Shown here piece by piece: positions 1 to 64,000 of a stretch of 64,000 nt of DNA (the first letter of the stretch is position 1; each line of letters starts with the position of its first letter). Both the position numbers and the translations under genes were made by a program. The stretch spans positions 138,768,496 through 138,832,495 of the forward strand of contig CM067369.1 in assembly GCA_034401795.1 (NCBI GenBank), read 5' to 3'. Origin of the DNA: Chaetoderma sp. LZ-2023a (taxonomy: Eukaryota > Mollusca > Caudofoveata > Chaetodermatida > Chaetodermatidae). Under the pieces are notes generated by a model. That model made no database searches. It was not told the DNA's origin and saw only the letters and a program-made list of their open reading frames with translations.

Positions 1-1322
1 GTCAGTTGATTGAATTTTATAAATCCACTGTTGATTGGTCAATTCAGTTTGTTTACAAATTTCTACGGGAAAATATAAATAGTTTTCTGTGAATGAAATT
101 CCTAGCGTAAAATCGTCAACGATAGCGTGTCGATTCCTTTATTTAACCGAGTACTCGATTCCCTGATGGCCGGAATCGCTTAGTGAGAATGTCTAACCTA
201 ATTTATAATTGCATCAGTAAAATATTACATACAGCTGAATAGCTACACTGACGCCTACAAGATTTAAAGTGCATCCTTACATAGCTTGCCCATTAATACC
301 ATTATATCACACCCGTCATTTAGCTTCTAGGGAGATATTGTCGTGCGTCTACGGTCTAATTTCTGTTCCTCAATCATCTATCATGATACCGCATGTTACG
401 GGGCCGCTACTGGGTCAATACGGGCCCGTAGCATGCATTATTAAAGTAATGCGAGTCATGAGACATATTAGCTTGCTATTGCCATTTGAAATCACATTTG
501 TTGACTGTTCCAGTTTTATATCCGTTTTCTATTGTTCTTTCATCTTATAAGTGTTTCTCCTCTTTTTTTCTTCAGGATCATATGGCGAATAGGACAGTTA
601 TCTGGTTGAGATTTCATGAAAATGATGATTCTGTAATTCTATCTTCTGCACTATTTTATTAACCCCTACCATTGTCAAAATTTTAAATTTTCAAATTAAA
701 TCAAAAGAACTGGTGTTCTTGTCTCAACAGATTTGGTGGAAGATGTTGCTGTCGTAGATAGCAACATCATCTACTAAACCAGACAGACAGATGGACAGAC
801 AGACAGATGGAGGTGATTGTAATATCCCTGCAGTTTTCTCAAAATTGTGGGTATAATTAAGAGATTAAATTTAATTTATTAATATTTGATTCAAATCCCA
901 CCCAATCTCAAATGATACATAGAGCTTATGTGAGATGCACATTAGCTGAGCCCTCAGGAATACGGTTGATAACAGTCAGCAGTCGATCCAGAACAGCTGC
1001 CGGCATAGCTGTCAGCCATTGATGTGTGTAGTAGGTGATCATGTTTCGAATGTACATCATCATGTTTTAGTTCAAATATACTGTTTCCATACAAAAATTA
1101 GATTATAGAGTAACACAGGTCATCAAATTTGTATTTTTGATAAAATCCATGTTAGTAAATCCATTAGGCGTAGCAGGAAAAACTGAGTCCGTTTAGAGTT
1201 TAGAAGCCATCGCCCATCAGTCACCTGCAAAAAATAGGAAGGATAAGTTAGAAATATCAAAATTCTAGAGGTGTTATAGTAAGACTTTAACAATCAAATT
1301 TTCTCATAGACAATGCCCATAT
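1..1322. other. Intergenic, no gene recognised
   Basis: AT-rich sequence. The 93-codon open frame near 269-550 has no recognisable domain and no coding character. The only structures seen are a small imperfect hairpin near 741-767 (12-bp arms, one mismatch) and a short GACA-type simple repeat at about 779-810. Confidence 0.5.
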
Positions 1323-1381
1323 GCAGACCAAGAGCATGTCATTCCAGTGATACATTTTCAAAAATAATCTTACTTTGGTCG
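1323..1381. repeat. Partial copy of the AATGACTGGCTC palindromic repeat
   Basis: Starts with GCAGACCAAGAG and continues with a stretch resembling the right arm of the palindromes at 27,703 and 28,933 (GTCATTCCAGTGATACATTT, then CAAAAATAATCTT). Most of the left arm is missing, so this looks like an internally deleted copy of that MITE-like family. Confidence 0.5.
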
Positions 1382-1483
1382 GAAAATTTACATTTTCCTC
1401 GACAACTGCAGCAGTTTTGGTCTGACTCAAATGTTAAATGGTTAACAATATACATGTACGGTGCAAGGTCATAGGGATATATA

Positions 1484-1590
1484 GTCTGCTCTGACTCAAC
1501 CCGTCCCAGTGACAGATATTTGGACAGACTGTCACAGACTGACAGTCTGTCCAAATATCTGTCACAGGGGCAGGTTGAGTCAGAGCAGAC
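1484..1590. repeat. Near-perfect inverted repeat, 50-bp arms, 7-bp loop
   Basis: Positions 1484-1533 and 1541-1590 are reverse complements with about three mismatches, separated by ACAGACT. The pair is bracketed by the 9-bp direct repeat AGGGATATA (1473-1481 and 1599-1607), which could be a target-site duplication. It contains no ORF. It could be a small foldback/MITE-type element or an inverted duplication; no other copy was seen in the window. Confidence 0.7.
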
Positions 1591-1726
1591 TCAGACTAAG
1601 GGATATACTGGTAAACATGATGACCCGACAACGGGTGTTATGGTCATACACCACCCTCAGATTTTAGCGCATAAATGAAATGAATAATATAATAAATGGT
1701 GGGCATATATCGTCCAAGGAGGGAGT

Positions 1727-2752
1727 ATGACTACTAGTTACTGGATTAACCTTTTCAATCGACAAGAGCGAATAATAAATTTGCTACGAATGTTTCTAAT
1801 TCAAGCACAGCTGTCATCAGGAAGACTTAAAAGATCAAGTTTTGTGAAAGAGACAAAAGCACTTCAAAGGAAACACCAAGAAATGTTGCCAGCACAAATA
1901 GAAGACCCAAACCACACCCTCGACCCTCCACCCTGGGAAAACAAATTAGTAGAGAGCATAGCTATTCGCACCACAGTACCTCATCTCACAACCAAAGATG
2001 AGCACAGTGATGTGAGCAAGAAGGCCCTGACCCTAGCCATGCTGGAAGAAATGTACCCTCAGGAGACATGGATAAGGATCTACACAGATGGATCAGCCAA
2101 AGATGCAATTAGGAGCGGAGGTGCCGGACTGCACATACAGTATCCAAACGGACAACATGAGTCAGCTGCAATACCGACAGGCAAACACTGCACAAACTAC
2201 AGAGCTGAAGTCGAAGCACTGGTCCATGCAGCTAATACCATCAGCAGAACAGCAGACCCTATTGCACAGATTGTCTTTTTATCTGATGCCCGCTCCGTCC
2301 TTGAGGCTATCACCAAAGGTAAGCTGCCACAATTTGAAGAAGCACTACAAACCATCAAATGCTTTCGGATAGCATTACAGTGGATCCCCTCACACTGTGG
2401 AGTCCAAGGAAATGAGGAAGCAGACAAGATGGCAAAGGTGGGTGCAGAAGAGAATCAGACAGAAAACATGGTTACGCATACAGAGATGAAGACTATCATC
2501 AAGTCACTCTATAGAACACCTCAATCAGAAGATGCCTACCATCATCTCTCGAGGCCAGAGCAAGTGACCATTTTTCGTTTCAGAACTGGACATAACAGAC
2601 TAAACCAACACATGTACAGGCGGTTCCACCTTACGACATCGCCCGCTTGTCCTTGTGGAGAAGCAGAACAGACCACAGAGCACATACTTCAATGTTGCAG
2701 TATGTATCAGCTGCTGAGAGAAGAGATCTGGCCTTTGTCAACCTCTTCTTGA
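1727..2752 (+). CDS. Non-LTR retrotransposon polyprotein C-terminus: RNase H domain
   Basis: The 341-residue frame ends a LINE polyprotein of the kind that carries its own RNase H (Jockey/I-like groups). RNase H removes the RNA strand of RNA/DNA hybrids. Visible motifs in order are IYTDGSA with D121, a GGAG strand, NYRAE with E161, FLSDARS with D187, IPSHCG with H223 and NEEADKMAK with D233, so the usual catalytic acids and the active-site His are all present. The C-terminus has a Cys/His cluster (ACPCGEAEQTTEHILQCC, about 308-324), common at the end of these proteins. The first ~110 residues look like the linker after the RT thumb. The start Met is only the first in the surviving frame; the native start lies far upstream and is missing. 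This is a relic of a mobile element, not a host gene. Confidence 0.75.
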   Translation: MTTSYWINLFNRQERIINLLRMFLIQAQLSSGRLKRSSFVKETKALQRKHQEMLPAQIEDPNHTLDPPPWENKLVESIAIRTTVPHLTTKDEHSDVSKKALTLAMLEEMYPQETWIRIYTDGSAKDAIRSGGAGLHIQYPNGQHESAAIPTGKHCTNYRAEVEALVHAANTISRTADPIAQIVFLSDARSVLEAITKGKLPQFEEALQTIKCFRIALQWIPSHCGVQGNEEADKMAKVGAEENQTENMVTHTEMKTIIKSLYRTPQSEDAYHHLSRPEQVTIFRFRTGHNRLNQHMYRRFHLTTSPACPCGEAEQTTEHILQCCSMYQLLREEIWPLSTSS

Positions 2753-2853
2753 AATGCTGTATGGGCCTGTGGAAGAACTGCAGAAAACCACAGATTTCAT
2801 CTTGAGAACGGCTCTCCAAGTGTGATACCAGCGATCAAGAAGAAGAAGGACAG
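1727..2853 (+). mobile_element. 5'-truncated non-LTR retrotransposon, 3' end
   Basis: The RNase H coding end of a LINE-type polyprotein is followed by about 100 bp of 3' UTR ending in an AAG-rich tail (about 2839-2850), after which DIRS sequence starts abruptly. Endonuclease and reverse-transcriptase domains are absent, as expected from 5' truncation during target-primed reverse transcription. The exact 5' boundary upstream of 1727 could not be located. Confidence 0.65.
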
Positions 2854-2855
2854 AC

Positions 2856-3614
2856 AACTCAACAGTGGTGTCCTATTTGAACAGCCAAGGCGGGACGTGA
2901 TCACCGGAGTTGTGTATGATGATTTGGAACCTTCTGCTGTCGTGCCAAGAGAGGAATGTTATTCTTCGGGTAGCACACATTCCAAGAAGCTTGAACATCC
3001 TAGCGGATGCTCTCAGTCGAAGGACAGTTTGTCGTCCGACAGAATTGCAGCTCAACCAATCGGTAGCGGAGGTTCTATTCAAACATTGGATCAAGCCAAA
3101 TGTGGACCTGTTTGCGATGAAACAAAACGCAAAGATGGTCACTTACGTGTCACCGATCCCGGACCCACTAGCTCTAGCGGTAGACGCACTGGCGATAAGT
3201 TGGAAGGGAATGTACGCATATGCGTATCTTCCAACGATTCTCATCCCAAAAGTTCTGGCAAAGATAAGAGAGGGTATGTGCCAAGTGCTACTGATCGCCC
3301 CTTATTGGCCAGGCCGATCATGCTTTACGGATCTGCTGGACCTTCTGGTCTGCAATCCAATCCAGACAGACAAGATCTAATCTCAGAACAGGGGTCTGTA
3401 CCTCCACGACAGACCAGAAATGTTCAAATTGACTGCATGGATGTTATCAAGCAGCGTGCAATTAAGGGTGGCTTTTCTGAGCAAGCAGCGAAGTTTGTCG
3501 CTTCAGCCAGAAGGGGTTCAACCACTAAAACATATAATTATAGAATCAACAAATTTGCAGAGTGGTGTAAGGAAAGAGATATCATTCCCTTTTCTGCATC
3601 TGCTCAACACGTAG
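2856..3614 (+). pseudogene. DIRS-A pol C-terminal remnant (end of RNase H and connection region)
   Basis: The longest open piece (2910-3380) reads CMMIWNLLLSCQERN, then ILADALSRR (RNase H distal Asp region), then PNVDLFAMKQNAKM and MCQVLLIAPYWPGRS. All of these match the corresponding part of the RT/RNase H frame in copy 2 at 22,393-22,860. A small indel near 3360-3370 breaks the frame, which resumes at about 3420 with FKLTAWMLSS. It overlaps the recombinase frame on the same strand, the usual DIRS arrangement. It is non-functional because the RT and proximal RNase H are missing. Confidence 0.7.
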
Positions 3615-4299
3615 CAGATTTTATCTGTCATTTATACGAAGTTGACAAACTTGTACCGTCAACCCTAGCAGCATATAAGTCTGCATTAGCTTCAGTCATT
3701 CCCAGTCTGGCCATAGAAGGAGTGGAAAATGACACTTTAAATGAAGTTTTTAAAGGAATGAACAATCTGCGACCTAGACAGCCAATTCCTATCCCAGCAT
3801 GGAATCTATCTCTTGTTCTACAGGTTTAGGGCATGCTCCCTTTGAACCATTTAGATCTATAGGCATTAAACTGTTAACTATTAAATCAGTTTTCTTGGTT
3901 GCAGCAGCGTCGGCGAGAAGGAGAAGCGAAATACATGTGCTTTCTGCCGAACAAGACCGTTTTGTCATCACAGGTGAAGGTTTAAGACTACTTCCACATC
4001 TTCGTTTCCTGGCAAAGAATCAGTCACTTAAATATCCAGGACAGCCGATCAATTTGCCAAGTTTAACTAGACATGACCCAAACTCTTCTGCTTGGTGTCC
4101 TGTCAGATGTCTGAAAATGTATAAGAAACGTACTGAGGAGTGGAGAGATGACCCGAAATCTCTGTGGTTATGTCTCAAAGCTCCTCATTTGCGCGCCTCA
4201 AAACATACCATTTCTCGTTGGATAGTCGACGCTATTCAGATGTGGCACAAAATCGCTACAGGAAAGCAGATTGATCGAAATACCAGACTGCTTGGGTAA
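3420..4299 (+). pseudogene. DIRS-A tyrosine recombinase (copy 1), frameshifted and C-terminally truncated
   Basis: The protein would integrate the circular DIRS intermediate. The core-binding (SAM-like) part runs from about 3470 (GFSEQAAKFVASARRGS) to 3810. The catalytic domain follows with ASARRRSEIHVLSAE, holding the first catalytic Arg. The frame is broken at about 3825: copy 2 has a run of four T after the CAGG where this copy has three, a one-base deletion that ends the first frame at 3829; the catalytic half continues in another frame (3799-4299). The segment with the His-x-x-Arg box and the catalytic Tyr is absent, because the sequence leaves the family after IATGKQ at about 4270. It is inactive. 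Confidence 0.75.
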
Positions 4300-4696
4300 A
4301 TAGTCTGGTATAAGAGTATACTTATCCTCTCAAACAGACATTAGACTCATTCCAATTTGAAAACTTAATCGATATACTGATATTTTTTTCAAAATTAGAG
4401 TTGTAGTAGCTTCTTTGCACTCTACTGGACTGCCCTAGCTGAGACTTGGGGCTGACACAGGTCTGGTGGGTGTTGCATCCCCTTTTCGACAGCCCTCTGG
4501 ATTTTGTGCGGACAAAAGAGGGGGGAGCGCGGTTTAGACCATGGAAGTTTAGCACTCTATGAGTCAGATGGCAGAACCCAAGCATATGCCAGGGTTCTAG
4601 TCTCTTCACAACCTTCTCTGTTGGATGGTAGATGAGTGCTGGTTCGAGCCTCACCTCCTCCTACCGGTATTTCCTGGCTGTTGAAATCCAGAGTTT

Positions 4697-4794
4697 ATCA
4701 TAATAGTACATCTGGTAAGTATTATTCGAAGTAGAATCAAAAAAGCATCCGCTTTTGTTTCTACGAGAATTCTTAATACTTACCAGATGTACTA
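4697..4794. repeat. Internal complementary region (ICR) of DIRS-A copy 1
   Basis: The first half is complementary to the left end of the family-A element (18,343 onward) and the second half is complementary to the extreme right end (about 5000-5058). Joining both ends at one internal site is the hallmark of DIRS1-type elements, where the ICR templates circle closure. The arms AGTACATCTGGTAAGTATTA and its complement flank the junction. Confidence 0.75.
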
Positions 4795-5058
4795 TGGCCC
4801 TGCCTCAGCCGCCCCGCTGAGGTGAGGCTGAGCTGCTTTCGCTGTTTGTCAAGGCAAATATAAGATGAATCTGACTGTGATTGGGAATTGACTCAGTACC
4901 TGCGGCTATGGTATTCCCGGACACAGTATGTGCAGGACCAGGAGAGTGCGGAGTTTTAATTGTTTATTTTGAGCTAGACTAGATAATAGACATTATCATA
5001 ATAGTACATCTGGTAAGTATTAAGAATTCTCGTAGAAACAAAAGCGGATGCTTTTTTG
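4795..5058. repeat. Right inverted terminal repeat of DIRS-A copy 1
   Basis: The sequence from about 4845 to 5010 is the reverse complement of the left terminal repeat at 18,350-18,530, including ATTGTTTATTTTGAGCTAGA and the TAGATAATAGACATTAT block. The outermost ~45 bases match the second half of the ICR. Confidence 0.75.
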
Positions 5059-5062
5059 AATC

Positions 5063-5700
5063 TCAAGCACTTTTCGCTGGAAGGATCCTATGGTAGTAGG
5101 ATTTCTTTTCAGAATATTGATTGTTCAGATTGTCAGGCAGCCATCTTAGATTTTCCGGAAATCATTTAAAATGCTGCTCCGATATAAATGGCCCAACTTC
5201 AACAAAACTAATTCTATCATCGTAGGCTTCAACACTTCCAAAAGAGAATACTGATTGGTCAATATTTTTGGTGGCCATCTTGGATTTTCATCTGAAAATT
5301 TCTGGAAATCAGTTAACAGCCTACTCATTAACCACTGGGATGATTTCGAGCAAACTCTGTTAGAAGGACTCTAGTCTGCTATGCTTCAGAACATGTATAC
5401 AGAATTTTGATTGGTTTATTTTTTCAGCACCCATCTTGAATTTCTCATCAGAAAACAGTTAAAATGCTGCTCATTAACCGCCTGAACAATTTCAAGCAAA
5501 CTCGGCTGTAAGGACCATAGAGTGGTGTGCTTTCAGATCATGTACACAGAATTTTGATTGGTCTATTTGTTTGGTGGCCATCTTGAATTATAAAAAAAGA
5601 AATTAAAAGAGCAATACTCCTCATGAACTGCTTGTTCCAGTGGCCATCTTGTTCTCCAAAATGACCTCTCAGGAACTGCTGTACTGAACAGGCAACTCAT
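5063..5700. repeat. Degenerate ~155-bp satellite-like repeat, block 1
   Basis: Repeated motifs (GATTGGTCAATATTT, GGTGGCCATCTTGGATTTTC, CTCATTAACC, TCAAGCAAACT) recur about every 150-160 bp. The block is a close duplicate of 10,371-11,027. No coding potential. Confidence 0.7.
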
Positions 5701-7104
5701 TAGATTTAATTTCATCAATAACTATGGGTGATTAAAATTTGTTGAAGAGAACTTGATCCTTGATAAAACGTGGTTGTCATGGACCAATCCAAATTTAGGA
5801 TTTGATGGCCATATTGGATTTTTTTATTCGGAGGATGGAACCTAAGGTTCAATATGATTGTGTGGTCATCGGTCATCATTAATTTCCCATTAAATATTGA
5901 GTGTACTGAATTCCGAATTTTGTACATGTATTTATTGTCTTGTTGCTGCTGAGTTTAAAGTATTATGTCTGTTCAAAAGCTAATGGTTCAAATGCTAATC
6001 GTCCAGGTGAGCGTTAAGGCCCTTGAGCCTGTTGTTTAAATTGGAAAGTATTACCGTTTTAATTAATAAATAGAGCATTATATATATCATGATTTATTAG
6101 CTATTTTAAGAATACTGCTGAGTACCCCCTTTAAGATCAGGCATTCAGTGGTGTCAAGGACGGAAAAAGAGGTAGTCCAAGGTCTTTGTTTTGGGAGTAC
6201 AAACATGAGATTTGGTAATATAGTACTCCCGGAATTCCACTAGTGGAAGCCCTGTCTAAACTAAAGATTTTAAATAAATTTTGCTAGAGCGATCTTATTG
6301 GTCATTCATAAAAAATAATGCATATATAACTTGTAATTCTATTCTGTTGTAGGTGGTGTATTGAGCGGAATCCTTTCAGGTGTTAAAGACAATATGTGGA
6401 CTGTCGACATTGACGGTATGGCATAGCATGGGATTGGTGTCCTGCCGCCATCGATGAGTTACCGGTACCTCAGTCCCAGTCTAACTGTCAATTTATACGT
6501 GTAAGACATGTTTTATGCACATTCAAGCTTGCGCTGAGAAATCAAAGGTGCGAGTATAGCTCAAACATTTCGTTCAACACTACTATACATTCCAGCTTTG
6601 ATACAACAGATCACTTCTTATCAGAGATATTTTCTTTACTGTTCTAAATTGGAGGTATCCATATGCACATGTAGCAATGCACCAGCTATTTCTAGCTAAG
6701 GTCTGCTCACTGTTTACACTTTGAAACCTGGATATGGGCAATTCCATGAAAAGAAGGACATGAACTGTAAAAATTATAATTGCCATAATAATAAATTCTG
6801 TTGTCTATTTGAATTTGTTTTTATGTCTATTTTAATCAGGGGTTTGTAGGTGTCAATGTGTTTATTATTTTGGGTTGTTTAAAACATTAATAAATACACA
6901 TTGGATATCACCAGGAGAGTGGTTCAATATTGTTATAACGGGTGTTTATCGATTACCAATATATTATTTTGGATTAAAACATAATCAGTGAAAGACATTT
7001 TACAATTTTCTTTAATTTAATCATGGGTTCGAAAAGATTTATTAATCTATTCTATTTTATAAACTTGTAACACTCGTCACAAAATGTGTGATGGGTGTTA
7101 CACA
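5701..7104. other. Intergenic with scattered repeat remnants
   Basis: No gene recognised. 6155-6250 is an inverted, diverged copy of 10,008-10,100 (CACTAGTGGAAG end, then CTCCAAAAACAA-like core). A short frame at about 6355-6425 contains NMWTVDID, reminiscent of the DIRS RT segment GMWTASIDLKDA at about 14,575, but it is too short to call. The rest is AT-rich with no structure seen. Confidence 0.45.
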
Positions 7105-7148
7105 TATCTTATAATTCAATAATAATAGTAATAGGAATAATAATAATA

Positions 7149-7187
<39 letters not shown>

Positions 7188-8003
7188 GTTGTTGTTATTA
7201 AATTATAAAATATTTGTAACACCTGTCACACATTTAAAATTACATAGTAGGCGATTCAAGATCTTTAGTGACGGACCAGAATCGCAGTTTAAAAACAAGT
7301 ACACGTTCTCTATTCTAAATACCTAAAACATGAACTATGGCATTCAAATTCAGTGGAACTATTTCGCAACATGGCATGTCAAAGGGGCTGTTGATGGTGT
7401 ATGAGGGACTGTGTAGAGGGTGGTGGCCACTGCTATTCTCACAAGGAAAGTGGTGGTATCAAATGCAACTACTTTTACCGAGGAAGCAGCAACGGCATGA
7501 CTAAGAATAAAGATAATAATGATTACTTCCAAGGCCATAGATAATCATACAAAGGAAATGAAATTGGAAGAGTTATGGTATGGCCTTCTGCAAGTCTAAG
7601 GAACACTTGGTATCCATAGTATCAAGGCTTTCTTCTTCTTCTTTTCGTTCGCTGATTTTACCGCCAGTCCTGCAAGTGACTATCGACATGATCATAAGGC
7701 TTTGACTAGCACGATGGTCATCACCAAAATATACACCAATGCACAATTAAGCGAAACACATTCAGTTCGTACCATAGAAGAAGTCATGTGTGTCCAGACC
7801 AGGCCAACAGCTCATTCCACAGTTCCTACCACTTTCAATGACGCTTCTGTTCTGTCTGTAGTTCACAATGTTTCTACACATGAATTTGTCATTGTCAAGT
7901 ACAAAGCCGAGGTTTCTCGGACAAGTAACTCAAGTCGAAGGAGACTTATTGTCAATCAGTTTCCTTCGTCGACAGAGTCCACCTATTTACATCTATCCCA
8001 ATA
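7105..8003. repeat. 0.9-kb duplicated segment, copy 1
   Basis: Nearly identical to 26,371-27,255, starting at TATCTTATAATTCAATAATA and ending at CATCTATCCCAATA, after which the copies diverge. Differences are mainly ATT-repeat length and scattered substitutions. It contains an ATT microsatellite and a decayed coding fragment. Confidence 0.85.
7134..7200. repeat. (ATT)n microsatellite
   Basis: About 60 bp of AAT/ATT followed by GTT triplets. The homologous tract in the duplicate (26,388-26,456) has a different length and internal order. Confidence 0.9.
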
Positions 8004-8113
8004 TACCAGACATCGACAAAGTCACCAGGAATATGGTTTGCCAGCACCTCAGCCAACCTAATATCGATAATAGACAGAGTTATCATTTTTCTGATGTCCT
8101 TGATGCTGAGTAA
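7702..8113 (+). pseudogene. Decayed C-terminal domain of a possible transposon-type protein
   Basis: Two overlapping frames read HEFVIVKYKAEV (to about 7905) and then RFLGQVTQVEGDLLSISFLR, IYIYPNIPDIDKVT and a final QSYHFSDVLDAE before a stop at 8113. The pattern 'valine-rich strand, GQV, V.FLRR, YP.IPDID.V' resembles a short beta-rich C-terminal domain I associate with transposon-derived or uncharacterised invertebrate proteins. I cannot name the family from sequence alone. A frameshift near 7905 splits it, and the duplicate at about 27,085-27,262 is broken in the same way and then diverges. No upstream domain was seen. Confidence 0.3.
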
Positions 8114-8309
8114 ATCCATTTTCAAGCTAGGCACCTGAACTGGAACAGTTAATGTTAATTCACGAAAATTCCTATTTGGCCCTTGTCCTGGACAGATCAA
8201 CAGCAGGCATCAGTGAGTCACCCTTTGATGGTCAAGATTGGCTAAGAAAAATTAAAATCTGTCATTGCTGAATGGCCATTTGCAGCAAAGGCAAGACAAG
8301 TTTTTGAAC

Positions 8310-8364
8310 ATTTATCACTGGAATGACTGGCTCGCTTGGTGAGCCAGTCATTGCAGTGATAATT
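8310..8364. repeat. Palindromic MITE-like repeat (AATGACTGGCTC family)
   Basis: Left arm 8310-8333 (TTTATCACTGGAATGACTGG then CTC) pairs with right arm 8341-8364 around a 7-bp loop. Weaker pairing continues outward. It is related to the longer hairpins at 27,703 and 28,933. Confidence 0.65.
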
Positions 8365-9336
<972 letters not shown>

Positions 9337-9469
9337 CTCATCAGTAGAAATCATGCCTAAGCAGGGCTAGAAATTAACATTTTTAATGTTAATCCATACA
9401 GATCAGTACACCACAAACTTCACAGATCCCTGGCATTTTGTACGAATCCGTACTGTAGTTCTGTGCAGT

Positions 9470-9470
<1 letters not shown>

Positions 9471-9508
<38 letters not shown>

Positions 9509-9524
9509 TAATAATAGTAATAAT
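9471..9524. repeat. (AAT)n microsatellite
   Basis: About 13 uninterrupted AAT-type triplets, then imperfect AAT/AGT triplets. Confidence 0.9.
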
Positions 9525-9584
9525 ATATTGTATCTCTATAACTGTGTACAGTTCAGAGGAAATAAACCATTCAGAAAATAAAAT

Positions 9585-11027
9585 ATTTCCGGCGGCCATC
9601 TTGGCTTTTCTGAAAATCATCTAAAAGCATACTACTCCTCATTAACCACTGGGACGATTTCGAGCAAACTCCTTTGGGAGGACTCTAGAGTGGTATGTTT
9701 CAGAACTTGTATACAGAATTTTGATTGGTCTACCTTTTCGTCGACCAGCTTGAATTTTCCCAAACATTGCGGGGAATTGTTTAAAAGTTAAACTCTAGTC
9801 CTCATTAACTGCTTGGACAATCTCAACCAGACTTGGCTGGAAGGCTACTAGGCTAGAAGGATTCAGAACTTGAAATCAGAATTTGATTGGTCAATTTTTC
9901 TGGTGCCATCTTGGATTTTCTGAAAATGTCTGGAAATCACTTAGAAGCCAGTACTCATTGACCACTTGGTTGATTTCAAGCAAACTTGGTTGCATGGCTT
10001 TCACTAGTGGAAGTCCGGGAATACTATGCTCCCACAGTTCACATTTGCACTCCAAAAACAATGACCAAGGATGCCCTTGACTTCCTCTTTTTCTGGCCTG
10101 ATTCTACTAAAACTATGATTTTAAGCAAGTTTATTGTATTGGAACCATTTTAGACTTCCATGCTTGGACTCCCAAAACTACTACACAGGAAGTCCAGGAT
10201 TTCGTGTGTTTAGAAATTAGTGGAGGCCCTGTATTGTTGGGAGGACCATAGCTTGATATGCTTCAGAACCTGTATACAGAATATTGATTGGTCTATTCAT
10301 TTTGTGAATTTTCTGAAAAATGGTGGGAAATCGGTTAAAATCCTACTCCTCATTAACTGTATGGGCAATCTCAAGCACTTTTCGCTAGAAGGATCCTATG
10401 GTGGTAGGATTTCTTTTCAGAATATTGATTGTTCAGATTGTTAGGCAGCCATCTTAGATTTTCCGAAAATCTTCTGGAAATCATTTAAAATGCTGCTCCA
10501 ATATAAATGGCCCAACTTCAACGAAACTTGGGTGGACTAATACTATCATCGTAGGCTTCAACACTTCTAACGAGAATACTGATTGGTCAATATTTCTGGT
10601 GGCCATCTTGGATTTTCATCTGAAAATTTCTGAAAGTCAGTTAACAGCCTACTCATTAACCACTGGGACGATTTCGAGCAAACTGTTAGAAGGACTCTAG
10701 TGTGCTATGCTTCAGAACATGTATACAGAATTTTGATTGGTTTATTTTTTCGGCGCCCATCTTAAATTTCTCATCAGAAAACAGTTAAAATGCTGCTCAT
10801 TAACCGCCTGAACAATTTCAAGCAAACTCGGCTGTAAGGAGCATAGAGTGGTGTGCTTTCAGATCATGTACACAGAATTTTGATTGGTCTATTTGTTTAG
10901 TGGCCATCTTGAATTATAAAAGAAAAAGAAATTAAAAGAACGATACTCCTCATGAACCGCTTGTTCCAGTGGCCATCTTGTTCTCCAAAATGACCTCTCA
11001 GGAACTGCTGTACTGAACAGGCAACTC
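9585..11027. repeat. Degenerate ~155-bp satellite-like repeat, block 2
   Basis: Successive units carry GGCCATCTTGGATTTTC, TCATTAACCACTGGGACGAT, AAGCAAACT and TACAGAATTTTGATTGGTC. The GATTGGTC motif recurs near 9721, 9884, 10,283, 10,582, 10,736 and 10,882. About 10,008-10,230 is a different repeat starting CACTAGTGGAAGTCC. The part 10,371-11,027 is duplicated at 5,063-5,700. The block ends where the DIRS-B element starts. Confidence 0.7.
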
Positions 11028-11030
11028 ATT

Positions 11031-11221
11031 TCACTTCAAGAGTATACTTACCTCCCTAATACTCTTTGACATTGCTAAATATCGGCTTTCACTTAATAAA
11101 ACACTCAGATTAAAAAAGAAGGTGCCCCTTATGGGCAGGTAGTCAGAAGTCAGTCAGGCGAATGCCAGCCCCACCATCGCGCATGCGCCGACTAGTACTT
11201 CCTCTTTGCTAATTTATTGGC
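11031..11221. repeat. Left inverted terminal repeat of DIRS-B
   Basis: Pairs as reverse complement with about 17,693-17,877, from CCTCCCTAATACTCTTTGAC inward to TAATTTATTGGC. The outermost bases differ between the two ends, as in DIRS1-type repeats, and are complemented in the ICR. Confidence 0.8.
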
Positions 11222-11313
11222 AAAGGGTTCACATGCAAATTTATGCTATAAAGCTTTTCTGAGCTATTAAATCATTTAATCTTATATTAGGAGTGTTATT
11301 TTACCTGTGAAAT

Positions 11314-11364
11314 ATGGCAGATCGGATTAATTCGCCGGAGGAGCGCCCAGGACCTAGCCATCAG
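11314..11364 (+). CDS. Candidate first exon of DIRS-B gag
   Basis: An ATG in good context (AATATGGC) opens 17 codons (MADRINSPEERPGPSHQ) ending exactly at CAG|GTGACT, a plausible splice donor. The downstream acceptor TGTGTTTCAG|AGG at 12,147-12,148 continues in the same phase into a Cys-rich frame. The intron is inferred, not shown. Confidence 0.4.
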
Positions 11365-12148
11365 GTGACTTCTAATATATGTTAGCGAGTTTATCCCGTT
11401 ATAATGTGTTTCCAGGACTCGCGTTTATCATGATAAGCACCTAAAATAACTAGTTTATTTCAAAATGGCGCTATGAAATGCTACTCTCTCTTTGTGTTTA
11501 TGTCCACAGGTATCTACCTTCAGTTGTTTAGGACATCACATTATCAGAGAGTTGGTTTTTCTCTCCACCAAGGTTCCATTTCCTACTAACATTGTTAGGT
11601 TATCTAACCAAAAAATTATGCCCAGTGAGTTGGAGGCCTCGGATGAAGGTCTTCTCACTTTGCCCTCTTGGTCCGCTTCCTTTCCCCTAAGGTGGAGAGA
11701 GTTAAGAGGTCATAATGTTGGTGGAGCGTCCGGTTCATCAGATCAGATGGTTTGTCTATGCTAAAGACTCGGGTACTCTAGTTATGATATGAGGCATTTC
11801 AATTATATTTGAAAATGTTTATAAAATCTTACTGCCATTTATCATTGTTTATCTGATGTTTGTATAGTCTGTATTAACTATCCTGTCTAGTTAGGATGTT
11901 CTGGATATGATTACAATTCGTCCTTACACCTGGAGGTTTTGTTTCGGATCGATTTAACTTCTTATTTTTGAAGTTATGACATCATAATCAGCCTTGCGCC
12001 TTACTTTCAGTTAAAAGTTTTGTCCAACGCTGATTTATTATCTTTATTAGCTTGGGTCTTTATGGCCCCTTCCTCCTTGTTTATTTCTTGTTGAGTTCTA
12101 ATTCAGTATCTGTAATACTCATTGTCTTCGTCATCTGCTGTGTTTCAG
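11365..12148 (+). other. Candidate intron in DIRS-B 5' region
   Basis: GT at 11,365 and AG at 12,147-12,148, with a T-rich stretch before the acceptor. It joins phase 0 to phase 0. The interval has no long frame except 11,492-11,764, which resembles nothing known. It may instead be untranslated leader. Confidence 0.35.
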
Positions 12149-13082
12149 AGGCCTGCTTGTTCATGTGGAAGGTTTATCCTCGATAAGTTCTTCCCCCATT
12201 TATGCTCCCAGTGCAGCCCATGTGGGCCATTGCTTAAATGTGAGATCTGTAAAAGGTGGGGGGGGCGGGGGTGAGCTAATGTCTGAATTTCTCTCATTGC
12301 AGACTAGGGAGAAGGCTCCAGAGGAGGAGAGGAAAAGTAAGAAAGAGGCTTCTGGTAAGAAGGGTAAGAGGAAGGCCTTATCCGCTATGGATAAGGAGGC
12401 CTTCCGTATTGAGATGATGGGAGAAATGAAGAGGACAATTAAAGATTTGGTCCCAGAGTTGCTTCGTGGCATGCTTCCTGGTCCAAATCTTTCGTTGTCC
12501 TCTTCATCTGCTCCGGAGCAGATAATCCCCGCCTCTGAATCGGTACTATTTAGGGTCCTATCAGTTTTCGACCATGATTCAGAGGTGGCCCTAATAGAGG
12601 GTGAAATCCGGCTTGCCGCGCCGGTTGTTCGTGGTCAGGTGTTGCTGGAACCTGCCTGCTTATCAGGCCAGGATTATCTGCACCCTGCAGGTACCAGTCC
12701 CTCCTATGGTACCTCTCTTGGCCAGTCCGGGTTAGCATTCTTTGCTGACCTGGAGTCTAATCTTTCTGGCCAGGAAGAAGAGGATTATCTGCTGGGTTCT
12801 CCTTCTGGCGCCGTGGCTGTGGACATTGACGTACGTGCACCCCTCACGGGGAACACGGGCGACATTGTCCACGGTACTACTCACGCAGGAGTAGCATTCA
12901 CGGCGCAGAAGGTAGCCCGGGCTGGATCTGATGGCCAGTTTTACTGCATACCTCGGCTTGCCGATGGTGTAGCAGGTGCTGGCCAGGGCCGTGGTGTGGC
13001 TAAATTTTCCGCACGCAATACCACGGCTTTCTCTGGCTTGCCAGGCGTATATCAGTTCCTCCAGCCACATACAAACCTGTGA
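12149..13082 (+). pseudogene. DIRS-B gag-like protein, N-terminal part
   Basis: The frame from 12,149 reads RPACSCGRF, then HLCSQCSPCG and KCEICKRW, a cysteine cluster like the one in family A (C30, C33, C46, C49, C52, C61 there). It stops just after a G-rich run (12,255-12,270); the other frame (12,165-13,082) carries on with a Lys/Glu-rich segment (EERKSKKEASGKKGKRKA), so a one-base slip in the G tract probably split gag. The second part is acidic and Gly/Ser-rich, with no enzyme motif. Another frameshift near 13,070 ends it. The role is inferred from position: a gag/nucleocapsid-like protein that packages element RNA. Confidence 0.55.
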
Positions 13083-13158
13083 TTGCTCAGGAGGATGACG
13101 AAGGCCCTCGTCTTGTAGAGCATTCGCAGGTGGCCACGGAGGAAGACTGGTCTGACGC

Positions 13159-14086
13159 TTGTTAGTGGCTAATCAACGTCCGACCAGCTCTTGCCGTGGA
13201 TCAGTCGGCCAGTCAACGGGACCAGCGCCGTGCCTGGCAGGTAAGCTGACTGTTACCCCTATGCCATCTTTGCCGTTAGCTGATCATATTGTTGATATGT
13301 TCACTGCGGCGGAGACGTCCATTAGTGCATATGGACGTTTAGTGAAGGCCCCCCCCCCTCCTCTGCGAAGTGGCAAAGCGGGGCCGTATTACAGCAGATC
13401 AATATCAGCTATACGGTGTAGTACCGAAGCCAAGCACGGATGACCGTGCTGCGCTGGGTGACGATACGTGGCCATGTTCCTGGTCTGACACGGGAGCACT
13501 GTGTTCGAATGTTTTGCGTTCGGCTAACACCGCATTACGTGATGCGGAAGAGAGTTCGAGGGCATCTATTTCAGCGCTTTCGCATGTCTCACAGTTGTTA
13601 CAAGGGGTAGTAACGGCATCCGCATTACGTCAGCCTAGAGCCATCCAAGATGGAATTAACTTGGCTTTGAACTGTTTAACCTGGTCTGTAACCAGGAGTG
13701 TCCGGGCGAGGCGCACGTTTGCTCTTGATAACTTGTGCCCGTCCCAGGATTTGTATAATAGGCTGCTGCGTACGCCTATGACAGATCCTGGTCTCTTTGG
13801 AGGTGAGGGATGTAAGCATCTCCAGGAGACGGTTACCATGGTCAATAACCAGAGGGCATTACGTGAGCAATTTGATGTGCTCCGTAGAGAGCGCGTTCGC
13901 GCAGCTCCCCCTGCGTATCATCCCCTGCAGGCTCGACGTGGTGGTGGCCAGGTCAGAGGCCAGCCACTTGCGCAGCGTCGGCAACGGCCGCGTGCGCTTC
14001 GGCCAGCAGCGAGAGGGGTGCGCAGGCTCCGTGCGCGCAGTGCGGGCCGTGGTGGGCGAGGATCTGGTCGTGGTAATCGTACCTGA
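13159..14086 (+). pseudogene. DIRS-B gag-like protein, C-terminal part
   Basis: The first piece contains LADHIVDMFTAAETSISAYG and ends in a C9-10 homopolymer (about 13,350), where the frame slips. The second piece (13,370-14,086, 238 codons) includes DPGLFGGEGCKHLQETV and finishes with a basic Arg/Gly tail (ARSAGRGGRGSGRGNRT). In family A the same place has DGSARQAFPKVAS followed by a Gly/Arg-rich end. An RG-rich tail suggests RNA binding. Several frameshifts make it a pseudogene. Confidence 0.5.
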
Positions 14087-14088
14087 CG

Positions 14089-15203
14089 GTGATTACCACA
14101 GTAACAGCTACCCCAGTGCATCTGCACCAGGAGACAGTGCCACTCTTGCGCTTCTTATGTCCACCTCTCTCCCTAGGTGGACCAGTGGGAGGCCGATTGG
14201 CCAACCACATGCAAGACTGGGAATGGTTGACTCAGGACCGTTTAGTCTTGCGATGGCTTTCAGTCGGGTATCATCCCGACTGGATAACAGGCCCACCATC
14301 ACGACTGTCTCTGGTGCCGGTCTGGACTCAAATTCCAAGAGATCCAGATCAGTGGTTGTGTAGAGGAGGAAATAAATTCCCTCATACACAAGGAAGCAAT
14401 TCAACCGGCGCAAAATTGCCCGGGGCTTCTATTCAAACGTGTTCTTGGTAACGAAAAGCACTGGAGGGAAGAGACCAATTCTCAACCTCAAGCCATTGAA
14501 CAAGTTCATAGACACACCCAGTTTCAAGATGGAAACTGTGAGATCTGTGTTGGCAGGGTTGGAGAAGGGAATGTGGACAGCTTCAATAGATTTGAAGGAT
14601 GCTTGTTTCCATATCCCCATAGCGAGGAGTTTCCGTCACTTCCTGAGATTTGCATTCCAGGGCAGACAGTGGGAATTCAGGGTGTTACCCTTCGGAATTT
14701 CTACGGCTCCTCGGGTCTTCACCAGGGTGGTTCTTGCGATAATGGCATACCTCTGCAGGAGAAGCATAGCAGTCCACACTTACATAGATGACTGGCTGTT
14801 AAAAGCACACAACCAGGAAAGTTTATCAGCAAATCTGGAGATAGTTACAGATTTAGGCTGGATACTAAATTTTCAAAAATCAGAGGTGACTCCATCCCAG
14901 AAGTTTGTTTACCTGGGAATGTTCTTCGATCTGGAGATAGGATATGTTTATCCTACTCAGGAGAGGGTACAGATACTCATCTCAGTAATACAGTCAGTGT
15001 GCAACAGTCATCATGTCCTGGCACGGGTTTATCTGAGAATGCTGGGATTGATGGTTTCTCTGGAACCAGTCATTCCTCAGGCGGCCTTACGCAGGCGGCC
15101 GATCCAGTTATTTCTCATGACACAATGGACCCAGAGTACAGGTTCACTGGACTCAAGCGTGTCAGTGTTGGAGCCTCTAATTCATCACCTTCAATGTGGT
15201 TGA
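14089..15203 (+). pseudogene. DIRS-B reverse transcriptase
   Basis: Copies element RNA into DNA. The N-terminal part (14,089-14,365) contains LVLRWLSVGYHPDW, matching LVAQWIRNGYDPDW in family A. After a frameshift near 14,345-14,370 the core runs 14,439-15,203: FLVTKSTGGKRPILNLKPLN, SIDLKDACFHIP (motif A Asp), LPFGISTAPRVFTRV, HTYIDDWL (motif C catalytic Asp pair) and SEVTPSQKFVYLGM. The order and the YIDD box are typical of DIRS-group RT. The frame ends at 15,203 because of a 1-2 base indel near 15,190, just before the RNase H. Confidence 0.8.
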
Positions 15204-16159
15204 AGACAGAGAATCTCCGGGCGGGGGTAATGTTAACCCCTCCTCACCCTCAGTTAACGATGTATACAGACGCATCGATGGAGGGGTGGGGAGCTTGCCT
15301 GGAAGAATCCACGATATCAGGGCTTTGGAATCTGGAACAGTCAAAGGAACATATTAATATACTGGAATTACGAGCAGTAGTCCTGGGCCTGGAACATTTC
15401 TTACAGAAGGTTCAGGGCAAGAGTGTTCTAATTTGATCAGACAACTCAACAGTCTCTGTATGATGACTTGGAAACTGCTTTGTTGGTGCCTGGATCACAG
15501 GATTACCTTGAAAGCAGTTCATATTCCGGGAAGGTTAAATCTGTTAGCTGACTCATTGAGCCGAAGGATGAGTGTTTTACCTACGGAATGGCAACTAAAT
15601 AAATGTGTGGCGGATCGTCTGTTCGACCACTGGGGGAAACCCAACATAGATAATATTCGCAACGAAGAAGAATGCGAAGATGACGACGTACATCTCTCCG
15701 ATTCCAGATCCAAGCGCTTTCGCAACAGATGCGTTAGCTATCAACTGGGTGGGAATGTATGCATACGCATTCCCTCCAGCAATCCTGATTCCAAAAATTC
15801 TTCAGGAAATCAGACAGGAGGAGTGCCAAGTGCTTCTGATCGCCCCAAATTGGCAAGGCCGATCATGGTATACGGATCTGCTGGACATTCTGGTCTGCAA
15901 TCCGGTTCCTCTGCCTCTGATGGACAATATTATCTTTCAGGGCAAGAACCGTCACAACAATCCGTCAATGTTCCAATTGGCTGCGTGGATGTTGTCAAGG
16001 AATCTAGAATTAAGGAGGGTTTTTCTGAGCAAGCAGCCATGTTCATGGCAAAAGCAAGAAGGGGGTCAACCCCCAGAGCATATAATTATAAAATCAACAG
16101 ATTTGCAGAATGGTGCTCGAAAAGATGTATTAATCCAATGGATTCATCTATTCAGGTAG
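15191..16159 (+). pseudogene. DIRS-B RNase H and connection region
   Basis: MYTDASMEGWGA (catalytic Asp) and INILELRAVV (Glu) are present up to 15,436. A TGA there replaces the Arg codon seen in family A (IRTDNS versus I-stop-SDNS), and directly after SDNSTVS about 40 bases present in family A (YLNRQGGTRSPE) are missing. HIPGRLNLLADSLSRR (distal Asp) then follows in the next frame, and 15,680-16,159 continues the pol frame with MTTYISPIPDPSAF and CQVLLIAPNWQGRSW. It overlaps the recombinase frame from about 15,976 on. Confidence 0.7.
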
Positions 16160-16990
16160 TAGCCGATTTCCTCTGTCACATGTATGATGCCTATAGCCTC
16201 AAGCCTAACTCTATTGCTGGCTATAAGTCAGCTTTAATGACAGTTATCCCTTGCTTGGCTAATATGGGAAGTGATGAAGTAAATACATTAAATACTTTAA
16301 TCAAAGGCATGGGCAATCTAAGACCAAGGAATCCCCCAGTGATTCCGTCTTGGAGTTTATCACTAGTGCTTCAGGTGTTAGCTGATAGGCCGTTTTAACC
16401 ACTAAGCTCCATTTCTATGAAAATGTTGATGTTTAAAACTGTATTTTTAATTGCTGCGGCCTCGGCTAGGCGTAGGAGTGAGATTCATGCCTTGTCAGCC
16501 GAGGCAGACCGTTTTGTGGTTACAGGGGAAGGCCTTAGGCTTCTACCCAGGATAAATTTCATGGCGAAGAACCAGTCTTTGAAATATCCGGGTCAACCGA
16601 TAATGTTACCAGCTTCGACTAGGTTTGATCCTAATTCAAATCTATGGTGTCCAGTCCGAGCATTAATCTGGTACAAACAACGTACTCAAGATTGGCGGAC
16701 GGACCCAACAGCATTATGGTTGTCATATATTGAGCCCCATGGCAGGGCGTCAAAGGACACCATTTCCAGGTGGATTGTAGAGTGTATTCAATTTTGCCAT
16801 AAATCCGCCACTGGTAAACAAGTTAACATGGCCAAGGCTCACAGTGTCCGAGGCTTCCACTGCCCTATTTAATGGGGTACCTGTGGATGACATTATGTCA
16901 GTAGCTCAGTGGCGCTGCGAGTCAAGTTTTACCGACCATTATCTCCGTGACACCTCGATTCCTCTCGCCTTATCGATTTTGAAAAGCTAA
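15976..16990 (+). pseudogene. DIRS-B tyrosine recombinase, two lesions
   Basis: Integrase of the element. The core-binding part (GFSEQAAMFMAKARRGS to LRPRNPP) lies in the frame 15,433-16,398. TAA at 16,396-16,398 follows LADRPF where family A has a Glu codon, a single nonsense change. The same frame resumes at 16,417 with AAASARRRSEIHALSAE (first catalytic Arg) and ISRWIVECIQF, and reaches the AHSVRG box (His-x-x-Arg) at about 16,836-16,853. A frameshift right after that box moves the last segment (VAQWR and DHYLRD, with the catalytic Tyr) into another frame ending at 16,990. All catalytic residues can still be found, in pieces. No protein could be complete. Confidence 0.8.
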
Positions 16991-17126
16991 TCTAGGTGTA
17001 CATATTTTGATGAGGTATCCTCATTTTTTAAATATATTTCACATTTAATCAATGGAAACATCTACTTTATGGGCTGCATCAGTCTTCACCAATGGGGAGA
17101 TGATGACAGCACTAATCTTCCACAAG

Positions 17127-17428
17127 GTGAGTCTTGTGTGTGTTGTCCATGGTTTTTTGTAATGTCACGTGACCCTTCGTTATTAATATGGTAATGGTAC
17201 ATGTTTTTATGTGGTTCATCATTGAGAGTATACGAAAATCGAGTTTTTTCATCTCTGTCCTATATTACATGGCACTTGTACGTAGAGAGTGTATGGGATA
17301 TTGAGGTCATTCGAGTCTTCCTCTCAGGAAGGGGGGGGGGGGGCGCACATATGACATTCGGTCATCTCTTATCCATCGGGTTGTGTTAGCCGATGTTTTT
17401 TTCAAATCCTGACTGTGTTTTCACACAG
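17127..17428 (+). other. Candidate 3' intron of DIRS-B
   Basis: Donor AAG|GTGAGTC at 17,127 and acceptor TTTTCACACAG at 17,428, downstream of the recombinase. Family A also has a consensus donor (ATG|GTGAGTG) at 23,941 in the equivalent place. Not proven. Confidence 0.3.
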
Positions 17429-17526
17429 TTTCAGAAGTTTAAGTGCCTTAAACGCAGAAAAGCGTATAGGGAAGAGCTGGTCTTTTGACCTCGCCTCCCT
17501 CCCGCCGAATTCCCTGTCGAATTCTG

Positions 17527-17630
17527 GCAATATCAAAGAGTATTAGGGAGGTAAGTATACTCTTGAAGTGAAATAAACGAAATCACGGATTTCTTTTTTC
17601 ACGAGAGTTGATACTTACCTCCCTAATACG
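17527..17630. repeat. Internal complementary region (ICR) of DIRS-B
   Basis: The first half (AGTATTAGGGAGGTAAGTAT then ACTCTTGAAGTGA) is the complement of the element's left end. The second half (AAACGAAATCACGGATTTCT and on to CTTACCTCCCTAATAC) is the complement of its right end. The shared AAT lies at the junction. Confidence 0.85.
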
Positions 17631-17692
17631 GACCCAGCCTCTCCACCCCACAGAGGCTCGGTCTTCAGGCTCTTAATAGTTGCATGTGTGTC

Positions 17693-17906
17693 AGCCAATA
17701 AATTAGTCAGAGGAAGTGCTAGTCTGCGCGGTGGTGGGGCGGGCATCCGCCGGACTGCACTCTGACTCCCTGCCCAGTAGGGGCACCTAACTGTTTTTAT
17801 TCTGAGTGTTTATTGAGTGAAAGCCGATATTTAGCAATATCAAAGAGTATTAGGGAGGTAAGTATCAACTCTCTCGTGAAAAAAGAAATCTGTGATTTCA
17901 TTTATT
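17693..17906. repeat. Right inverted terminal repeat of DIRS-B
   Basis: Reverse complement of the left repeat from GCCAATAAATTAG to CTAATACTC-equivalent sequence, followed by a unique outer end finishing TGATTTCATTTATT at 17,906. Confidence 0.8.
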
Positions 17907-18342
17907 CGCTGACGGCTGTGCCTAGTACATCCCAGGGATCTCCCTCGGGTTTTGTACGGGTTTGCCAAGCGGGTGGTGATGTCGACATTCCGTCGGGCAT
18001 TTTCCATCCGGATTTGGTGCAACCCGCATTGTCGGTGGAGACGTGTTTTGCGGTTCCTGGCGGCATCCCGGCGGCGTTAGGTGCGGCTCCTCTCGGAATG
18101 CCGACACCTAACGTAGTAAAAGCGGCTGTGGTCCCGCCTCCCGTGCTGGAGCCGATGGACTGTGGTGAATCTGTGTCCGGCGATTCGTTGGACACCGGTG
18201 CCGCTAGTACTCGGGCTATGGACGCGCCTCATGTTGGCAGAAGTGCGGGCCATAGCTCTCAGCATGGATCGTCGGTGGCCTACTCATCCAAGGGTGAGAA
18301 GGATGATGAAAACGGTAGTCCATTGATGGACAAATCCGCTTT
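17907..18342 (+). pseudogene. Stray family-A gag fragment between two DIRS elements
   Basis: Starts abruptly after the DIRS-B end and matches the family-A gag at about 19,645-19,980 (TAVPSTSQGSPSGFV, LEPMDCGES, SLDTGAASTRAMDAP, HSSQHGSS). It keeps about 26 bases (CAAGCGGGTGGTGATGTCGA region) that the neighbouring element lacks, so it derives from a less deleted sibling. It diverges after about 18,275. No start, no end, no other part of its element. Confidence 0.7.
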
Positions 18343-18530
18343 CTACTTCGAATAATACTTACCAGATGTACTATTATGATAATGTCTATTATCTAGCCTA
18401 GCTCAAAATAAACAATTAAAAACTCTGCACTCTCCTAGTCCTGCCCATACTGTGTCCGGGAATTACCATAACTGCAGGTACCGAGTCAATTCCCAATCAC
18501 AGTCAGATTCGTCTATTTTGCGCTTTTGTC
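18343..18530. repeat. Left inverted terminal repeat of DIRS-A copy 2
   Basis: Reverse complement of 4,845-5,010 and of 24,540-24,718, sharing CTAGCTCAAAATAAACAATT and CAATTCCCAATCACAGTCAG. Confidence 0.8.
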
Positions 18531-19104
18531 AAGTCGCAATTTGTAGTGTGCTCAAATTTGTTAAATTTAAGAGGTTATCGGTTGTGAAAAGGATTTATAT
18601 CGGTGGCTTCATGGAGGAACTGGGAAAATCATCACAGGGGCGGGTTGTATCAATCTAGAATTTATACATTCGTGCCATAATGACTTTGAAATTTCCTTAA
18701 ATTGGCACACTGTTTTAAAATGATAGCCATTGTTGGAGTCGCTTCTGTACCCGTTAACTTTTAGTTTTAATTTGGGTACTTGGTTAATTTCTCTTGCGAC
18801 TCGGTTCCTCTAAAGATGGATGCGTCCTTAGCCAAGATGGCGGCGCCCATGAAATATGTCTTGCTTGGCTTGGCGTGTCTAGGCACTCTGTTTTCGCCGA
18901 TTTTTAGCTCTCGCTTCATTGTCGAGGGTGTTTGTGGCGATCGGCGTTGTATTCTTGGTTGGTTAACGTTAGTTAACTGCTAAGTTGTGTGTTTTTTAAT
19001 TTCACTCAAAAAAGTTTCAAATATTTCCTGCCTAAAGGCTTGATTATCATTAATTTAAGAGAAAGTTAATGTGTTCTAAGAAAATCTTTTAACGATCAAG
19101 TCGA

Positions 19105-19830
19105 TTGTGCGTATTGCTCGTCATCGTTTGTCATGTGCAGCGTTTTAATTCTTCTCTGTGTTCGCAGAAACCAAAGAACCTGGATACTCTCTGCCAGAAA
19201 TGCAACAGGTTCATGAAGCGCAAGTACTCAGGACATCACTGTGTAGCGTGCGCAAAGTGTAAAGTTGGAAGCGCGTATGATGTGTGCGCCAAGTGGTCGT
19301 CGGCAATGGTGGTAGAGTTTGATAGGGATCGACATGCGCGTCTGGAGAGGATCGCGAGGGACAAGGCGGCGAAGCTGGACCAGGCGTCTCTGAAAGGACT
19401 GGAAGGTCGTCTGAATGACCGCATGGATTCAGCTCTGGGCGTATGGGCGGCCCAGTTCAAGGCAATGTTCGACTCATTGCAGTCCACGGTCCCGTCGATG
19501 CAAGCTAGTGCAGGACAACCCTTAGGTGGTCCGGCTAGTTCTGCGGAGGGTCAAGCACCTGCCCCTTCTCTGTCCATGGCTCAAGAGCCTACGATAGAGG
19601 AGGAAGATCTTCTTATGGAAGATTCCGGCATGCCGGATATTTCGATGACGGCAATGCCTAGTACCTCCCAGGGGTCTCCCTCAGGATTTGTACGATGTTC
19701 CGTCGGGTGTTTTCCATCCGCTGTTTGTGCAACCAGCGGTGTCGGCGGAGCCGTGTTTTGCGGTTCCTGCCGGTATCCCGGCGGCTTTGGGTGCGGCTCC
19801 TATCGGAGTGCCGTCACCTACCGTGAGTAA
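19105..19830 (+). pseudogene. DIRS-A gag-like protein, N-terminal part
   Basis: Frame of 241 codons; the conserved part starts at LDTLCQKCNRFM and shows cysteines 30, 33, 46, 49, 52 and 61 with His 44/45, a zinc-binding-like cluster similar to family B. A possible splice acceptor (GTGTTCGCAG at 19,158-19,167) lies just before it, so the first ~21 codons may be intronic, parallel to the inferred intron in family B. A Lys/Asp/Arg-rich helix and a Pro/Ser/Ala-rich segment (MPSTSQGSPSGFV) follow. At about 19,690 a deletion of about 26 bases, visible against the fragment at 17,907, shifts the frame; the rest of this ORF is spurious. Confidence 0.6.
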
Positions 19831-21058
19831 AGCAGTCGGGTTCCCGACTCCCGTGCTGGAGCCGATGGACTGCGGAGAATCCAGGTCCAGCGATTCGTTG
19901 GACACCGGTGCCGCTGGTAGTCGAGCTATGGATGCGATCTGTCTTGGCAGAGGGGTGTCTCATAGCTCTCAGCATGGATAGTCGGTGGGTGCAGGTCCTT
20001 GGATGGATGTCCGATCGTCTAGGGTTGTCATCTGTTCTGGGATCTCAGCGCGATCCGGCGATTGAGCGGATGTCAGAGCGAGCGGCTAGTGCTCTGTCAA
20101 GTGACTCTTCTGCCATGCCAACTCCCTTTGGACACGCAGACTTCCGACATGCTGGAAGTTGCGGCATACTGTCTGGTGCAGCCGGAGTATGCATTGCCCA
20201 AGGCTCCGAAGTGGATAAGGAGTAGGGTCCGTTTGCCGGAGCTGGCCTATCATCAGTATTCCCGTGTCCCACGGCCTTCCATCGGGGAACGAGAGGCACT
20301 GAATAGGCCGTTGGCTGGGAAAGCTAAGGGGCGGTCTTATCCTTTGGTTTCGCAGACCAATAAAGACCCGTTCAATGAACTCACGCTCATTGAAGATGCG
20401 GCGAGGGCAGCCATGGCTGCGCTCTCGCATGGGTGTACCGTCCTGCAGGGTATGCTGGCCTGCATGGGGGAAGGTTGACACGTGCCAGAGGCTGCTCCCG
20501 GAGTTATTCGGGACACCATGCGCCTGTCTCAAGATTGCCTGGCCAGGGTGATCACAAGGACATTGGCAGAGCGACGGAGAATGGTTCTCGATTGTGTAGA
20601 ACCAGGACCGGAGATGAGGGCTGCATTATCTTCTGCGCCTTTCATCGGTCCAGGCTTGTTCGACGGCTCGGCACGGCAAGCTTTCCCCAAGGTTGCGTCA
20701 ATGGTTGCGGAGCAAGAAGTGGTCGGCAAGTCGTGGAAGTCGACTAAAAGGGCACAGCCGCAGGAGTCCTACCGCCAACAGACAGGAGCAGCAGAGGCGG
20801 CGTCCAAGATCGCCCTTCCATCCTTCTGGCCGTGATGCCCATAGGCCATCCGGATCACAAGGACCTGGCCGTTCGTCCTCATACAACCCCTCTAGTAAGA
20901 GGCTGTATGAGAATGATAAGAAGGGTGGCGGTTCGGGCCGCGGCGGCTACCGTAAGGATAGCCGTGGTGGTGGTTCCGGACTGTCGTATTACAAGAAGCT
21001 GCGGGGGCGGCCGTGGAGGTCGTTCCTGACGGGTTTCCGGCGGAACCAGATCCGGTAA
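19688..21058 (+). pseudogene. DIRS-A gag-like protein, remaining pieces
   Basis: Pieces in different frames continue gag: 19,688-19,981 (FVQPAVSAEPCFAVPAG to SSQHG), 20,062-20,478 (PEYALPKAPKW, YSRVPRPSIGEREALNRPLA), 20,482-20,835 (FIGPGLFDGSARQAFPKVAS) and 20,693-21,058, which ends in a Ser/Arg/Gly-rich tail (RSPFHPSGRDAHRP, GGGSGRGGYRKDSRGGGSG). The layout parallels family B. At least three frameshifts or stops are needed to explain it. No enzyme motif. Confidence 0.5.
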
Positions 21059-21116
21059 TGTTAGGAGCGAATGGAGTCGAGAATCTTCAAGCGATTTAGC
21101 ATCTTCTCGTGCAATC

Positions 21117-21683
21117 TTGACCGACAGCTGTGTGCAGATTCCTTCCATCGGAGGCAGACTTCAACTGTTCCTAAGCCAATGGGAACAGGTTGTGCGCGAT
21201 TGTTTAGTCGCTCAGTGGATAAGAAACGGCTACGATCCGGACTGGCTCATCCATCAATCGTTAGTTCCGTTAACATCGACTCCTGTTCCAAGGGAATCAG
21301 ATCGTTTGGACGCCATTTGCTCAGAAATAGAATCGCTTCGTCAGAAGAATGCGATTTGTCTAGTCCGCAATCAGTCTTCTCTGGGCTTTTATTCGATCAT
21401 GTTCCTCATTCCGAAGCATACCGGAGGATGGAGAGCAATTCTCAATCTCAAACCGTTGAACAAATTTATTCTTTCTCCCAAATTTCAGATGGAGACTGTA
21501 GCAGCGGTAATGACAGCACTGAGGAAAGGCATGTTGGCAGTGTCGATAGATCTGAAGGATGCATATTTTCATATTCCAATGTCAATTCCTTTTCAGAAAT
21601 ACCTTCGCTTTGCATTCCATGACAATGTTTGGGAATTCAATGCGCTTCCATTCGGCCTGCTTTACTTCGTAGGAGAAACATAG
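21117..21683 (+). pseudogene. DIRS-A reverse transcriptase, N-terminal half
   Basis: Contains LVAQWIRNGYDPDWL, MFLIPKHTGGWRAILNLKPL, motif A SIDLKDAYFHIP, and LRFAFHDNVWEFNALPFGL. Right after LPFGL the block STAPRVFTRVVLAIMAY of family B is missing: about 50 bases are deleted and the frame shifts, so the ORF runs out of frame to a stop at 21,683. The downstream half continues in the frame of 21,629-23,098. The deleted block belongs to the RT palm, so activity must be lost even apart from the frameshift. Confidence 0.8.
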
Positions 21684-23098
21684 CTGTTCACACTTACATA
21701 GACGACTGGCTGCATCCAGTCACTCTGCGCAGCAATCTTCAGGTAGTCCTAGCCTTATTACAGGATCTAGGATGGATTGTGAATCTAGAGAAATCAGAAC
21801 TGACTCCATCCCAGGAGTTTGTTTTTCTGGGAATATTTTTCAATCTCAGGGACGTCGTAGCTTTTCCGGCGGAAAGCAGAGTCAAAAGCCTGATTGAAGT
21901 TTTGGAGTCGGTTTCTCTAGGAGCCTATCTGACGGCGCGCCAATTTCTCAGGATACTGGGTTTACTAGTATCACTGGAGAAGGTGGTTCCATATGCGGCA
22001 CTCAGGCGCAGGCCAATTCAGATGTACCTAATGTCATTCTGGTCTCAGAGAACAGATCCGTTATCTCTGAGGATATCCCACCTTCAGTGGTGGTTATCAG
22101 AACAGAATCTCCTGCGAGGTGTTCCTCTACAACCTCCTCAACCTCAGATGTCCATCTTCACGGATGCATCATTGACGGGTTGGGGAGCGGTACTGGACGA
22201 TCAGTCAGTGTCCGGGGAATGGGATCGGACCAATGCGCAGAAACATATCAATGTGCTCGAACTATTAGCGGTGGTATTTGCACTTCGAATGTTTGAGAGT
22301 CTAATTCAAGACAAGATTGTCCTAATAAGGACAGACAACTCAACAGTGGTGTCTTATTTGAACCGCCAGGGCGGGACGAGATCACCAGAGTTGTGTATGA
22401 TGGTTTGGAACCTTCTGCTGTCGTGCCAAGAGAGGAATATTATTCTTCGGGCAGCACACATTCCAGGAAGATTGATCATCCTAGCGGATGCTCTCAGTCG
22501 AAGGACGATTTGTCGTCTGACGGAATGGCAGCTCAACCAATCGGTAGCGGAGGTTCTATTCAAGCAATGGGGCAAGCCAAATGTCGACCTGTTTGCAATG
22601 AATCAGAACGCAAAGATGGTCACTTACGTGTCACCTATCCCGGACCCGCTAGCGGTAGACGCACTGGCGATAAGTTGGGAAGGAATGTACGCTTATGCGT
22701 ATCCTCCAACAATTCTCATCCCGAAATTTCTGGCAAAGATAAGAGAGGGGATGTGCCAAGTACTGCTGATCGCCCCTTATTGGCCAGGCCGATCATGGTT
22801 TGTGGATCTGCTGGACCTTCTGGTCTGCAATCCAATCCCTCTTCCAGACAGAAGAGAGCTAATCTCTCAGAACAGGGGTCTGTACCTTCACGACAGACCG
22901 GAAATGTTCAAATTGACTGCATGGATGTTATCAAGCAATGTGCAATTGAGAGTGGCTTTTCTGAGCAAGCAGCGAAGTTTGTTGCTTCGGCCAGAAGAGT
23001 TTCAACCACAAAGACATATAATTATAGAATCAACAAATTTGCACAGTGGTGTGAGAGAAGAGATATTAATCCCTTTTCTGCATCTGTTCAACACGTAG
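21629..23098 (+). CDS. DIRS-A reverse transcriptase C-half, RNase H and connection region
   Basis: 489-codon frame; the first ~10 residues precede the true homology. Catalytic HTYIDDWL (D25, D26) is RT motif C, followed by LTPSQEFVFLGIFF. RNase H: FTDASLTGWGA (D179), INVLELLAVV (E211), RTDNSTVVSYLNRQGG (D236) and LADALSRR (D287), so all four acidic residues are present. The C-terminal ~200 residues (LFAMNQNAKMVTYVSPIPDP, CQVLLIAPYWPGRSW, LTAWMLSS) are the conserved DIRS region after RNase H. The last 700 bases overlap the recombinase frame. It is open, but the N-terminal RT half is out of frame. Confidence 0.8.
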   Translation: MGIQCASIRPALLRRRNIAVHTYIDDWLHPVTLRSNLQVVLALLQDLGWIVNLEKSELTPSQEFVFLGIFFNLRDVVAFPAESRVKSLIEVLESVSLGAYLTARQFLRILGLLVSLEKVVPYAALRRRPIQMYLMSFWSQRTDPLSLRISHLQWWLSEQNLLRGVPLQPPQPQMSIFTDASLTGWGAVLDDQSVSGEWDRTNAQKHINVLELLAVVFALRMFESLIQDKIVLIRTDNSTVVSYLNRQGGTRSPELCMMVWNLLLSCQERNIILRAAHIPGRLIILADALSRRTICRLTEWQLNQSVAEVLFKQWGKPNVDLFAMNQNAKMVTYVSPIPDPLAVDALAISWEGMYAYAYPPTILIPKFLAKIREGMCQVLLIAPYWPGRSWFVDLLDLLVCNPIPLPDRRELISQNRGLYLHDRPEMFKLTAWMLSSNVQLRVAFLSKQRSLLLRPEEFQPQRHIIIESTNLHSGVREEILIPFLHLFNT

Positions 23099-23679
23099 CA
23101 GATTTTATCTGTCATTTATACGAAGTTGACAAACGTGTACCGTCTACCCTAGCAGCATATAAGTCTGCATTAGCTTCAGTCATTCCCATTCTGGCCATTG
23201 AAGGAGTGGAGAATGACACCTTGCATGAAGTTATTAAAAGAATGAGCAATCTGCGACCTAGACTGCCTATTCCTATCCCAGCATGGAATCTATCTCTTGT
23301 TCTGCAGGTTTTAGGGCATGCTCCCTTTGAATCAATTAGATCTATAGACATTAAACTGTTAACTATTAAATCAGTTTTCTTGGTTGCGGCAGCGTCGGCG
23401 AGAAGGAGAAGCGAAATACATGCGCTTTCTGCCGAACAAGACCGTTTTGTCGTCACGGGTGAAGGTTTAAGACTACTTCCACGTCTTTGTTTCCTGGCAA
23501 AGAATCAGTCACTTAAATATCCAGGACAGCCGATCAATTTGCCAAGTTTAACTAGACATAACCCAAACTCTTCTGCTTGGTGTCCTGTCAGATGTCTGAA
23601 AATGTATAAGAAATGTACTGATGAGTGGAGAGATGACCCGAAATCTCTGTGGTTATGTCTCAAAGCTCCTCATTTATGA
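22393..23679 (+). pseudogene. DIRS-A tyrosine recombinase (copy 2), truncated
   Basis: The frame opens inside RNase H; true recombinase sequence probably begins near residue 177 (MDVIKQCAIESGFSEQAAKF). Core-binding domain about 187-300 (TYNYRINKFAQWCERRDINP, ADFICHLYEVDK, LAAYKSALASVIP), then the catalytic domain with ASARRRSEIHALSAE (Arg at about 337-339) and LCFLAKNQSLKYPGQP. It stops at 23,677-23,679 after KAPHL, where copy 1 has an Arg codon (HLRASK versus HL-stop-ASK). Downstream DNA keeps ISRWIVDAIQM and a distant SDHYF-like Tyr segment near 23,815, but I find no His-x-x-Arg box, so part of the active site seems deleted. Inactive. Confidence 0.75.
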
Positions 23680-23940
23680 GCCTCGAAAGATACTATTTCT
23701 CGTTGGATAGTGGACGCTATTCAGATGTCGCACAAAATCGCTACAGCGACATCTCCAGCGTACTTAATCCGGTGGCCGTCGTCTATTTGTCGAATCTAAC
23801 CTAAGCCACTTCCGACCACTACTTCGCACACATCACAGTCTTCCACCTACACTGAACAATCGCTATGCACATGACTGAGTACGACCGTGGATTGGGCCGA
23901 GCTCCTGTGATGATCAAGAAAAGATCAAGCACTCAAAATG

Positions 23941-23987
23941 GTGAGTGTTTACATTAATTAAGTGACTTTAAATATGTTTACTTACAG
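23941..23987 (+). other. Candidate short 3' intron of DIRS-A
   Basis: GTGAGTG directly after AAAATG, and TTTACTTACAG 47 bases later. Copy 1 (at 4,265-4,285) lacks this interval together with ~200 upstream bases, so it cannot test precise intron loss. Confidence 0.2.
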
Positions 23988-24411
23988 TCAAAATACCAGA
24001 CTGCTTGGATAAATAGTCTGGTACAAGATTATTCTTATCCTCTCAAACAGACATTAGACTCATTCCAATTTGAAAATCTAATCGATATACTGATATTTTT
24101 TTCAAAATTAGAAGTTGTAGTAGCTTTTTTTCACTCTACTGGACTGCCCTAGCTGAGACTTAGGGCTGACACGGGTCTGGTGGGTGTTGCATCCCCTTTT
24201 TTCGACAGCCCTCTGTTTTTGTGCGGATAAAAGAGGGAGGGGAGCGCGGTCTAGACCATGGAAGTTTAGCACTCTATGAGTCAGATGGCAGAACCCAAGC
24301 GTATGCCAGGGTTCTAGTCTCTTCACAACCTTCTCTTTTAGATGGCAGATGAGTGCTGGTTCGAGCCTCACCTCCTCCCACCGGTATTTCCTGGCTGTTG
24401 AAATCCGGAGT

Positions 24412-24508
24412 TATCATAATAGTACATCTGTTAAGTATTATTCGAAGTAGAATCAAAAAAGCATCCGCTTTTGTTTCTACCGGAATTCTTAATACTTACC
24501 AGATGTAC
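24412..24508. repeat. Internal complementary region (ICR) of DIRS-A copy 2
   Basis: Same structure as 4,697-4,794: complement of the left end up to TTCGAAGTAG, then complement of the right end beginning TCAAAAAAGCATCCGC. Confidence 0.75.
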
Positions 24509-24721
24509 AGACACCCCGCTGAGGTGAGGCTGAGCTGCTTTCGCTGTTTGTCAAGGCAAATATAAGACGAATCTGACTGTGATTGGGAATTGACTCGGTA
24601 CCTGCGGCTATGGTATTCCCTGACACAGTATGGGCAGGACCAGGAGAGTGCGGAGTTTTAATTGTTTATTTTGAGCTAGACTAGATAATAGACATTATAT
24701 CATAATAGTACATCTGCTAAG
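24509..24721. repeat. Right inverted terminal repeat of DIRS-A copy 2, truncated
   Basis: Matches 4,795-5,015 and the complement of 18,350-18,530, but ends inside CATCTGCTAAG at the Tc1/mariner boundary. The outer TTAAGAATTCTCGTAG segment present in copy 1 is missing. Confidence 0.75.
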
Positions 24722-24723
24722 TA

Positions 24724-24749
24724 TACACCTGTGCAAAAGTTAAGCACCA
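24724..24749. repeat. Left terminal inverted repeat of the Tc1/mariner element
   Basis: 26 bases identical to the complement of 26,345-26,370. The next base differs (G versus C). Confidence 0.92.
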
Positions 24750-25034
24750 GCAAAAACAATAGAACGTAGAAACATGATGGTACAACTAGGCTGCCATACT
24801 TTTTGTCCCCGCGTTAGCTGACATAATTCCAAGTACGAAATGCACATGCATGCATGACTTCACGCCGCTTGATGTCCGTGCGTAGCGGGAAACAGCACAC
24901 GTGTTCAGTTATGTAAAAGTCCAGTTTGAGGTGTAGAACATTACATACAGATTTAGGCGACAAGATTAGGAATTTTGTGTTCATGACCGTGGTTTATTTG
25001 TACAGAGAGAATTAGCTCTTGATTGTGAACCGCC

Positions 25035-26046
25035 ATGGCAAGACGAAGGTTAAGTGATCGTGTGAAATGGCAAATCATAGGCATGCATACCACTGGTATG
25101 TCATGCAGAGAGATTGGCAGACAGCTGAACATTAACCATACTGTAATCAGTCGTTTGATTGCAAAACATGGGCAAACTAACGAGGTGAAGGACAGGCCTA
25201 GATCTGGAAGACCGAAGAAGACTACTGCCCGTGATGATCGAGCCCTAGTACGCCCTGTTAGGAGATCTCCATTCACCAACAGCAGAGTGCTCAGCCAGCA
25301 ATGGGAAACGCGCAATAGAGTGTCAATGTCTACCGTCAAAAGGAGACTGTATGCTGCTGGCATGAAAGCTAGGAGACCTGTCAGACGTCCTCTCCTCACT
25401 GCACACCACAAAGAGGAGCGTCTGAGGTGGTGCAACGAAAGAAGACACTGGAACATGAGATTCTGGAGATGGGTACACTGGTCCGATGAAAGTCGGTTCC
25501 TGCTTCATGCCACAGATGGTCGAACTCGTGTATGGAGGTCCAGACGCACGGCGTACGACCAACGTAACATCATGGAAGAAGTTCCATTTGGTGGAGGTTC
25601 CGTTATGATATGGGGGTGCATCTCATTTGATTGTAAACTGCATCTGTTGACTGTACCTGGAACACTAAATGGACAAAGATATCAAGATTCCATACTGGAT
25701 AGAGTTGTGGTCCCTCATTTTGTAAATCATGCACCTGGAACCCACCCTATATTCATGGATGACAACGCCCGACCACATCGTGCTAGAGCTGTGCATGAAT
25801 GCCATCGAAACCCTACCATGGCCAGCAAGGAGCCCTGACATGAACCCTATTGAGCATATCTGGGACATTCTGGGAAACATGGTGAGAAGGAGGGATCCTC
25901 CTGTGCAGAACCTACAGGAATTAACAGACGCACTCCATCTTGAATGGCAACGAATACCACAATGGCGTATCAGTCGGTTGGTGACCAGCATGAGACGTCG
26001 TGTCCAGGCCGTCATCCAGGCACAAGGTGGATACACCCGGTATTAA
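25035..26046 (+). pseudogene. Tc1-like transposase, one frameshift
   Basis: Cuts and pastes the element by binding the terminal repeats. The first frame (25,035-25,838, 267 codons) opens with ATG in the expected place. It carries the bipartite N-terminal DNA-binding region: a helix-turn-helix (MSCREIGRQLNINHTVISRL, about 20-40) and an Arg/Pro-rich linker RPRSGRPKKT before the second helix-turn-helix. The catalytic domain has HWSDESRF (first Asp) and FMDDNARPHRA (second Asp). After VHEC at about 25,795-25,805 the frame shifts; the other frame (to 26,046) gives IETLPWPARSPDMNPIEH with the catalytic Glu, and ends at GGYTRY. The Asp-to-Glu gap is close to the DD34E spacing, with a few codons apparently lost at the break. 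Inactive as it stands. Confidence 0.85.
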
Positions 26047-26344
26047 TAATGACAGTCTCAAACTCGTGCACAGATGTTAAACTTCGTTTTCAGACACCAT
26101 TAATGACAATCTAGCCACGTGTGTCAACTGTAGGGCAATAGTTGTCAGTTGTGTCTCATTAACCATATTCAGGCATCGTTTTCAAGTTCAAACAAAGACA
26201 TACAGTGTTTCCCCACCATCATAATCAGCATTCCTCTAGTTGCAGTATTACCTCTTGCACTAAGATGGATGGGTACATAAATGTTTATGCTATTGCTTTC
26301 TTCATAGCACATGAATATACCCTCGCATGTGCGTAAAAATAGGG

Positions 26345-26370
26345 TGGTGCTTAACTTTTGCACAGGTGTA
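26345..26370. repeat. Right terminal inverted repeat of the Tc1/mariner element
   Basis: Perfect complement of 24,724-24,749, followed by the TA target dinucleotide. Confidence 0.92.
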
Positions 26371-27255
26371 TATCTTATAATTCAATAATAATAGTAATAG
26401 GAACAATAATAATTATAATTATTATTGTTATTATTATTATTATTGTTGTTATTAAATTATAAAATATTTGTAACACCTGTCACACATGTAAAATTGCATA
26501 GTAGGCGATTCAAGATCTTTAGTGACGGACCAAAATCGCAGTTTAAAAACAAGTACACATTCTCTAGTCTAAATACCTAAAACATGAACTATGGCATTCA
26601 AATTCAGTGGAACTATTTCGCAATATGGCATGGCAAATGGGCTGTTGATGGTGTAGGAGGGACTGTGTAGAGGGTGGTGGCCACTGCTATTCTCACAAGG
26701 AAAGTGGTGGTATCAAATGCAACTACTTTTACCGAGGAAGCAGCAACGGCATGCCTAAGAATAAAGATAATAATGATTACTTCCAAGGCCATAGATAATC
26801 ATACAAAGGAAATGAAATTGGAAGAGTTATGGTATGGCCTTCTGCAAGTCTAAGGAACACTTGGTATCCATAGTATCAAGGCTTTCTTCTTCTTCTTTTC
26901 GTTCGCTGATTATACCGCCAGTCCTGCAAGTGACTATCGACATGATCATAAGGCTTTGACTAGCACGATGGTCATCACCAAAATATACACCAATGCACAA
27001 TTAAGCGAAACATATTCAGTTCATACCATAGAAGAAGTCATGTGTGTCCAGACCAGGCCCACACCTCATTCCACAGTTCCTACCACTTTCAATGACTTCT
27101 GTTCTGTCTGTAGATCACAATGTTACTACACGTGAATTTGTCATTGTCAAGTACAAAGCTGAGGTTTCTCGGACAAGTAACTCAAGTCGAAGGAGACTTA
27201 TTGTCAATCAGTTTCCTTCGTCGACAGAGTCCACCTATTTACATCTATCCCAATA
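26371..27255. repeat. 0.9-kb duplicated segment, copy 2
   Basis: Close duplicate of 7,105-8,003 in the same orientation, beginning at the base after the Tc1/mariner element. It contains the ATT microsatellite (26,388-26,456) and the split VKYKAE/GQVTQVEGD coding remnant (27,085-27,255). After CAATA the sequence differs from copy 1. Confidence 0.85.
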
Positions 27256-27505
27256 CAGGTGAAGGAGCCCAAGGGATTTTTGTACATGGATGGCCTAATC
27301 CTCAAAGTAATTCAAAGAACGGAGACAACGATGATCCACAAAGAATTGCGCCAATCCAGCCACCACCAACTGTCGACATTGTCACAGAAAAAAGAAAACA
27401 TTCCCGGTTTACGGATTAACCCTTTAACCCTTAAGTTTGTTCAAAAGAATTTAAATTTTCTCATAGAAAATGTAAAATTACTGACCACTGAAATGACTGG
27501 CTCGG
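27256..27505. other. Intergenic, nothing recognised
   Basis: Short frames only; no domain or RNA seen. Confidence 0.35.
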
Positions 27506-27702
27506 TTATCTAAGGCAGCAATGGCGAACAGGCAAATTAATTTTAGAATAGTCAACATAATGTGCTTTACATCAATTGTTGTTGAAAGGGTTGCCATAAA
27601 AATTTGGGATAGTTATTTGGAAAACAATTTGAGTGAATGTAGTTGATATGATGGCTAAGACGACTGCTACATTCGGTCATAGAAAGTAGAAAATGTACAA
27701 TT

Positions 27703-27816
27703 GCAGACCAAGAGAAGACAATTTTTTTTGAAAATTTACCATTGGAATGACTGGCTCAGTGTTCGAGCCAGTCATCCCAGTGGTAAATTTTCAAAAATAG
27801 TCTTCTCTTGGTCTGC
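27703..27816. repeat. 114-bp palindromic MITE-like hairpin
   Basis: Left arm 27,703-27,757 (GCAGACCAAGAGAAGACAAT to AATGACTGGCTC) pairs with 27,765-27,816 around loop AGTGTTC, with few mismatches. Same family as 28,933-29,045, 8,310-8,364 and 1,323-1,381. Confidence 0.8.
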
Positions 27817-28932
27817 AAATAGGCATTTCTCAAGCCCACTGCAGAAGCAATTCTTGGCTAATACAAGTGTTAAATTTGATGAAACTTCACAGGACGTTTG
27901 GCTATGGTAGTAGGAAAATGCACATTATTTTCTGTACCTGTCTGGCCATTCGTCTTTCTGCCTGCGTGTCCATCCATCTGTGCAAATGTTGTGTTTTCAT
28001 TCAATAACATAACTTTTGCATGGAGGATAGTGACTGAACTTCATGTGAAGGTTGGCTATGGTAATAAGGAAACACACATTATTTTGTGGGTCAGTCAGTC
28101 CATCCTCCCAATGGGATGCGACTTTGAGATTATATTCATGCATTCTGGAGTTATGGTCTTGATAAACAGACCAATGACACCGACCGCAATAGGTATATGG
28201 GCCTCATTGACTTACAAATTGTTCAGCATTGTTGCAATAGAATTCTGAATAAGGTGATTTCTATGTACCGAGTCATGGGAACAAAGTAACTGTTGGATGT
28301 ATTTCTAAATTGGTACCTATTCCTACAATTGTTTGGGCGACTTGGAAGATTTTACACATTGTAAATTTGTATAAAACTTGATTGAAAATAGTAAATAACG
28401 CAGAAAATTCCAGTATGAATGATTGTATTATTGAACATCCGTCCTTGTTTATGATTGCGAGCTATACAAACATGTATGTACATACTTTCTATCTGTGTAG
28501 ATCATGCAATATTGGGGTTAAAATCGACAAATTGTTGTTGATATATTGTACATAATTAATAAATCATTTTGTGTTGACTAGAGTGAATAATAGTCTTTCA
28601 TCAATGAAATTTTATTAAACTTTCTTTCAGGCCTTTTTGGAACTAACCTGTTGAATAATTTGAAAATAATTTGACTGAAGACGTCGTTGTCTAAGGCAGC
28701 AATGGCGTACAGGTAGATTAATTTTACAATATTCAACATAATGTGCTTTACATTGTCAGAAATTTGGTTTATGAGGGATTTGTTGTTGAAAGGGTTGCCA
28801 TAAGAATTCTGGACAGTTATTTGGAAAACAATTTGACTGAATGCAGTTGATGGCTAAGACAACTGCTATGGCTAAGACAACTGCTACATTCAGTCATAGA
28901 AAATATACAATTTTCTCATAGAAAATGTAATT

Positions 28933-29045
28933 GCAGACCAAGAGAAGACAAATTTTTTGAAATTTTACCATTGGAATGACTGGCTCAGTTTTCGAGTCAG
29001 TCATTCCAGGGGTAAATTTTCAAAAATAGTCTTCTCTTAGTCTGC
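28933..29045. repeat. 113-bp palindromic MITE-like hairpin, second copy
   Basis: Same arms and loop position as 27,703-27,816, with scattered differences. It lies in the second copy of the 1.2-kb unit. Confidence 0.8.
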
Positions 29046-29689
29046 AAATGGACATTTCTCAGGACCACTGTAGAAGCCATTTTTGGCCAATATGAGTGTT
29101 AAATTTGATGAAACTTCACAGGATGTTTGGCTATGGTAGTAGGAAAATGCACATTATTTTCTGTATCTGTCTGGCCATTCGTCTTTCTGCCTGCGTATCC
29201 ATCCATCTGTGCAAATGTTGTGTTTTCATTCGATAACTACTTTTGCTTGGAGGATCGTGACTAAACTTCATGGGAAGGTTGGCTATGGTAATAAGGAAAC
29301 AAACATTATTTTGTGGGTCAGTCAGTCCATCCTCCCAATGGGATACGACTTTGAGATTATAATCTGGCATTCTGGAGTTATGGTCTTGATAAACAGACCA
29401 ATGACACCGACCGCAATGTTCAGCATTGTTGCAATAGAATTCTGAATACGGTGCTTTCTATGTACCGAGTCATGGGAACAAAGTAACTGTTGGATCTATT
29501 TCTAAAATGGTACCTATTCCTACAATTGTTTTGGGACTTGGATGATTTTACACACTGTAAATTTGTATAAAACTTGGTTGAAAAGTGTAAATAAGGCAGA
29601 AAATTCCAGACCAAGTGAGCTTATGCCATGGCGGCCAGCAATTATCTGTCAAATCGCATCTCCTCATTTATGCTGTGACCAATTTCAAT

Positions 29690-30445
29690 CAAATTTGGCT
29701 GAAAGGATCCTATCGTGGTAGGCTCCAGAATTTATACTCAGAATTTTGATTGGTCAATTTTTCGGGTGGCCATCTTGGATTTTCCAGAAAATTTCCGAGA
29801 ATCATTTAAAACGCTACTCCAATATAAATGGCACGACTTCAACGAAATTTGAGTGGACTAATTATATACTGGTAGGCTTCGACACTAACGAGAATTTTGA
29901 TTGGTCAATATTTCTGGCAGCCATCTTGGATTTTCCAAAAATTTATGGAAAACATTCAAAAGCCTACTACTCATTAACCACTTTACTGATTTCAAGCAAA
30001 CTTGGTTGGGAATACCCTAGAGTGGAATTCTATACAGAATTTTGGTCTATTTTTTCGGTGGCCATCTAGAATTTTCCGGGAAATAGGAAATCGTTTAACT
30101 TCTCATTAACTGTTTGGACAATTTCAAGCAGACTTGGCTGGAGGGATACTAGGCTGGTATGGTTTAGAGCTTAAATACAGAATTGTGATTGGTAAATTTT
30201 TCCAACGGCCATCTTCAGATTTTTCAAAAATTTTTGGAAATCAGTTAAAAGGCTACTCTTCATTAACCGCTTGACCGATTTCAAGCAAAGGAAGGACGGT
30301 AGAGTGGTATGCTTCAGAACTTGTATAGATAATTTTGATTGGTCAATTTTTCTGGTGGCCATCTTGGATTTTCCAAATATTTTGGGAAATCAGTTACGTC
30401 TACTCCTCATTAATTGCTTGGCCAATTTAAACCAGACTCTGCTGT
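29690..30445. repeat. Degenerate ~155-bp satellite-like repeat, block 3
   Basis: GATTGGTCAATTTTTC and GGTGGCCATCTTGGATTTTC recur near 29,745, 29,900, 30,055, 30,190 and 30,340, with the CTCATTAACC and TTTCAAGCA segments between. Same family as blocks 1 and 2. Confidence 0.7.
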
Positions 30446-31367
30446 ATTTGTGTAGATCATGCCATATTGGGGTTAAAATTGACAAATTGTTGTTGATACA
30501 TTGTAGATAATTAATAAATCAGTGTGTCTTGACTAGAGTGAATAAGTTTTCTATCAATGAAACCTTTTTAAACTTACTTTCAGGGCTTTTTGGAACTAAT
30601 CTGTTGAATAATTTGAAAATAATTTGACTGGAGGACATTGTTGTCTAAGACAGCAATGGCGTACGGGCAAATTAATTTTAAAATATTCAACATAATGTGC
30701 TTTACATTGTCAGAAATTTGGTTTATGAGGGATTTGTTGCCATAAGAATTCTGGACAGTTATTTGGAAAACAATTTGACTGAATGTAGTTGATGGCTAAA
30801 ACAACTGCTCCATTCAGTCAAATTGGTTTAAAAATCTGTTATAATTATGGTATTTATGTGGTATATATAACCTTAAATGAATTCACATTCGTAGTACTTA
30901 ATTTGATCAAGTAGAAAGGTAATCCGCTTCAGTACTGTAAAGCATGCTAATTATCTTGAAAAAAATCTGACTGAATATAATTACAACATAATACAACTAC
31001 TCCTTTCAGTCAAATTGTTTTTAAAATAACCAGCTGTATATATCACCATAATGTCTAAGTAATTTGACAGTGTCCGCCATCAGCGGATTTCAGTGCTGTA
31101 GTCCCAGAGCTGGAGAAGGCAATCAACTTGAATCACATTCTTATCAGCCATGTAGGAATATTAATGAATGTTTTGAAACAAAATTGATTGGAACTTGTGC
31201 TGTCACTCTATTTTCAAAATATTCAACAGTATTCCAACATGGTTGAATCGGATTTAAGCTGATGATTACCTGGTGAATGCTAAAGACTAGATTAAATGTA
31301 CTTTGCAAACATTTAGTCAAGTATCATTTCTACAGTACTATGTAAAATATATACATGTGTACACATA
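30446..31367. other. Intergenic with repeat remnants
   Basis: 30,446-30,690 is a diverged copy of 28,490-28,740 (GTAGATCATGCAATATTGGG-like start). 30,771-30,825 and 30,964-31,017 are inverted repeats with CAATTTGACTGAATG arms. No gene was seen; the open frame near 31,064-31,246 has no recognisable feature. Confidence 0.5.
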
Positions 31368-31776
31368 TACACCTGTGCAAAAGTTAAGCACCACCCTATT
31401 TTTACGCACATGCGAGGGTATATTCATGTGCTATGAAGAAAGCAATAGCATAAACATTCATGTACCCATCCATCTTAGTGCAAGAGGTAATAATGCAACT
31501 AGAGGAATGCTGATTATGATGGTGGGGAAACACTGTATGATTTTGTTTGAACTTGAAAACGAGGCCTGAATATGGTTACGTTGACACAACTGACAACTAT
31601 TGCCCTACAGTTGACACACGTGGCTAGATTGTCATTAATGGTGTCTGAAAACGAAGTTTAACATCTGTTCACGAGTTTGAGACTGCCATTATTAATACCG
31701 GGTATATCCACCTTGTGCCTGGATGACGGCCTGGACACAACGTCTCATGCTGGTCACCAACCGACTGATACGCCAT
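31368..31776 (-). mobile_element. Inverted 3' fragment of the same Tc1/mariner family
   Basis: Begins with the 26-bp terminal repeat preceded by TA (31,366-31,367) and runs as the reverse complement of about 25,963-26,370, so it includes the last ~28 transposase codons (stop at about 31,699 on the minus strand). It is cut off at CGCCAT, where the 36-bp minisatellite begins. Confidence 0.88.
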
Positions 31777-34118
31777 AAAATTTTTCTAGTTCAGGCCCAC
31801 ATAAGCTGCTCTGGAATATTCCTTGTTCAGTTCCACGCAACCTGCTATAGAATATTCCTTTTTCAGGTCCATTTAACCTGAAATATAATATTCCATGTTC
31901 AGTTCTAAGCAACCTGCTATAGAATATTCCTTGTTCAGTTCCACGCAACATGCTATAGAATATCCCTTGGTCAGTTCTACGCAACCTGCTATAGAATATT
32001 CCTTGTTCAGTTCGACGCAACATGCTATAACATATTCCTTATTCAGGCCCTTGTAACCTGCTATAGAATATTCATTGTTCAGTTCGACGCAACATGCTAT
32101 AAAATATTCCTTGTTCAGGCCCTTGTAACCTGCTATAGAATATTACTTGTTCAGTTCAATGTAACCTGCTATGGATTATTCCTTGTTCAGTCCCATGTAA
32201 CCTGCTATAGACTATTCTTTGTTCAGTTCCTCGTAACCTGCTATGGAGTATTCCTTGTTCAGTCCCATGTAACCTGCTATAGATTATTTCTTGTTCAGTT
32301 CCACGTACCCTGCTATAGAATATTTCTTGTTCAGAACCATGTACTCTGCTATATAAATTTTCTTGTTCAGACCCATGGTAACTGCTATAGACTATTCTTT
32401 GTTCAGGACTATGCAACCTGCCATAGAATATTTCTTGTTCAGGCCCTGGTAAACTGCTAAAGAGTATTCTTTGTTCAGTTCCACGTAGCCTGCTATAGAA
32501 TAGCCCTTGTTCAAGCCCATGTAACCTGCCATAGGTTTTTTCTTGTTCAGACCCATGTAACCTGATATAGAGAATTCTTTGTTCAGTTCCACGCAACCTG
32601 TTATAGAATATTTCTTGTTCAGTTCCCCGTAACCTGTTGTGGAATATTCGTTGTTCAGCGCCATGTAACCTGCTATAGAATATTCCTAGTTCAGGCCCAT
32701 GTAACCTGCTATAGAATATTTCTTGTTCAGTTCCACATAACCTGCTATGGAATATTCCTTGTTCAGGTACATGTAACCTGCTATAGACTATTCTGTGTTC
32801 GGTTCCTCTTACACTGCTATAGACTATTTTTTATTCAGGCCCATGTAACCCGCTATACAATATTCCTTGTTCTGTTCAATCTAACCTGTTACAGCTTATG
32901 CCTTGTTCACTCCTATGTAACCTGCTATATAATACTCTTTGTTCAGTCCCATGTAGCTGGCTATAGAATATTCTTCGTTCAGTCCCAGCCAAACTGCAAG
33001 AGAATATTCATTTTTAAGCCCCACGTAGCCTGCTATTGAATATCACGTGTTCAGTTTCTCGTAACCTGCTATAGGATATTCCTTGTTCAGACCCATGCAA
33101 CATGCTATAGAAGATTCTTTGTTTAGTTCCACGCAACTTCCTATAATATATTCCTTGCTCAGTTCCATGCAACCTGCTATAGAATATTTCTTATCCAGGC
33201 GCATATAATCCACTATGGAATATTCCTTGTTCATGTCCATGAAACCTGCTCTAGAATATTCCCTGTTCAGTTTTAGGCAACCTGCTATATAATATTCCTT
33301 GTTCAGTTCCACGCAGCCTGCTATAGAATATTCCTTGTTCAGACCCATGTAACCTGGTATAGACTTTTCTTAGTTCAGGACCATGTAACCTGCTATAGAC
33401 TATTCTTTGTTCAGTTCCATGTAACCTGCAATAGAATATAACTTGTTCAGGTCCATGTAACCTGCAATATAATTTTCCAGCTTCAGGCCTACATAACCTG
33501 CTAGATAATATTCCTTGTTCAGTCCAATCTAACCGGCTACAGCATAATCCTTGTTCAGGCCCATGTAACCTGCTATAGAGTATTCCTTGTTCAGGCCCAG
33601 GTAACCGGCTATAGAATATTCCTTGTACAGGCCCAGGTAACCTGTTATAGAATATTCCGTGTTCAGGCCCATGTAACCTGGAATATAATGTTCCTGCTTT
33701 AGGCCCACATAAGCTGCTATAGACTATTCCTTGTTCAGACCCATGCAACCTGCTATAGAAGATGTCTCGTTCAGTTCCACACAAGCGGCTATAGAATGTT
33801 CCTTGTTCAGTTCCACGCAACCTGCTATAGAATATTCCTTGTTCAGGCCCAGGTAAGCTGCTATAGAATAGTCCTTGTTCAGGCCCATGTAACAAGCTAT
33901 AGACTATTCTTTGTTCAGTTCCACGTAGCCTGCTATAGAATACTCCTTGTTCAGGCGCATGTAATCTGCTATGGAGTATTCCTTGTTCAGGCCCATGTAA
34001 CCTGCTATAGAAATTCCTTGTTCAGGCCCATGTACTCTGCTATAGAATATTCCTTGTTCAGGCCCATGTAACAAGCTATAGACTATTCTTTGTTCAGTTC
34101 CACGTAGCCTGCTATAGA
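31777..34118 (-). repeat. 36-bp minisatellite, block 1 (minus orientation)
   Basis: Tandem units of 36 bp reading, on the minus strand, GGAACTGAACAAGGAATATT then CTATAGCAGGTTGCGT, with about 10-20% differences between neighbours. 31,777-32,573 is an inverted near-copy of 34,269-35,066. Long frames here are repeat artefacts. Confidence 0.93.
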
Positions 34119-34263
34119 GTAGCTGATGATGTCATCCTACCCATCACGTAGCTGATGATGTCATCCTACCCATCACGTAGCTGATGATGTCATCCTACCC
34201 ATCACGTAGCTGATGATGTCATCCTACCCATCAGGTAGCTGATGATGTCATCCTACCCATCAC
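34119..34263. repeat. 29-bp tandem repeat, five copies
   Basis: Unit GTAGCTGATGATGTCATCCT then ACCCATCAC, almost identical in all five copies (one C-to-G change in the fourth). It sits exactly where the 36-bp array changes orientation. Confidence 0.93.
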
Positions 34264-37200
34264 GTAGGTCTCTATATCAGGTTACATGGGTCTGAACAAG
34301 AAAAAACCTATGGCAGGTTACATGGGCTTGAACAAGGGCTATTCTATAGCAGGCTACGTGGAACTGAACAAAGAATACTCTTTAGCAGTTTACCAGGGCC
34401 TGAACAAGAAATATTCTATGGCAGGTTGCATAGTCCTGAACAAAGAATAGTCTATAGCAGTTACCATGGGTCTGAACAAGAAAATTTATATAGCAGAGTA
34501 CATGGTTCTGAACAAGAAATATTCTATAGCAGGGTACGTGGAACTGAACAAGAAATAATCTATAGCAGGTTACATGGGACTGAACAAGGAATAATCCATA
34601 GCAGGTTACGAGGAACTGAACAAAGAATAGTCTATAGCAGGTTACATGGGACTGAACAAGGAATAATCCATAGCAGGTTACATTGAACTGAACAAGTAAT
34701 ATTCTATAGCAGGTTACAAGGGCCTGAACAAGGAATATTTTATAGCATGTTGCGTCGAACTGAACAATGAATATTCTATAGCAGGTTACAAGGGCCTGAA
34801 CAAGGAATATGTTATAGCATGTTGCGTCGAACTGAACAAGGAATATTCTATAGCAGGTTGCGTAGAACTGACCAAGGGATATTCTATAGCATGTTGCGTG
34901 GAACTGAACAAGGAATATTCTATAGCAGGTTGCTTAGAACTGAACATGGAATATTATATTTCAGGTTAAATGGACCTGAAAAAGGAATATTCTATAGCAG
35001 GTTGCGTGGAACTGAACAAGGAATATTCCAGAGCAGCTTATGTGGGCCTGAACTAGAAAAATTTTATTGCAGATTACATGGATCTGAACAAGGAATACTC
35101 TATAGCAGGTTACATGGGCCTGGACAAGGAATATTCTATTGCAGGCTACGTGGAACTGAACAAAGAATAGTCTATAGCCTGTTACATGGGCCTGAACAAG
35201 GATGATTCTATAGCATGCTGCGTGGAACTGAACAAGGAATATTCTATAGCAGGTTGCGTGGGTCTGAAAAAGGACTATTCTATAGCAGGTTGTGTGGAAC
35301 TGAACAAGGAATATTCTATAGCCGGTTGCGTGGAACTGAACAAAGAATCTTCTATGGCAGGTTGCATGGGTCTAAAAAAGGAATATTATATTATACATGG
35401 AACTGAACAAAGAATATTCCATAGCAGGTTACATAGGAGTGAACAAGGAATATGCTGTAACAGGTTAGATTGAACTGAACAAGGAATATTGTATAGCGGG
35501 TTACATGGGCCTGAACAAGGAATATTCTATAGCAGGCTACATGGAACTGAACAAAGAATATTCTATAGCAGGTTACTTGGGCCTGAACAAGGAATACTCT
35601 ATAGCAGGTTGCATGGGCCTGAACAAGGAATATTCTATAGCAGGTTACGTCGGCCTGAAGGAGGAAAATTATATTGCGGGTTACATGGACCTGAACAAGG
35701 AATATTCCATAGCAGGTTGCGTGGAGCTCAACAAGGAATATTCTATTTCAGACTATGTGGAACTGAACAAAGAATAGTCTATAGCAGGTTACATGGGACT
35801 GAACAAGGAATAATCTATAGTATGTTACATGGGACTGAACAAGGAATAATCTATAGCAGGTTATATGGAACTGAACAAGGAATATTCTATAGCAGGTTAC
35901 ATGGAACTGAACAAGGAATATACTATATCAGTTTGCGTAGACCTGAACAAGGAATATTCTATAGCAGGCTACATAGGGCTGAACAAGGAATATTCTATAG
36001 CAGGCTACATGGAACAGAACAAGTGATGTTCTATAACAAGCTACATGGGACTGAACAAGTAATATTCTATAGCAGGTTACAAGGGCCTGAACAAGGAATA
36101 TTTTATAGCATGTTGCGTCGAACTGAACAAGGAATATTCTATAGCAGGCTACATTGGACTGAACAAGGAATATTCTATAACAGGCACCATGGGACTGAAC
36201 AAGGAATATTCTATAGCAGGTTACAAGGGCCTGAACAGGGAATATTGTATAGCATGTTGCGTCGAACTGAACAAGGAATATTCTATAGCAGGTTGCGTAG
36301 AACTGACCAAGGGATATTCTATAGTGTGTTGCGTGGAACTGAACAAGGAATATTCTATAGCAGGTTGTTTAGAACTGAATATGGAATATTCTATTTCAGG
36401 TAACATGGACCTGAAAAATGAATATTCCATAGCAGCTAATGTGGGCCTGAACGAGAAAAATTATATTGCAGGTTACATGGATCTGAACAAGGAATACTCT
36501 TTAGCAGGTTACATGTGCCTGAACAAGGAATATTCTATAGCAAGCTACGTGGAACTGAACAAAGAATAGTCTATAGCTTGTTACATGGGCCTGAACAAGG
36601 ACTATTCTATAGCAGGTTGCGTGGAACTGAACAAGGAATATTCTATAGCCGGTTGCGTGGAACTGAACAAGGAATCTTCTATAGCAGGGTGCATGGGTCT
36701 GAAAAAGGACTATTCTATAGCAGGTTGCGTGGAACTGAACAAGGAATATTCTATAGCCGGTTGCGTGGAACTGAACAAGGAATCTTCTATAGCAGGCTGC
36801 ATGGAACTGAACAAAGAATATTTTATAGCAGGTTACCTGGGCCTGAACAAGGAATACTCTATAGCAGGTTGCATGGGCCTGAACAAGGAATATTCTATAA
36901 CAGGTTACGTCGGCCTGAAGGAGGAAAATTATATTGTGGTTTACATGGATCTGAACAAGGAATATTCCATAGCAGGTTGCGCGGAGCTGAACAAGGAATA
37001 TTCTATTGCAGGTTATGTGGAACTGAACAAAGAATAGTCTATAGCAGGTTTCATGGGCCTGAACAAGGAATATTCTATAGCAGGCTGCGTGGAAATGTAC
37101 AAAGAATATTCTATATCGGGTTGCGTGACACGGAAAAAGGAATATTCTATAGCAGGTTACAAGGACCTGAACAAGGAATATTCTAGAGCAGGTTGAGTGG

Positions 37201-38851
37201 AACTGAACAAGGAATATAGTATAGCAAGTTGCGTGGAACTAAACAAGGAATCGTCTATAGCAGGCTGCATGGGTTTGAACAAGGAATATTCTATAGCAGC
37301 TTACGTGGGCCTAAACAAGGAAAATTCTATAGCAGGTTAGATGGAACTGAACAAGCGTTGTTCATTAACAGGCTACGTGGGGCTTAACAATGAATATTCT
37401 CTTGCAGTTTGGCTGGGACTGAACACAGAGTATTATATAGCAGGTTACATAGGAGTGAACAAGGAATATGCTGTAACAGGTTAGATTGAACTGAACAAGG
37501 AATATTGTATATCATGTTACATGGGCCTGAATAAAAAATAGTCTATAGCAGTTTAAGTGAAACTGAACACAGAATAGTCTATATCAGGTTACATGTACCT
37601 GAACAAGGAATATTCCATAGCAGGTTATGTGGAACTGAACAAGAAATTTTCTATAGCATGTTACATGGCCTGAACAAGGAATATTCCATAGCAGGTTACG
37701 TGGAACTGAACAAGGAATATTCTATAGCAGGTTACATGGGGCTGAACAAGGACTATTCCATAGCAGGTTGCGTGGAACTGAACAAGGAATATTCTATAGC
37801 AGGTTGCTTAGAACTGAACATGGAATATTCTATTTCAGGTTACATGGACCTGAAAAAGGAATATTCCATAGCAGGTTACGTCGGCCTGAAGGAGGAAAAT
37901 TATATTGCGGGTTACATGGATCTGAACAAGGAATATTCCATAGCAGGTTGCGCGGAGCTGAACAAGGAATATTCTATTTCAGGTTATGTGGAACTGAACA
38001 AAGAATAGTCTATAGCAGGTTACATGGGCCTGAACAAGGAATATTCTATAGCAGCTTACGTGGGCCTGAACAAGGAAAATTCTATAGCAGGTTACGTGGA
38101 ACTGAACAAGCGTTGTTCATTAACAGGCTATGTGGGGCTTAAGAATGAATATTCTCTTGCAGTTTGGATGGGACTGAACGAAGAATATTCTATAGCAGGT
38201 TACATAGGAGTGAACAAGGAATATGCTGTAACCGGTTAGATTGAACTGAACAAGGAATATTCTATAGCAGGTTACAAGGGACTGAATAAAGAATATTCTA
38301 TAGCAGTTTAAGTGGAACTGAACACAGAATAGTCTATAGCAGGATATATGTGCCTGAACAAGGAATATTCTATGTCAGGATACGTGGAACTGAACAAAGA
38401 ATAATCTATAGCAGGTTACATTGAACTGAACAAGGAATATTCTATAGCAGGCAACATGGAACTGAACAAGGAATATTATATAGCAGGCTACATGGGCCTG
38501 AACAAGGAATATTCTATAGCAGGTTGCGTGGAACTGAACAAGGAATATTCTATAGCAAGTTACAATGGCCTGAACAAGGAATATTCTAGAGCAGGTTGTG
38601 TGGAACTGAACAAGGAATATATTATAGCAAGTCGCGTGGAACTAAGCAAGGAATCTTCTATAGCATGTTGCATGGGTCTGAACAAGGAATATTCTATAGC
38701 AGCTTATATGGGCCTGAACAAGCGATATTCAATAGCAGGCTACGCGGGGCTTAACAATGAATATTCTCTTGCAGTTTGGATGGGACTGAACGAAGAATAT
38801 TCTATGGCAGGTTACATGGGCCTGATCAAGAAATATTCTGAAAATTTGTTA

Positions 38852-38916
38852 CAATGCAGAGATAGTCTAGAACCTGTGGAATCTGTTTCCACCAGTTCTA
38901 GACTATCTCTGCATTG
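38852..38916. repeat. 65-bp hairpin H1 in higher-order unit
   Basis: CAATGCAGAGATAGTCTAGA pairs with TCTAGACTATCTCTGCATTG; 22 perfect bases plus 7 more with two mismatches, tetra-base loop TCTG. Followed by a conserved ~95-base unique stretch (TTTCTCCCGCACTCGAAGCT onward). Confidence 0.9.
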
Positions 38917-40131
38917 TTTCTCCCGCACTCGAAGCTTAATGTCACTAACACTCTCTTCTGAAAATTTACATGGTGAAGATTTCGGTTTGACTGCTGGGCC
39001 TGATCTGACCAGGTTACATGGGCCTGAACAAGGAATATTCTATAGCAGGCTACATGGAACTGAACAAAGAATATTTTTAGCAGGTTACTTGGGCCTGAAC
39101 AAGGAATACTCTATAGCAGGTTGCATGGGCCTGAACAAGGAATATTCTATTGCAGTTTACGTCGGCCTGAAGGAGGAAAATTATATTGCGGGTTACATGG
39201 ATCTGAACAAGGAATATTCCATAGCATGTTATGTGGAACTGAACAAGAAATTTTCTATAGCATGTTACATGGCCTGAACAAGGAATATTCCATAGCAGGT
39301 TACGTGGAACTGAACAAGGAATATTCTATAGCAGGTTACATGGGGCTGAACAAGGACTATTCCATAGCAGGTTGCGTGGAACTGAACAAGGAATATTCTA
39401 TAGCAGGTTGCTTAGAACTGAACATGGAATATTCTATTTCAGGTTACATGGACCTGAAAAAGGAATATTCCATAGCAGGTTACGTCGGCCTGAAGGAGGA
39501 AAATTATATTGCGGGTTACATGGATCTGAACAAGGAATATTCCATAGCAGGTTGCGCGGAGCTGAACAAGGAATATTCTATTTCAGGTTATGTGGAACTG
39601 AACAAAGAATAGTCTATAGCAGGTTACATGGGCCTGAACAAGGAATATTCTATGTCAGGATACGTGGAACTGAACAAAGAATAATCTATAGCAGGTTACA
39701 TTGAACTGAACAAGGAATATTCTATAGCAGGCAACATGGAACTGAACAAGGAATATTATATAGCAGGCTACATGGGCCTGAACAAGGAATATTCTATAGC
39801 AGGTTGCGTGGAACTGAACAAGGAATATTCTATAGCAAGTTACAATGGCCTGAACAAGGAATATTCTAGAGCAGGTTGTGTGGAACTGAACAAGGAATAT
39901 ATTATAGCAAGTCGCGTGGAACTAAGCAAGGAATCTTCTATAGCATGTTGCATGGGTCTGAACAAGGAATATTCTATAGCAGCTTATATGGGCCTGAACA
40001 AGCGATATTCAATAGCAGGCTACGCGGGGCTTAACAATGAATATTCTCTTGCAGTTTGGATGGGACTGAACGAAGAATATTCTATGGCAGGTTACATGGG
40101 CCTGATCAAGAAATATTCTGAAAATTTGTTA

Positions 40132-40196
40132 CAATGCAGAGATAGTCTAGAACCTGTGGAATCTGTTTCCACCAGTTCTAGACTATCTCTGCATTG
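40132..40196. repeat. 65-bp hairpin H2
   Basis: Identical to H1 and located 1,280 bp downstream of it. Confidence 0.9.
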
Positions 40197-41735
40197 TTTC
40201 TCCCGCACTCGAAGCTTAATGTCACTAACACTCTCTTCTCAAAATTTACATGGTGAAGATTTCGGTTTGACTGCTGGGCCTGATCTGACCAGGTTACATG
40301 GGCCTGAACAAGGAATATTCTATAGCAGGCTACATGGAACTGAACAAAGAATATTTTTAGCAGGTTACTTGGGCCTGAACAAGGAATACTCTATAGCAGG
40401 TTGCATGGGCCTGAACAAGGAATATTCTATTGCAGTTTACGTCGGCCTGAAGGAGGAAAATTATATTGCGGGTTACATGGATCTGAACAAGGAATATTCC
40501 ATAGCAGGTTATGTGGAACTGAACAAGAAATTTTCTATAGCATGTTACATGGCCTGAACAAGGAATATTCCATAGCAGGTTACGTGGAACTGAACAAGGA
40601 ATATTCTATAGCAGGTTACATGGGGCTGAACAAGGACTATTCCATAGCAGGTTGCGTGGAACTGAACAAGGAATATTCTATAGCAGGTTGCTTAGAACTG
40701 AACATGGAATATTCTATTTCAGGTTATATGGACCTGAAAAAGGAATATTCCATAGCAGGTTACGTCGGCCTGAAGGAGGAAAATTATATTGCGGGTTACA
40801 TGGATCTGAACAAGGAATATTCCATAGCAGGTTGCGCGGAGCTGAACAAGGAATATTCTATTTCAGGTTATGTGGAACTGAACAAAGAATAGTCTATAGC
40901 AGGTTACATGGGCCTGAACAAGGAATATTCTATAGCAGCTTACGTGGGCCTGAACAAGGAAAATTCTATAGCAGGTTACGTGGAACTGAACAAGCGTTGT
41001 TCATTAACAGGCTATGTGGGGCTTAAGAATGAATATTCTCTTGCAGTTTGGATGGGACTGAACGAAGAATATTCTATAGCAGGTTACATAGGAGTGAACA
41101 AGGAATATGCTGTAATAGGTTAGATTGAACTGAACAAGGAATATTCTATAGCAGGTTACAAGGGACTGAATAAAGAATAATCTATAGCAGTTTAAGTGGA
41201 ACTGAACACAGAATAGTCTATAGCAGGATATATGTGCCTGAACAAGGAATATTCTATGTCAGGATACGTGGAACTGAACAAAGAATAATCTATAGCAGGT
41301 TACATTGAACTGAACAAGGAATATTCTATAGCAGGCAACATGGAACTGAACAAGGAATATTATATAGCAGGCTACATGGGCCTGAACAAGGAATATTCTA
41401 TAGCAGGTTGCGTGGAACTGAACAAGGAATATTCTATAGCAAGTTACAATGGCCTGAACAAGGAATATTCTAGAGCAGGTTGTGTGGAACTGAACAAGGA
41501 ATATATTATAGCAAGTCGCGTGGAACTAAGCAAGGAATCTTCTATAGCATGTTGCATGGGTCTGAACAAGGAATATTCTATAGCAGCTTATATGGGCCTG
41601 AACAAGCGATATTCAATAGCAGGCTACGCGGGGCTTAACAATGAATATTCTCTTGCAGTTTGGATGGGACTGAACGAAGAATATTCTATGGCAGGTTACA
41701 TGGGCCTGATCAAGAAATATTCTGAAAATTTGTTA

Positions 41736-41800
41736 CAATGCAGAGATAGTCTAGAACCTGTGGAATCTGTTTCCACCAGTTCTAGACTATCTCTGCATTG
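41736..41800. repeat. 65-bp hairpin H3
   Basis: Identical to H1; 1,604 bp after H2. Confidence 0.9.
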
Positions 41801-44566
41801 TTTCTCCCGCACTCGAAGCTTAATGTCACTAACACTCTCTTCTCAAAATTTACATGGTGAAGATTTCGGTTTGACTGCTGGGCCTGATCTGACCAGGTTA
41901 CATGGGCCTAAACAAGGAATATTCTATAGCAGGCTACATGGAACTGAACAAAGAATATTTTTAGCAGGTTACTTGGGCCTGAACAAGGAATACTCTATAG
42001 CAGGTTGCATGGGCCTGAACAAGGAATATTCTATTGCAGTTTACGTCGGCCTGAAGGAGGAAAATTATATTGCGGGTTACATGGATCTGAACAAGGAATA
42101 TTCCATAGCAGGTTGCGCGCAGCTGAACAAGGAATATTCTATTTCAGGTTATGTGGAACTGAACAAAGAATAGTCTATAGCAGGCTACATGGGTCTGAAC
42201 AAGGAATATTCTATAGCAGGCTGCGTGGAACTGAACAAGGAATATTCTATATCGGGTTGCGTGACACTGAAAAAGGAATATTCTATAGCAGGTTACAAGG
42301 GCCTGACCAAGGAATATTCTAGAGCAGGTTGAGTGGAACTGAACAAGGAATATAGTATAGCAAGTTGCGTGGAACTAAACAAGGAATCTTCTATAGCAGG
42401 CTGCATAGGTTTGAACAAGGAATATTCTATAGCAGCTTACGTGGGCCTGAGCAAGGAAAATTCTATAGCAGGTCACGTGGAACTGAACAAGCGTTGTTCA
42501 TTAACAGGCTACGTGGGGCTTAACAATGAATATTCTCTTGCAGTTTGGATGGAACTGAACAAGGATTATTCTATTGTAGGTTACAAGGGACTGAATAAAG
42601 AATATTCTATAGCAGTTTAAGTGGAACTGAACACAGAATAGTCTATAGCAGGTTACATGTGCCTGAACAAGGAATATTCTATTTCAGGATACGTGGAACT
42701 GAACAAAGAATAATCTATAGCAGGTTACATTTAACTGAACAAGGAATATTCTATAGCAGGCAACATGGAACTGAACAAGGAATATTCTATAGCAGGCTAC
42801 ATGGGCCTGAACAAGGTATATTCTATAGCAGGTTGCGTGGAACTGAACAAGGAATATATTATAGCAAGTCGCGTGGAACTAAGCAAGGAATCTTCTATAG
42901 CATGTTGCATGGGTCTGAACAAGGAATATTCTATAGCAGCTAACATGGGCCTGAACAAGTGATATTCAACAGCAGGCTACGCGGGGCTTAACAATGAATA
43001 TTCTCTTGCAGTTTGGATGGGACTGAACGAGGAATATTCTATAGCCGGCTATATGGGACTGGACAAAGAGTATTTTATGGCAGGTTACATAGGAGTGAAC
43101 AAGGAATATGCTGTAACAGGTTAGATTGAACTGAACAAGGAATATTCTATGGCAGGTTACATGGGCCTAAATAAAGAATATTATATAGCAGTTTAAGTGG
43201 AACTGAACACAAAATAGTCTATAGCAGGTTACATGTGCCTGAATAAAGAATATTCCATAACAGGCTACGTGGAACTGAACACAGACTTGTCTATAGCAGG
43301 TTACATGGGCATGAACAAAGACAAATCTATAGCAGTTTACATGTGCCTGAACAAGGAATATTCTATAGCAGGTTGCATGGGCCTGAACAAGGTATATTCT
43401 ATAGCAGGTTGTGAGGAACTGAACAAGAAATATTCTATAACAGGTTGCGTCGAACCGAACAAGGAATATTATATAGCACATTGTGTGAAACCGAACAAGG
43501 AATATTCTATAGCAGGTTGCATGGGCCCGAACAAAAATTATTCTATAGCAGGTTACATGGGGGTGAACAAGAAATATTATGTAGCAGGTTACTAGGGTCT
43601 GACCAAGGTATATTCTATAAAATTGTTACATGGGTCTGAACAAGGGATTTTTCTATAGCAGGTTGCGTGGAACTGAACAAGGAATATTCTAGAGCAAGCT
43701 ATGTTGGCCGTAACAGGGAATAGTCTCTTGCAGGTTGGATCGGACTGAATAAAGAATATTCTATAGCCGACTACATCGGACTGAACAAAGTGTATTCTAT
43801 AGTAGGTTACTTGTGAGTGAACAAGTAATATGCTGTAGGAGATTAGATTGGACTGAACAAGGAATATTCTATAGGAGGTTACGGGGAAAAGAACAAGGTA
43901 TATTCTATAGTATGTTACGTGGAACTGAACACAGAATAGTCTATGGCAGGTTACTTGGGCCTGAACAAGGGATATTATATAGCAGGCCACGTGGAAGAGA
44001 ACAAGGAATATTCTATAGTATGTTACGTGGAACTGAACACAGACTAGTCTATAGCAGGTTCCATGGGCATGGATAGGGAATATTCTATAATAGGCTGCAG
44101 GGAACTGAACAAGGAATATTCTATAGCATGTTGCATGGAACTGAACAAGGAATATTCTATGACAGTTTTCGTGGAACTGAACAAAGTTCAGTCTATAGCC
44201 AGTAACATGGGCCTGTACAAAGAATATTCTATAGCAGGTTACATGGGTCTGAACAAGGAATATTCCTTAGCAGGTTACGTGGGCCTTAACATGGAATATT
44301 CTACAGCCGGTTGCATGGGCCTGAACAAGGAATATTCTATATCAGGTTGCGTGGAAGGGAACAAGGTATATTCTATAGCAGGTTGCAAGGGATTGAAGAA
44401 GGAATATTCTATAGCAGTTTACGTGGAATTAAAAAATGCATATTCTATGTCATGTTACATGAGGATGAACAAATATTATTCTCTAACAGGTTACATAGGT
44501 GTGAACACGGAATATTCTGTAGCAGGTTACATGGGCCTGAACAAGAAATATTCTGAAAAAGTGTTA

Positions 44567-44631
44567 CAATGCAGAGATAGTCTAGAACCGGTGGAATCTG
44601 TTTCCACCAGTTCTAGACTATCTCTGCATTG
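44567..44631. repeat. 65-bp hairpin H4, next to the LTR-like sequence
   Basis: One base differs from H1 (GAACCGGTGG), making the stem better paired. The conserved stretch after it continues into the LTR-like sequence rather than back into 36-bp units. Confidence 0.9.
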
Positions 44632-45333
44632 TTTCTCCCGCACTCGAAGCTTAATGTCACTAACACTCTCTTCTCAAAATGTACATGTTGAAGGTTTCGG
44701 TTTGACTGCTGGGCCTGATCTGAGGTCGTGGTGCACCAGGTAAGGATTGAAGTTTGCCTTCAGCTCAGACTAGATTCCTATGCTATCTCGCTAAACTAAT
44801 CAACCAACAAACGACTGACTTACATAAACGTAAGTTAAATAGATTTATTGAAACTTTATAACTAATATACAAATTCTAAGCAAGAGCAATATCGCTCAAT
44901 AATCAAACAAGTACAATACTATGTACGAAACGGACTAATAGTCTATACTAACTTGAAGTTTGCTCAGAGCTTTCCTTCTAGCACGCTAACTGAACATCAG
45001 CAGGATGTACAGGATTCACGGTGGTGAATTGAATAACTTTCTATACCTGAAAGTTCATCTTTTATAGTACTAGTTCTATGCATATCGTAATAATAAGACT
45101 CCTCCTGAATCTGTTTTAATGACACCTTGATTGGTACGGCTAATCAGTCCACCAATCAACTTCTGCTTATTCCTTCCTAGAAGTTCCTACCTAATAAATA
45201 TTAGTCCTCCTGACCAATCAACGATCCTTTCATTTCGTTGTTGGATGTAAAACCTATTCTACGTAATTCTTTGCTACAGAAGTTGATCGACGCTCCTTGA
45301 TTATGACGTCATTCTGACCAATCAAACTCTGTG
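44632..45333 (-). mobile_element. LTR-like sequence plus leader at the array centre
   Basis: About 600 bp of non-repeat DNA interrupt the array. Read on the minus strand it looks like a long terminal repeat: a CRE-like TGACGTCA (45,304-45,311) and an inverted CCAAT (ATTGGTCAG) near the start, TATAAAAG at 45,066-45,059, AATAAA at 44,849-44,844, then GGTGCACCACGACCTCAGAT, which leads directly into the spacer shared by all hairpin units. TG/CA ends and a target duplication were not clearly identified, and no gag or pol is present. It could also be an unrelated promoter-like fragment. Confidence 0.4.
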
Positions 45334-46678
45334 CTATTCCTTGTTCAGTTCAATCTAACCTGTTACAGCATATTCCTTGTTCACTCCTATGTAACCTGCC
45401 ATAAAATACTCTTTGTCCAGTCCCATATAGCCGGCTATATAATATTCCTCGTTCAGTCCCATCCAAACTGCAAGAGAATATTCATTGTTAAGCCCCGCGT
45501 AGCCTGCTGTTGAATATCACTTGTTCAGGCCCATGTTAGCTGCTATAGAATATTCCTTGTTCAGACCCATGCAACATGCTATAGAAGATTCCTTGCTTAG
45601 TTCCACGCGACTTGCTATAATATATTCCTTGTTCAGTTCCACGCAACCTGCTATAGAATATACCTTGTTCAGGCCCATGTAGCCTGCTATAGAATATTCC
45701 TTGTTCAGTTCCATGTTGCCTGCTATAGAATATTCCTTGTTCAGTTAAATGTAACCTGCTATAGATTATTCTTTGTTCAGTTCCACGTATCCTGAAATAG
45801 AATATTCCTTGTTCAGGCACATGTAACCTGCTATAGACTATTCTGTGTTCAGTTCCACTTAAACTGCTATAGAATATTCTTTATTCAGTCCGTTGTAACC
45901 TACAATAGAATAATCCTTGTTCAGTTCCATCCAAACTGCAAGAGAATATTCATTGTTAAGCCCCACGTAGCCTGTTAATGAACAACGCTTGTTCAGTTCC
46001 ACGTGACCTGCTATAGAATTTTCCTTGCTCAGGCCCATGTAAGCTGCTATAGAATATTCCTTGTTCAAACCTATGCAGCCTGCTATAGAAGATTCCTTGT
46101 TTAGTTCCACGCAACTTGCTATACTATATTCCTTGTTCAGTTCCACTCAACCTGCTCTAGAATATTCCTTGGTCAGGCCCTTGTAACCTGCTATAGAATA
46201 TTCCTTTTTCAGTGTCACGCAACCCGATATAGAATATTCCTTGTTCAGTTCCACGCAGCCTGCTATAGAATATTCCTTGTTCAGACCCATGTAGCCTGCT
46301 ATAGACTATTCTTTGTTCAGTTCCACATAACCTGAAATAGAATATTCCTTGTTCAGTTCCACATAACATGCTATGGAATATTCCTTGTTCAGATCCATGT
46401 AACCCGCAATATAATTTTCCTCCTTCAGGCCGACGTAAACTGCAATAGAATATTCCTTGTTCAGGCCCATGCAACCTGCTATAGAGTATTCCTTGTTCAG
46501 GCCCAAGTAACCTGCTAAAAATATTCTTTGTTCAGTTCCATGTAGCCTGCTATAGAATATTCCTTGTTTAGGCCCATGTAACCTGGTCAGATCAGGCCCA
46601 GCAGTCAAACCGAAATCTTCACCATGTAAATTTTGAGAAGAGAGTGTTAGTGACATTAAGCTTCGAGTGCGGGAGAAA

Positions 46679-46743
46679 CAATGCAGAGATAGTCTAGAAC
46701 TGGTGGAAACAGATTCCACAGGTTCTAGACTATCTCTGCATTG
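46679..46743. repeat. 65-bp hairpin H5
   Basis: Minus-orientation copy of the H1 hairpin in the inverted arm; the mirror partner of H3. Confidence 0.9.
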
Positions 46744-48282
46744 TAACAAATTTTCAGAATATTTCTTGATCAGGCCCATGTAACCTGCCATAGAATATTC
46801 TTCGTTCAGTCCCATCCAAACTGCAAGAGAATATTCATTGTTAAGCCCCGCGTAGCCTGCTATTGAATATCGCTTGTTCAGGCCCATATAAGCTGCTATA
46901 GAATATTCCTTGTTCAGACCCATGCAACATGCTATAGAAGATTCCTTGCTTAGTTCCACGCGACTTGCTATAATATATTCCTTGTTCAGTTCAACACAAC
47001 CTGCTCTAGAATATTCCTTGTTCAGGCCATTGTAACTTGCTATAGAATATTCCTTGTTCAGTTCCACGCAACCTGCTATAGAATATTCCTTGTTCATGCC
47101 CATGTAGCCTGCTATATAATATTCCTTGTTCAGTTCCATGTTGCCTGCTATAGAATATTCCTTGTTCAGTTCAATGTAACCTGCTATAGATTATTCTTTG
47201 TTCAGTTCCACGTATCCTGACATAGAATATTCCTTGTTCAGGCACATATATCCTGCTATAGACTATTCTGTGTTCAGTTCCACTTAAACTGCTATAGAAT
47301 ATTCTTTATTCAGTCCCTTGTAACCTGCTATAGAATATTCCTTGTTCAGTTCAATCTAACCTGTTACAGCATATTCCTTGTTCACTCCTATGTAACCTGC
47401 TATAGAATATTCTTCGTTCAGTCCCATCCAAACTGCAAGAGAATATTCATTCTTAAGCCCCACATAGCCTGTTAATGAACAACGCTTGTTCAGTTCCACG
47501 TAACCTGCTATAGAATTTTCCTTGTTCAGGCCCACGTAAGCTGCTATAGAATATTCCTTGTTCAGGCCCATGTAACCTGCTATAGACTATTCTTTGTTCA
47601 GTTCCACATAACCTGAAATAGAATATTCCTTGTTCAGCTCCGCGCAACCTGCTATGGAATATTCCTTGTTCAGATCCATGTAACCCGCAATATAATTTTC
47701 CTCCTTCAGGCCGACGTAACCTGCTATGGAATATTCCTTTTTCAGGTCCATATAACCTGAAATAGAATATTCCATGTTCAGTTCTAAGCAACCTGCTATA
47801 GAATATTCCTTGTTCAGTTCCACGCAACCTGCTATGGAATAGTCCTTGTTCAGCCCCATGTAACCTGCTATATAATATTCCTTGTTCAGTTCCACGTAAC
47901 CTGCTATGGAATATTCCTTGTTCAGGCCATGTAACATGCTATAGAAAATTTCTTGTTCAGTTCCACATAACCTGCTATGGAATATTCCTTGTTCAGATCC
48001 ATGTAACCCGCAATATAATTTTCCTCCTTCAGGCCGACGTAAACTGCAATAGAATATTCCTTGTTCAGGCCCATGCAACCTGCTATAGAGTATTCCTTGT
48101 TCAGGCCCAAGTAACCTGCTAAAAATATTCTTTGTTCAGTTCCATGTAGCCTGATATAGAATATTCCTTATTCAGGCCCATGTAACCTGGTCAGATCAGG
48201 CCCAGCAGTCAAACCGAAATCTTCACCATGTAAATTTTGAGAAGAGAGTGTTAGTGACATTAAGCTTCGAGTGCGGGAGAAA

Positions 48283-48347
48283 CAATGCAGAGATAGTCTA
48301 GAACTGGTGGAAACAGATTCCACAGGTTCTAGACTATCTCTGCATTG
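48283..48347. repeat. 65-bp hairpin H6
   Basis: Minus-orientation copy, 1,604 bp from H5. Confidence 0.9.
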
Positions 48348-49886
48348 TAACAAATTTTCAGAATATTTCTTGATCAGGCCCATGTAACCTGCCATAGAAT
48401 ATTCTTCGTTCAGTCCCATCCAAACTGCAAGAGAATATTCATTGTTAAGCCCCGCGTAGCCTGCTATTGAATATCGCTTGTTCAGGCCCATATAAGCTGC
48501 TATAGAATATTCCTTGTTCAGACCCATGCAACATGCTATAGAAGATTCCTTGCTTAGTTCCACGGGACTTGCTATAATATATTCCTTGTTCAGTTCCACA
48601 CAACCTGCTCTAGAATATTCCTTGTTCAGGCCATTGTAACTTGCTATAGAATATTCCTTGTTCAGTTCCACGCAACCTGCTATAGAATATTCCTTGTTCA
48701 TGCCCATGTAGCCTGCTATATAATATTCCTTGTTCAGTTCCATGTTGCCTGCTATAGAATATTCCTTGTTCAGTTCAATGTAACCTGCTATAGATTATTC
48801 TTTGTTCAGTTCCACGTATCCTGACATAGAATATTCCTTGTTCAGGCACATATATCCTGCTATAGACTATTCTGTGTTCAGTTCCACTTAAACTGCTATA
48901 GAATATTCTTTATTCAGTCCCTTGTAACCTGCTATAGAATATTCCTTGTTCAGTTCAATCTAACCTGTTACAGCATATTCCTTGTTCACTCCTATGTAAC
49001 CTGCTATAGAATATTCTTCGTTCAGTCCCATCCAAACTGCAAGAGAATATTCATTCTTAAGCCCCACATAGCCTGTTAATGAACAACGCTTGTTCAGTTC
49101 CACGTAACCTGCTATAGAATTTTCCTTGTTCAGGCCCACGTAAGCTGCTATAGAATATTCCTTGTTCAGGCCCATGTAACCTGCTATAGACTATTCTTTG
49201 TTCAGTTCCACATAACCTGAAATAGAATATTCCTTGTTCAGCTCCGCGCAACCTGCTATGGAATATTCCTTGTTCAGATCCATGTAACCCGCAATATAAT
49301 TTTCCTCCTTCAGGCCGACGTAACCTGCTATGGAATATTCCTTTTTCAGGTCCATATAACCTGAAATAGAATATTCCATGTTCAGTTCTAAGCAACCTGC
49401 TATAGAATATTCCTTGTTCAGTTCCACGCAACCTGCTATGGAATAGTCCTTGTTCAGCCCCATGTAACCTGCTATATAATATTCCTTGTTCAGTTCCACG
49501 TAACCTGCTATGGAATATTCCTTGTTCAGGCCATGTAACATGCTATAGAAAATTTCTTGTTCAGTTCCACATAACCTGCTATGGAATATTCCTTGTTCAG
49601 ATCCATGTAACCCGCAATATAATTTTCCTCCTTCAGGCCGACGTAAACTGCAATAGAATATTCCTTGTTCAGGCCCATGCAACCTGCTATAGAGTATTCC
49701 TTGTTCAGGCCCAAGTAACCTGCTAAAAATATTCTTTGTTCAGTTCCATGTAGCCTGATATAGAATATTCCTTATTCAGGCCCATGTAACCTGGTCGGAT
49801 CAGGCCCAGCAGTCAAACCGAAATCTTCACCATGTAAATTTTGAGAAGAGAGTGTTAGTGACATTAAGCTTCGAGTGCGGGAGAAA

Positions 49887-49951
49887 CAATGCAGAGATAG
49901 TCTAGAACTGGTGGAAACAGATTCCACAGGTTCTAGACTATCTCTGCATTG
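49887..49951. repeat. 65-bp hairpin H7
   Basis: Minus-orientation copy, 1,604 bp from H6. The spacer after it has one change (TGTGACAAATT). Confidence 0.9.
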
Positions 49952-51166
49952 TGACAAATTTTCAGAATATTTCTTGATCAGGCCCATGTAACCTGCCATA
50001 GAATATTCTTCGTTCAGTCCCATCCAAACTGCAAGAGAATATTCATTGTTAAGCCCCGCGTAGCCTGCTATTGAATATCGCTTGTTCAGGCCCATATAAG
50101 CTGCTATAGAATATTCCTTGTTCAGACCCATGCAACATGCTATAGAAGATTCCTTGCTTAGTTCCACGGGACTTGCTATAATATATTCCTTGTTCAGTTC
50201 CACACAACCTGCTCTAGAATATTCCTTGTTCAGGCCATTGTAACTTGCTATAGAATATTCCTTGTTCAGTTCCACGCAACCTGCTATAGAATATTCCTTG
50301 TTCAGGCCCATGTAGCCTGCTATATAATATTCCTTGTTCAGTTCCATGTTGCCTGCTATAGAATATTCCTTGTTCAGTTCAATGCAACCTGCTATAGATT
50401 ATTCTTTGTTCAGTTCCACGTATCCTGACATAGAATATTCCTTGTTCAGGCCCATGTAACCTGCTATAGACTATTCTTTGTTCAGTTCCACATAACCTGA
50501 AATAGAATATTCCTTGTTCAGCTCCGCGCAACCTGCTATGGAATATTCCTTGTTCAGATCCATGTAACCCGCAATATAATTTTCCTCCTTCAGGCCGACG
50601 TAACCTGCTATGGAATATTCCTTTTTCAGGTCAATGTAACCTGAAATAGAATATTCCGTGTTCAGTTCTAAGCAACCTGCTATAGAATATTCCTTGTTCA
50701 GTTCCACGCAACCTGCTATGGAATAGTCCTTGTTCAGCCCCATGTAACCTGCTATAGAATATTCCTTGTTCAGTTCCACGTAACCTGCTATGGAATATTC
50801 CTTGTTCAGGCCATGTAACATGCTATAGAAAATTTCTTGTTCAGTTCCACATAACCTGCTATGGAATATTCCTTGTTCAGATCCATGTAACCCGCAATAT
50901 AATTTTCCTCCTTCAGGCCGACGTAAACTGCAATAGAATATTCCTTGTTCAGGCCCATGCAACCTGCTATAGAGTATTCCTTGTTCAGGCCCAAGTAACC
51001 TGCTAAAAATATTCTTTGTTCAGTTCCATGTAGCCTGCTATAGAATATTCCTTGTTCAGGCCCATGTAACCTGGTCAGATCAGGCCCAGCAGTCAAACCG
51101 AAATCTTCACCATGTAAATTTTCAGAAGAGAGTGTTAGTGACATTAAGCTTCGAGTGCGGGAGAAA

Positions 51167-51231
51167 CAATGCAGAGATAGTCTAGAACTGGTGGAAACAG
51201 ATTCCACAGGTTCTAGACTATCTCTGCATTG
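51167..51231. repeat. 65-bp hairpin H8
   Basis: Minus-orientation copy, 1,280 bp from H7. Its spacer reads TTTTCAGAAG like H1 and unlike the others (TTTTGAGAAG), so H1 and H8 are the outermost pair. Confidence 0.9.
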
Positions 51232-51685
51232 TAACAAATTTTCAGAATATTTCTTGATCAGGCCCATGTAACCTGCCATAGAATATTCTTCGTTCAGTCC
51301 CATCCAAACTGCAAGAGAATATTCATTGTTAAGCCCCGCGTAGCCTGCTATTGAATATCGCTTGTTCAGGCCCATATAAGCTGCTATAGAATATTCCTTG
51401 TTCAGACCCATGCAACATGCTATAGAAGATTCCTTGCTTAGTTCCACGCGACTTGCTATAATATATTCCTTGTTCAGTTCCACACAACCTGCTCTAGAAT
51501 ATTCCTTGTTCAGGCCATTGTAACTTGCTATATAATATTCCTTGTTCAGTTCCACGCAACCTGCTATAGAATATTCCTTGTTCAGGCCCATGTAGCCTGC
51601 TATATAATATTCCTTGTTCAGTTCCATGTTGCCTGCTATAGAATATTCCTTGTTCAGTTCAATGTAACCTAACACACGTGTCATG

Positions 51686-52185
51686 NNNNNNNNNNNNNNN
51701 NNNNNNNNNNNNNNNNNNNNNNNNNNNNNNNNNNNNNNNNNNNNNNNNNNNNNNNNNNNNNNNNNNNNNNNNNNNNNNNNNNNNNNNNNNNNNNNNNNNN
51801 NNNNNNNNNNNNNNNNNNNNNNNNNNNNNNNNNNNNNNNNNNNNNNNNNNNNNNNNNNNNNNNNNNNNNNNNNNNNNNNNNNNNNNNNNNNNNNNNNNNN
51901 NNNNNNNNNNNNNNNNNNNNNNNNNNNNNNNNNNNNNNNNNNNNNNNNNNNNNNNNNNNNNNNNNNNNNNNNNNNNNNNNNNNNNNNNNNNNNNNNNNNN
52001 NNNNNNNNNNNNNNNNNNNNNNNNNNNNNNNNNNNNNNNNNNNNNNNNNNNNNNNNNNNNNNNNNNNNNNNNNNNNNNNNNNNNNNNNNNNNNNNNNNNN
52101 NNNNNNNNNNNNNNNNNNNNNNNNNNNNNNNNNNNNNNNNNNNNNNNNNNNNNNNNNNNNNNNNNNNNNNNNNNNNNNNNNNNNN
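51686..52185. other. Assembly gap (500 N)
   Basis: Exactly 500 undetermined bases, the conventional size for a gap of unknown length. The two different minisatellites on either side may not be adjacent in the real chromosome. Frames crossing it are meaningless. Confidence 0.99.
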
Positions 52186-55100
52186 CTCCAGCCTTACATC
52201 TTTCTCTCCAGCCTTACATCTTTCCCTCCGGCTGGAAAGATGGAAGGCCGGAGGGAGAGACGGAAGGCCGGAGGGAAAGATGGAAGGCAGGAGGGAAAGA
52301 TGGAAGGCCAGAGGGAAAGATGGAATGCCGGAGGGAAAGATGGAAGGCCGTGGGAAATATGGAAGGCAGGAGGGAAAGATGGAAGGCCAGAGGGAAAGAT
52401 GGAATGCCGGAGGGAAAGATGGAAGGCCGTGGGAAATATGGAAGGCCGGAGGGAAAGATGGAAGGAAGGCATCTTTCCCTCCGGCCTTCCATCTTTCACT
52501 CCGGCCTTCCATCTCTCCCTCCGGCCGGCCGTCTCTCCCTCCGGCCTTCTGTCTCTCCCTCCGGCCTTCCGTCTCTCCCTCCGGCCTTCCGTCTCTCCCT
52601 CCGTCCTTCCGTCTCTCCCTCCGGCCTTCCATCTTTCCAGCCGGAGGGAAAGATGTAAGGCTGGAGGGAAAGATGTAAGGCTGGAGGGAAAGATGTAAGG
52701 CTGGAGGGAAAGATGTAAGGCCGGAGGGAAAGATGGAAGGCCGGAGGGAGAGATGGAAGGCCGGAGGGAAAGATGGAAGGCCGGAGGGAAAGATGGAAGG
52801 CCGGAGGGAAAGATGGAAAGCCGGAGGGAAGGATGGAAGGCCGGAGGGAAAGATGGAAGGCTGGAGGGAAAGGTGGAAGGCCGGAGGGAAAGATGGAAGC
52901 TAGGAGGGAAAGATGGAAGGAAGGCATCTTTCCCACCGGCCTTCCATCTTTCCCTCCGGCCTTCCGTCTCTCCATCCGGCCTTCCGTCTCTCCCTCCGGC
53001 CTTCCGTCTCTCCCTCCGGCCTTCCGTCTCTCCCTAGGGCCTTCCGTCTCTCCCTCCGGCCTTCCGTCTCTCTTTCCGGCCTTCCGTCTCTCTTTCTGGC
53101 CTTCCGTCTCTCTTTCCGGCCTTCCGTCTGTCCCTCCGGCCTTCCGTCTCTCCCTCCGGCCTTCCGTCTCTCCCTCCGGCCTTCCCTCTCTCCAGCCGGC
53201 CTTCCGTCTCTCCCTATGGCCTTCCGTCTCTCCCTCCGGCCTTCCATCTTTCCCTCCGGCCTTCCGCCTCTCCCTCAGGCCTTCCGTCTCTCCCTCCGGC
53301 CTTCCGTCTCTCCCTCCGGCCTTCCATCTCTCCCTCCGGCCTTCCATCTCACCCTCCGGCCTTCACTCTCTCCCTCAAGCCTTCCATCTCTCCCTCCGGC
53401 CTTCCCTCTCTCCCTCCGGCTTTCCATCTCTCCCTCCGGCCTTCCGTCTCTCCCTCTGGCCTTCCATCTCTCCCTCCGTCCTTCCATCGCTCCCTCCGGC
53501 CTTCCGTCTCTCCCTCCGGCCTTCCGTCGCTCCCTCCGGCCTTCCGTCTCTCCATCTGGCCTTCCGTCTATCCCTCCGGCCTTCCATCTCTCCCTCAGGC
53601 CTTCCGTCTCTCCCTCCGGCCTTCCGTCTCTCCCTCCGGCCTTCCCTCTCTCCCTCCACACTTCCGTCTCTCCCTCCACCCTTCCGTCTCTCCCTCCGGC
53701 CTTCCGTCTCTCCCTCCGGCCTTCCTTCTCTCCCTCTGGCCTTCCATCTCTCCCTCCGGCCTTCCGTCTCTCCATCCGGGCTTCCGTCTCTCCCTCCGGC
53801 CTTCCGTCTCTCTCTCCGGCCTTCCGTCTCTCCCTCCGGCCTTCCGTCTCTCCCTCCGGCCTTCCGTCTCTCCCTCCGTCCTCCGTCTCTCCCTCCGGCT
53901 TCCGTCTTTCCCTCTGGCCGGAAAGATGGAAGGCCAGAGGGAAAGATGGGAGGCCGGAGGAAAGATGGAATGCCGGAGGGAAAGATGGATGGCGGAGGGA
54001 AAGATGGAAGGCCGGAGGGAAAGAAGGAAGGCCGGAGGGAAAGATGGAAGGCCAGAGGTAAAGATTCCTCCGGCCTTCCATCTTTCCCTCCGGCCTTCCA
54101 TCTTTCCCTCCAGCCTTCCATCTTTCCAGCCAGAGGGAAAGATGGAAGGCCGGAGGGAAAGATGGAAGGTCCGGAGGGAAAGATGGAAGGCCGGAGGGAT
54201 AGATGGAAGGCCGGAGGGAAAGATGGAAGGCCGGAGGGAAAGATGGAAGGCCGGAGGGAAAGATGGAAGGAAGGCATCTTTCCCTCCGGCCTTCCGTCTT
54301 TCCCTCCGGCCTTCCGTCTTACCCTCCGGCCTTTCGTCTTTCCCTCCGGCCTTCCGTCTTTCCCTCCGGCCTTCAGTCTTTCCCTCCGGCCTTCCATCTC
54401 TCCCTCTGGCCTTCCATCTCTCCCTCCGGCCTTCCATCTCTCCCTCCGGCCTTCCGTCTCTCCCTCCGGCCTTCCGTCTCTCCCTCCGGCCTTCCGTCTC
54501 TCCCTCCGTCCTTCCGTCTCTCCCTCCGGCCTTCCATCTTTCCAGCCGGAGGGAAAGATGTAAGGCTGGAGGGAAAGATGTAAGGCTGGAGGGAAAGATG
54601 TAAGGCTGGAGGGAAAGATGTAAGGCTGGAGGGAAAGATGTAAGGCCGGAGGGAAAGATGGAAGGCCGGAGGGAGAGATGGAAGGCCGGAGGGAAAGATG
54701 GAAGGCCGGAGGGAAAGATGGAAGGCCGGAGGGAAAGATGGAAAGCCGGAGGGAAGGATGGAAGGCCGGAGGGAAAGATGGAAGGCTGGAGGGAAAGATG
54801 GAAGGCCAGAGGGAAAGATGGAAGCTCGGAGGGAAAGATGGACGGAAGGCATATTTCCCACCGGCCTTCCATCTTTCCCTCCGGCCTTCCGTCTCTCCCT
54901 CCGGCCTTCCGTCTCTCCCTCCGGCCTTCCGTCTCTCCCTAGGGCCTTCCGTCTCTCCCACCGGCCTTCCGTCTCTCTTTCCGGCCTTCCGTCTCTCTTT
55001 CTGGCCTTCCGTCTCTCTTTCCGGCCTTCCGTCTCTCCCTCCAGCCTTCCGTCTCTCCCTCCGGCCTTCCCTCTCTCCCTCCGGCCTTCCGTCTCTCCCT

Positions 55101-58100
55101 ATGGCCTTCCGTCTCTCCCTCCGGCCTTCCATCTTTCCCTCCGGCCATCCGCCTCTCCCTCAGGCCTTCCGTCTCACCCTCCGGCCTTCCGTCTCTCCCT
55201 CCAGCCTTCCATCTCTCCCTCCGGCCTTCCATCTCTCCCTCCGGCCTTCCATCTCACCCTCCGGCCTTCACTCTCTCCCTCCAGCCTTCCATTTCTCCCT
55301 CCGGCCTTCCATCTCTCCCTCCGGCTTTCCATCTCTCCCTCCGGCCTTCCGTCTCTCCCTCTGGCCTTCCATCTCTCCCTCCGTCCTTCCATCGCTCCCT
55401 CCGGCCTTCCGTCTCTCCCTCCGGCCTTCCGTCGCTCCCTCCGGCCTTCCGTCTCTCCCTCTGGCCTTCCGTCTCTCCCTCCGGCCTTCCATCTCTCCCT
55501 CAGGCCTTCTGTCTCTCCCTCCGGACTTCCGTCTCTCCCTCCGGCCTTCCGTCTCTCCCTCCGGCCTTCCCTCTCTCCCTCCACCCTTCCGTCTCTCCCT
55601 CCACCCTTCCGTCTCTCCCTCCGGCCTTCCGTCTCTCCCTCCGGCCTTCCGTCTCTCCCTCTGGCCTTCCGTCTCTCCCTCCGGCCTTCCGTCTCTCCCT
55701 CCCGGCTTCCGTCTCTCCCTCCGGCCTTCCGTCTCTCTCTCCGGCCTTCCGTCTCTCCCTCCGGCCTTCCATCTCTCCCTCCGGCCTCCGTCTCTCCCTC
55801 CGGCTTCCGTCTTTCCCTCTGGCCGGAAAGATGGAAGGCCAGATGGAAAGATGGGAGGCCGGAGGAAAGATGGAATGCCGGAGGGAAAGATGGATGGCCG
55901 GAGGGAAAGATGGAAGGCCGGAGGGAAAGATGGAAGGCCGGAGGGAAAGATGGAAGGCCAGAGGTAAAGATTCCTCCGGCCTTCCATCTTTCCCTCCGGC
56001 CTTCCATCTTTCCCTCCAGCCTTCCATCTTTCCAGCCAGAGGGATAGATGGAAGGCCGGAGGGAAAGATGGAAGGTCCGGAGGGAAAGATGGAAGGCCGG
56101 AGGGAAAGATGGAAGGCCGGAGGGAAAGATGGAAGGCCGGAGGGAAAGATGGAAGGCCGGAGGGAAAGATGGAAGGAAGGCATCTTTTCCTCCGGCCTTC
56201 CGTCTTTCCCTCCGGCCTTCCGTCTTACCCTCCGGCCTTCCGTCTTTCCCTCCGGCCTTCCGTCTTTCCCTCCGGCCTTCCGTCTTTCCCTCCGGCCTTC
56301 CGTCTCTCCCTCCGGCCTTCTGTCTCTCCCTCCGGCCTTCCGTCTCTCCATCCGGCCTTCCGTCTCTCCCTCCGGCCTGCCGTCTCTCCCTCCGGCCTTC
56401 CATCTTTCCCTCCAGCCTTCCATCTTTCCAGCCAGAGGGATAGATGGAAGGCCGGAGGGAAAGATGGAAGGTCCGGAGGGAAAGATGGAAGGCCGGAGGG
56501 AAAGATGGAAGGCCGGAGGGAAAGATGGAAGGCCGGAGGGAAAGATGGAAGGCCGGAGGGAAAGATGGAAGGAAGGCATCTTTCCCTCCGGCCTTCCGTG
56601 TTTCCCTCCGGCCTTCCGTCTTACCCTCCGGCCTTCCGTCTTTCCCTCCGGCCTTCCGTCCTTCCCTCCGGCCTTCAGTCTTTCCCTCCGGCCTTCCATC
56701 TCTCCCTCTGGCCTTCCATCTCTCCCTCCGGCCTTCCATCTCTCCCTCCGGCCTTCCGTCTCTCCCTCCGGCCTTCCGTCTCTCCCTCCGGCCTTCCGTC
56801 TCTCCCTCCGTCCTTCCGTCTCTCCCTCCGGCCTTCCATCTTTCCAGCCGGAGGGAAAGATGTAAGGCTGGAGGGAAAGATGTAAGGCTGGAGGGAAAGA
56901 TGTAAGGCTGGAGGGAAAGATGTAAGGCTGGAGGGGAAGATGTAAGGCCGGAGGGAAAGATGGAAGGCCGGAGGGAGAGATGGAAGGCCGGAGGGAAAGA
57001 TGGAAGGCCGGAGGGAAAGATGGAAGGCCGGAGGGAAAGATGGAAAGCCGGATGGAAGGCCGGAGGGAAAGATGGAAGGCTGGAGGGAAAGATGGAAGGC
57101 CGGAGGGAAAGATGGAAGCTCGGAGGGAAAGATGGAAGGAAGGCATCTTTCCCACCGGCCTTCCATCTTTCCCTCCGGCCTTCCGTCTCTCCCTCCGGCC
57201 TTCCGTCTCTCCCTCCGGCCTTCCGTCTCTCCATCCGGCCTTCCGTCTCTCCCTAGGGCCTTCCGTCTCTCCCTCCGGCCTTCCGTCTCTCTTTCCGGCC
57301 TTCCGTCTCTCTTTCTGGCCTTCCGTCTCTCTTTCCGGCCTTCCATCTCTCCCTCCGGCCTCCGTCTCTCCCTCCGGCTTCCGTCTTTCCCTCTGGCCGG
57401 AAAGATGGAAGGCCAGATGGAAAGATGGGAGGCCGGAGGAAAGATGGAATGCCGGAGGGAAAGATGGATGGCCGGAGGGAAAGATGGAAGGCCGGAGGGA
57501 AAGATGGAAGGCCAGAGGTAAAGATTCCTCCGGCCTTCCATCTTTCCCTCCGGCCTTCCATCTTTCCCTCCAGCCTTCCATTTTTCCAGCCAGAGGGATA
57601 GATGGAAGGCCGGAGGGAAAGATGGAAGGTCCGGAGGGAAAGATGGAAGGCCGGAGGGAAAGATGGAAGGCCGGAGGGAAAGATGGAAGGCCGGAGGGAA
57701 AGATGGAAGGAAGGCATCTTTTCCTCCGGCCTTCCGTCTTTCCCTCCGGCCTTCCGTCTTACCCTCCGGCCTTCCGTCTTTCCCTCCGGCCTTCCGTCTT
57801 TCCCTCCGGCCTTCAGTCTTTCCCTCCGGCCTTCCGTCTTTCCCTCCGGCCTTCCGTCTCTCCCTCCGGCCTTCTGTCTCTCCCTCCGGCCTTCCGTCTC
57901 TCCATCCGGCCTTCCGTCTCTCCCTCCGGCCTGCCGTCTCTCCCTCCGGCCTTCCATCTTTCCCTCCAGCCTTCCATCTTTCCAGCCAGAGGGATAGATG
58001 GAAGGCCGGAGGGAAAGATGGAAGGTCCGGAGGGAAAGATGGAAGGCCGGAGGGAAAGATGGAAGGCCGGAGGGAAAGATGGAAGACCGGAGGGAAAGAT

Positions 58101-60519
58101 GGAAGGCCGGAGGGAAAGATGGAAGGAAGGCATCTTTCCCTCCGGCCTTCCGTGTTTCCCTCCGGCCTTCCGTCTTACCCTCCGGCCTTCCGTCTTTCCC
58201 TCCGGCCTTCCGTCCTTCCCTCCGGCCTTCAGTCTTTCCCTCCGGCCTTCCATCTCACCCTCTGGCCTTCCATCTCTCCCTCCGGCCTTCCATCTCTCCC
58301 TCCGGCCTTCCGTCTCTCCCTCCGGCCTTCCGTCTCTCCCTCCGGCCTTCCGTCTCTCCCTCCGTCCTTCCGTCTCTCCCTCCGGCCTTCCATCTTTCCA
58401 GCCGGAGGGAAAGATGTAAGGCTGGAGGGAAAGATGTAAGGCTGGAGGGAAAGATGTAAGGCTGGAGGGAAAGATGTAAGGCTGGAGGGAGAGATGGAAG
58501 GCCGGAGGGAAAGATGGAAGGCCGGAGGGAAAGATGGAAGGCCGGAGGGAAAGATGGAAAGCCGGATGGAAGGCCGGAGGGAAAGATGGAAGGCTGGAGG
58601 GAAAGATGGAAGGCCGGAGGGAAAGATGGAAGCTCGGAGGGAAAGATGGAAGGAAGGCATCTTTCCCACCGGCCTTCCATCTTTCCCTCCGGCCTTCCGT
58701 CTCTCCCTCCGGCCTTCCGTCTCTCCCTCCGGCCTTCCGTCTCTCCATCCGGCCTTCCGTCTCTCCCTAGGGCCTTCCGTCTCTCCCTCCGTCCTTCCGT
58801 CTCTCTTTCCGGCCTTCCGTCTCTCTTTCTGGCCTTCCGTCTCTCTTTCCGGCCTTCCGTCTGTCCCTCCGGCCTTCCGTCTCTCCCTCCGGCCTTCCGT
58901 CTCTCCCTCCGGCCTTCCCTCTCTCCCTCCGGCCTTCCGTCTCTCCATATGGCCTTCCGTCTCTCCCTCCGGCCTTCCATCTTTCCCTCCGGCCTTCCGC
59001 CTCTCCCTCAGGCCTTCCGTCTCTCCCTCCGGCCTTCCGTCTCTCCCTCCAGCCTTCCATCTCTCCCTCCGGCCTTCCATCTCTCCCTCCGGCCTTCCAT
59101 CTCACCCTCCGGCCTTCACTCTCTCCCTCCAGCCTTCCATCTCTCCCTCCGGCCTTCCATCTCTCCCTCCGGCTTTCCATCTCTCCCTCCGGCCTCCGTC
59201 TCTCCCTCTGGCCTTCCATCTCTCCCTCCGTCCTTCCATCGCTCCCTCCGGCCTTCCGTCTCTCCCTCCGGCCTTCCGTCGCTCCCTCCGCCCTTCCGTC
59301 TCTCCCTCTGGCCTTCCGTCTCTCCCTCCGGCCTTCCATCTCTCCCTCAGGCCTTCCGTCTCTCCCTCCGGACTTCCGTCTCTCCCTCCGGCCTTCCGTC
59401 TCTCCCTCCGGCCTTCCCTCTCTCCCTCCACCCTTCCGTCTCTCCCTCCGTCCTTCCGTCTCTCCCTCCGGCCTTCCGTCTCTCCCTCCGGCCTTCCGTC
59501 TCTCCCTCTGGCCTTCCGTCTCTCCCTCCGGCCTTCCGTCTCTCCCTCCGTGCTTCCGTCTCTCCCTCCGGCCTTCCGTCTCTCTCTCCGGCTTTCCGTC
59601 TCTCCCTCCGGCCTTCCGTCTCTCCCTCCGGCCTTCCATCTCTCCCTCCGGCCTCCGTCTCTCCCTCCGGCTTCCGTCTTTCCCTCTGGCCGGAAAGATG
59701 GAAGGCCAGAGGGAAAGATGGGAGGCCGGAGGAAAGATGGAATGCCGGAGGGAAAGATGGATGGCCGGAGGGAAAGATGGAAGGCTGGAGGGAAAGCTGG
59801 AAGGCCGGAGGGAAAGATGGAAGGCCAGAGGTAAAGATTCCTCCGGCCTTCCATCTTTCCCTCCGGCCTTCCATCTTTCCCTCCAGCCTTCCATCTTTCC
59901 AGCCAGAGGGAAAGATGGAAGGCCGGAGGGAAAGATGGAAGGTCCGGAGGGAAAGATGGAAGGCCGGAGGGAAAGATGGAAGGCCGGAGGGAAAGATGGA
60001 AGGCCGGAGGGAAAGATGGAAGGCCGGAGGGAAAGATGGAAGGAAGGCATCTTTCCCTCCGGCCTTCCTTCTTTCCCTCTGGCCTTCCGTCTTACCCTCC
60101 GGCCTTCCGTCTTTCCCTCCGGCCTTCCGTCTTTCCCTCCGGCCTTCAGTCTTTCCCTCCGGCCTTCCGTCTTTCCCTCCGGCCTTCCGTCTCTCCCTCC
60201 GGCCTTCTGTCTCTCCCTCCGGCCTTCCGTCTCTCCCTCGGCCTTCCGTCTCTCCCTCCGGCCTGCCTTCTCTCCCTCCAGCCTTCCATCTTTCCAGCCA
60301 GAGGGAAAGATGCAAGGCCAGAGGGAAAGATGGAAGGCCGGAGGGAAAGATGGAAGGCCGGAGGGAAAGATGGAAGGCCGGAGGGAAAGATGGAAGGCCA
60401 GAGGGAAAGATGGAAGGCCAGAGGGAAAGATGGAAGGCCAGAGGGAAAGATGGAATGCCGGAGGGGAAAGATGGAATGCCGGAGGGGAAAGATGGACGGC
60501 CGGAGGGGAAAGATGGAAG
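52186..60519. repeat. 20-bp minisatellite with alternating orientation
   Basis: Unit GGCCGGAGGGAAAGATGGAA and its complement alternate in blocks of about 60 to 1,000 bp. Plus-to-minus switches use the same junction (GATGGAAGGAAGGCATCTTT), for example at about 52,920, 54,275, 56,177 and 58,130. Minus-to-plus switches use CATCTTTCCAGCCGGAGGGA or CTTTCCCTCTGGCCGGAAAG, for example at 52,637, 53,915, 54,543 and 59,688. Arrays of blocks recur at about 1.5-2.3 kb. All frames stay open because the 20-bp unit has no stop in any phase. Confidence 0.93.
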
Positions 60520-62840
60520 GCCGGAGGAAAAGATGGAAGGCCGGAGGAAAAGATGGAAGGCCGGAGGAAAAGATGGAAGGCCGGAGGAAAAGATGGAAGG
60601 CCGGAGGAAAAGATGGAAGGCCGGAGGAAAAGATGGAAGGCCGGAGGAAAAGATGGAAGGCCGGAGGAAAAGATGGAAGGCCGGAGGAAAAGATGGAAGG
60701 CCGGAGGAAAAGATTGAAGGCCGGAGGAAAAGATTGAAGGCCGGAGGAAAAGATTGAAGGCCGGAGGAAAAGATTGAAGGCCGGAGGAAAAGATTGAAGG
60801 CCGGAGGAAAAGATTGAAGGCCGGAGGAAAAGATGGAAGGCCGGAGGAAAATATGGAAGGCCGGAGGAAAATATGGAAGGCCGGAGGAAAAGATGCAAGG
60901 CCGGAGGAAAAGATGCAAGGCCGGAGGAAAAGATGCAAGGCCGGAGGAAAAGATGCAAGGCCGGAGGAAAAGATGCAAGGCCGGAGGAAAAGATGCAAGG
61001 CCGGAGGAAAAGATGCAAGGCCGGAGGAAAAGATGCAAGGCCGGAGGAAAAGATGCAAGGCCGGAGGAAAAGATGCAAGGCCGGAGGAAAAGATGCAAGG
61101 CCGGAGGAAAAGATGCAAGGCCGGAGGAAAAGATGCAAGGCCGGAGGAAAAGATGCAAGGCCGGAGGAAAAGATGCAAGGCCGGAGGAAAAGATGCAAGG
61201 CCGGAGGAAAAGATGCAAGGCCGGAGGAAAAGATGCAAGGCCGGAGGAAAAGATGCAAGGCCGGAGGAAAAGATGCAAGGCCGGAGGAAAAGATGCAAGG
61301 CCGGAGGAAAAGATGCAAGGCCGGAGGAAAAGATGCAAGGCCGGAGGAAAAGATGCAAGGCCGGAGGAAAAGATGCAAGGCCGGAGGAAAAGATGCAAGG
61401 CCGGAGGAAAAGATGCAAGGCCGGAGGAAAAGATGCAAGGCCGGAGGAAAAGATGCAAGGCCGGAGGAAAAGATGCAAGGCCGGAGGAAAAGATGCAAGG
61501 CCGGAGGAAAAGATGCAAGGCCGGAGGAAAAGATGCAAGGCCGGAGGAAAAGATGCAAGGCCGGAGGAAAAGATGCAAGGCCGGAGGAAAAGATGCAAGG
61601 CCGGAGGAAAAGATGCAAGGCCGGAGGAAAAGATGCAAGGCCGGAGGAAAAGATGCAAGGCCGGAGGAAAAGATGCAAGGCCGGAGGAAAAGATGCAAGG
61701 CCGGAGGAAAAGATGCAAGGCCGGAGGAAAAGATGCAAGGCCGGAGGAAAAGATGCAAGGCCGGAGGAAAAGATGCAAGGCCGGAGGAAAAGATGCAAGG
61801 CCGGAGGAAAAGATGCAAGGCCGGAGGAAAAGATGCAAGGCCGGAGGAAAAGATGCAAGGCGGGAGGAAAAGATGCAAGGCGGGAGGAAAAGATGCAAGG
61901 CGGGAGGAAAAGATGCAAGGCGGGAGGAAAAGATGCAAGGCGGGAGGAAAAGATGCAAGGCGGGAGGAAAAGATGCAAGGCCGGAGGAAAAGATGCAAGG
62001 CGGGAGGAAAAGATGCAAGGCGGGAGGAAAAGATGCAAGGCGGGAGGAAAAGATGCAAGGCGGGAGGAAAAGATGCAAGGCGGGAGGAAAAGATGCAAGG
62101 CGGGAGGAAAAGATGCAAGGCGGGAGGAAAAGATGCAAGGCGGGAGGAAAAGATGCAAGGCGGGAGGAAAAGATGCAAGGCGGGAGGAAAAGATGCAAGG
62201 CGGGAGGAAAAGATGCAAGGCGGGAGGAAAAGATGCAAGGCGGGAGGAAAAGATGCAAGGCGGGAGGAAAAGATGCAAGGCGGGAGGAAAAGATGCAAGG
62301 CCGGAGGAAAAGATGCAAGGCCGGAGGAAAAGATGCAAGGCCGGAGGAAAAGATGCAAGGCCGGAGGAAAAGATGCAAGGCCGGAGGAAAAGATGCAAGG
62401 CCGGAGGAAAAGATGCAAGGCCGGAGGAAAAGATGCAAGGCCGGAGGAAAAGATGCAAGGCCGGAGGAAAAGATGCAAGGCCGGAGGAAAAGATGCAAGG
62501 CCGGAGGAAAAGATGCAAGGCCGGAGGAAAAGATGCAAGGCCGGAGGAAAAGATGCAAGGCCGGAGGAAAAGATGCAAGGCCGGAGGAAAAGATGGAAGG
62601 CCGGAGGAAAAGATGGAAGGCCGGAGGAAAAGACGGAAGGCCGGAGGGAAAGACGGAAGGCCGGAGGGAAAGACGGAAGGCCGGAGGGAAAGACGGAAGG
62701 CCGGAGGGAAAGACGGAAGGCCGGAGGGAAAGACGGAAGGCCGGAGGGAAAGACGGAAGGCCGGAGGGAAAGACGGAAGGGCGGAGGGAAAGACGGAAGG
62801 GCGGAGGGAAAGACGGAAGGGCGGAGGGAAAGGTGCCTTC
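60520..62840 (+). repeat. Homogenised 20-bp array, indel-free, about 115 units
   Basis: Every unit keeps exact 20-bp phase. Variants form contiguous runs: GATGGAAGG, then GATTGAAGG (about 60,710-60,830), then GATGCAAGG (60,890-62,580), within which GGCGGGAGG replaces GGCCGGAGG at 61,860-62,300 with one reversal at 61,980, and finally GACGGAAGG (62,630-62,830). The ends grade into the surrounding array. Confidence 0.93.
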
Positions 62841-64000
62841 CTTCCATCTTTCCCTCCGGACTTCCATCTTTCCCTCCGGCCTTCCCTCCAGCCTTCCATC
62901 TCTCCCTCCGCCTTCCGTCTCTCCCTCCAGCCTTCCATCTCTCCCTCCAGCCTTCCGTCTCTCCCTCCGACCCCCCGTCTCTCCCTCCGGACTTCCGTCT
63001 CTCCCTCCGGCCTTCCGTCTCTCCCTCCGGCCTTCCGTCTCTCCCTCTGGCCTTCTGTCTCTCCCTCAGGCCTTCCGTCTCTCCCTCCGGCCTTCCGGCT
63101 CTCCCTCCAGCCTTCCGGCTCTCCCTCCGGGCTTCCGTCTCTCCCTCCGGCCTTCCGTCTCTCCGTCCGGCCTTCGGTCTCTCCCTCCGGCCTTCCGTCT
63201 CTCCCTCCGGCCTTCCGTCTCTCCCTCCGGACTTCCGTCTCTCCCTCCAGCCTTCCGTCTCTCCCTCCGGCCTTCCGTCTCTCCCTCCGGCCTCCGTCTC
63301 TCCCTCCGGCTTCCGTCTTTCCCTCTGGCCGGAAAGATGGAAGGCCAGAGGGAAAGATGGGAGGCCGGAGGAAAGATGGAATGCCGGAGGGAAAGATGGA
63401 TGGCCGGAGGGAAAGATGGAAGGCCGGAGGGAAAGATGGAAGGCCGGAGGGAAAGATGGAAGGCCAGAGGTAAAGATTCCTCCGGCCTTCCATCTTTCCC
63501 TCCGGCCTTCCATCTTTCCCTCCAGCCTTCCATCTTTCCATCCAGAGGGAAAGATGGAAGGCCGGAGGGAAAGATGGAAGGTCCGGAGGGAAAGATGGAA
63601 GGCCGGAGGGAAAGATGGAAGGCCGGAGGGAAAGATGGAAGGCCGGAGGGAAATATGGAAGGCCGGAGGGAAAGATGGAAGGAAGGCATCTTTCCCTCCG
63701 GCCTTCCGTCTTTCCCTCCGGCCTTCCGTCTTACCCTCCGGCCTTCCGTCTTTCCCTCCGGCCTTCCGTCTTTCCCTCCGGCCTTCAGTCTTTCCCTCCG
63801 GCCTTCTGTCTTTCCCTCCAGCCTTCCGTCTCTCCCTCCGGCCTTCTGTCTCTCCCTCCGGCCTTCCGTCTCTCCCTCGGCCTTCCGTCTCTCCCTCCGG
63901 CCTGCCGTCTCTCCCTCCAGCCTTCCATCTTTCCAGCCAGAGGGAAAGATGGAAGGCCAGAGGGAAAGATGGAAGGCCGGAGAGAAAGATGGAAGGCCGG
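62841..64000. repeat. 20-bp minisatellite, alternating orientation, continues past window
   Basis: Minus to about 63,328, plus to 63,478, minus to 63,540, plus to 63,687, minus to 63,933, then plus. The order repeats the block pattern seen at 59,150-60,320, so this is another higher-order copy. Confidence 0.9.

Follow-up and report, generated by a model that had tools for sequence, protein, structure and literature searches.

The window, by which we mean the whole 64,000-nucleotide stretch of Chaetoderma sp. LZ-2023a DNA that was analysed, contains a 36-bp minisatellite array arranged in three blocks of alternating orientation, minus, plus and minus, of 2.3, 10.3 and 6.3 kb as delimited by TRF (Table 1). 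A giant palindrome is present in the assembly where the plus block faces the right-hand minus block. Self-BLAST paired 38413-43318 with 51670-46766 and 39010-43144 with 49471-45335 in inverted orientation (among 150 of 251 filtered alignments), which bears out the preliminary description of near-identical reverse-complement arms around a 2.2-kb centre. Its arm edges hold except on the left, where it had placed the edge at 38.2 kb, ~0.2 kb too far out; arm identity stops sharply at 38413 and at 43144. The arms differ in length by exactly 1604 bp, or one unit. With unit M2 left out of the minus arm, the two arms are mismatched at 23 of 4732 positions (99.51% identity), all of them substitutions and with no small indel, and removal of M3 instead leaves 24 differences over the same length and no other indel. 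A chance origin of this match is excluded. Hairpin coordinates gave the spacings that had been reported, 1280 and 1604 bp in the plus arm and 1604, 1604 and 1280 bp in the minus arm, and the 1280-bp unit matches the 1604-bp unit but for a clean deletion of 324 bp (9 x 36) that is common to P1 and M1.

Table 1. Features of the locus (positions within the window).
Feature	Position	Strand	Remarks
Tc1-like transposon end	31366..31774	+	99.3% to C55:25109-25517; cut by J1 at 31774/31775
Left minus block of 36-bp array	31775..34118	-	65 copies (TRF)
Second inverted pair	31775..32573	-	inverted copy of 34269-35067; 99.75% over 799 bp
29-bp satellite, between minus and plus blocks	34119..34268	+	five copies
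Plus block of 36-bp array	34269..44554	+	~284 units by TRF
Plus arm of palindrome	38413..43144	+	4732 bp; P0, P1 (1280 bp), P2 (1604 bp), P3 (partial)
Hairpin 1	38851..38917	+	67 bp
Hairpin 2	40131..40197	+	
Hairpin 3	41735..41801	+	
Spacer (centre)	43145..45334		2190 bp; array end, hairpin block, truncated dispersed repeat
Hairpin 4, terminal, in centre	44566..44632	+	23-bp stem plus 7-bp inner stem
Dispersed-repeat fragment, cut at seam	44704..45334	+	2225 first-look candidates, 40 of them scored
Seam J4	45335..45339		5-bp microhomology TATTC, common to the repeat's continuation and the array
Minus arm of palindrome (right minus block)	45335..51670	-	6336 bp; M4 (partial), M3 (1604 bp), M2 (1604 bp), M1 (1280 bp), M0
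Conversion-like patch in M4	46357..46368	-	12 bp
Hairpin 5	46678..46744	-	
M3/M2 tandem pair of 1604-bp units	46745..49952	-	3 differences between them
Hairpin 6	48282..48348	-	
Hairpin 7	49886..49952	-	
Hairpin 8	51166..51232	-	
Other sequence past outer end J5	51671..51685	+	15 bp; J5 junction once in genome
500-N gap	51686..52185		starts 15 bp beyond palindrome

The terminal hairpin has a folding energy of -32.1 kcal/mol as DNA (z -13.2). No hairpin beyond the eight was found in the window even with 4 stem substitutions allowed, and no junction of the locus falls on one. Assignment of the hairpins to a microRNA or other RNA family was rejected, as the best score was 27.6 bits, far below the gathering threshold of 56. 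The array is very probably non-coding. A coding repeat gene was considered and rejected, as the six frames of five arrays each contain 9 to 492 stops, and in both 10-kb arrays every frame has at least 40 stops and so is not open as a coding repeat gene would require (gapped and cut-end units were set aside, which left 263 of the 287 complete units in the window's plus block, for instance). Frame +0 contains fewer stops than column-shuffled units in 5/5 arrays (56/69.9, 60/68.6, 32/39.2, 14/17.0 and 18/19.8, observed/shuffled; shuffle sd 1.7-3.7), and variation peaks at every third position in 10/10 arrays. We infer that both patterns are due to unit types with co-varying columns; a decayed coding origin of the array is possible.

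The inner seam joins the minus arm to a dispersed repeat that is cut there. An LTR-like promoter had been considered at 44724-45334 and was dropped, since that segment is a fragment of this repeat. Without the seam the repeat's normal continuation is TATTCTTCTATGG, and the uncut continuation is found at C55, C13 and C2433. Microhomology of at least 5 bp, as seen at J4, arose in 0.8% of 200,000 random repeat/array junctions, and the seam occurs a single time genome-wide.

With 274 near-exact 32-mer matches, the 36-bp array has a low copy number. Its copies at C55, C1, C2180 and C2230-left have a common 5' flank at ~99%, and therefore look like duplicated segments rather than insertions into new sites. 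Among alignments above the length and identity floors, the C2230-left array is colinear with that of the window and uninverted, at 97.1-99.6% over matched pieces, and has one internal hairpin in place of three. Divergence between the window and C2230-left (0.6-0.9% over three long same-order pieces) exceeds that between the arms (0.49%). Together with the 5-bp seam that is found once in the genome, these data support the recent inverted duplication that had been proposed from the palindrome itself.

Variants within units record what followed. Four derived changes (columns 179, 195, 476 and 1252) are common to M2 and M3 and absent from P1, P2 and M1. The simplest account is therefore that the minus arm acquired the extra 1604-bp unit, M2 or M3, once the inversion had taken place, which refines the earlier claim that one unit was gained or lost on one side. 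Units can also be paired across the arms, by column 110 (P1, M1), column 597 (P2, M2, M3) and the 324-bp deletion. Column 1388, where M1 and M2 but not M3 have a derived C, conflicts with a simple tree and needs conversion or repeated mutation; it might be another trace of conversion besides the patch in M4, which matches P1 throughout, down to a T that is seen elsewhere in P1 alone. Of the gene conversion first suggested, only this one patch stands, and the identity of the arms is explained by recency alone. Polarised differences number 13 in the minus arm against 3 in its plus counterpart (binomial p 0.021, post hoc; the count leaves out the M4 patch, column 156, which is confined to M2, and column 1356, which is confined to M3, and enters column 1388 once, for M1). 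This excess is what a newly copied minus arm predicts, and it could also come from a higher consensus error in the minus arm near the gap.

The left end of the locus (31775-35067) is also rearranged, in a further event. Junction J1 occurs once in the genome and has 2 bp of microhomology, expected by chance in 16% of cases; the Tc1-like element that it cuts runs on in C55 as ATTGTGG at 4/4 exact matches of its last 30 bp. The left minus block matches C2230-left with its order inverted, and the 29-bp satellite beside it is abundant elsewhere in the genome. J2 (34118/34119) has 4 bp in common (GTAG; chance rates were computed for J1 and J4 only), and J3 (34268/34269) has 0 bp of microhomology plus one inserted base, such that microhomology is present at three of the four resolved junctions (J1, J2 and J4).

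We think it probable, if well short of certain, that a hairpin-bearing, low-copy 36-bp array underwent a single recent inverted duplication, through fold-back priming or a template switch equivalent to it. In human fold-back inverted duplications, as reported in PMC3907307, spacers span 766-70,466 bp (median 3,428), and inverted microhomology of 2-8 bp is present at 13/18 junctions without long homologous repeats. At our locus the non-duplicated spacer, at 2190 bp, lies within a range of ~0.8-70 kb, the seam between spacer and inverted copy carries the short inverted microhomology TATTC, and an uninverted ancestral arrangement is represented by C2230-left for the array and by C55, C13 and C2433 for the repeat's continuation; the distal end consists of 15 bp of other sequence followed by the gap. 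A break or stalled fork, to which the hairpins are putatively linked, within the dispersed repeat adjoining the array would have left a 3' end, TATTC, that annealed to a GAATA of the array 2.19 kb behind it; the array would then have been copied in reverse over ~4.7 kb and the end healed with unrelated sequence. Duplication of one 1604-bp unit within the minus arm, as the M2/M3 changes imply, would have come afterwards. The seam, the spacer, the uninverted sister array, the unit-by-unit correspondence of the arms and the M2/M3 changes are all visible in the assembly; against fold-back copying, the break and the timing of synthesis leave no direct sign there, and J3 lacks microhomology. We propose no gene function for the array, which by its behaviour is structurally unstable satellite DNA.

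An assembly artefact appears unlikely from the sequence; in that case the minus arm would stem from the second haplotype, from a chimeric read or from a false join, and would have been put next to the gap in inverted orientation. The arm does end 15 bp short of the 500-N gap, two alleles would also fit the 0.5% divergence and the one-unit difference in length, the assembly has a single instance of the inner seam, of the left edge and of the outer end, and most related arrays are on small contigs. Overlap-based misjoins require long shared sequence, yet only 5 bp are shared at the seam, and a chimeric read should yield arms that are identical or that carry raw-read indels, whereas here there are 23 substitutions and no small indel. 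M2 and M3 also have derived changes in common, and the palindrome is one of several cases, with the second inverted pair at the left end and inverted array pairs on C2230, C13 and C2433 (alignments above the length and identity floors), though all are from the same assembly.

The inverted array pairs on C13, C2433 and C2230, together with the conversion-like P1-to-M4 patch and column 1388, could instead suggest homologous exchange between already opposite arrays, with gene-conversion homogenisation making the arms near-identical. Patchy identity in the C2230 pair, where among the best matches some pieces of at least 300 bp reach 97-99.4% and long gapped alignments 81-86%, would fit such a process. 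We nevertheless regard it as distinctly improbable, as sharp ends of identity and a 5-bp match to a non-array repeat are not what a crossover inside shared array would leave, the inverted arrays on C13 reach at most 88.7% over at least 300 bp, and the units of the window retain their own variants. A Foldback-type DNA transposon (Tetris or Galileo-like) with tandem repeats as its terminal inverted repeats, which the inverted tandem-repeat arms around a different centre resemble (Tetris, as outlined in PMC4079207), has very little chance of being correct, since no element ends are seen here, the copies with a common 5' flank do not lie at unrelated sites, no 3-12 bp direct duplication is found at 38412/51671 (with only 15 bp of outer flank on one side), and the end of the centre is formed by an unrelated dispersed repeat, itself truncated.

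In our judgement it is difficult to observe how long palindromic satellite arrays begin, since the seams of old arrays have disappeared. At this locus one can still read the seam, the spacer, the uninverted sister and the later gain of a unit, making a fold-back origin directly testable, and the readable seam probably shows how giant DNA palindromes arise. A bolder proposal, that fold-back copying is the general generator of macro-dyad satellite architecture and that the window, near the midpoint of C11, is a pericentromere edge where such symmetries are just forming, we consider doubtful; bearing on it, two unrelated tandem repeats (29 and 20 bp) likewise occur in both orientations in blocks of at least 3 copies, and among the best matches the window lies at 49.9% of C11, the C1 copy at 50.3%, and those on C13 and C17 at 6.8% and 62%. 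Two frames of ~200 aa in a candidate larger element on C55 matched no Pfam family.

Fold-back inverted duplications are already known, and the window probably contains a further case, in a minisatellite array. Like the human events described in PMC3907307, it has a spacer of a few kilobases and short inverted microhomology at the seam; those described there are large rearrangements, many adjoining terminal deletions, whereas in the window the inverted copy spans 4.7 kb within a minisatellite, close to the midpoint of a chromosome-sized contig, and J5 meets a gap. ODIRA inverted triplications, for which PMC10766186 proposes an origin in replication error, also contain inverted copies, but in the window two copies face each other across a 2.2-kb spacer. 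Literature searches with the exact strings of the 36-bp unit and the hairpin gave no match. The closest satellite parallel is the macro-dyad arrays of Tribolium, in which, according to a 2026 paper (PMC13081366), such symmetries of satellite arrays have been exclusively documented; no other case was named among the papers that the literature searches listed, and PMC13427858 has the term solely in its reference list. The three blocks of the window are kilobase-long opposite subarrays in a tandem array, as the term macro-dyad demands, and like the Tribolium arrays they are multi-kilobase tandem arrays that switch orientation and have kilobase-hairpin potential. The arrays in Tribolium, as described in that paper, occur in high abundance within megabase (peri)centromeric regions, and their inversion sites are conserved, whereas the 36-bp array is low-copy and its inner seam and outer end in the window occur once each in the genome, though C13 and C2433 have an inverted arrangement in common. 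Relative to what that paper describes, arrays of macro-dyad outline thus occur in this animal too, built from a 36-bp repeat at far smaller copy number.

The window (C11:138768496-138832495 of a 2.44 Gb assembly in 2753 contigs) lies 49.9% of the way along C11; copies of the 36-bp array lie at 50.3% of C1, 6.8% of C13 and 62% of C17. Retroelement and Tc1-type genes stand to the left of the array, where Pfam detects RNase H domains (two frames) and a Tc3-type transposase (domains in one frame); judging from the protein pattern, some of these genes are presumably DIRS. A GTGT microsatellite (8906-9325; 99% pure, ~105 four-base copies) is also present.

Repeat blocks and palindrome arms in the window
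Feature	Position	Strand	Remark
36-bp repeat block	31775-34118	-	
29-bp repeat	34119-34268		five copies
36-bp repeat block	34269-44554	+	
Palindrome plus arm	38413-43144	+	
Palindrome minus arm	45335-51670	-	
36-bp repeat block	45335-51670	-	
500-N gap	51686-52185		20-bp repeat beyond

In array orientation, the plus arm reads P0-P1(1280)-P2(1604)-P3 and the minus arm M0-M1(1280)-M2(1604)-M3(1604)-M4 (unit lengths in bp). P1, P2, M1, M2 and M3 are 99.1-99.8% identical to one another and P3 is 99.4% identical to M4, while identity between these two groups is 90-95%. Over 4732 positions, 23 substitutions separate the arms when M2 is removed and 24 when M3 is; no further indel was found in either comparison.

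Three characters pair units across the arms: a G at column 110 in P1 and M1 (polarised with the P3 paralogue only), a T at column 597 in P2, M2 and M3, and a 324-bp deletion common to P1 and M1. Divergence of the units therefore preceded the inversion. Columns 179, 195, 476 and 1252 carry derived bases common to M2 and M3, as polarised by two related arrays on C2230, the uninverted C2230-left and the part of C2230-right that was covered (84000-92990), suggesting most simply that their duplication postdates the inversion and occurred in the minus arm. Column 1388 is incompatible with a simple tree, since M1 and M2 have C there but M3 has G, as do the two C2230 arrays; it requires conversion or a repeated change. 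At all nine differences between P3 and M4, the P3 base is ancestral by C2230-left, and C2230-right agrees at eight, carrying the M4 base at column 386. Six of the nine fall within 12 bp where M4 matches P1, including a T at 377 otherwise private to P1, a patch that would reflect either conversion-like exchange from arm to arm or a hybrid created by polishing. Outside this patch, 13 polarised changes fall in the minus arm versus 3 in the plus arm (p 0.021, in a test picked after inspection of the data); a change in M0 was scored as derived because P0, P1 and P2 are identical there.

At the inner seam (45334/45335), a dispersed repeat that in C55, C13 and C2433 reads on as CTCTGTGC-TATTC-TTCTATGG switches to the array directly after TATTC. 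The copied array strand is TAGAA-TATTC-CTTG, so 5 bp are common to both sequences at the seam; among 200,000 junctions drawn at random between repeat and array, 0.8% shared at least 5 bp. The inner seam, the left edge (31774/31775) and the outer end (51670/51671) each have one genome match (≤2 mismatches).

A second rearrangement affects the left end, where 31775-32573 and 34269-35067 are inverted copies with 2 differences in 799 positions. In C2230-left, the counterpart of the inverted segment 31775-34122 directly adjoins that of 34340-37083 in uninverted order, which argues that the 5' portion of the window's array was flipped; this portion is bordered by Tc1 and the 29-bp repeat. Microhomology is 2 bp at the left edge and 4 bp at 34118/34119 (judged by where the C2230 match stops, 34122); at 34268/34269, 0 bp are shared and one base is inserted.

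For the 29-bp satellite, the genome contains 5764 near-exact matches. Exact copies, among matches listed in contig order, occur on C11 (window only) and then on contigs from C49 up to at least C58, which are taken to be small unplaced contigs (those sized are C58, 52.7 kb, and C55, 72.9 kb), a distribution of zero-mismatch matches, such that large contigs may carry one-mismatch copies. The five-copy run in the window sits mid-chromosome, unlike the other listed exact copies. C55 is itself an inverted repeat (arms 12.6 kb, 98.7%) with the satellite in opposite orientations at its two ends, and C58 has it in both orientations. Pfam found no family in two C55 open frames of ~200 aa (L021 2157-2792, L020 7384-7959). 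Past the gap, a scan of 52186-64000 and of C11 to about +13.6 kb recovered 70 blocks of the 20-bp repeat (≥3 copies each), 67 of 69 neighbours being opposite in orientation; this repeat is purine-rich, and its larger recurring pattern includes a variable homogeneous plus block.

Genome-wide, the 67-bp hairpin with its surroundings (the hairpin block) occurs in at least eight places, the window included, among the 40 of 2225 candidates that were scored, a list that omits the window's seven other hairpins. A 780-base query matched whole at 96-100% in the window, C2392, C2433, C2230 (twice), C1986 and C55, and C13 reached 95%. The fused hairpin/array junction, a marker of the higher-order unit, occurs 14 times (≤1 mismatch): seven in the window, five on C2230 and one each on C1986 and C2392. 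Of the two hairpins in C2230-left (44883-56167), one is internal and the other terminal. Near-exact matches to a 32-mer of the 36-bp unit number 274 genome-wide, and the array is therefore low-copy. The 5' flank is common to C55, C1, C2180 and C2230-left at ~99%, and to C13 at ~93%.

Further inverted array pairs lie on C13, C2433 and C2230. The C13 pair, at most 88.7% identical over ≥300 bp, is old, and the second C2433 array runs ~340 bp to the contig end. Identity within the C2230 pair is patchy, at 97-99.4% in the best pieces and 81-86% in long gapped alignments; the alignments make this pair look comparatively young, which fits the fold-back reading and the rival one of exchange alike. The arrays on C13 (L013 4855-7602) and C2433 (L011 3357-7715) are opposite to their neighbours and 86% alike between loci, an old inverted arrangement common to both.

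Stops are frequent in every frame of the 36-bp arrays, at ~9-20% below column-shuffled units in frame +0, and third positions are more variable. Linked columns or a decayed coding past could account for both, and the signal is irrelevant to the palindrome. Units in 34269-44554 and in C13 9644130-9654501 fall into two co-varying types with a mild stop shortage in one frame, and unit length is well kept (19 indels vs 14% substitution in the C13 array).

The segment 44555-44640, which contains one of the hairpins, folds as DNA at -32.1 kcal/mol (z -13.2), and such strong 67-bp hairpins might favour breaks. None of the junctions falls on one, and thus the link between hairpins and breaks is one that we infer. 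Yeast foldback inversions are described in PMC7467729 as arising through hairpins of single-stranded DNA, whose loops can be small or large. We class the palindrome among fold-back inverted duplications. To macro-dyad satellites it bears a likeness in outline, clear in one of the three features compared. For the published fold-back class, PMC3907307 gives spacer length and microhomology as reference marks, and the window palindrome matches in both.
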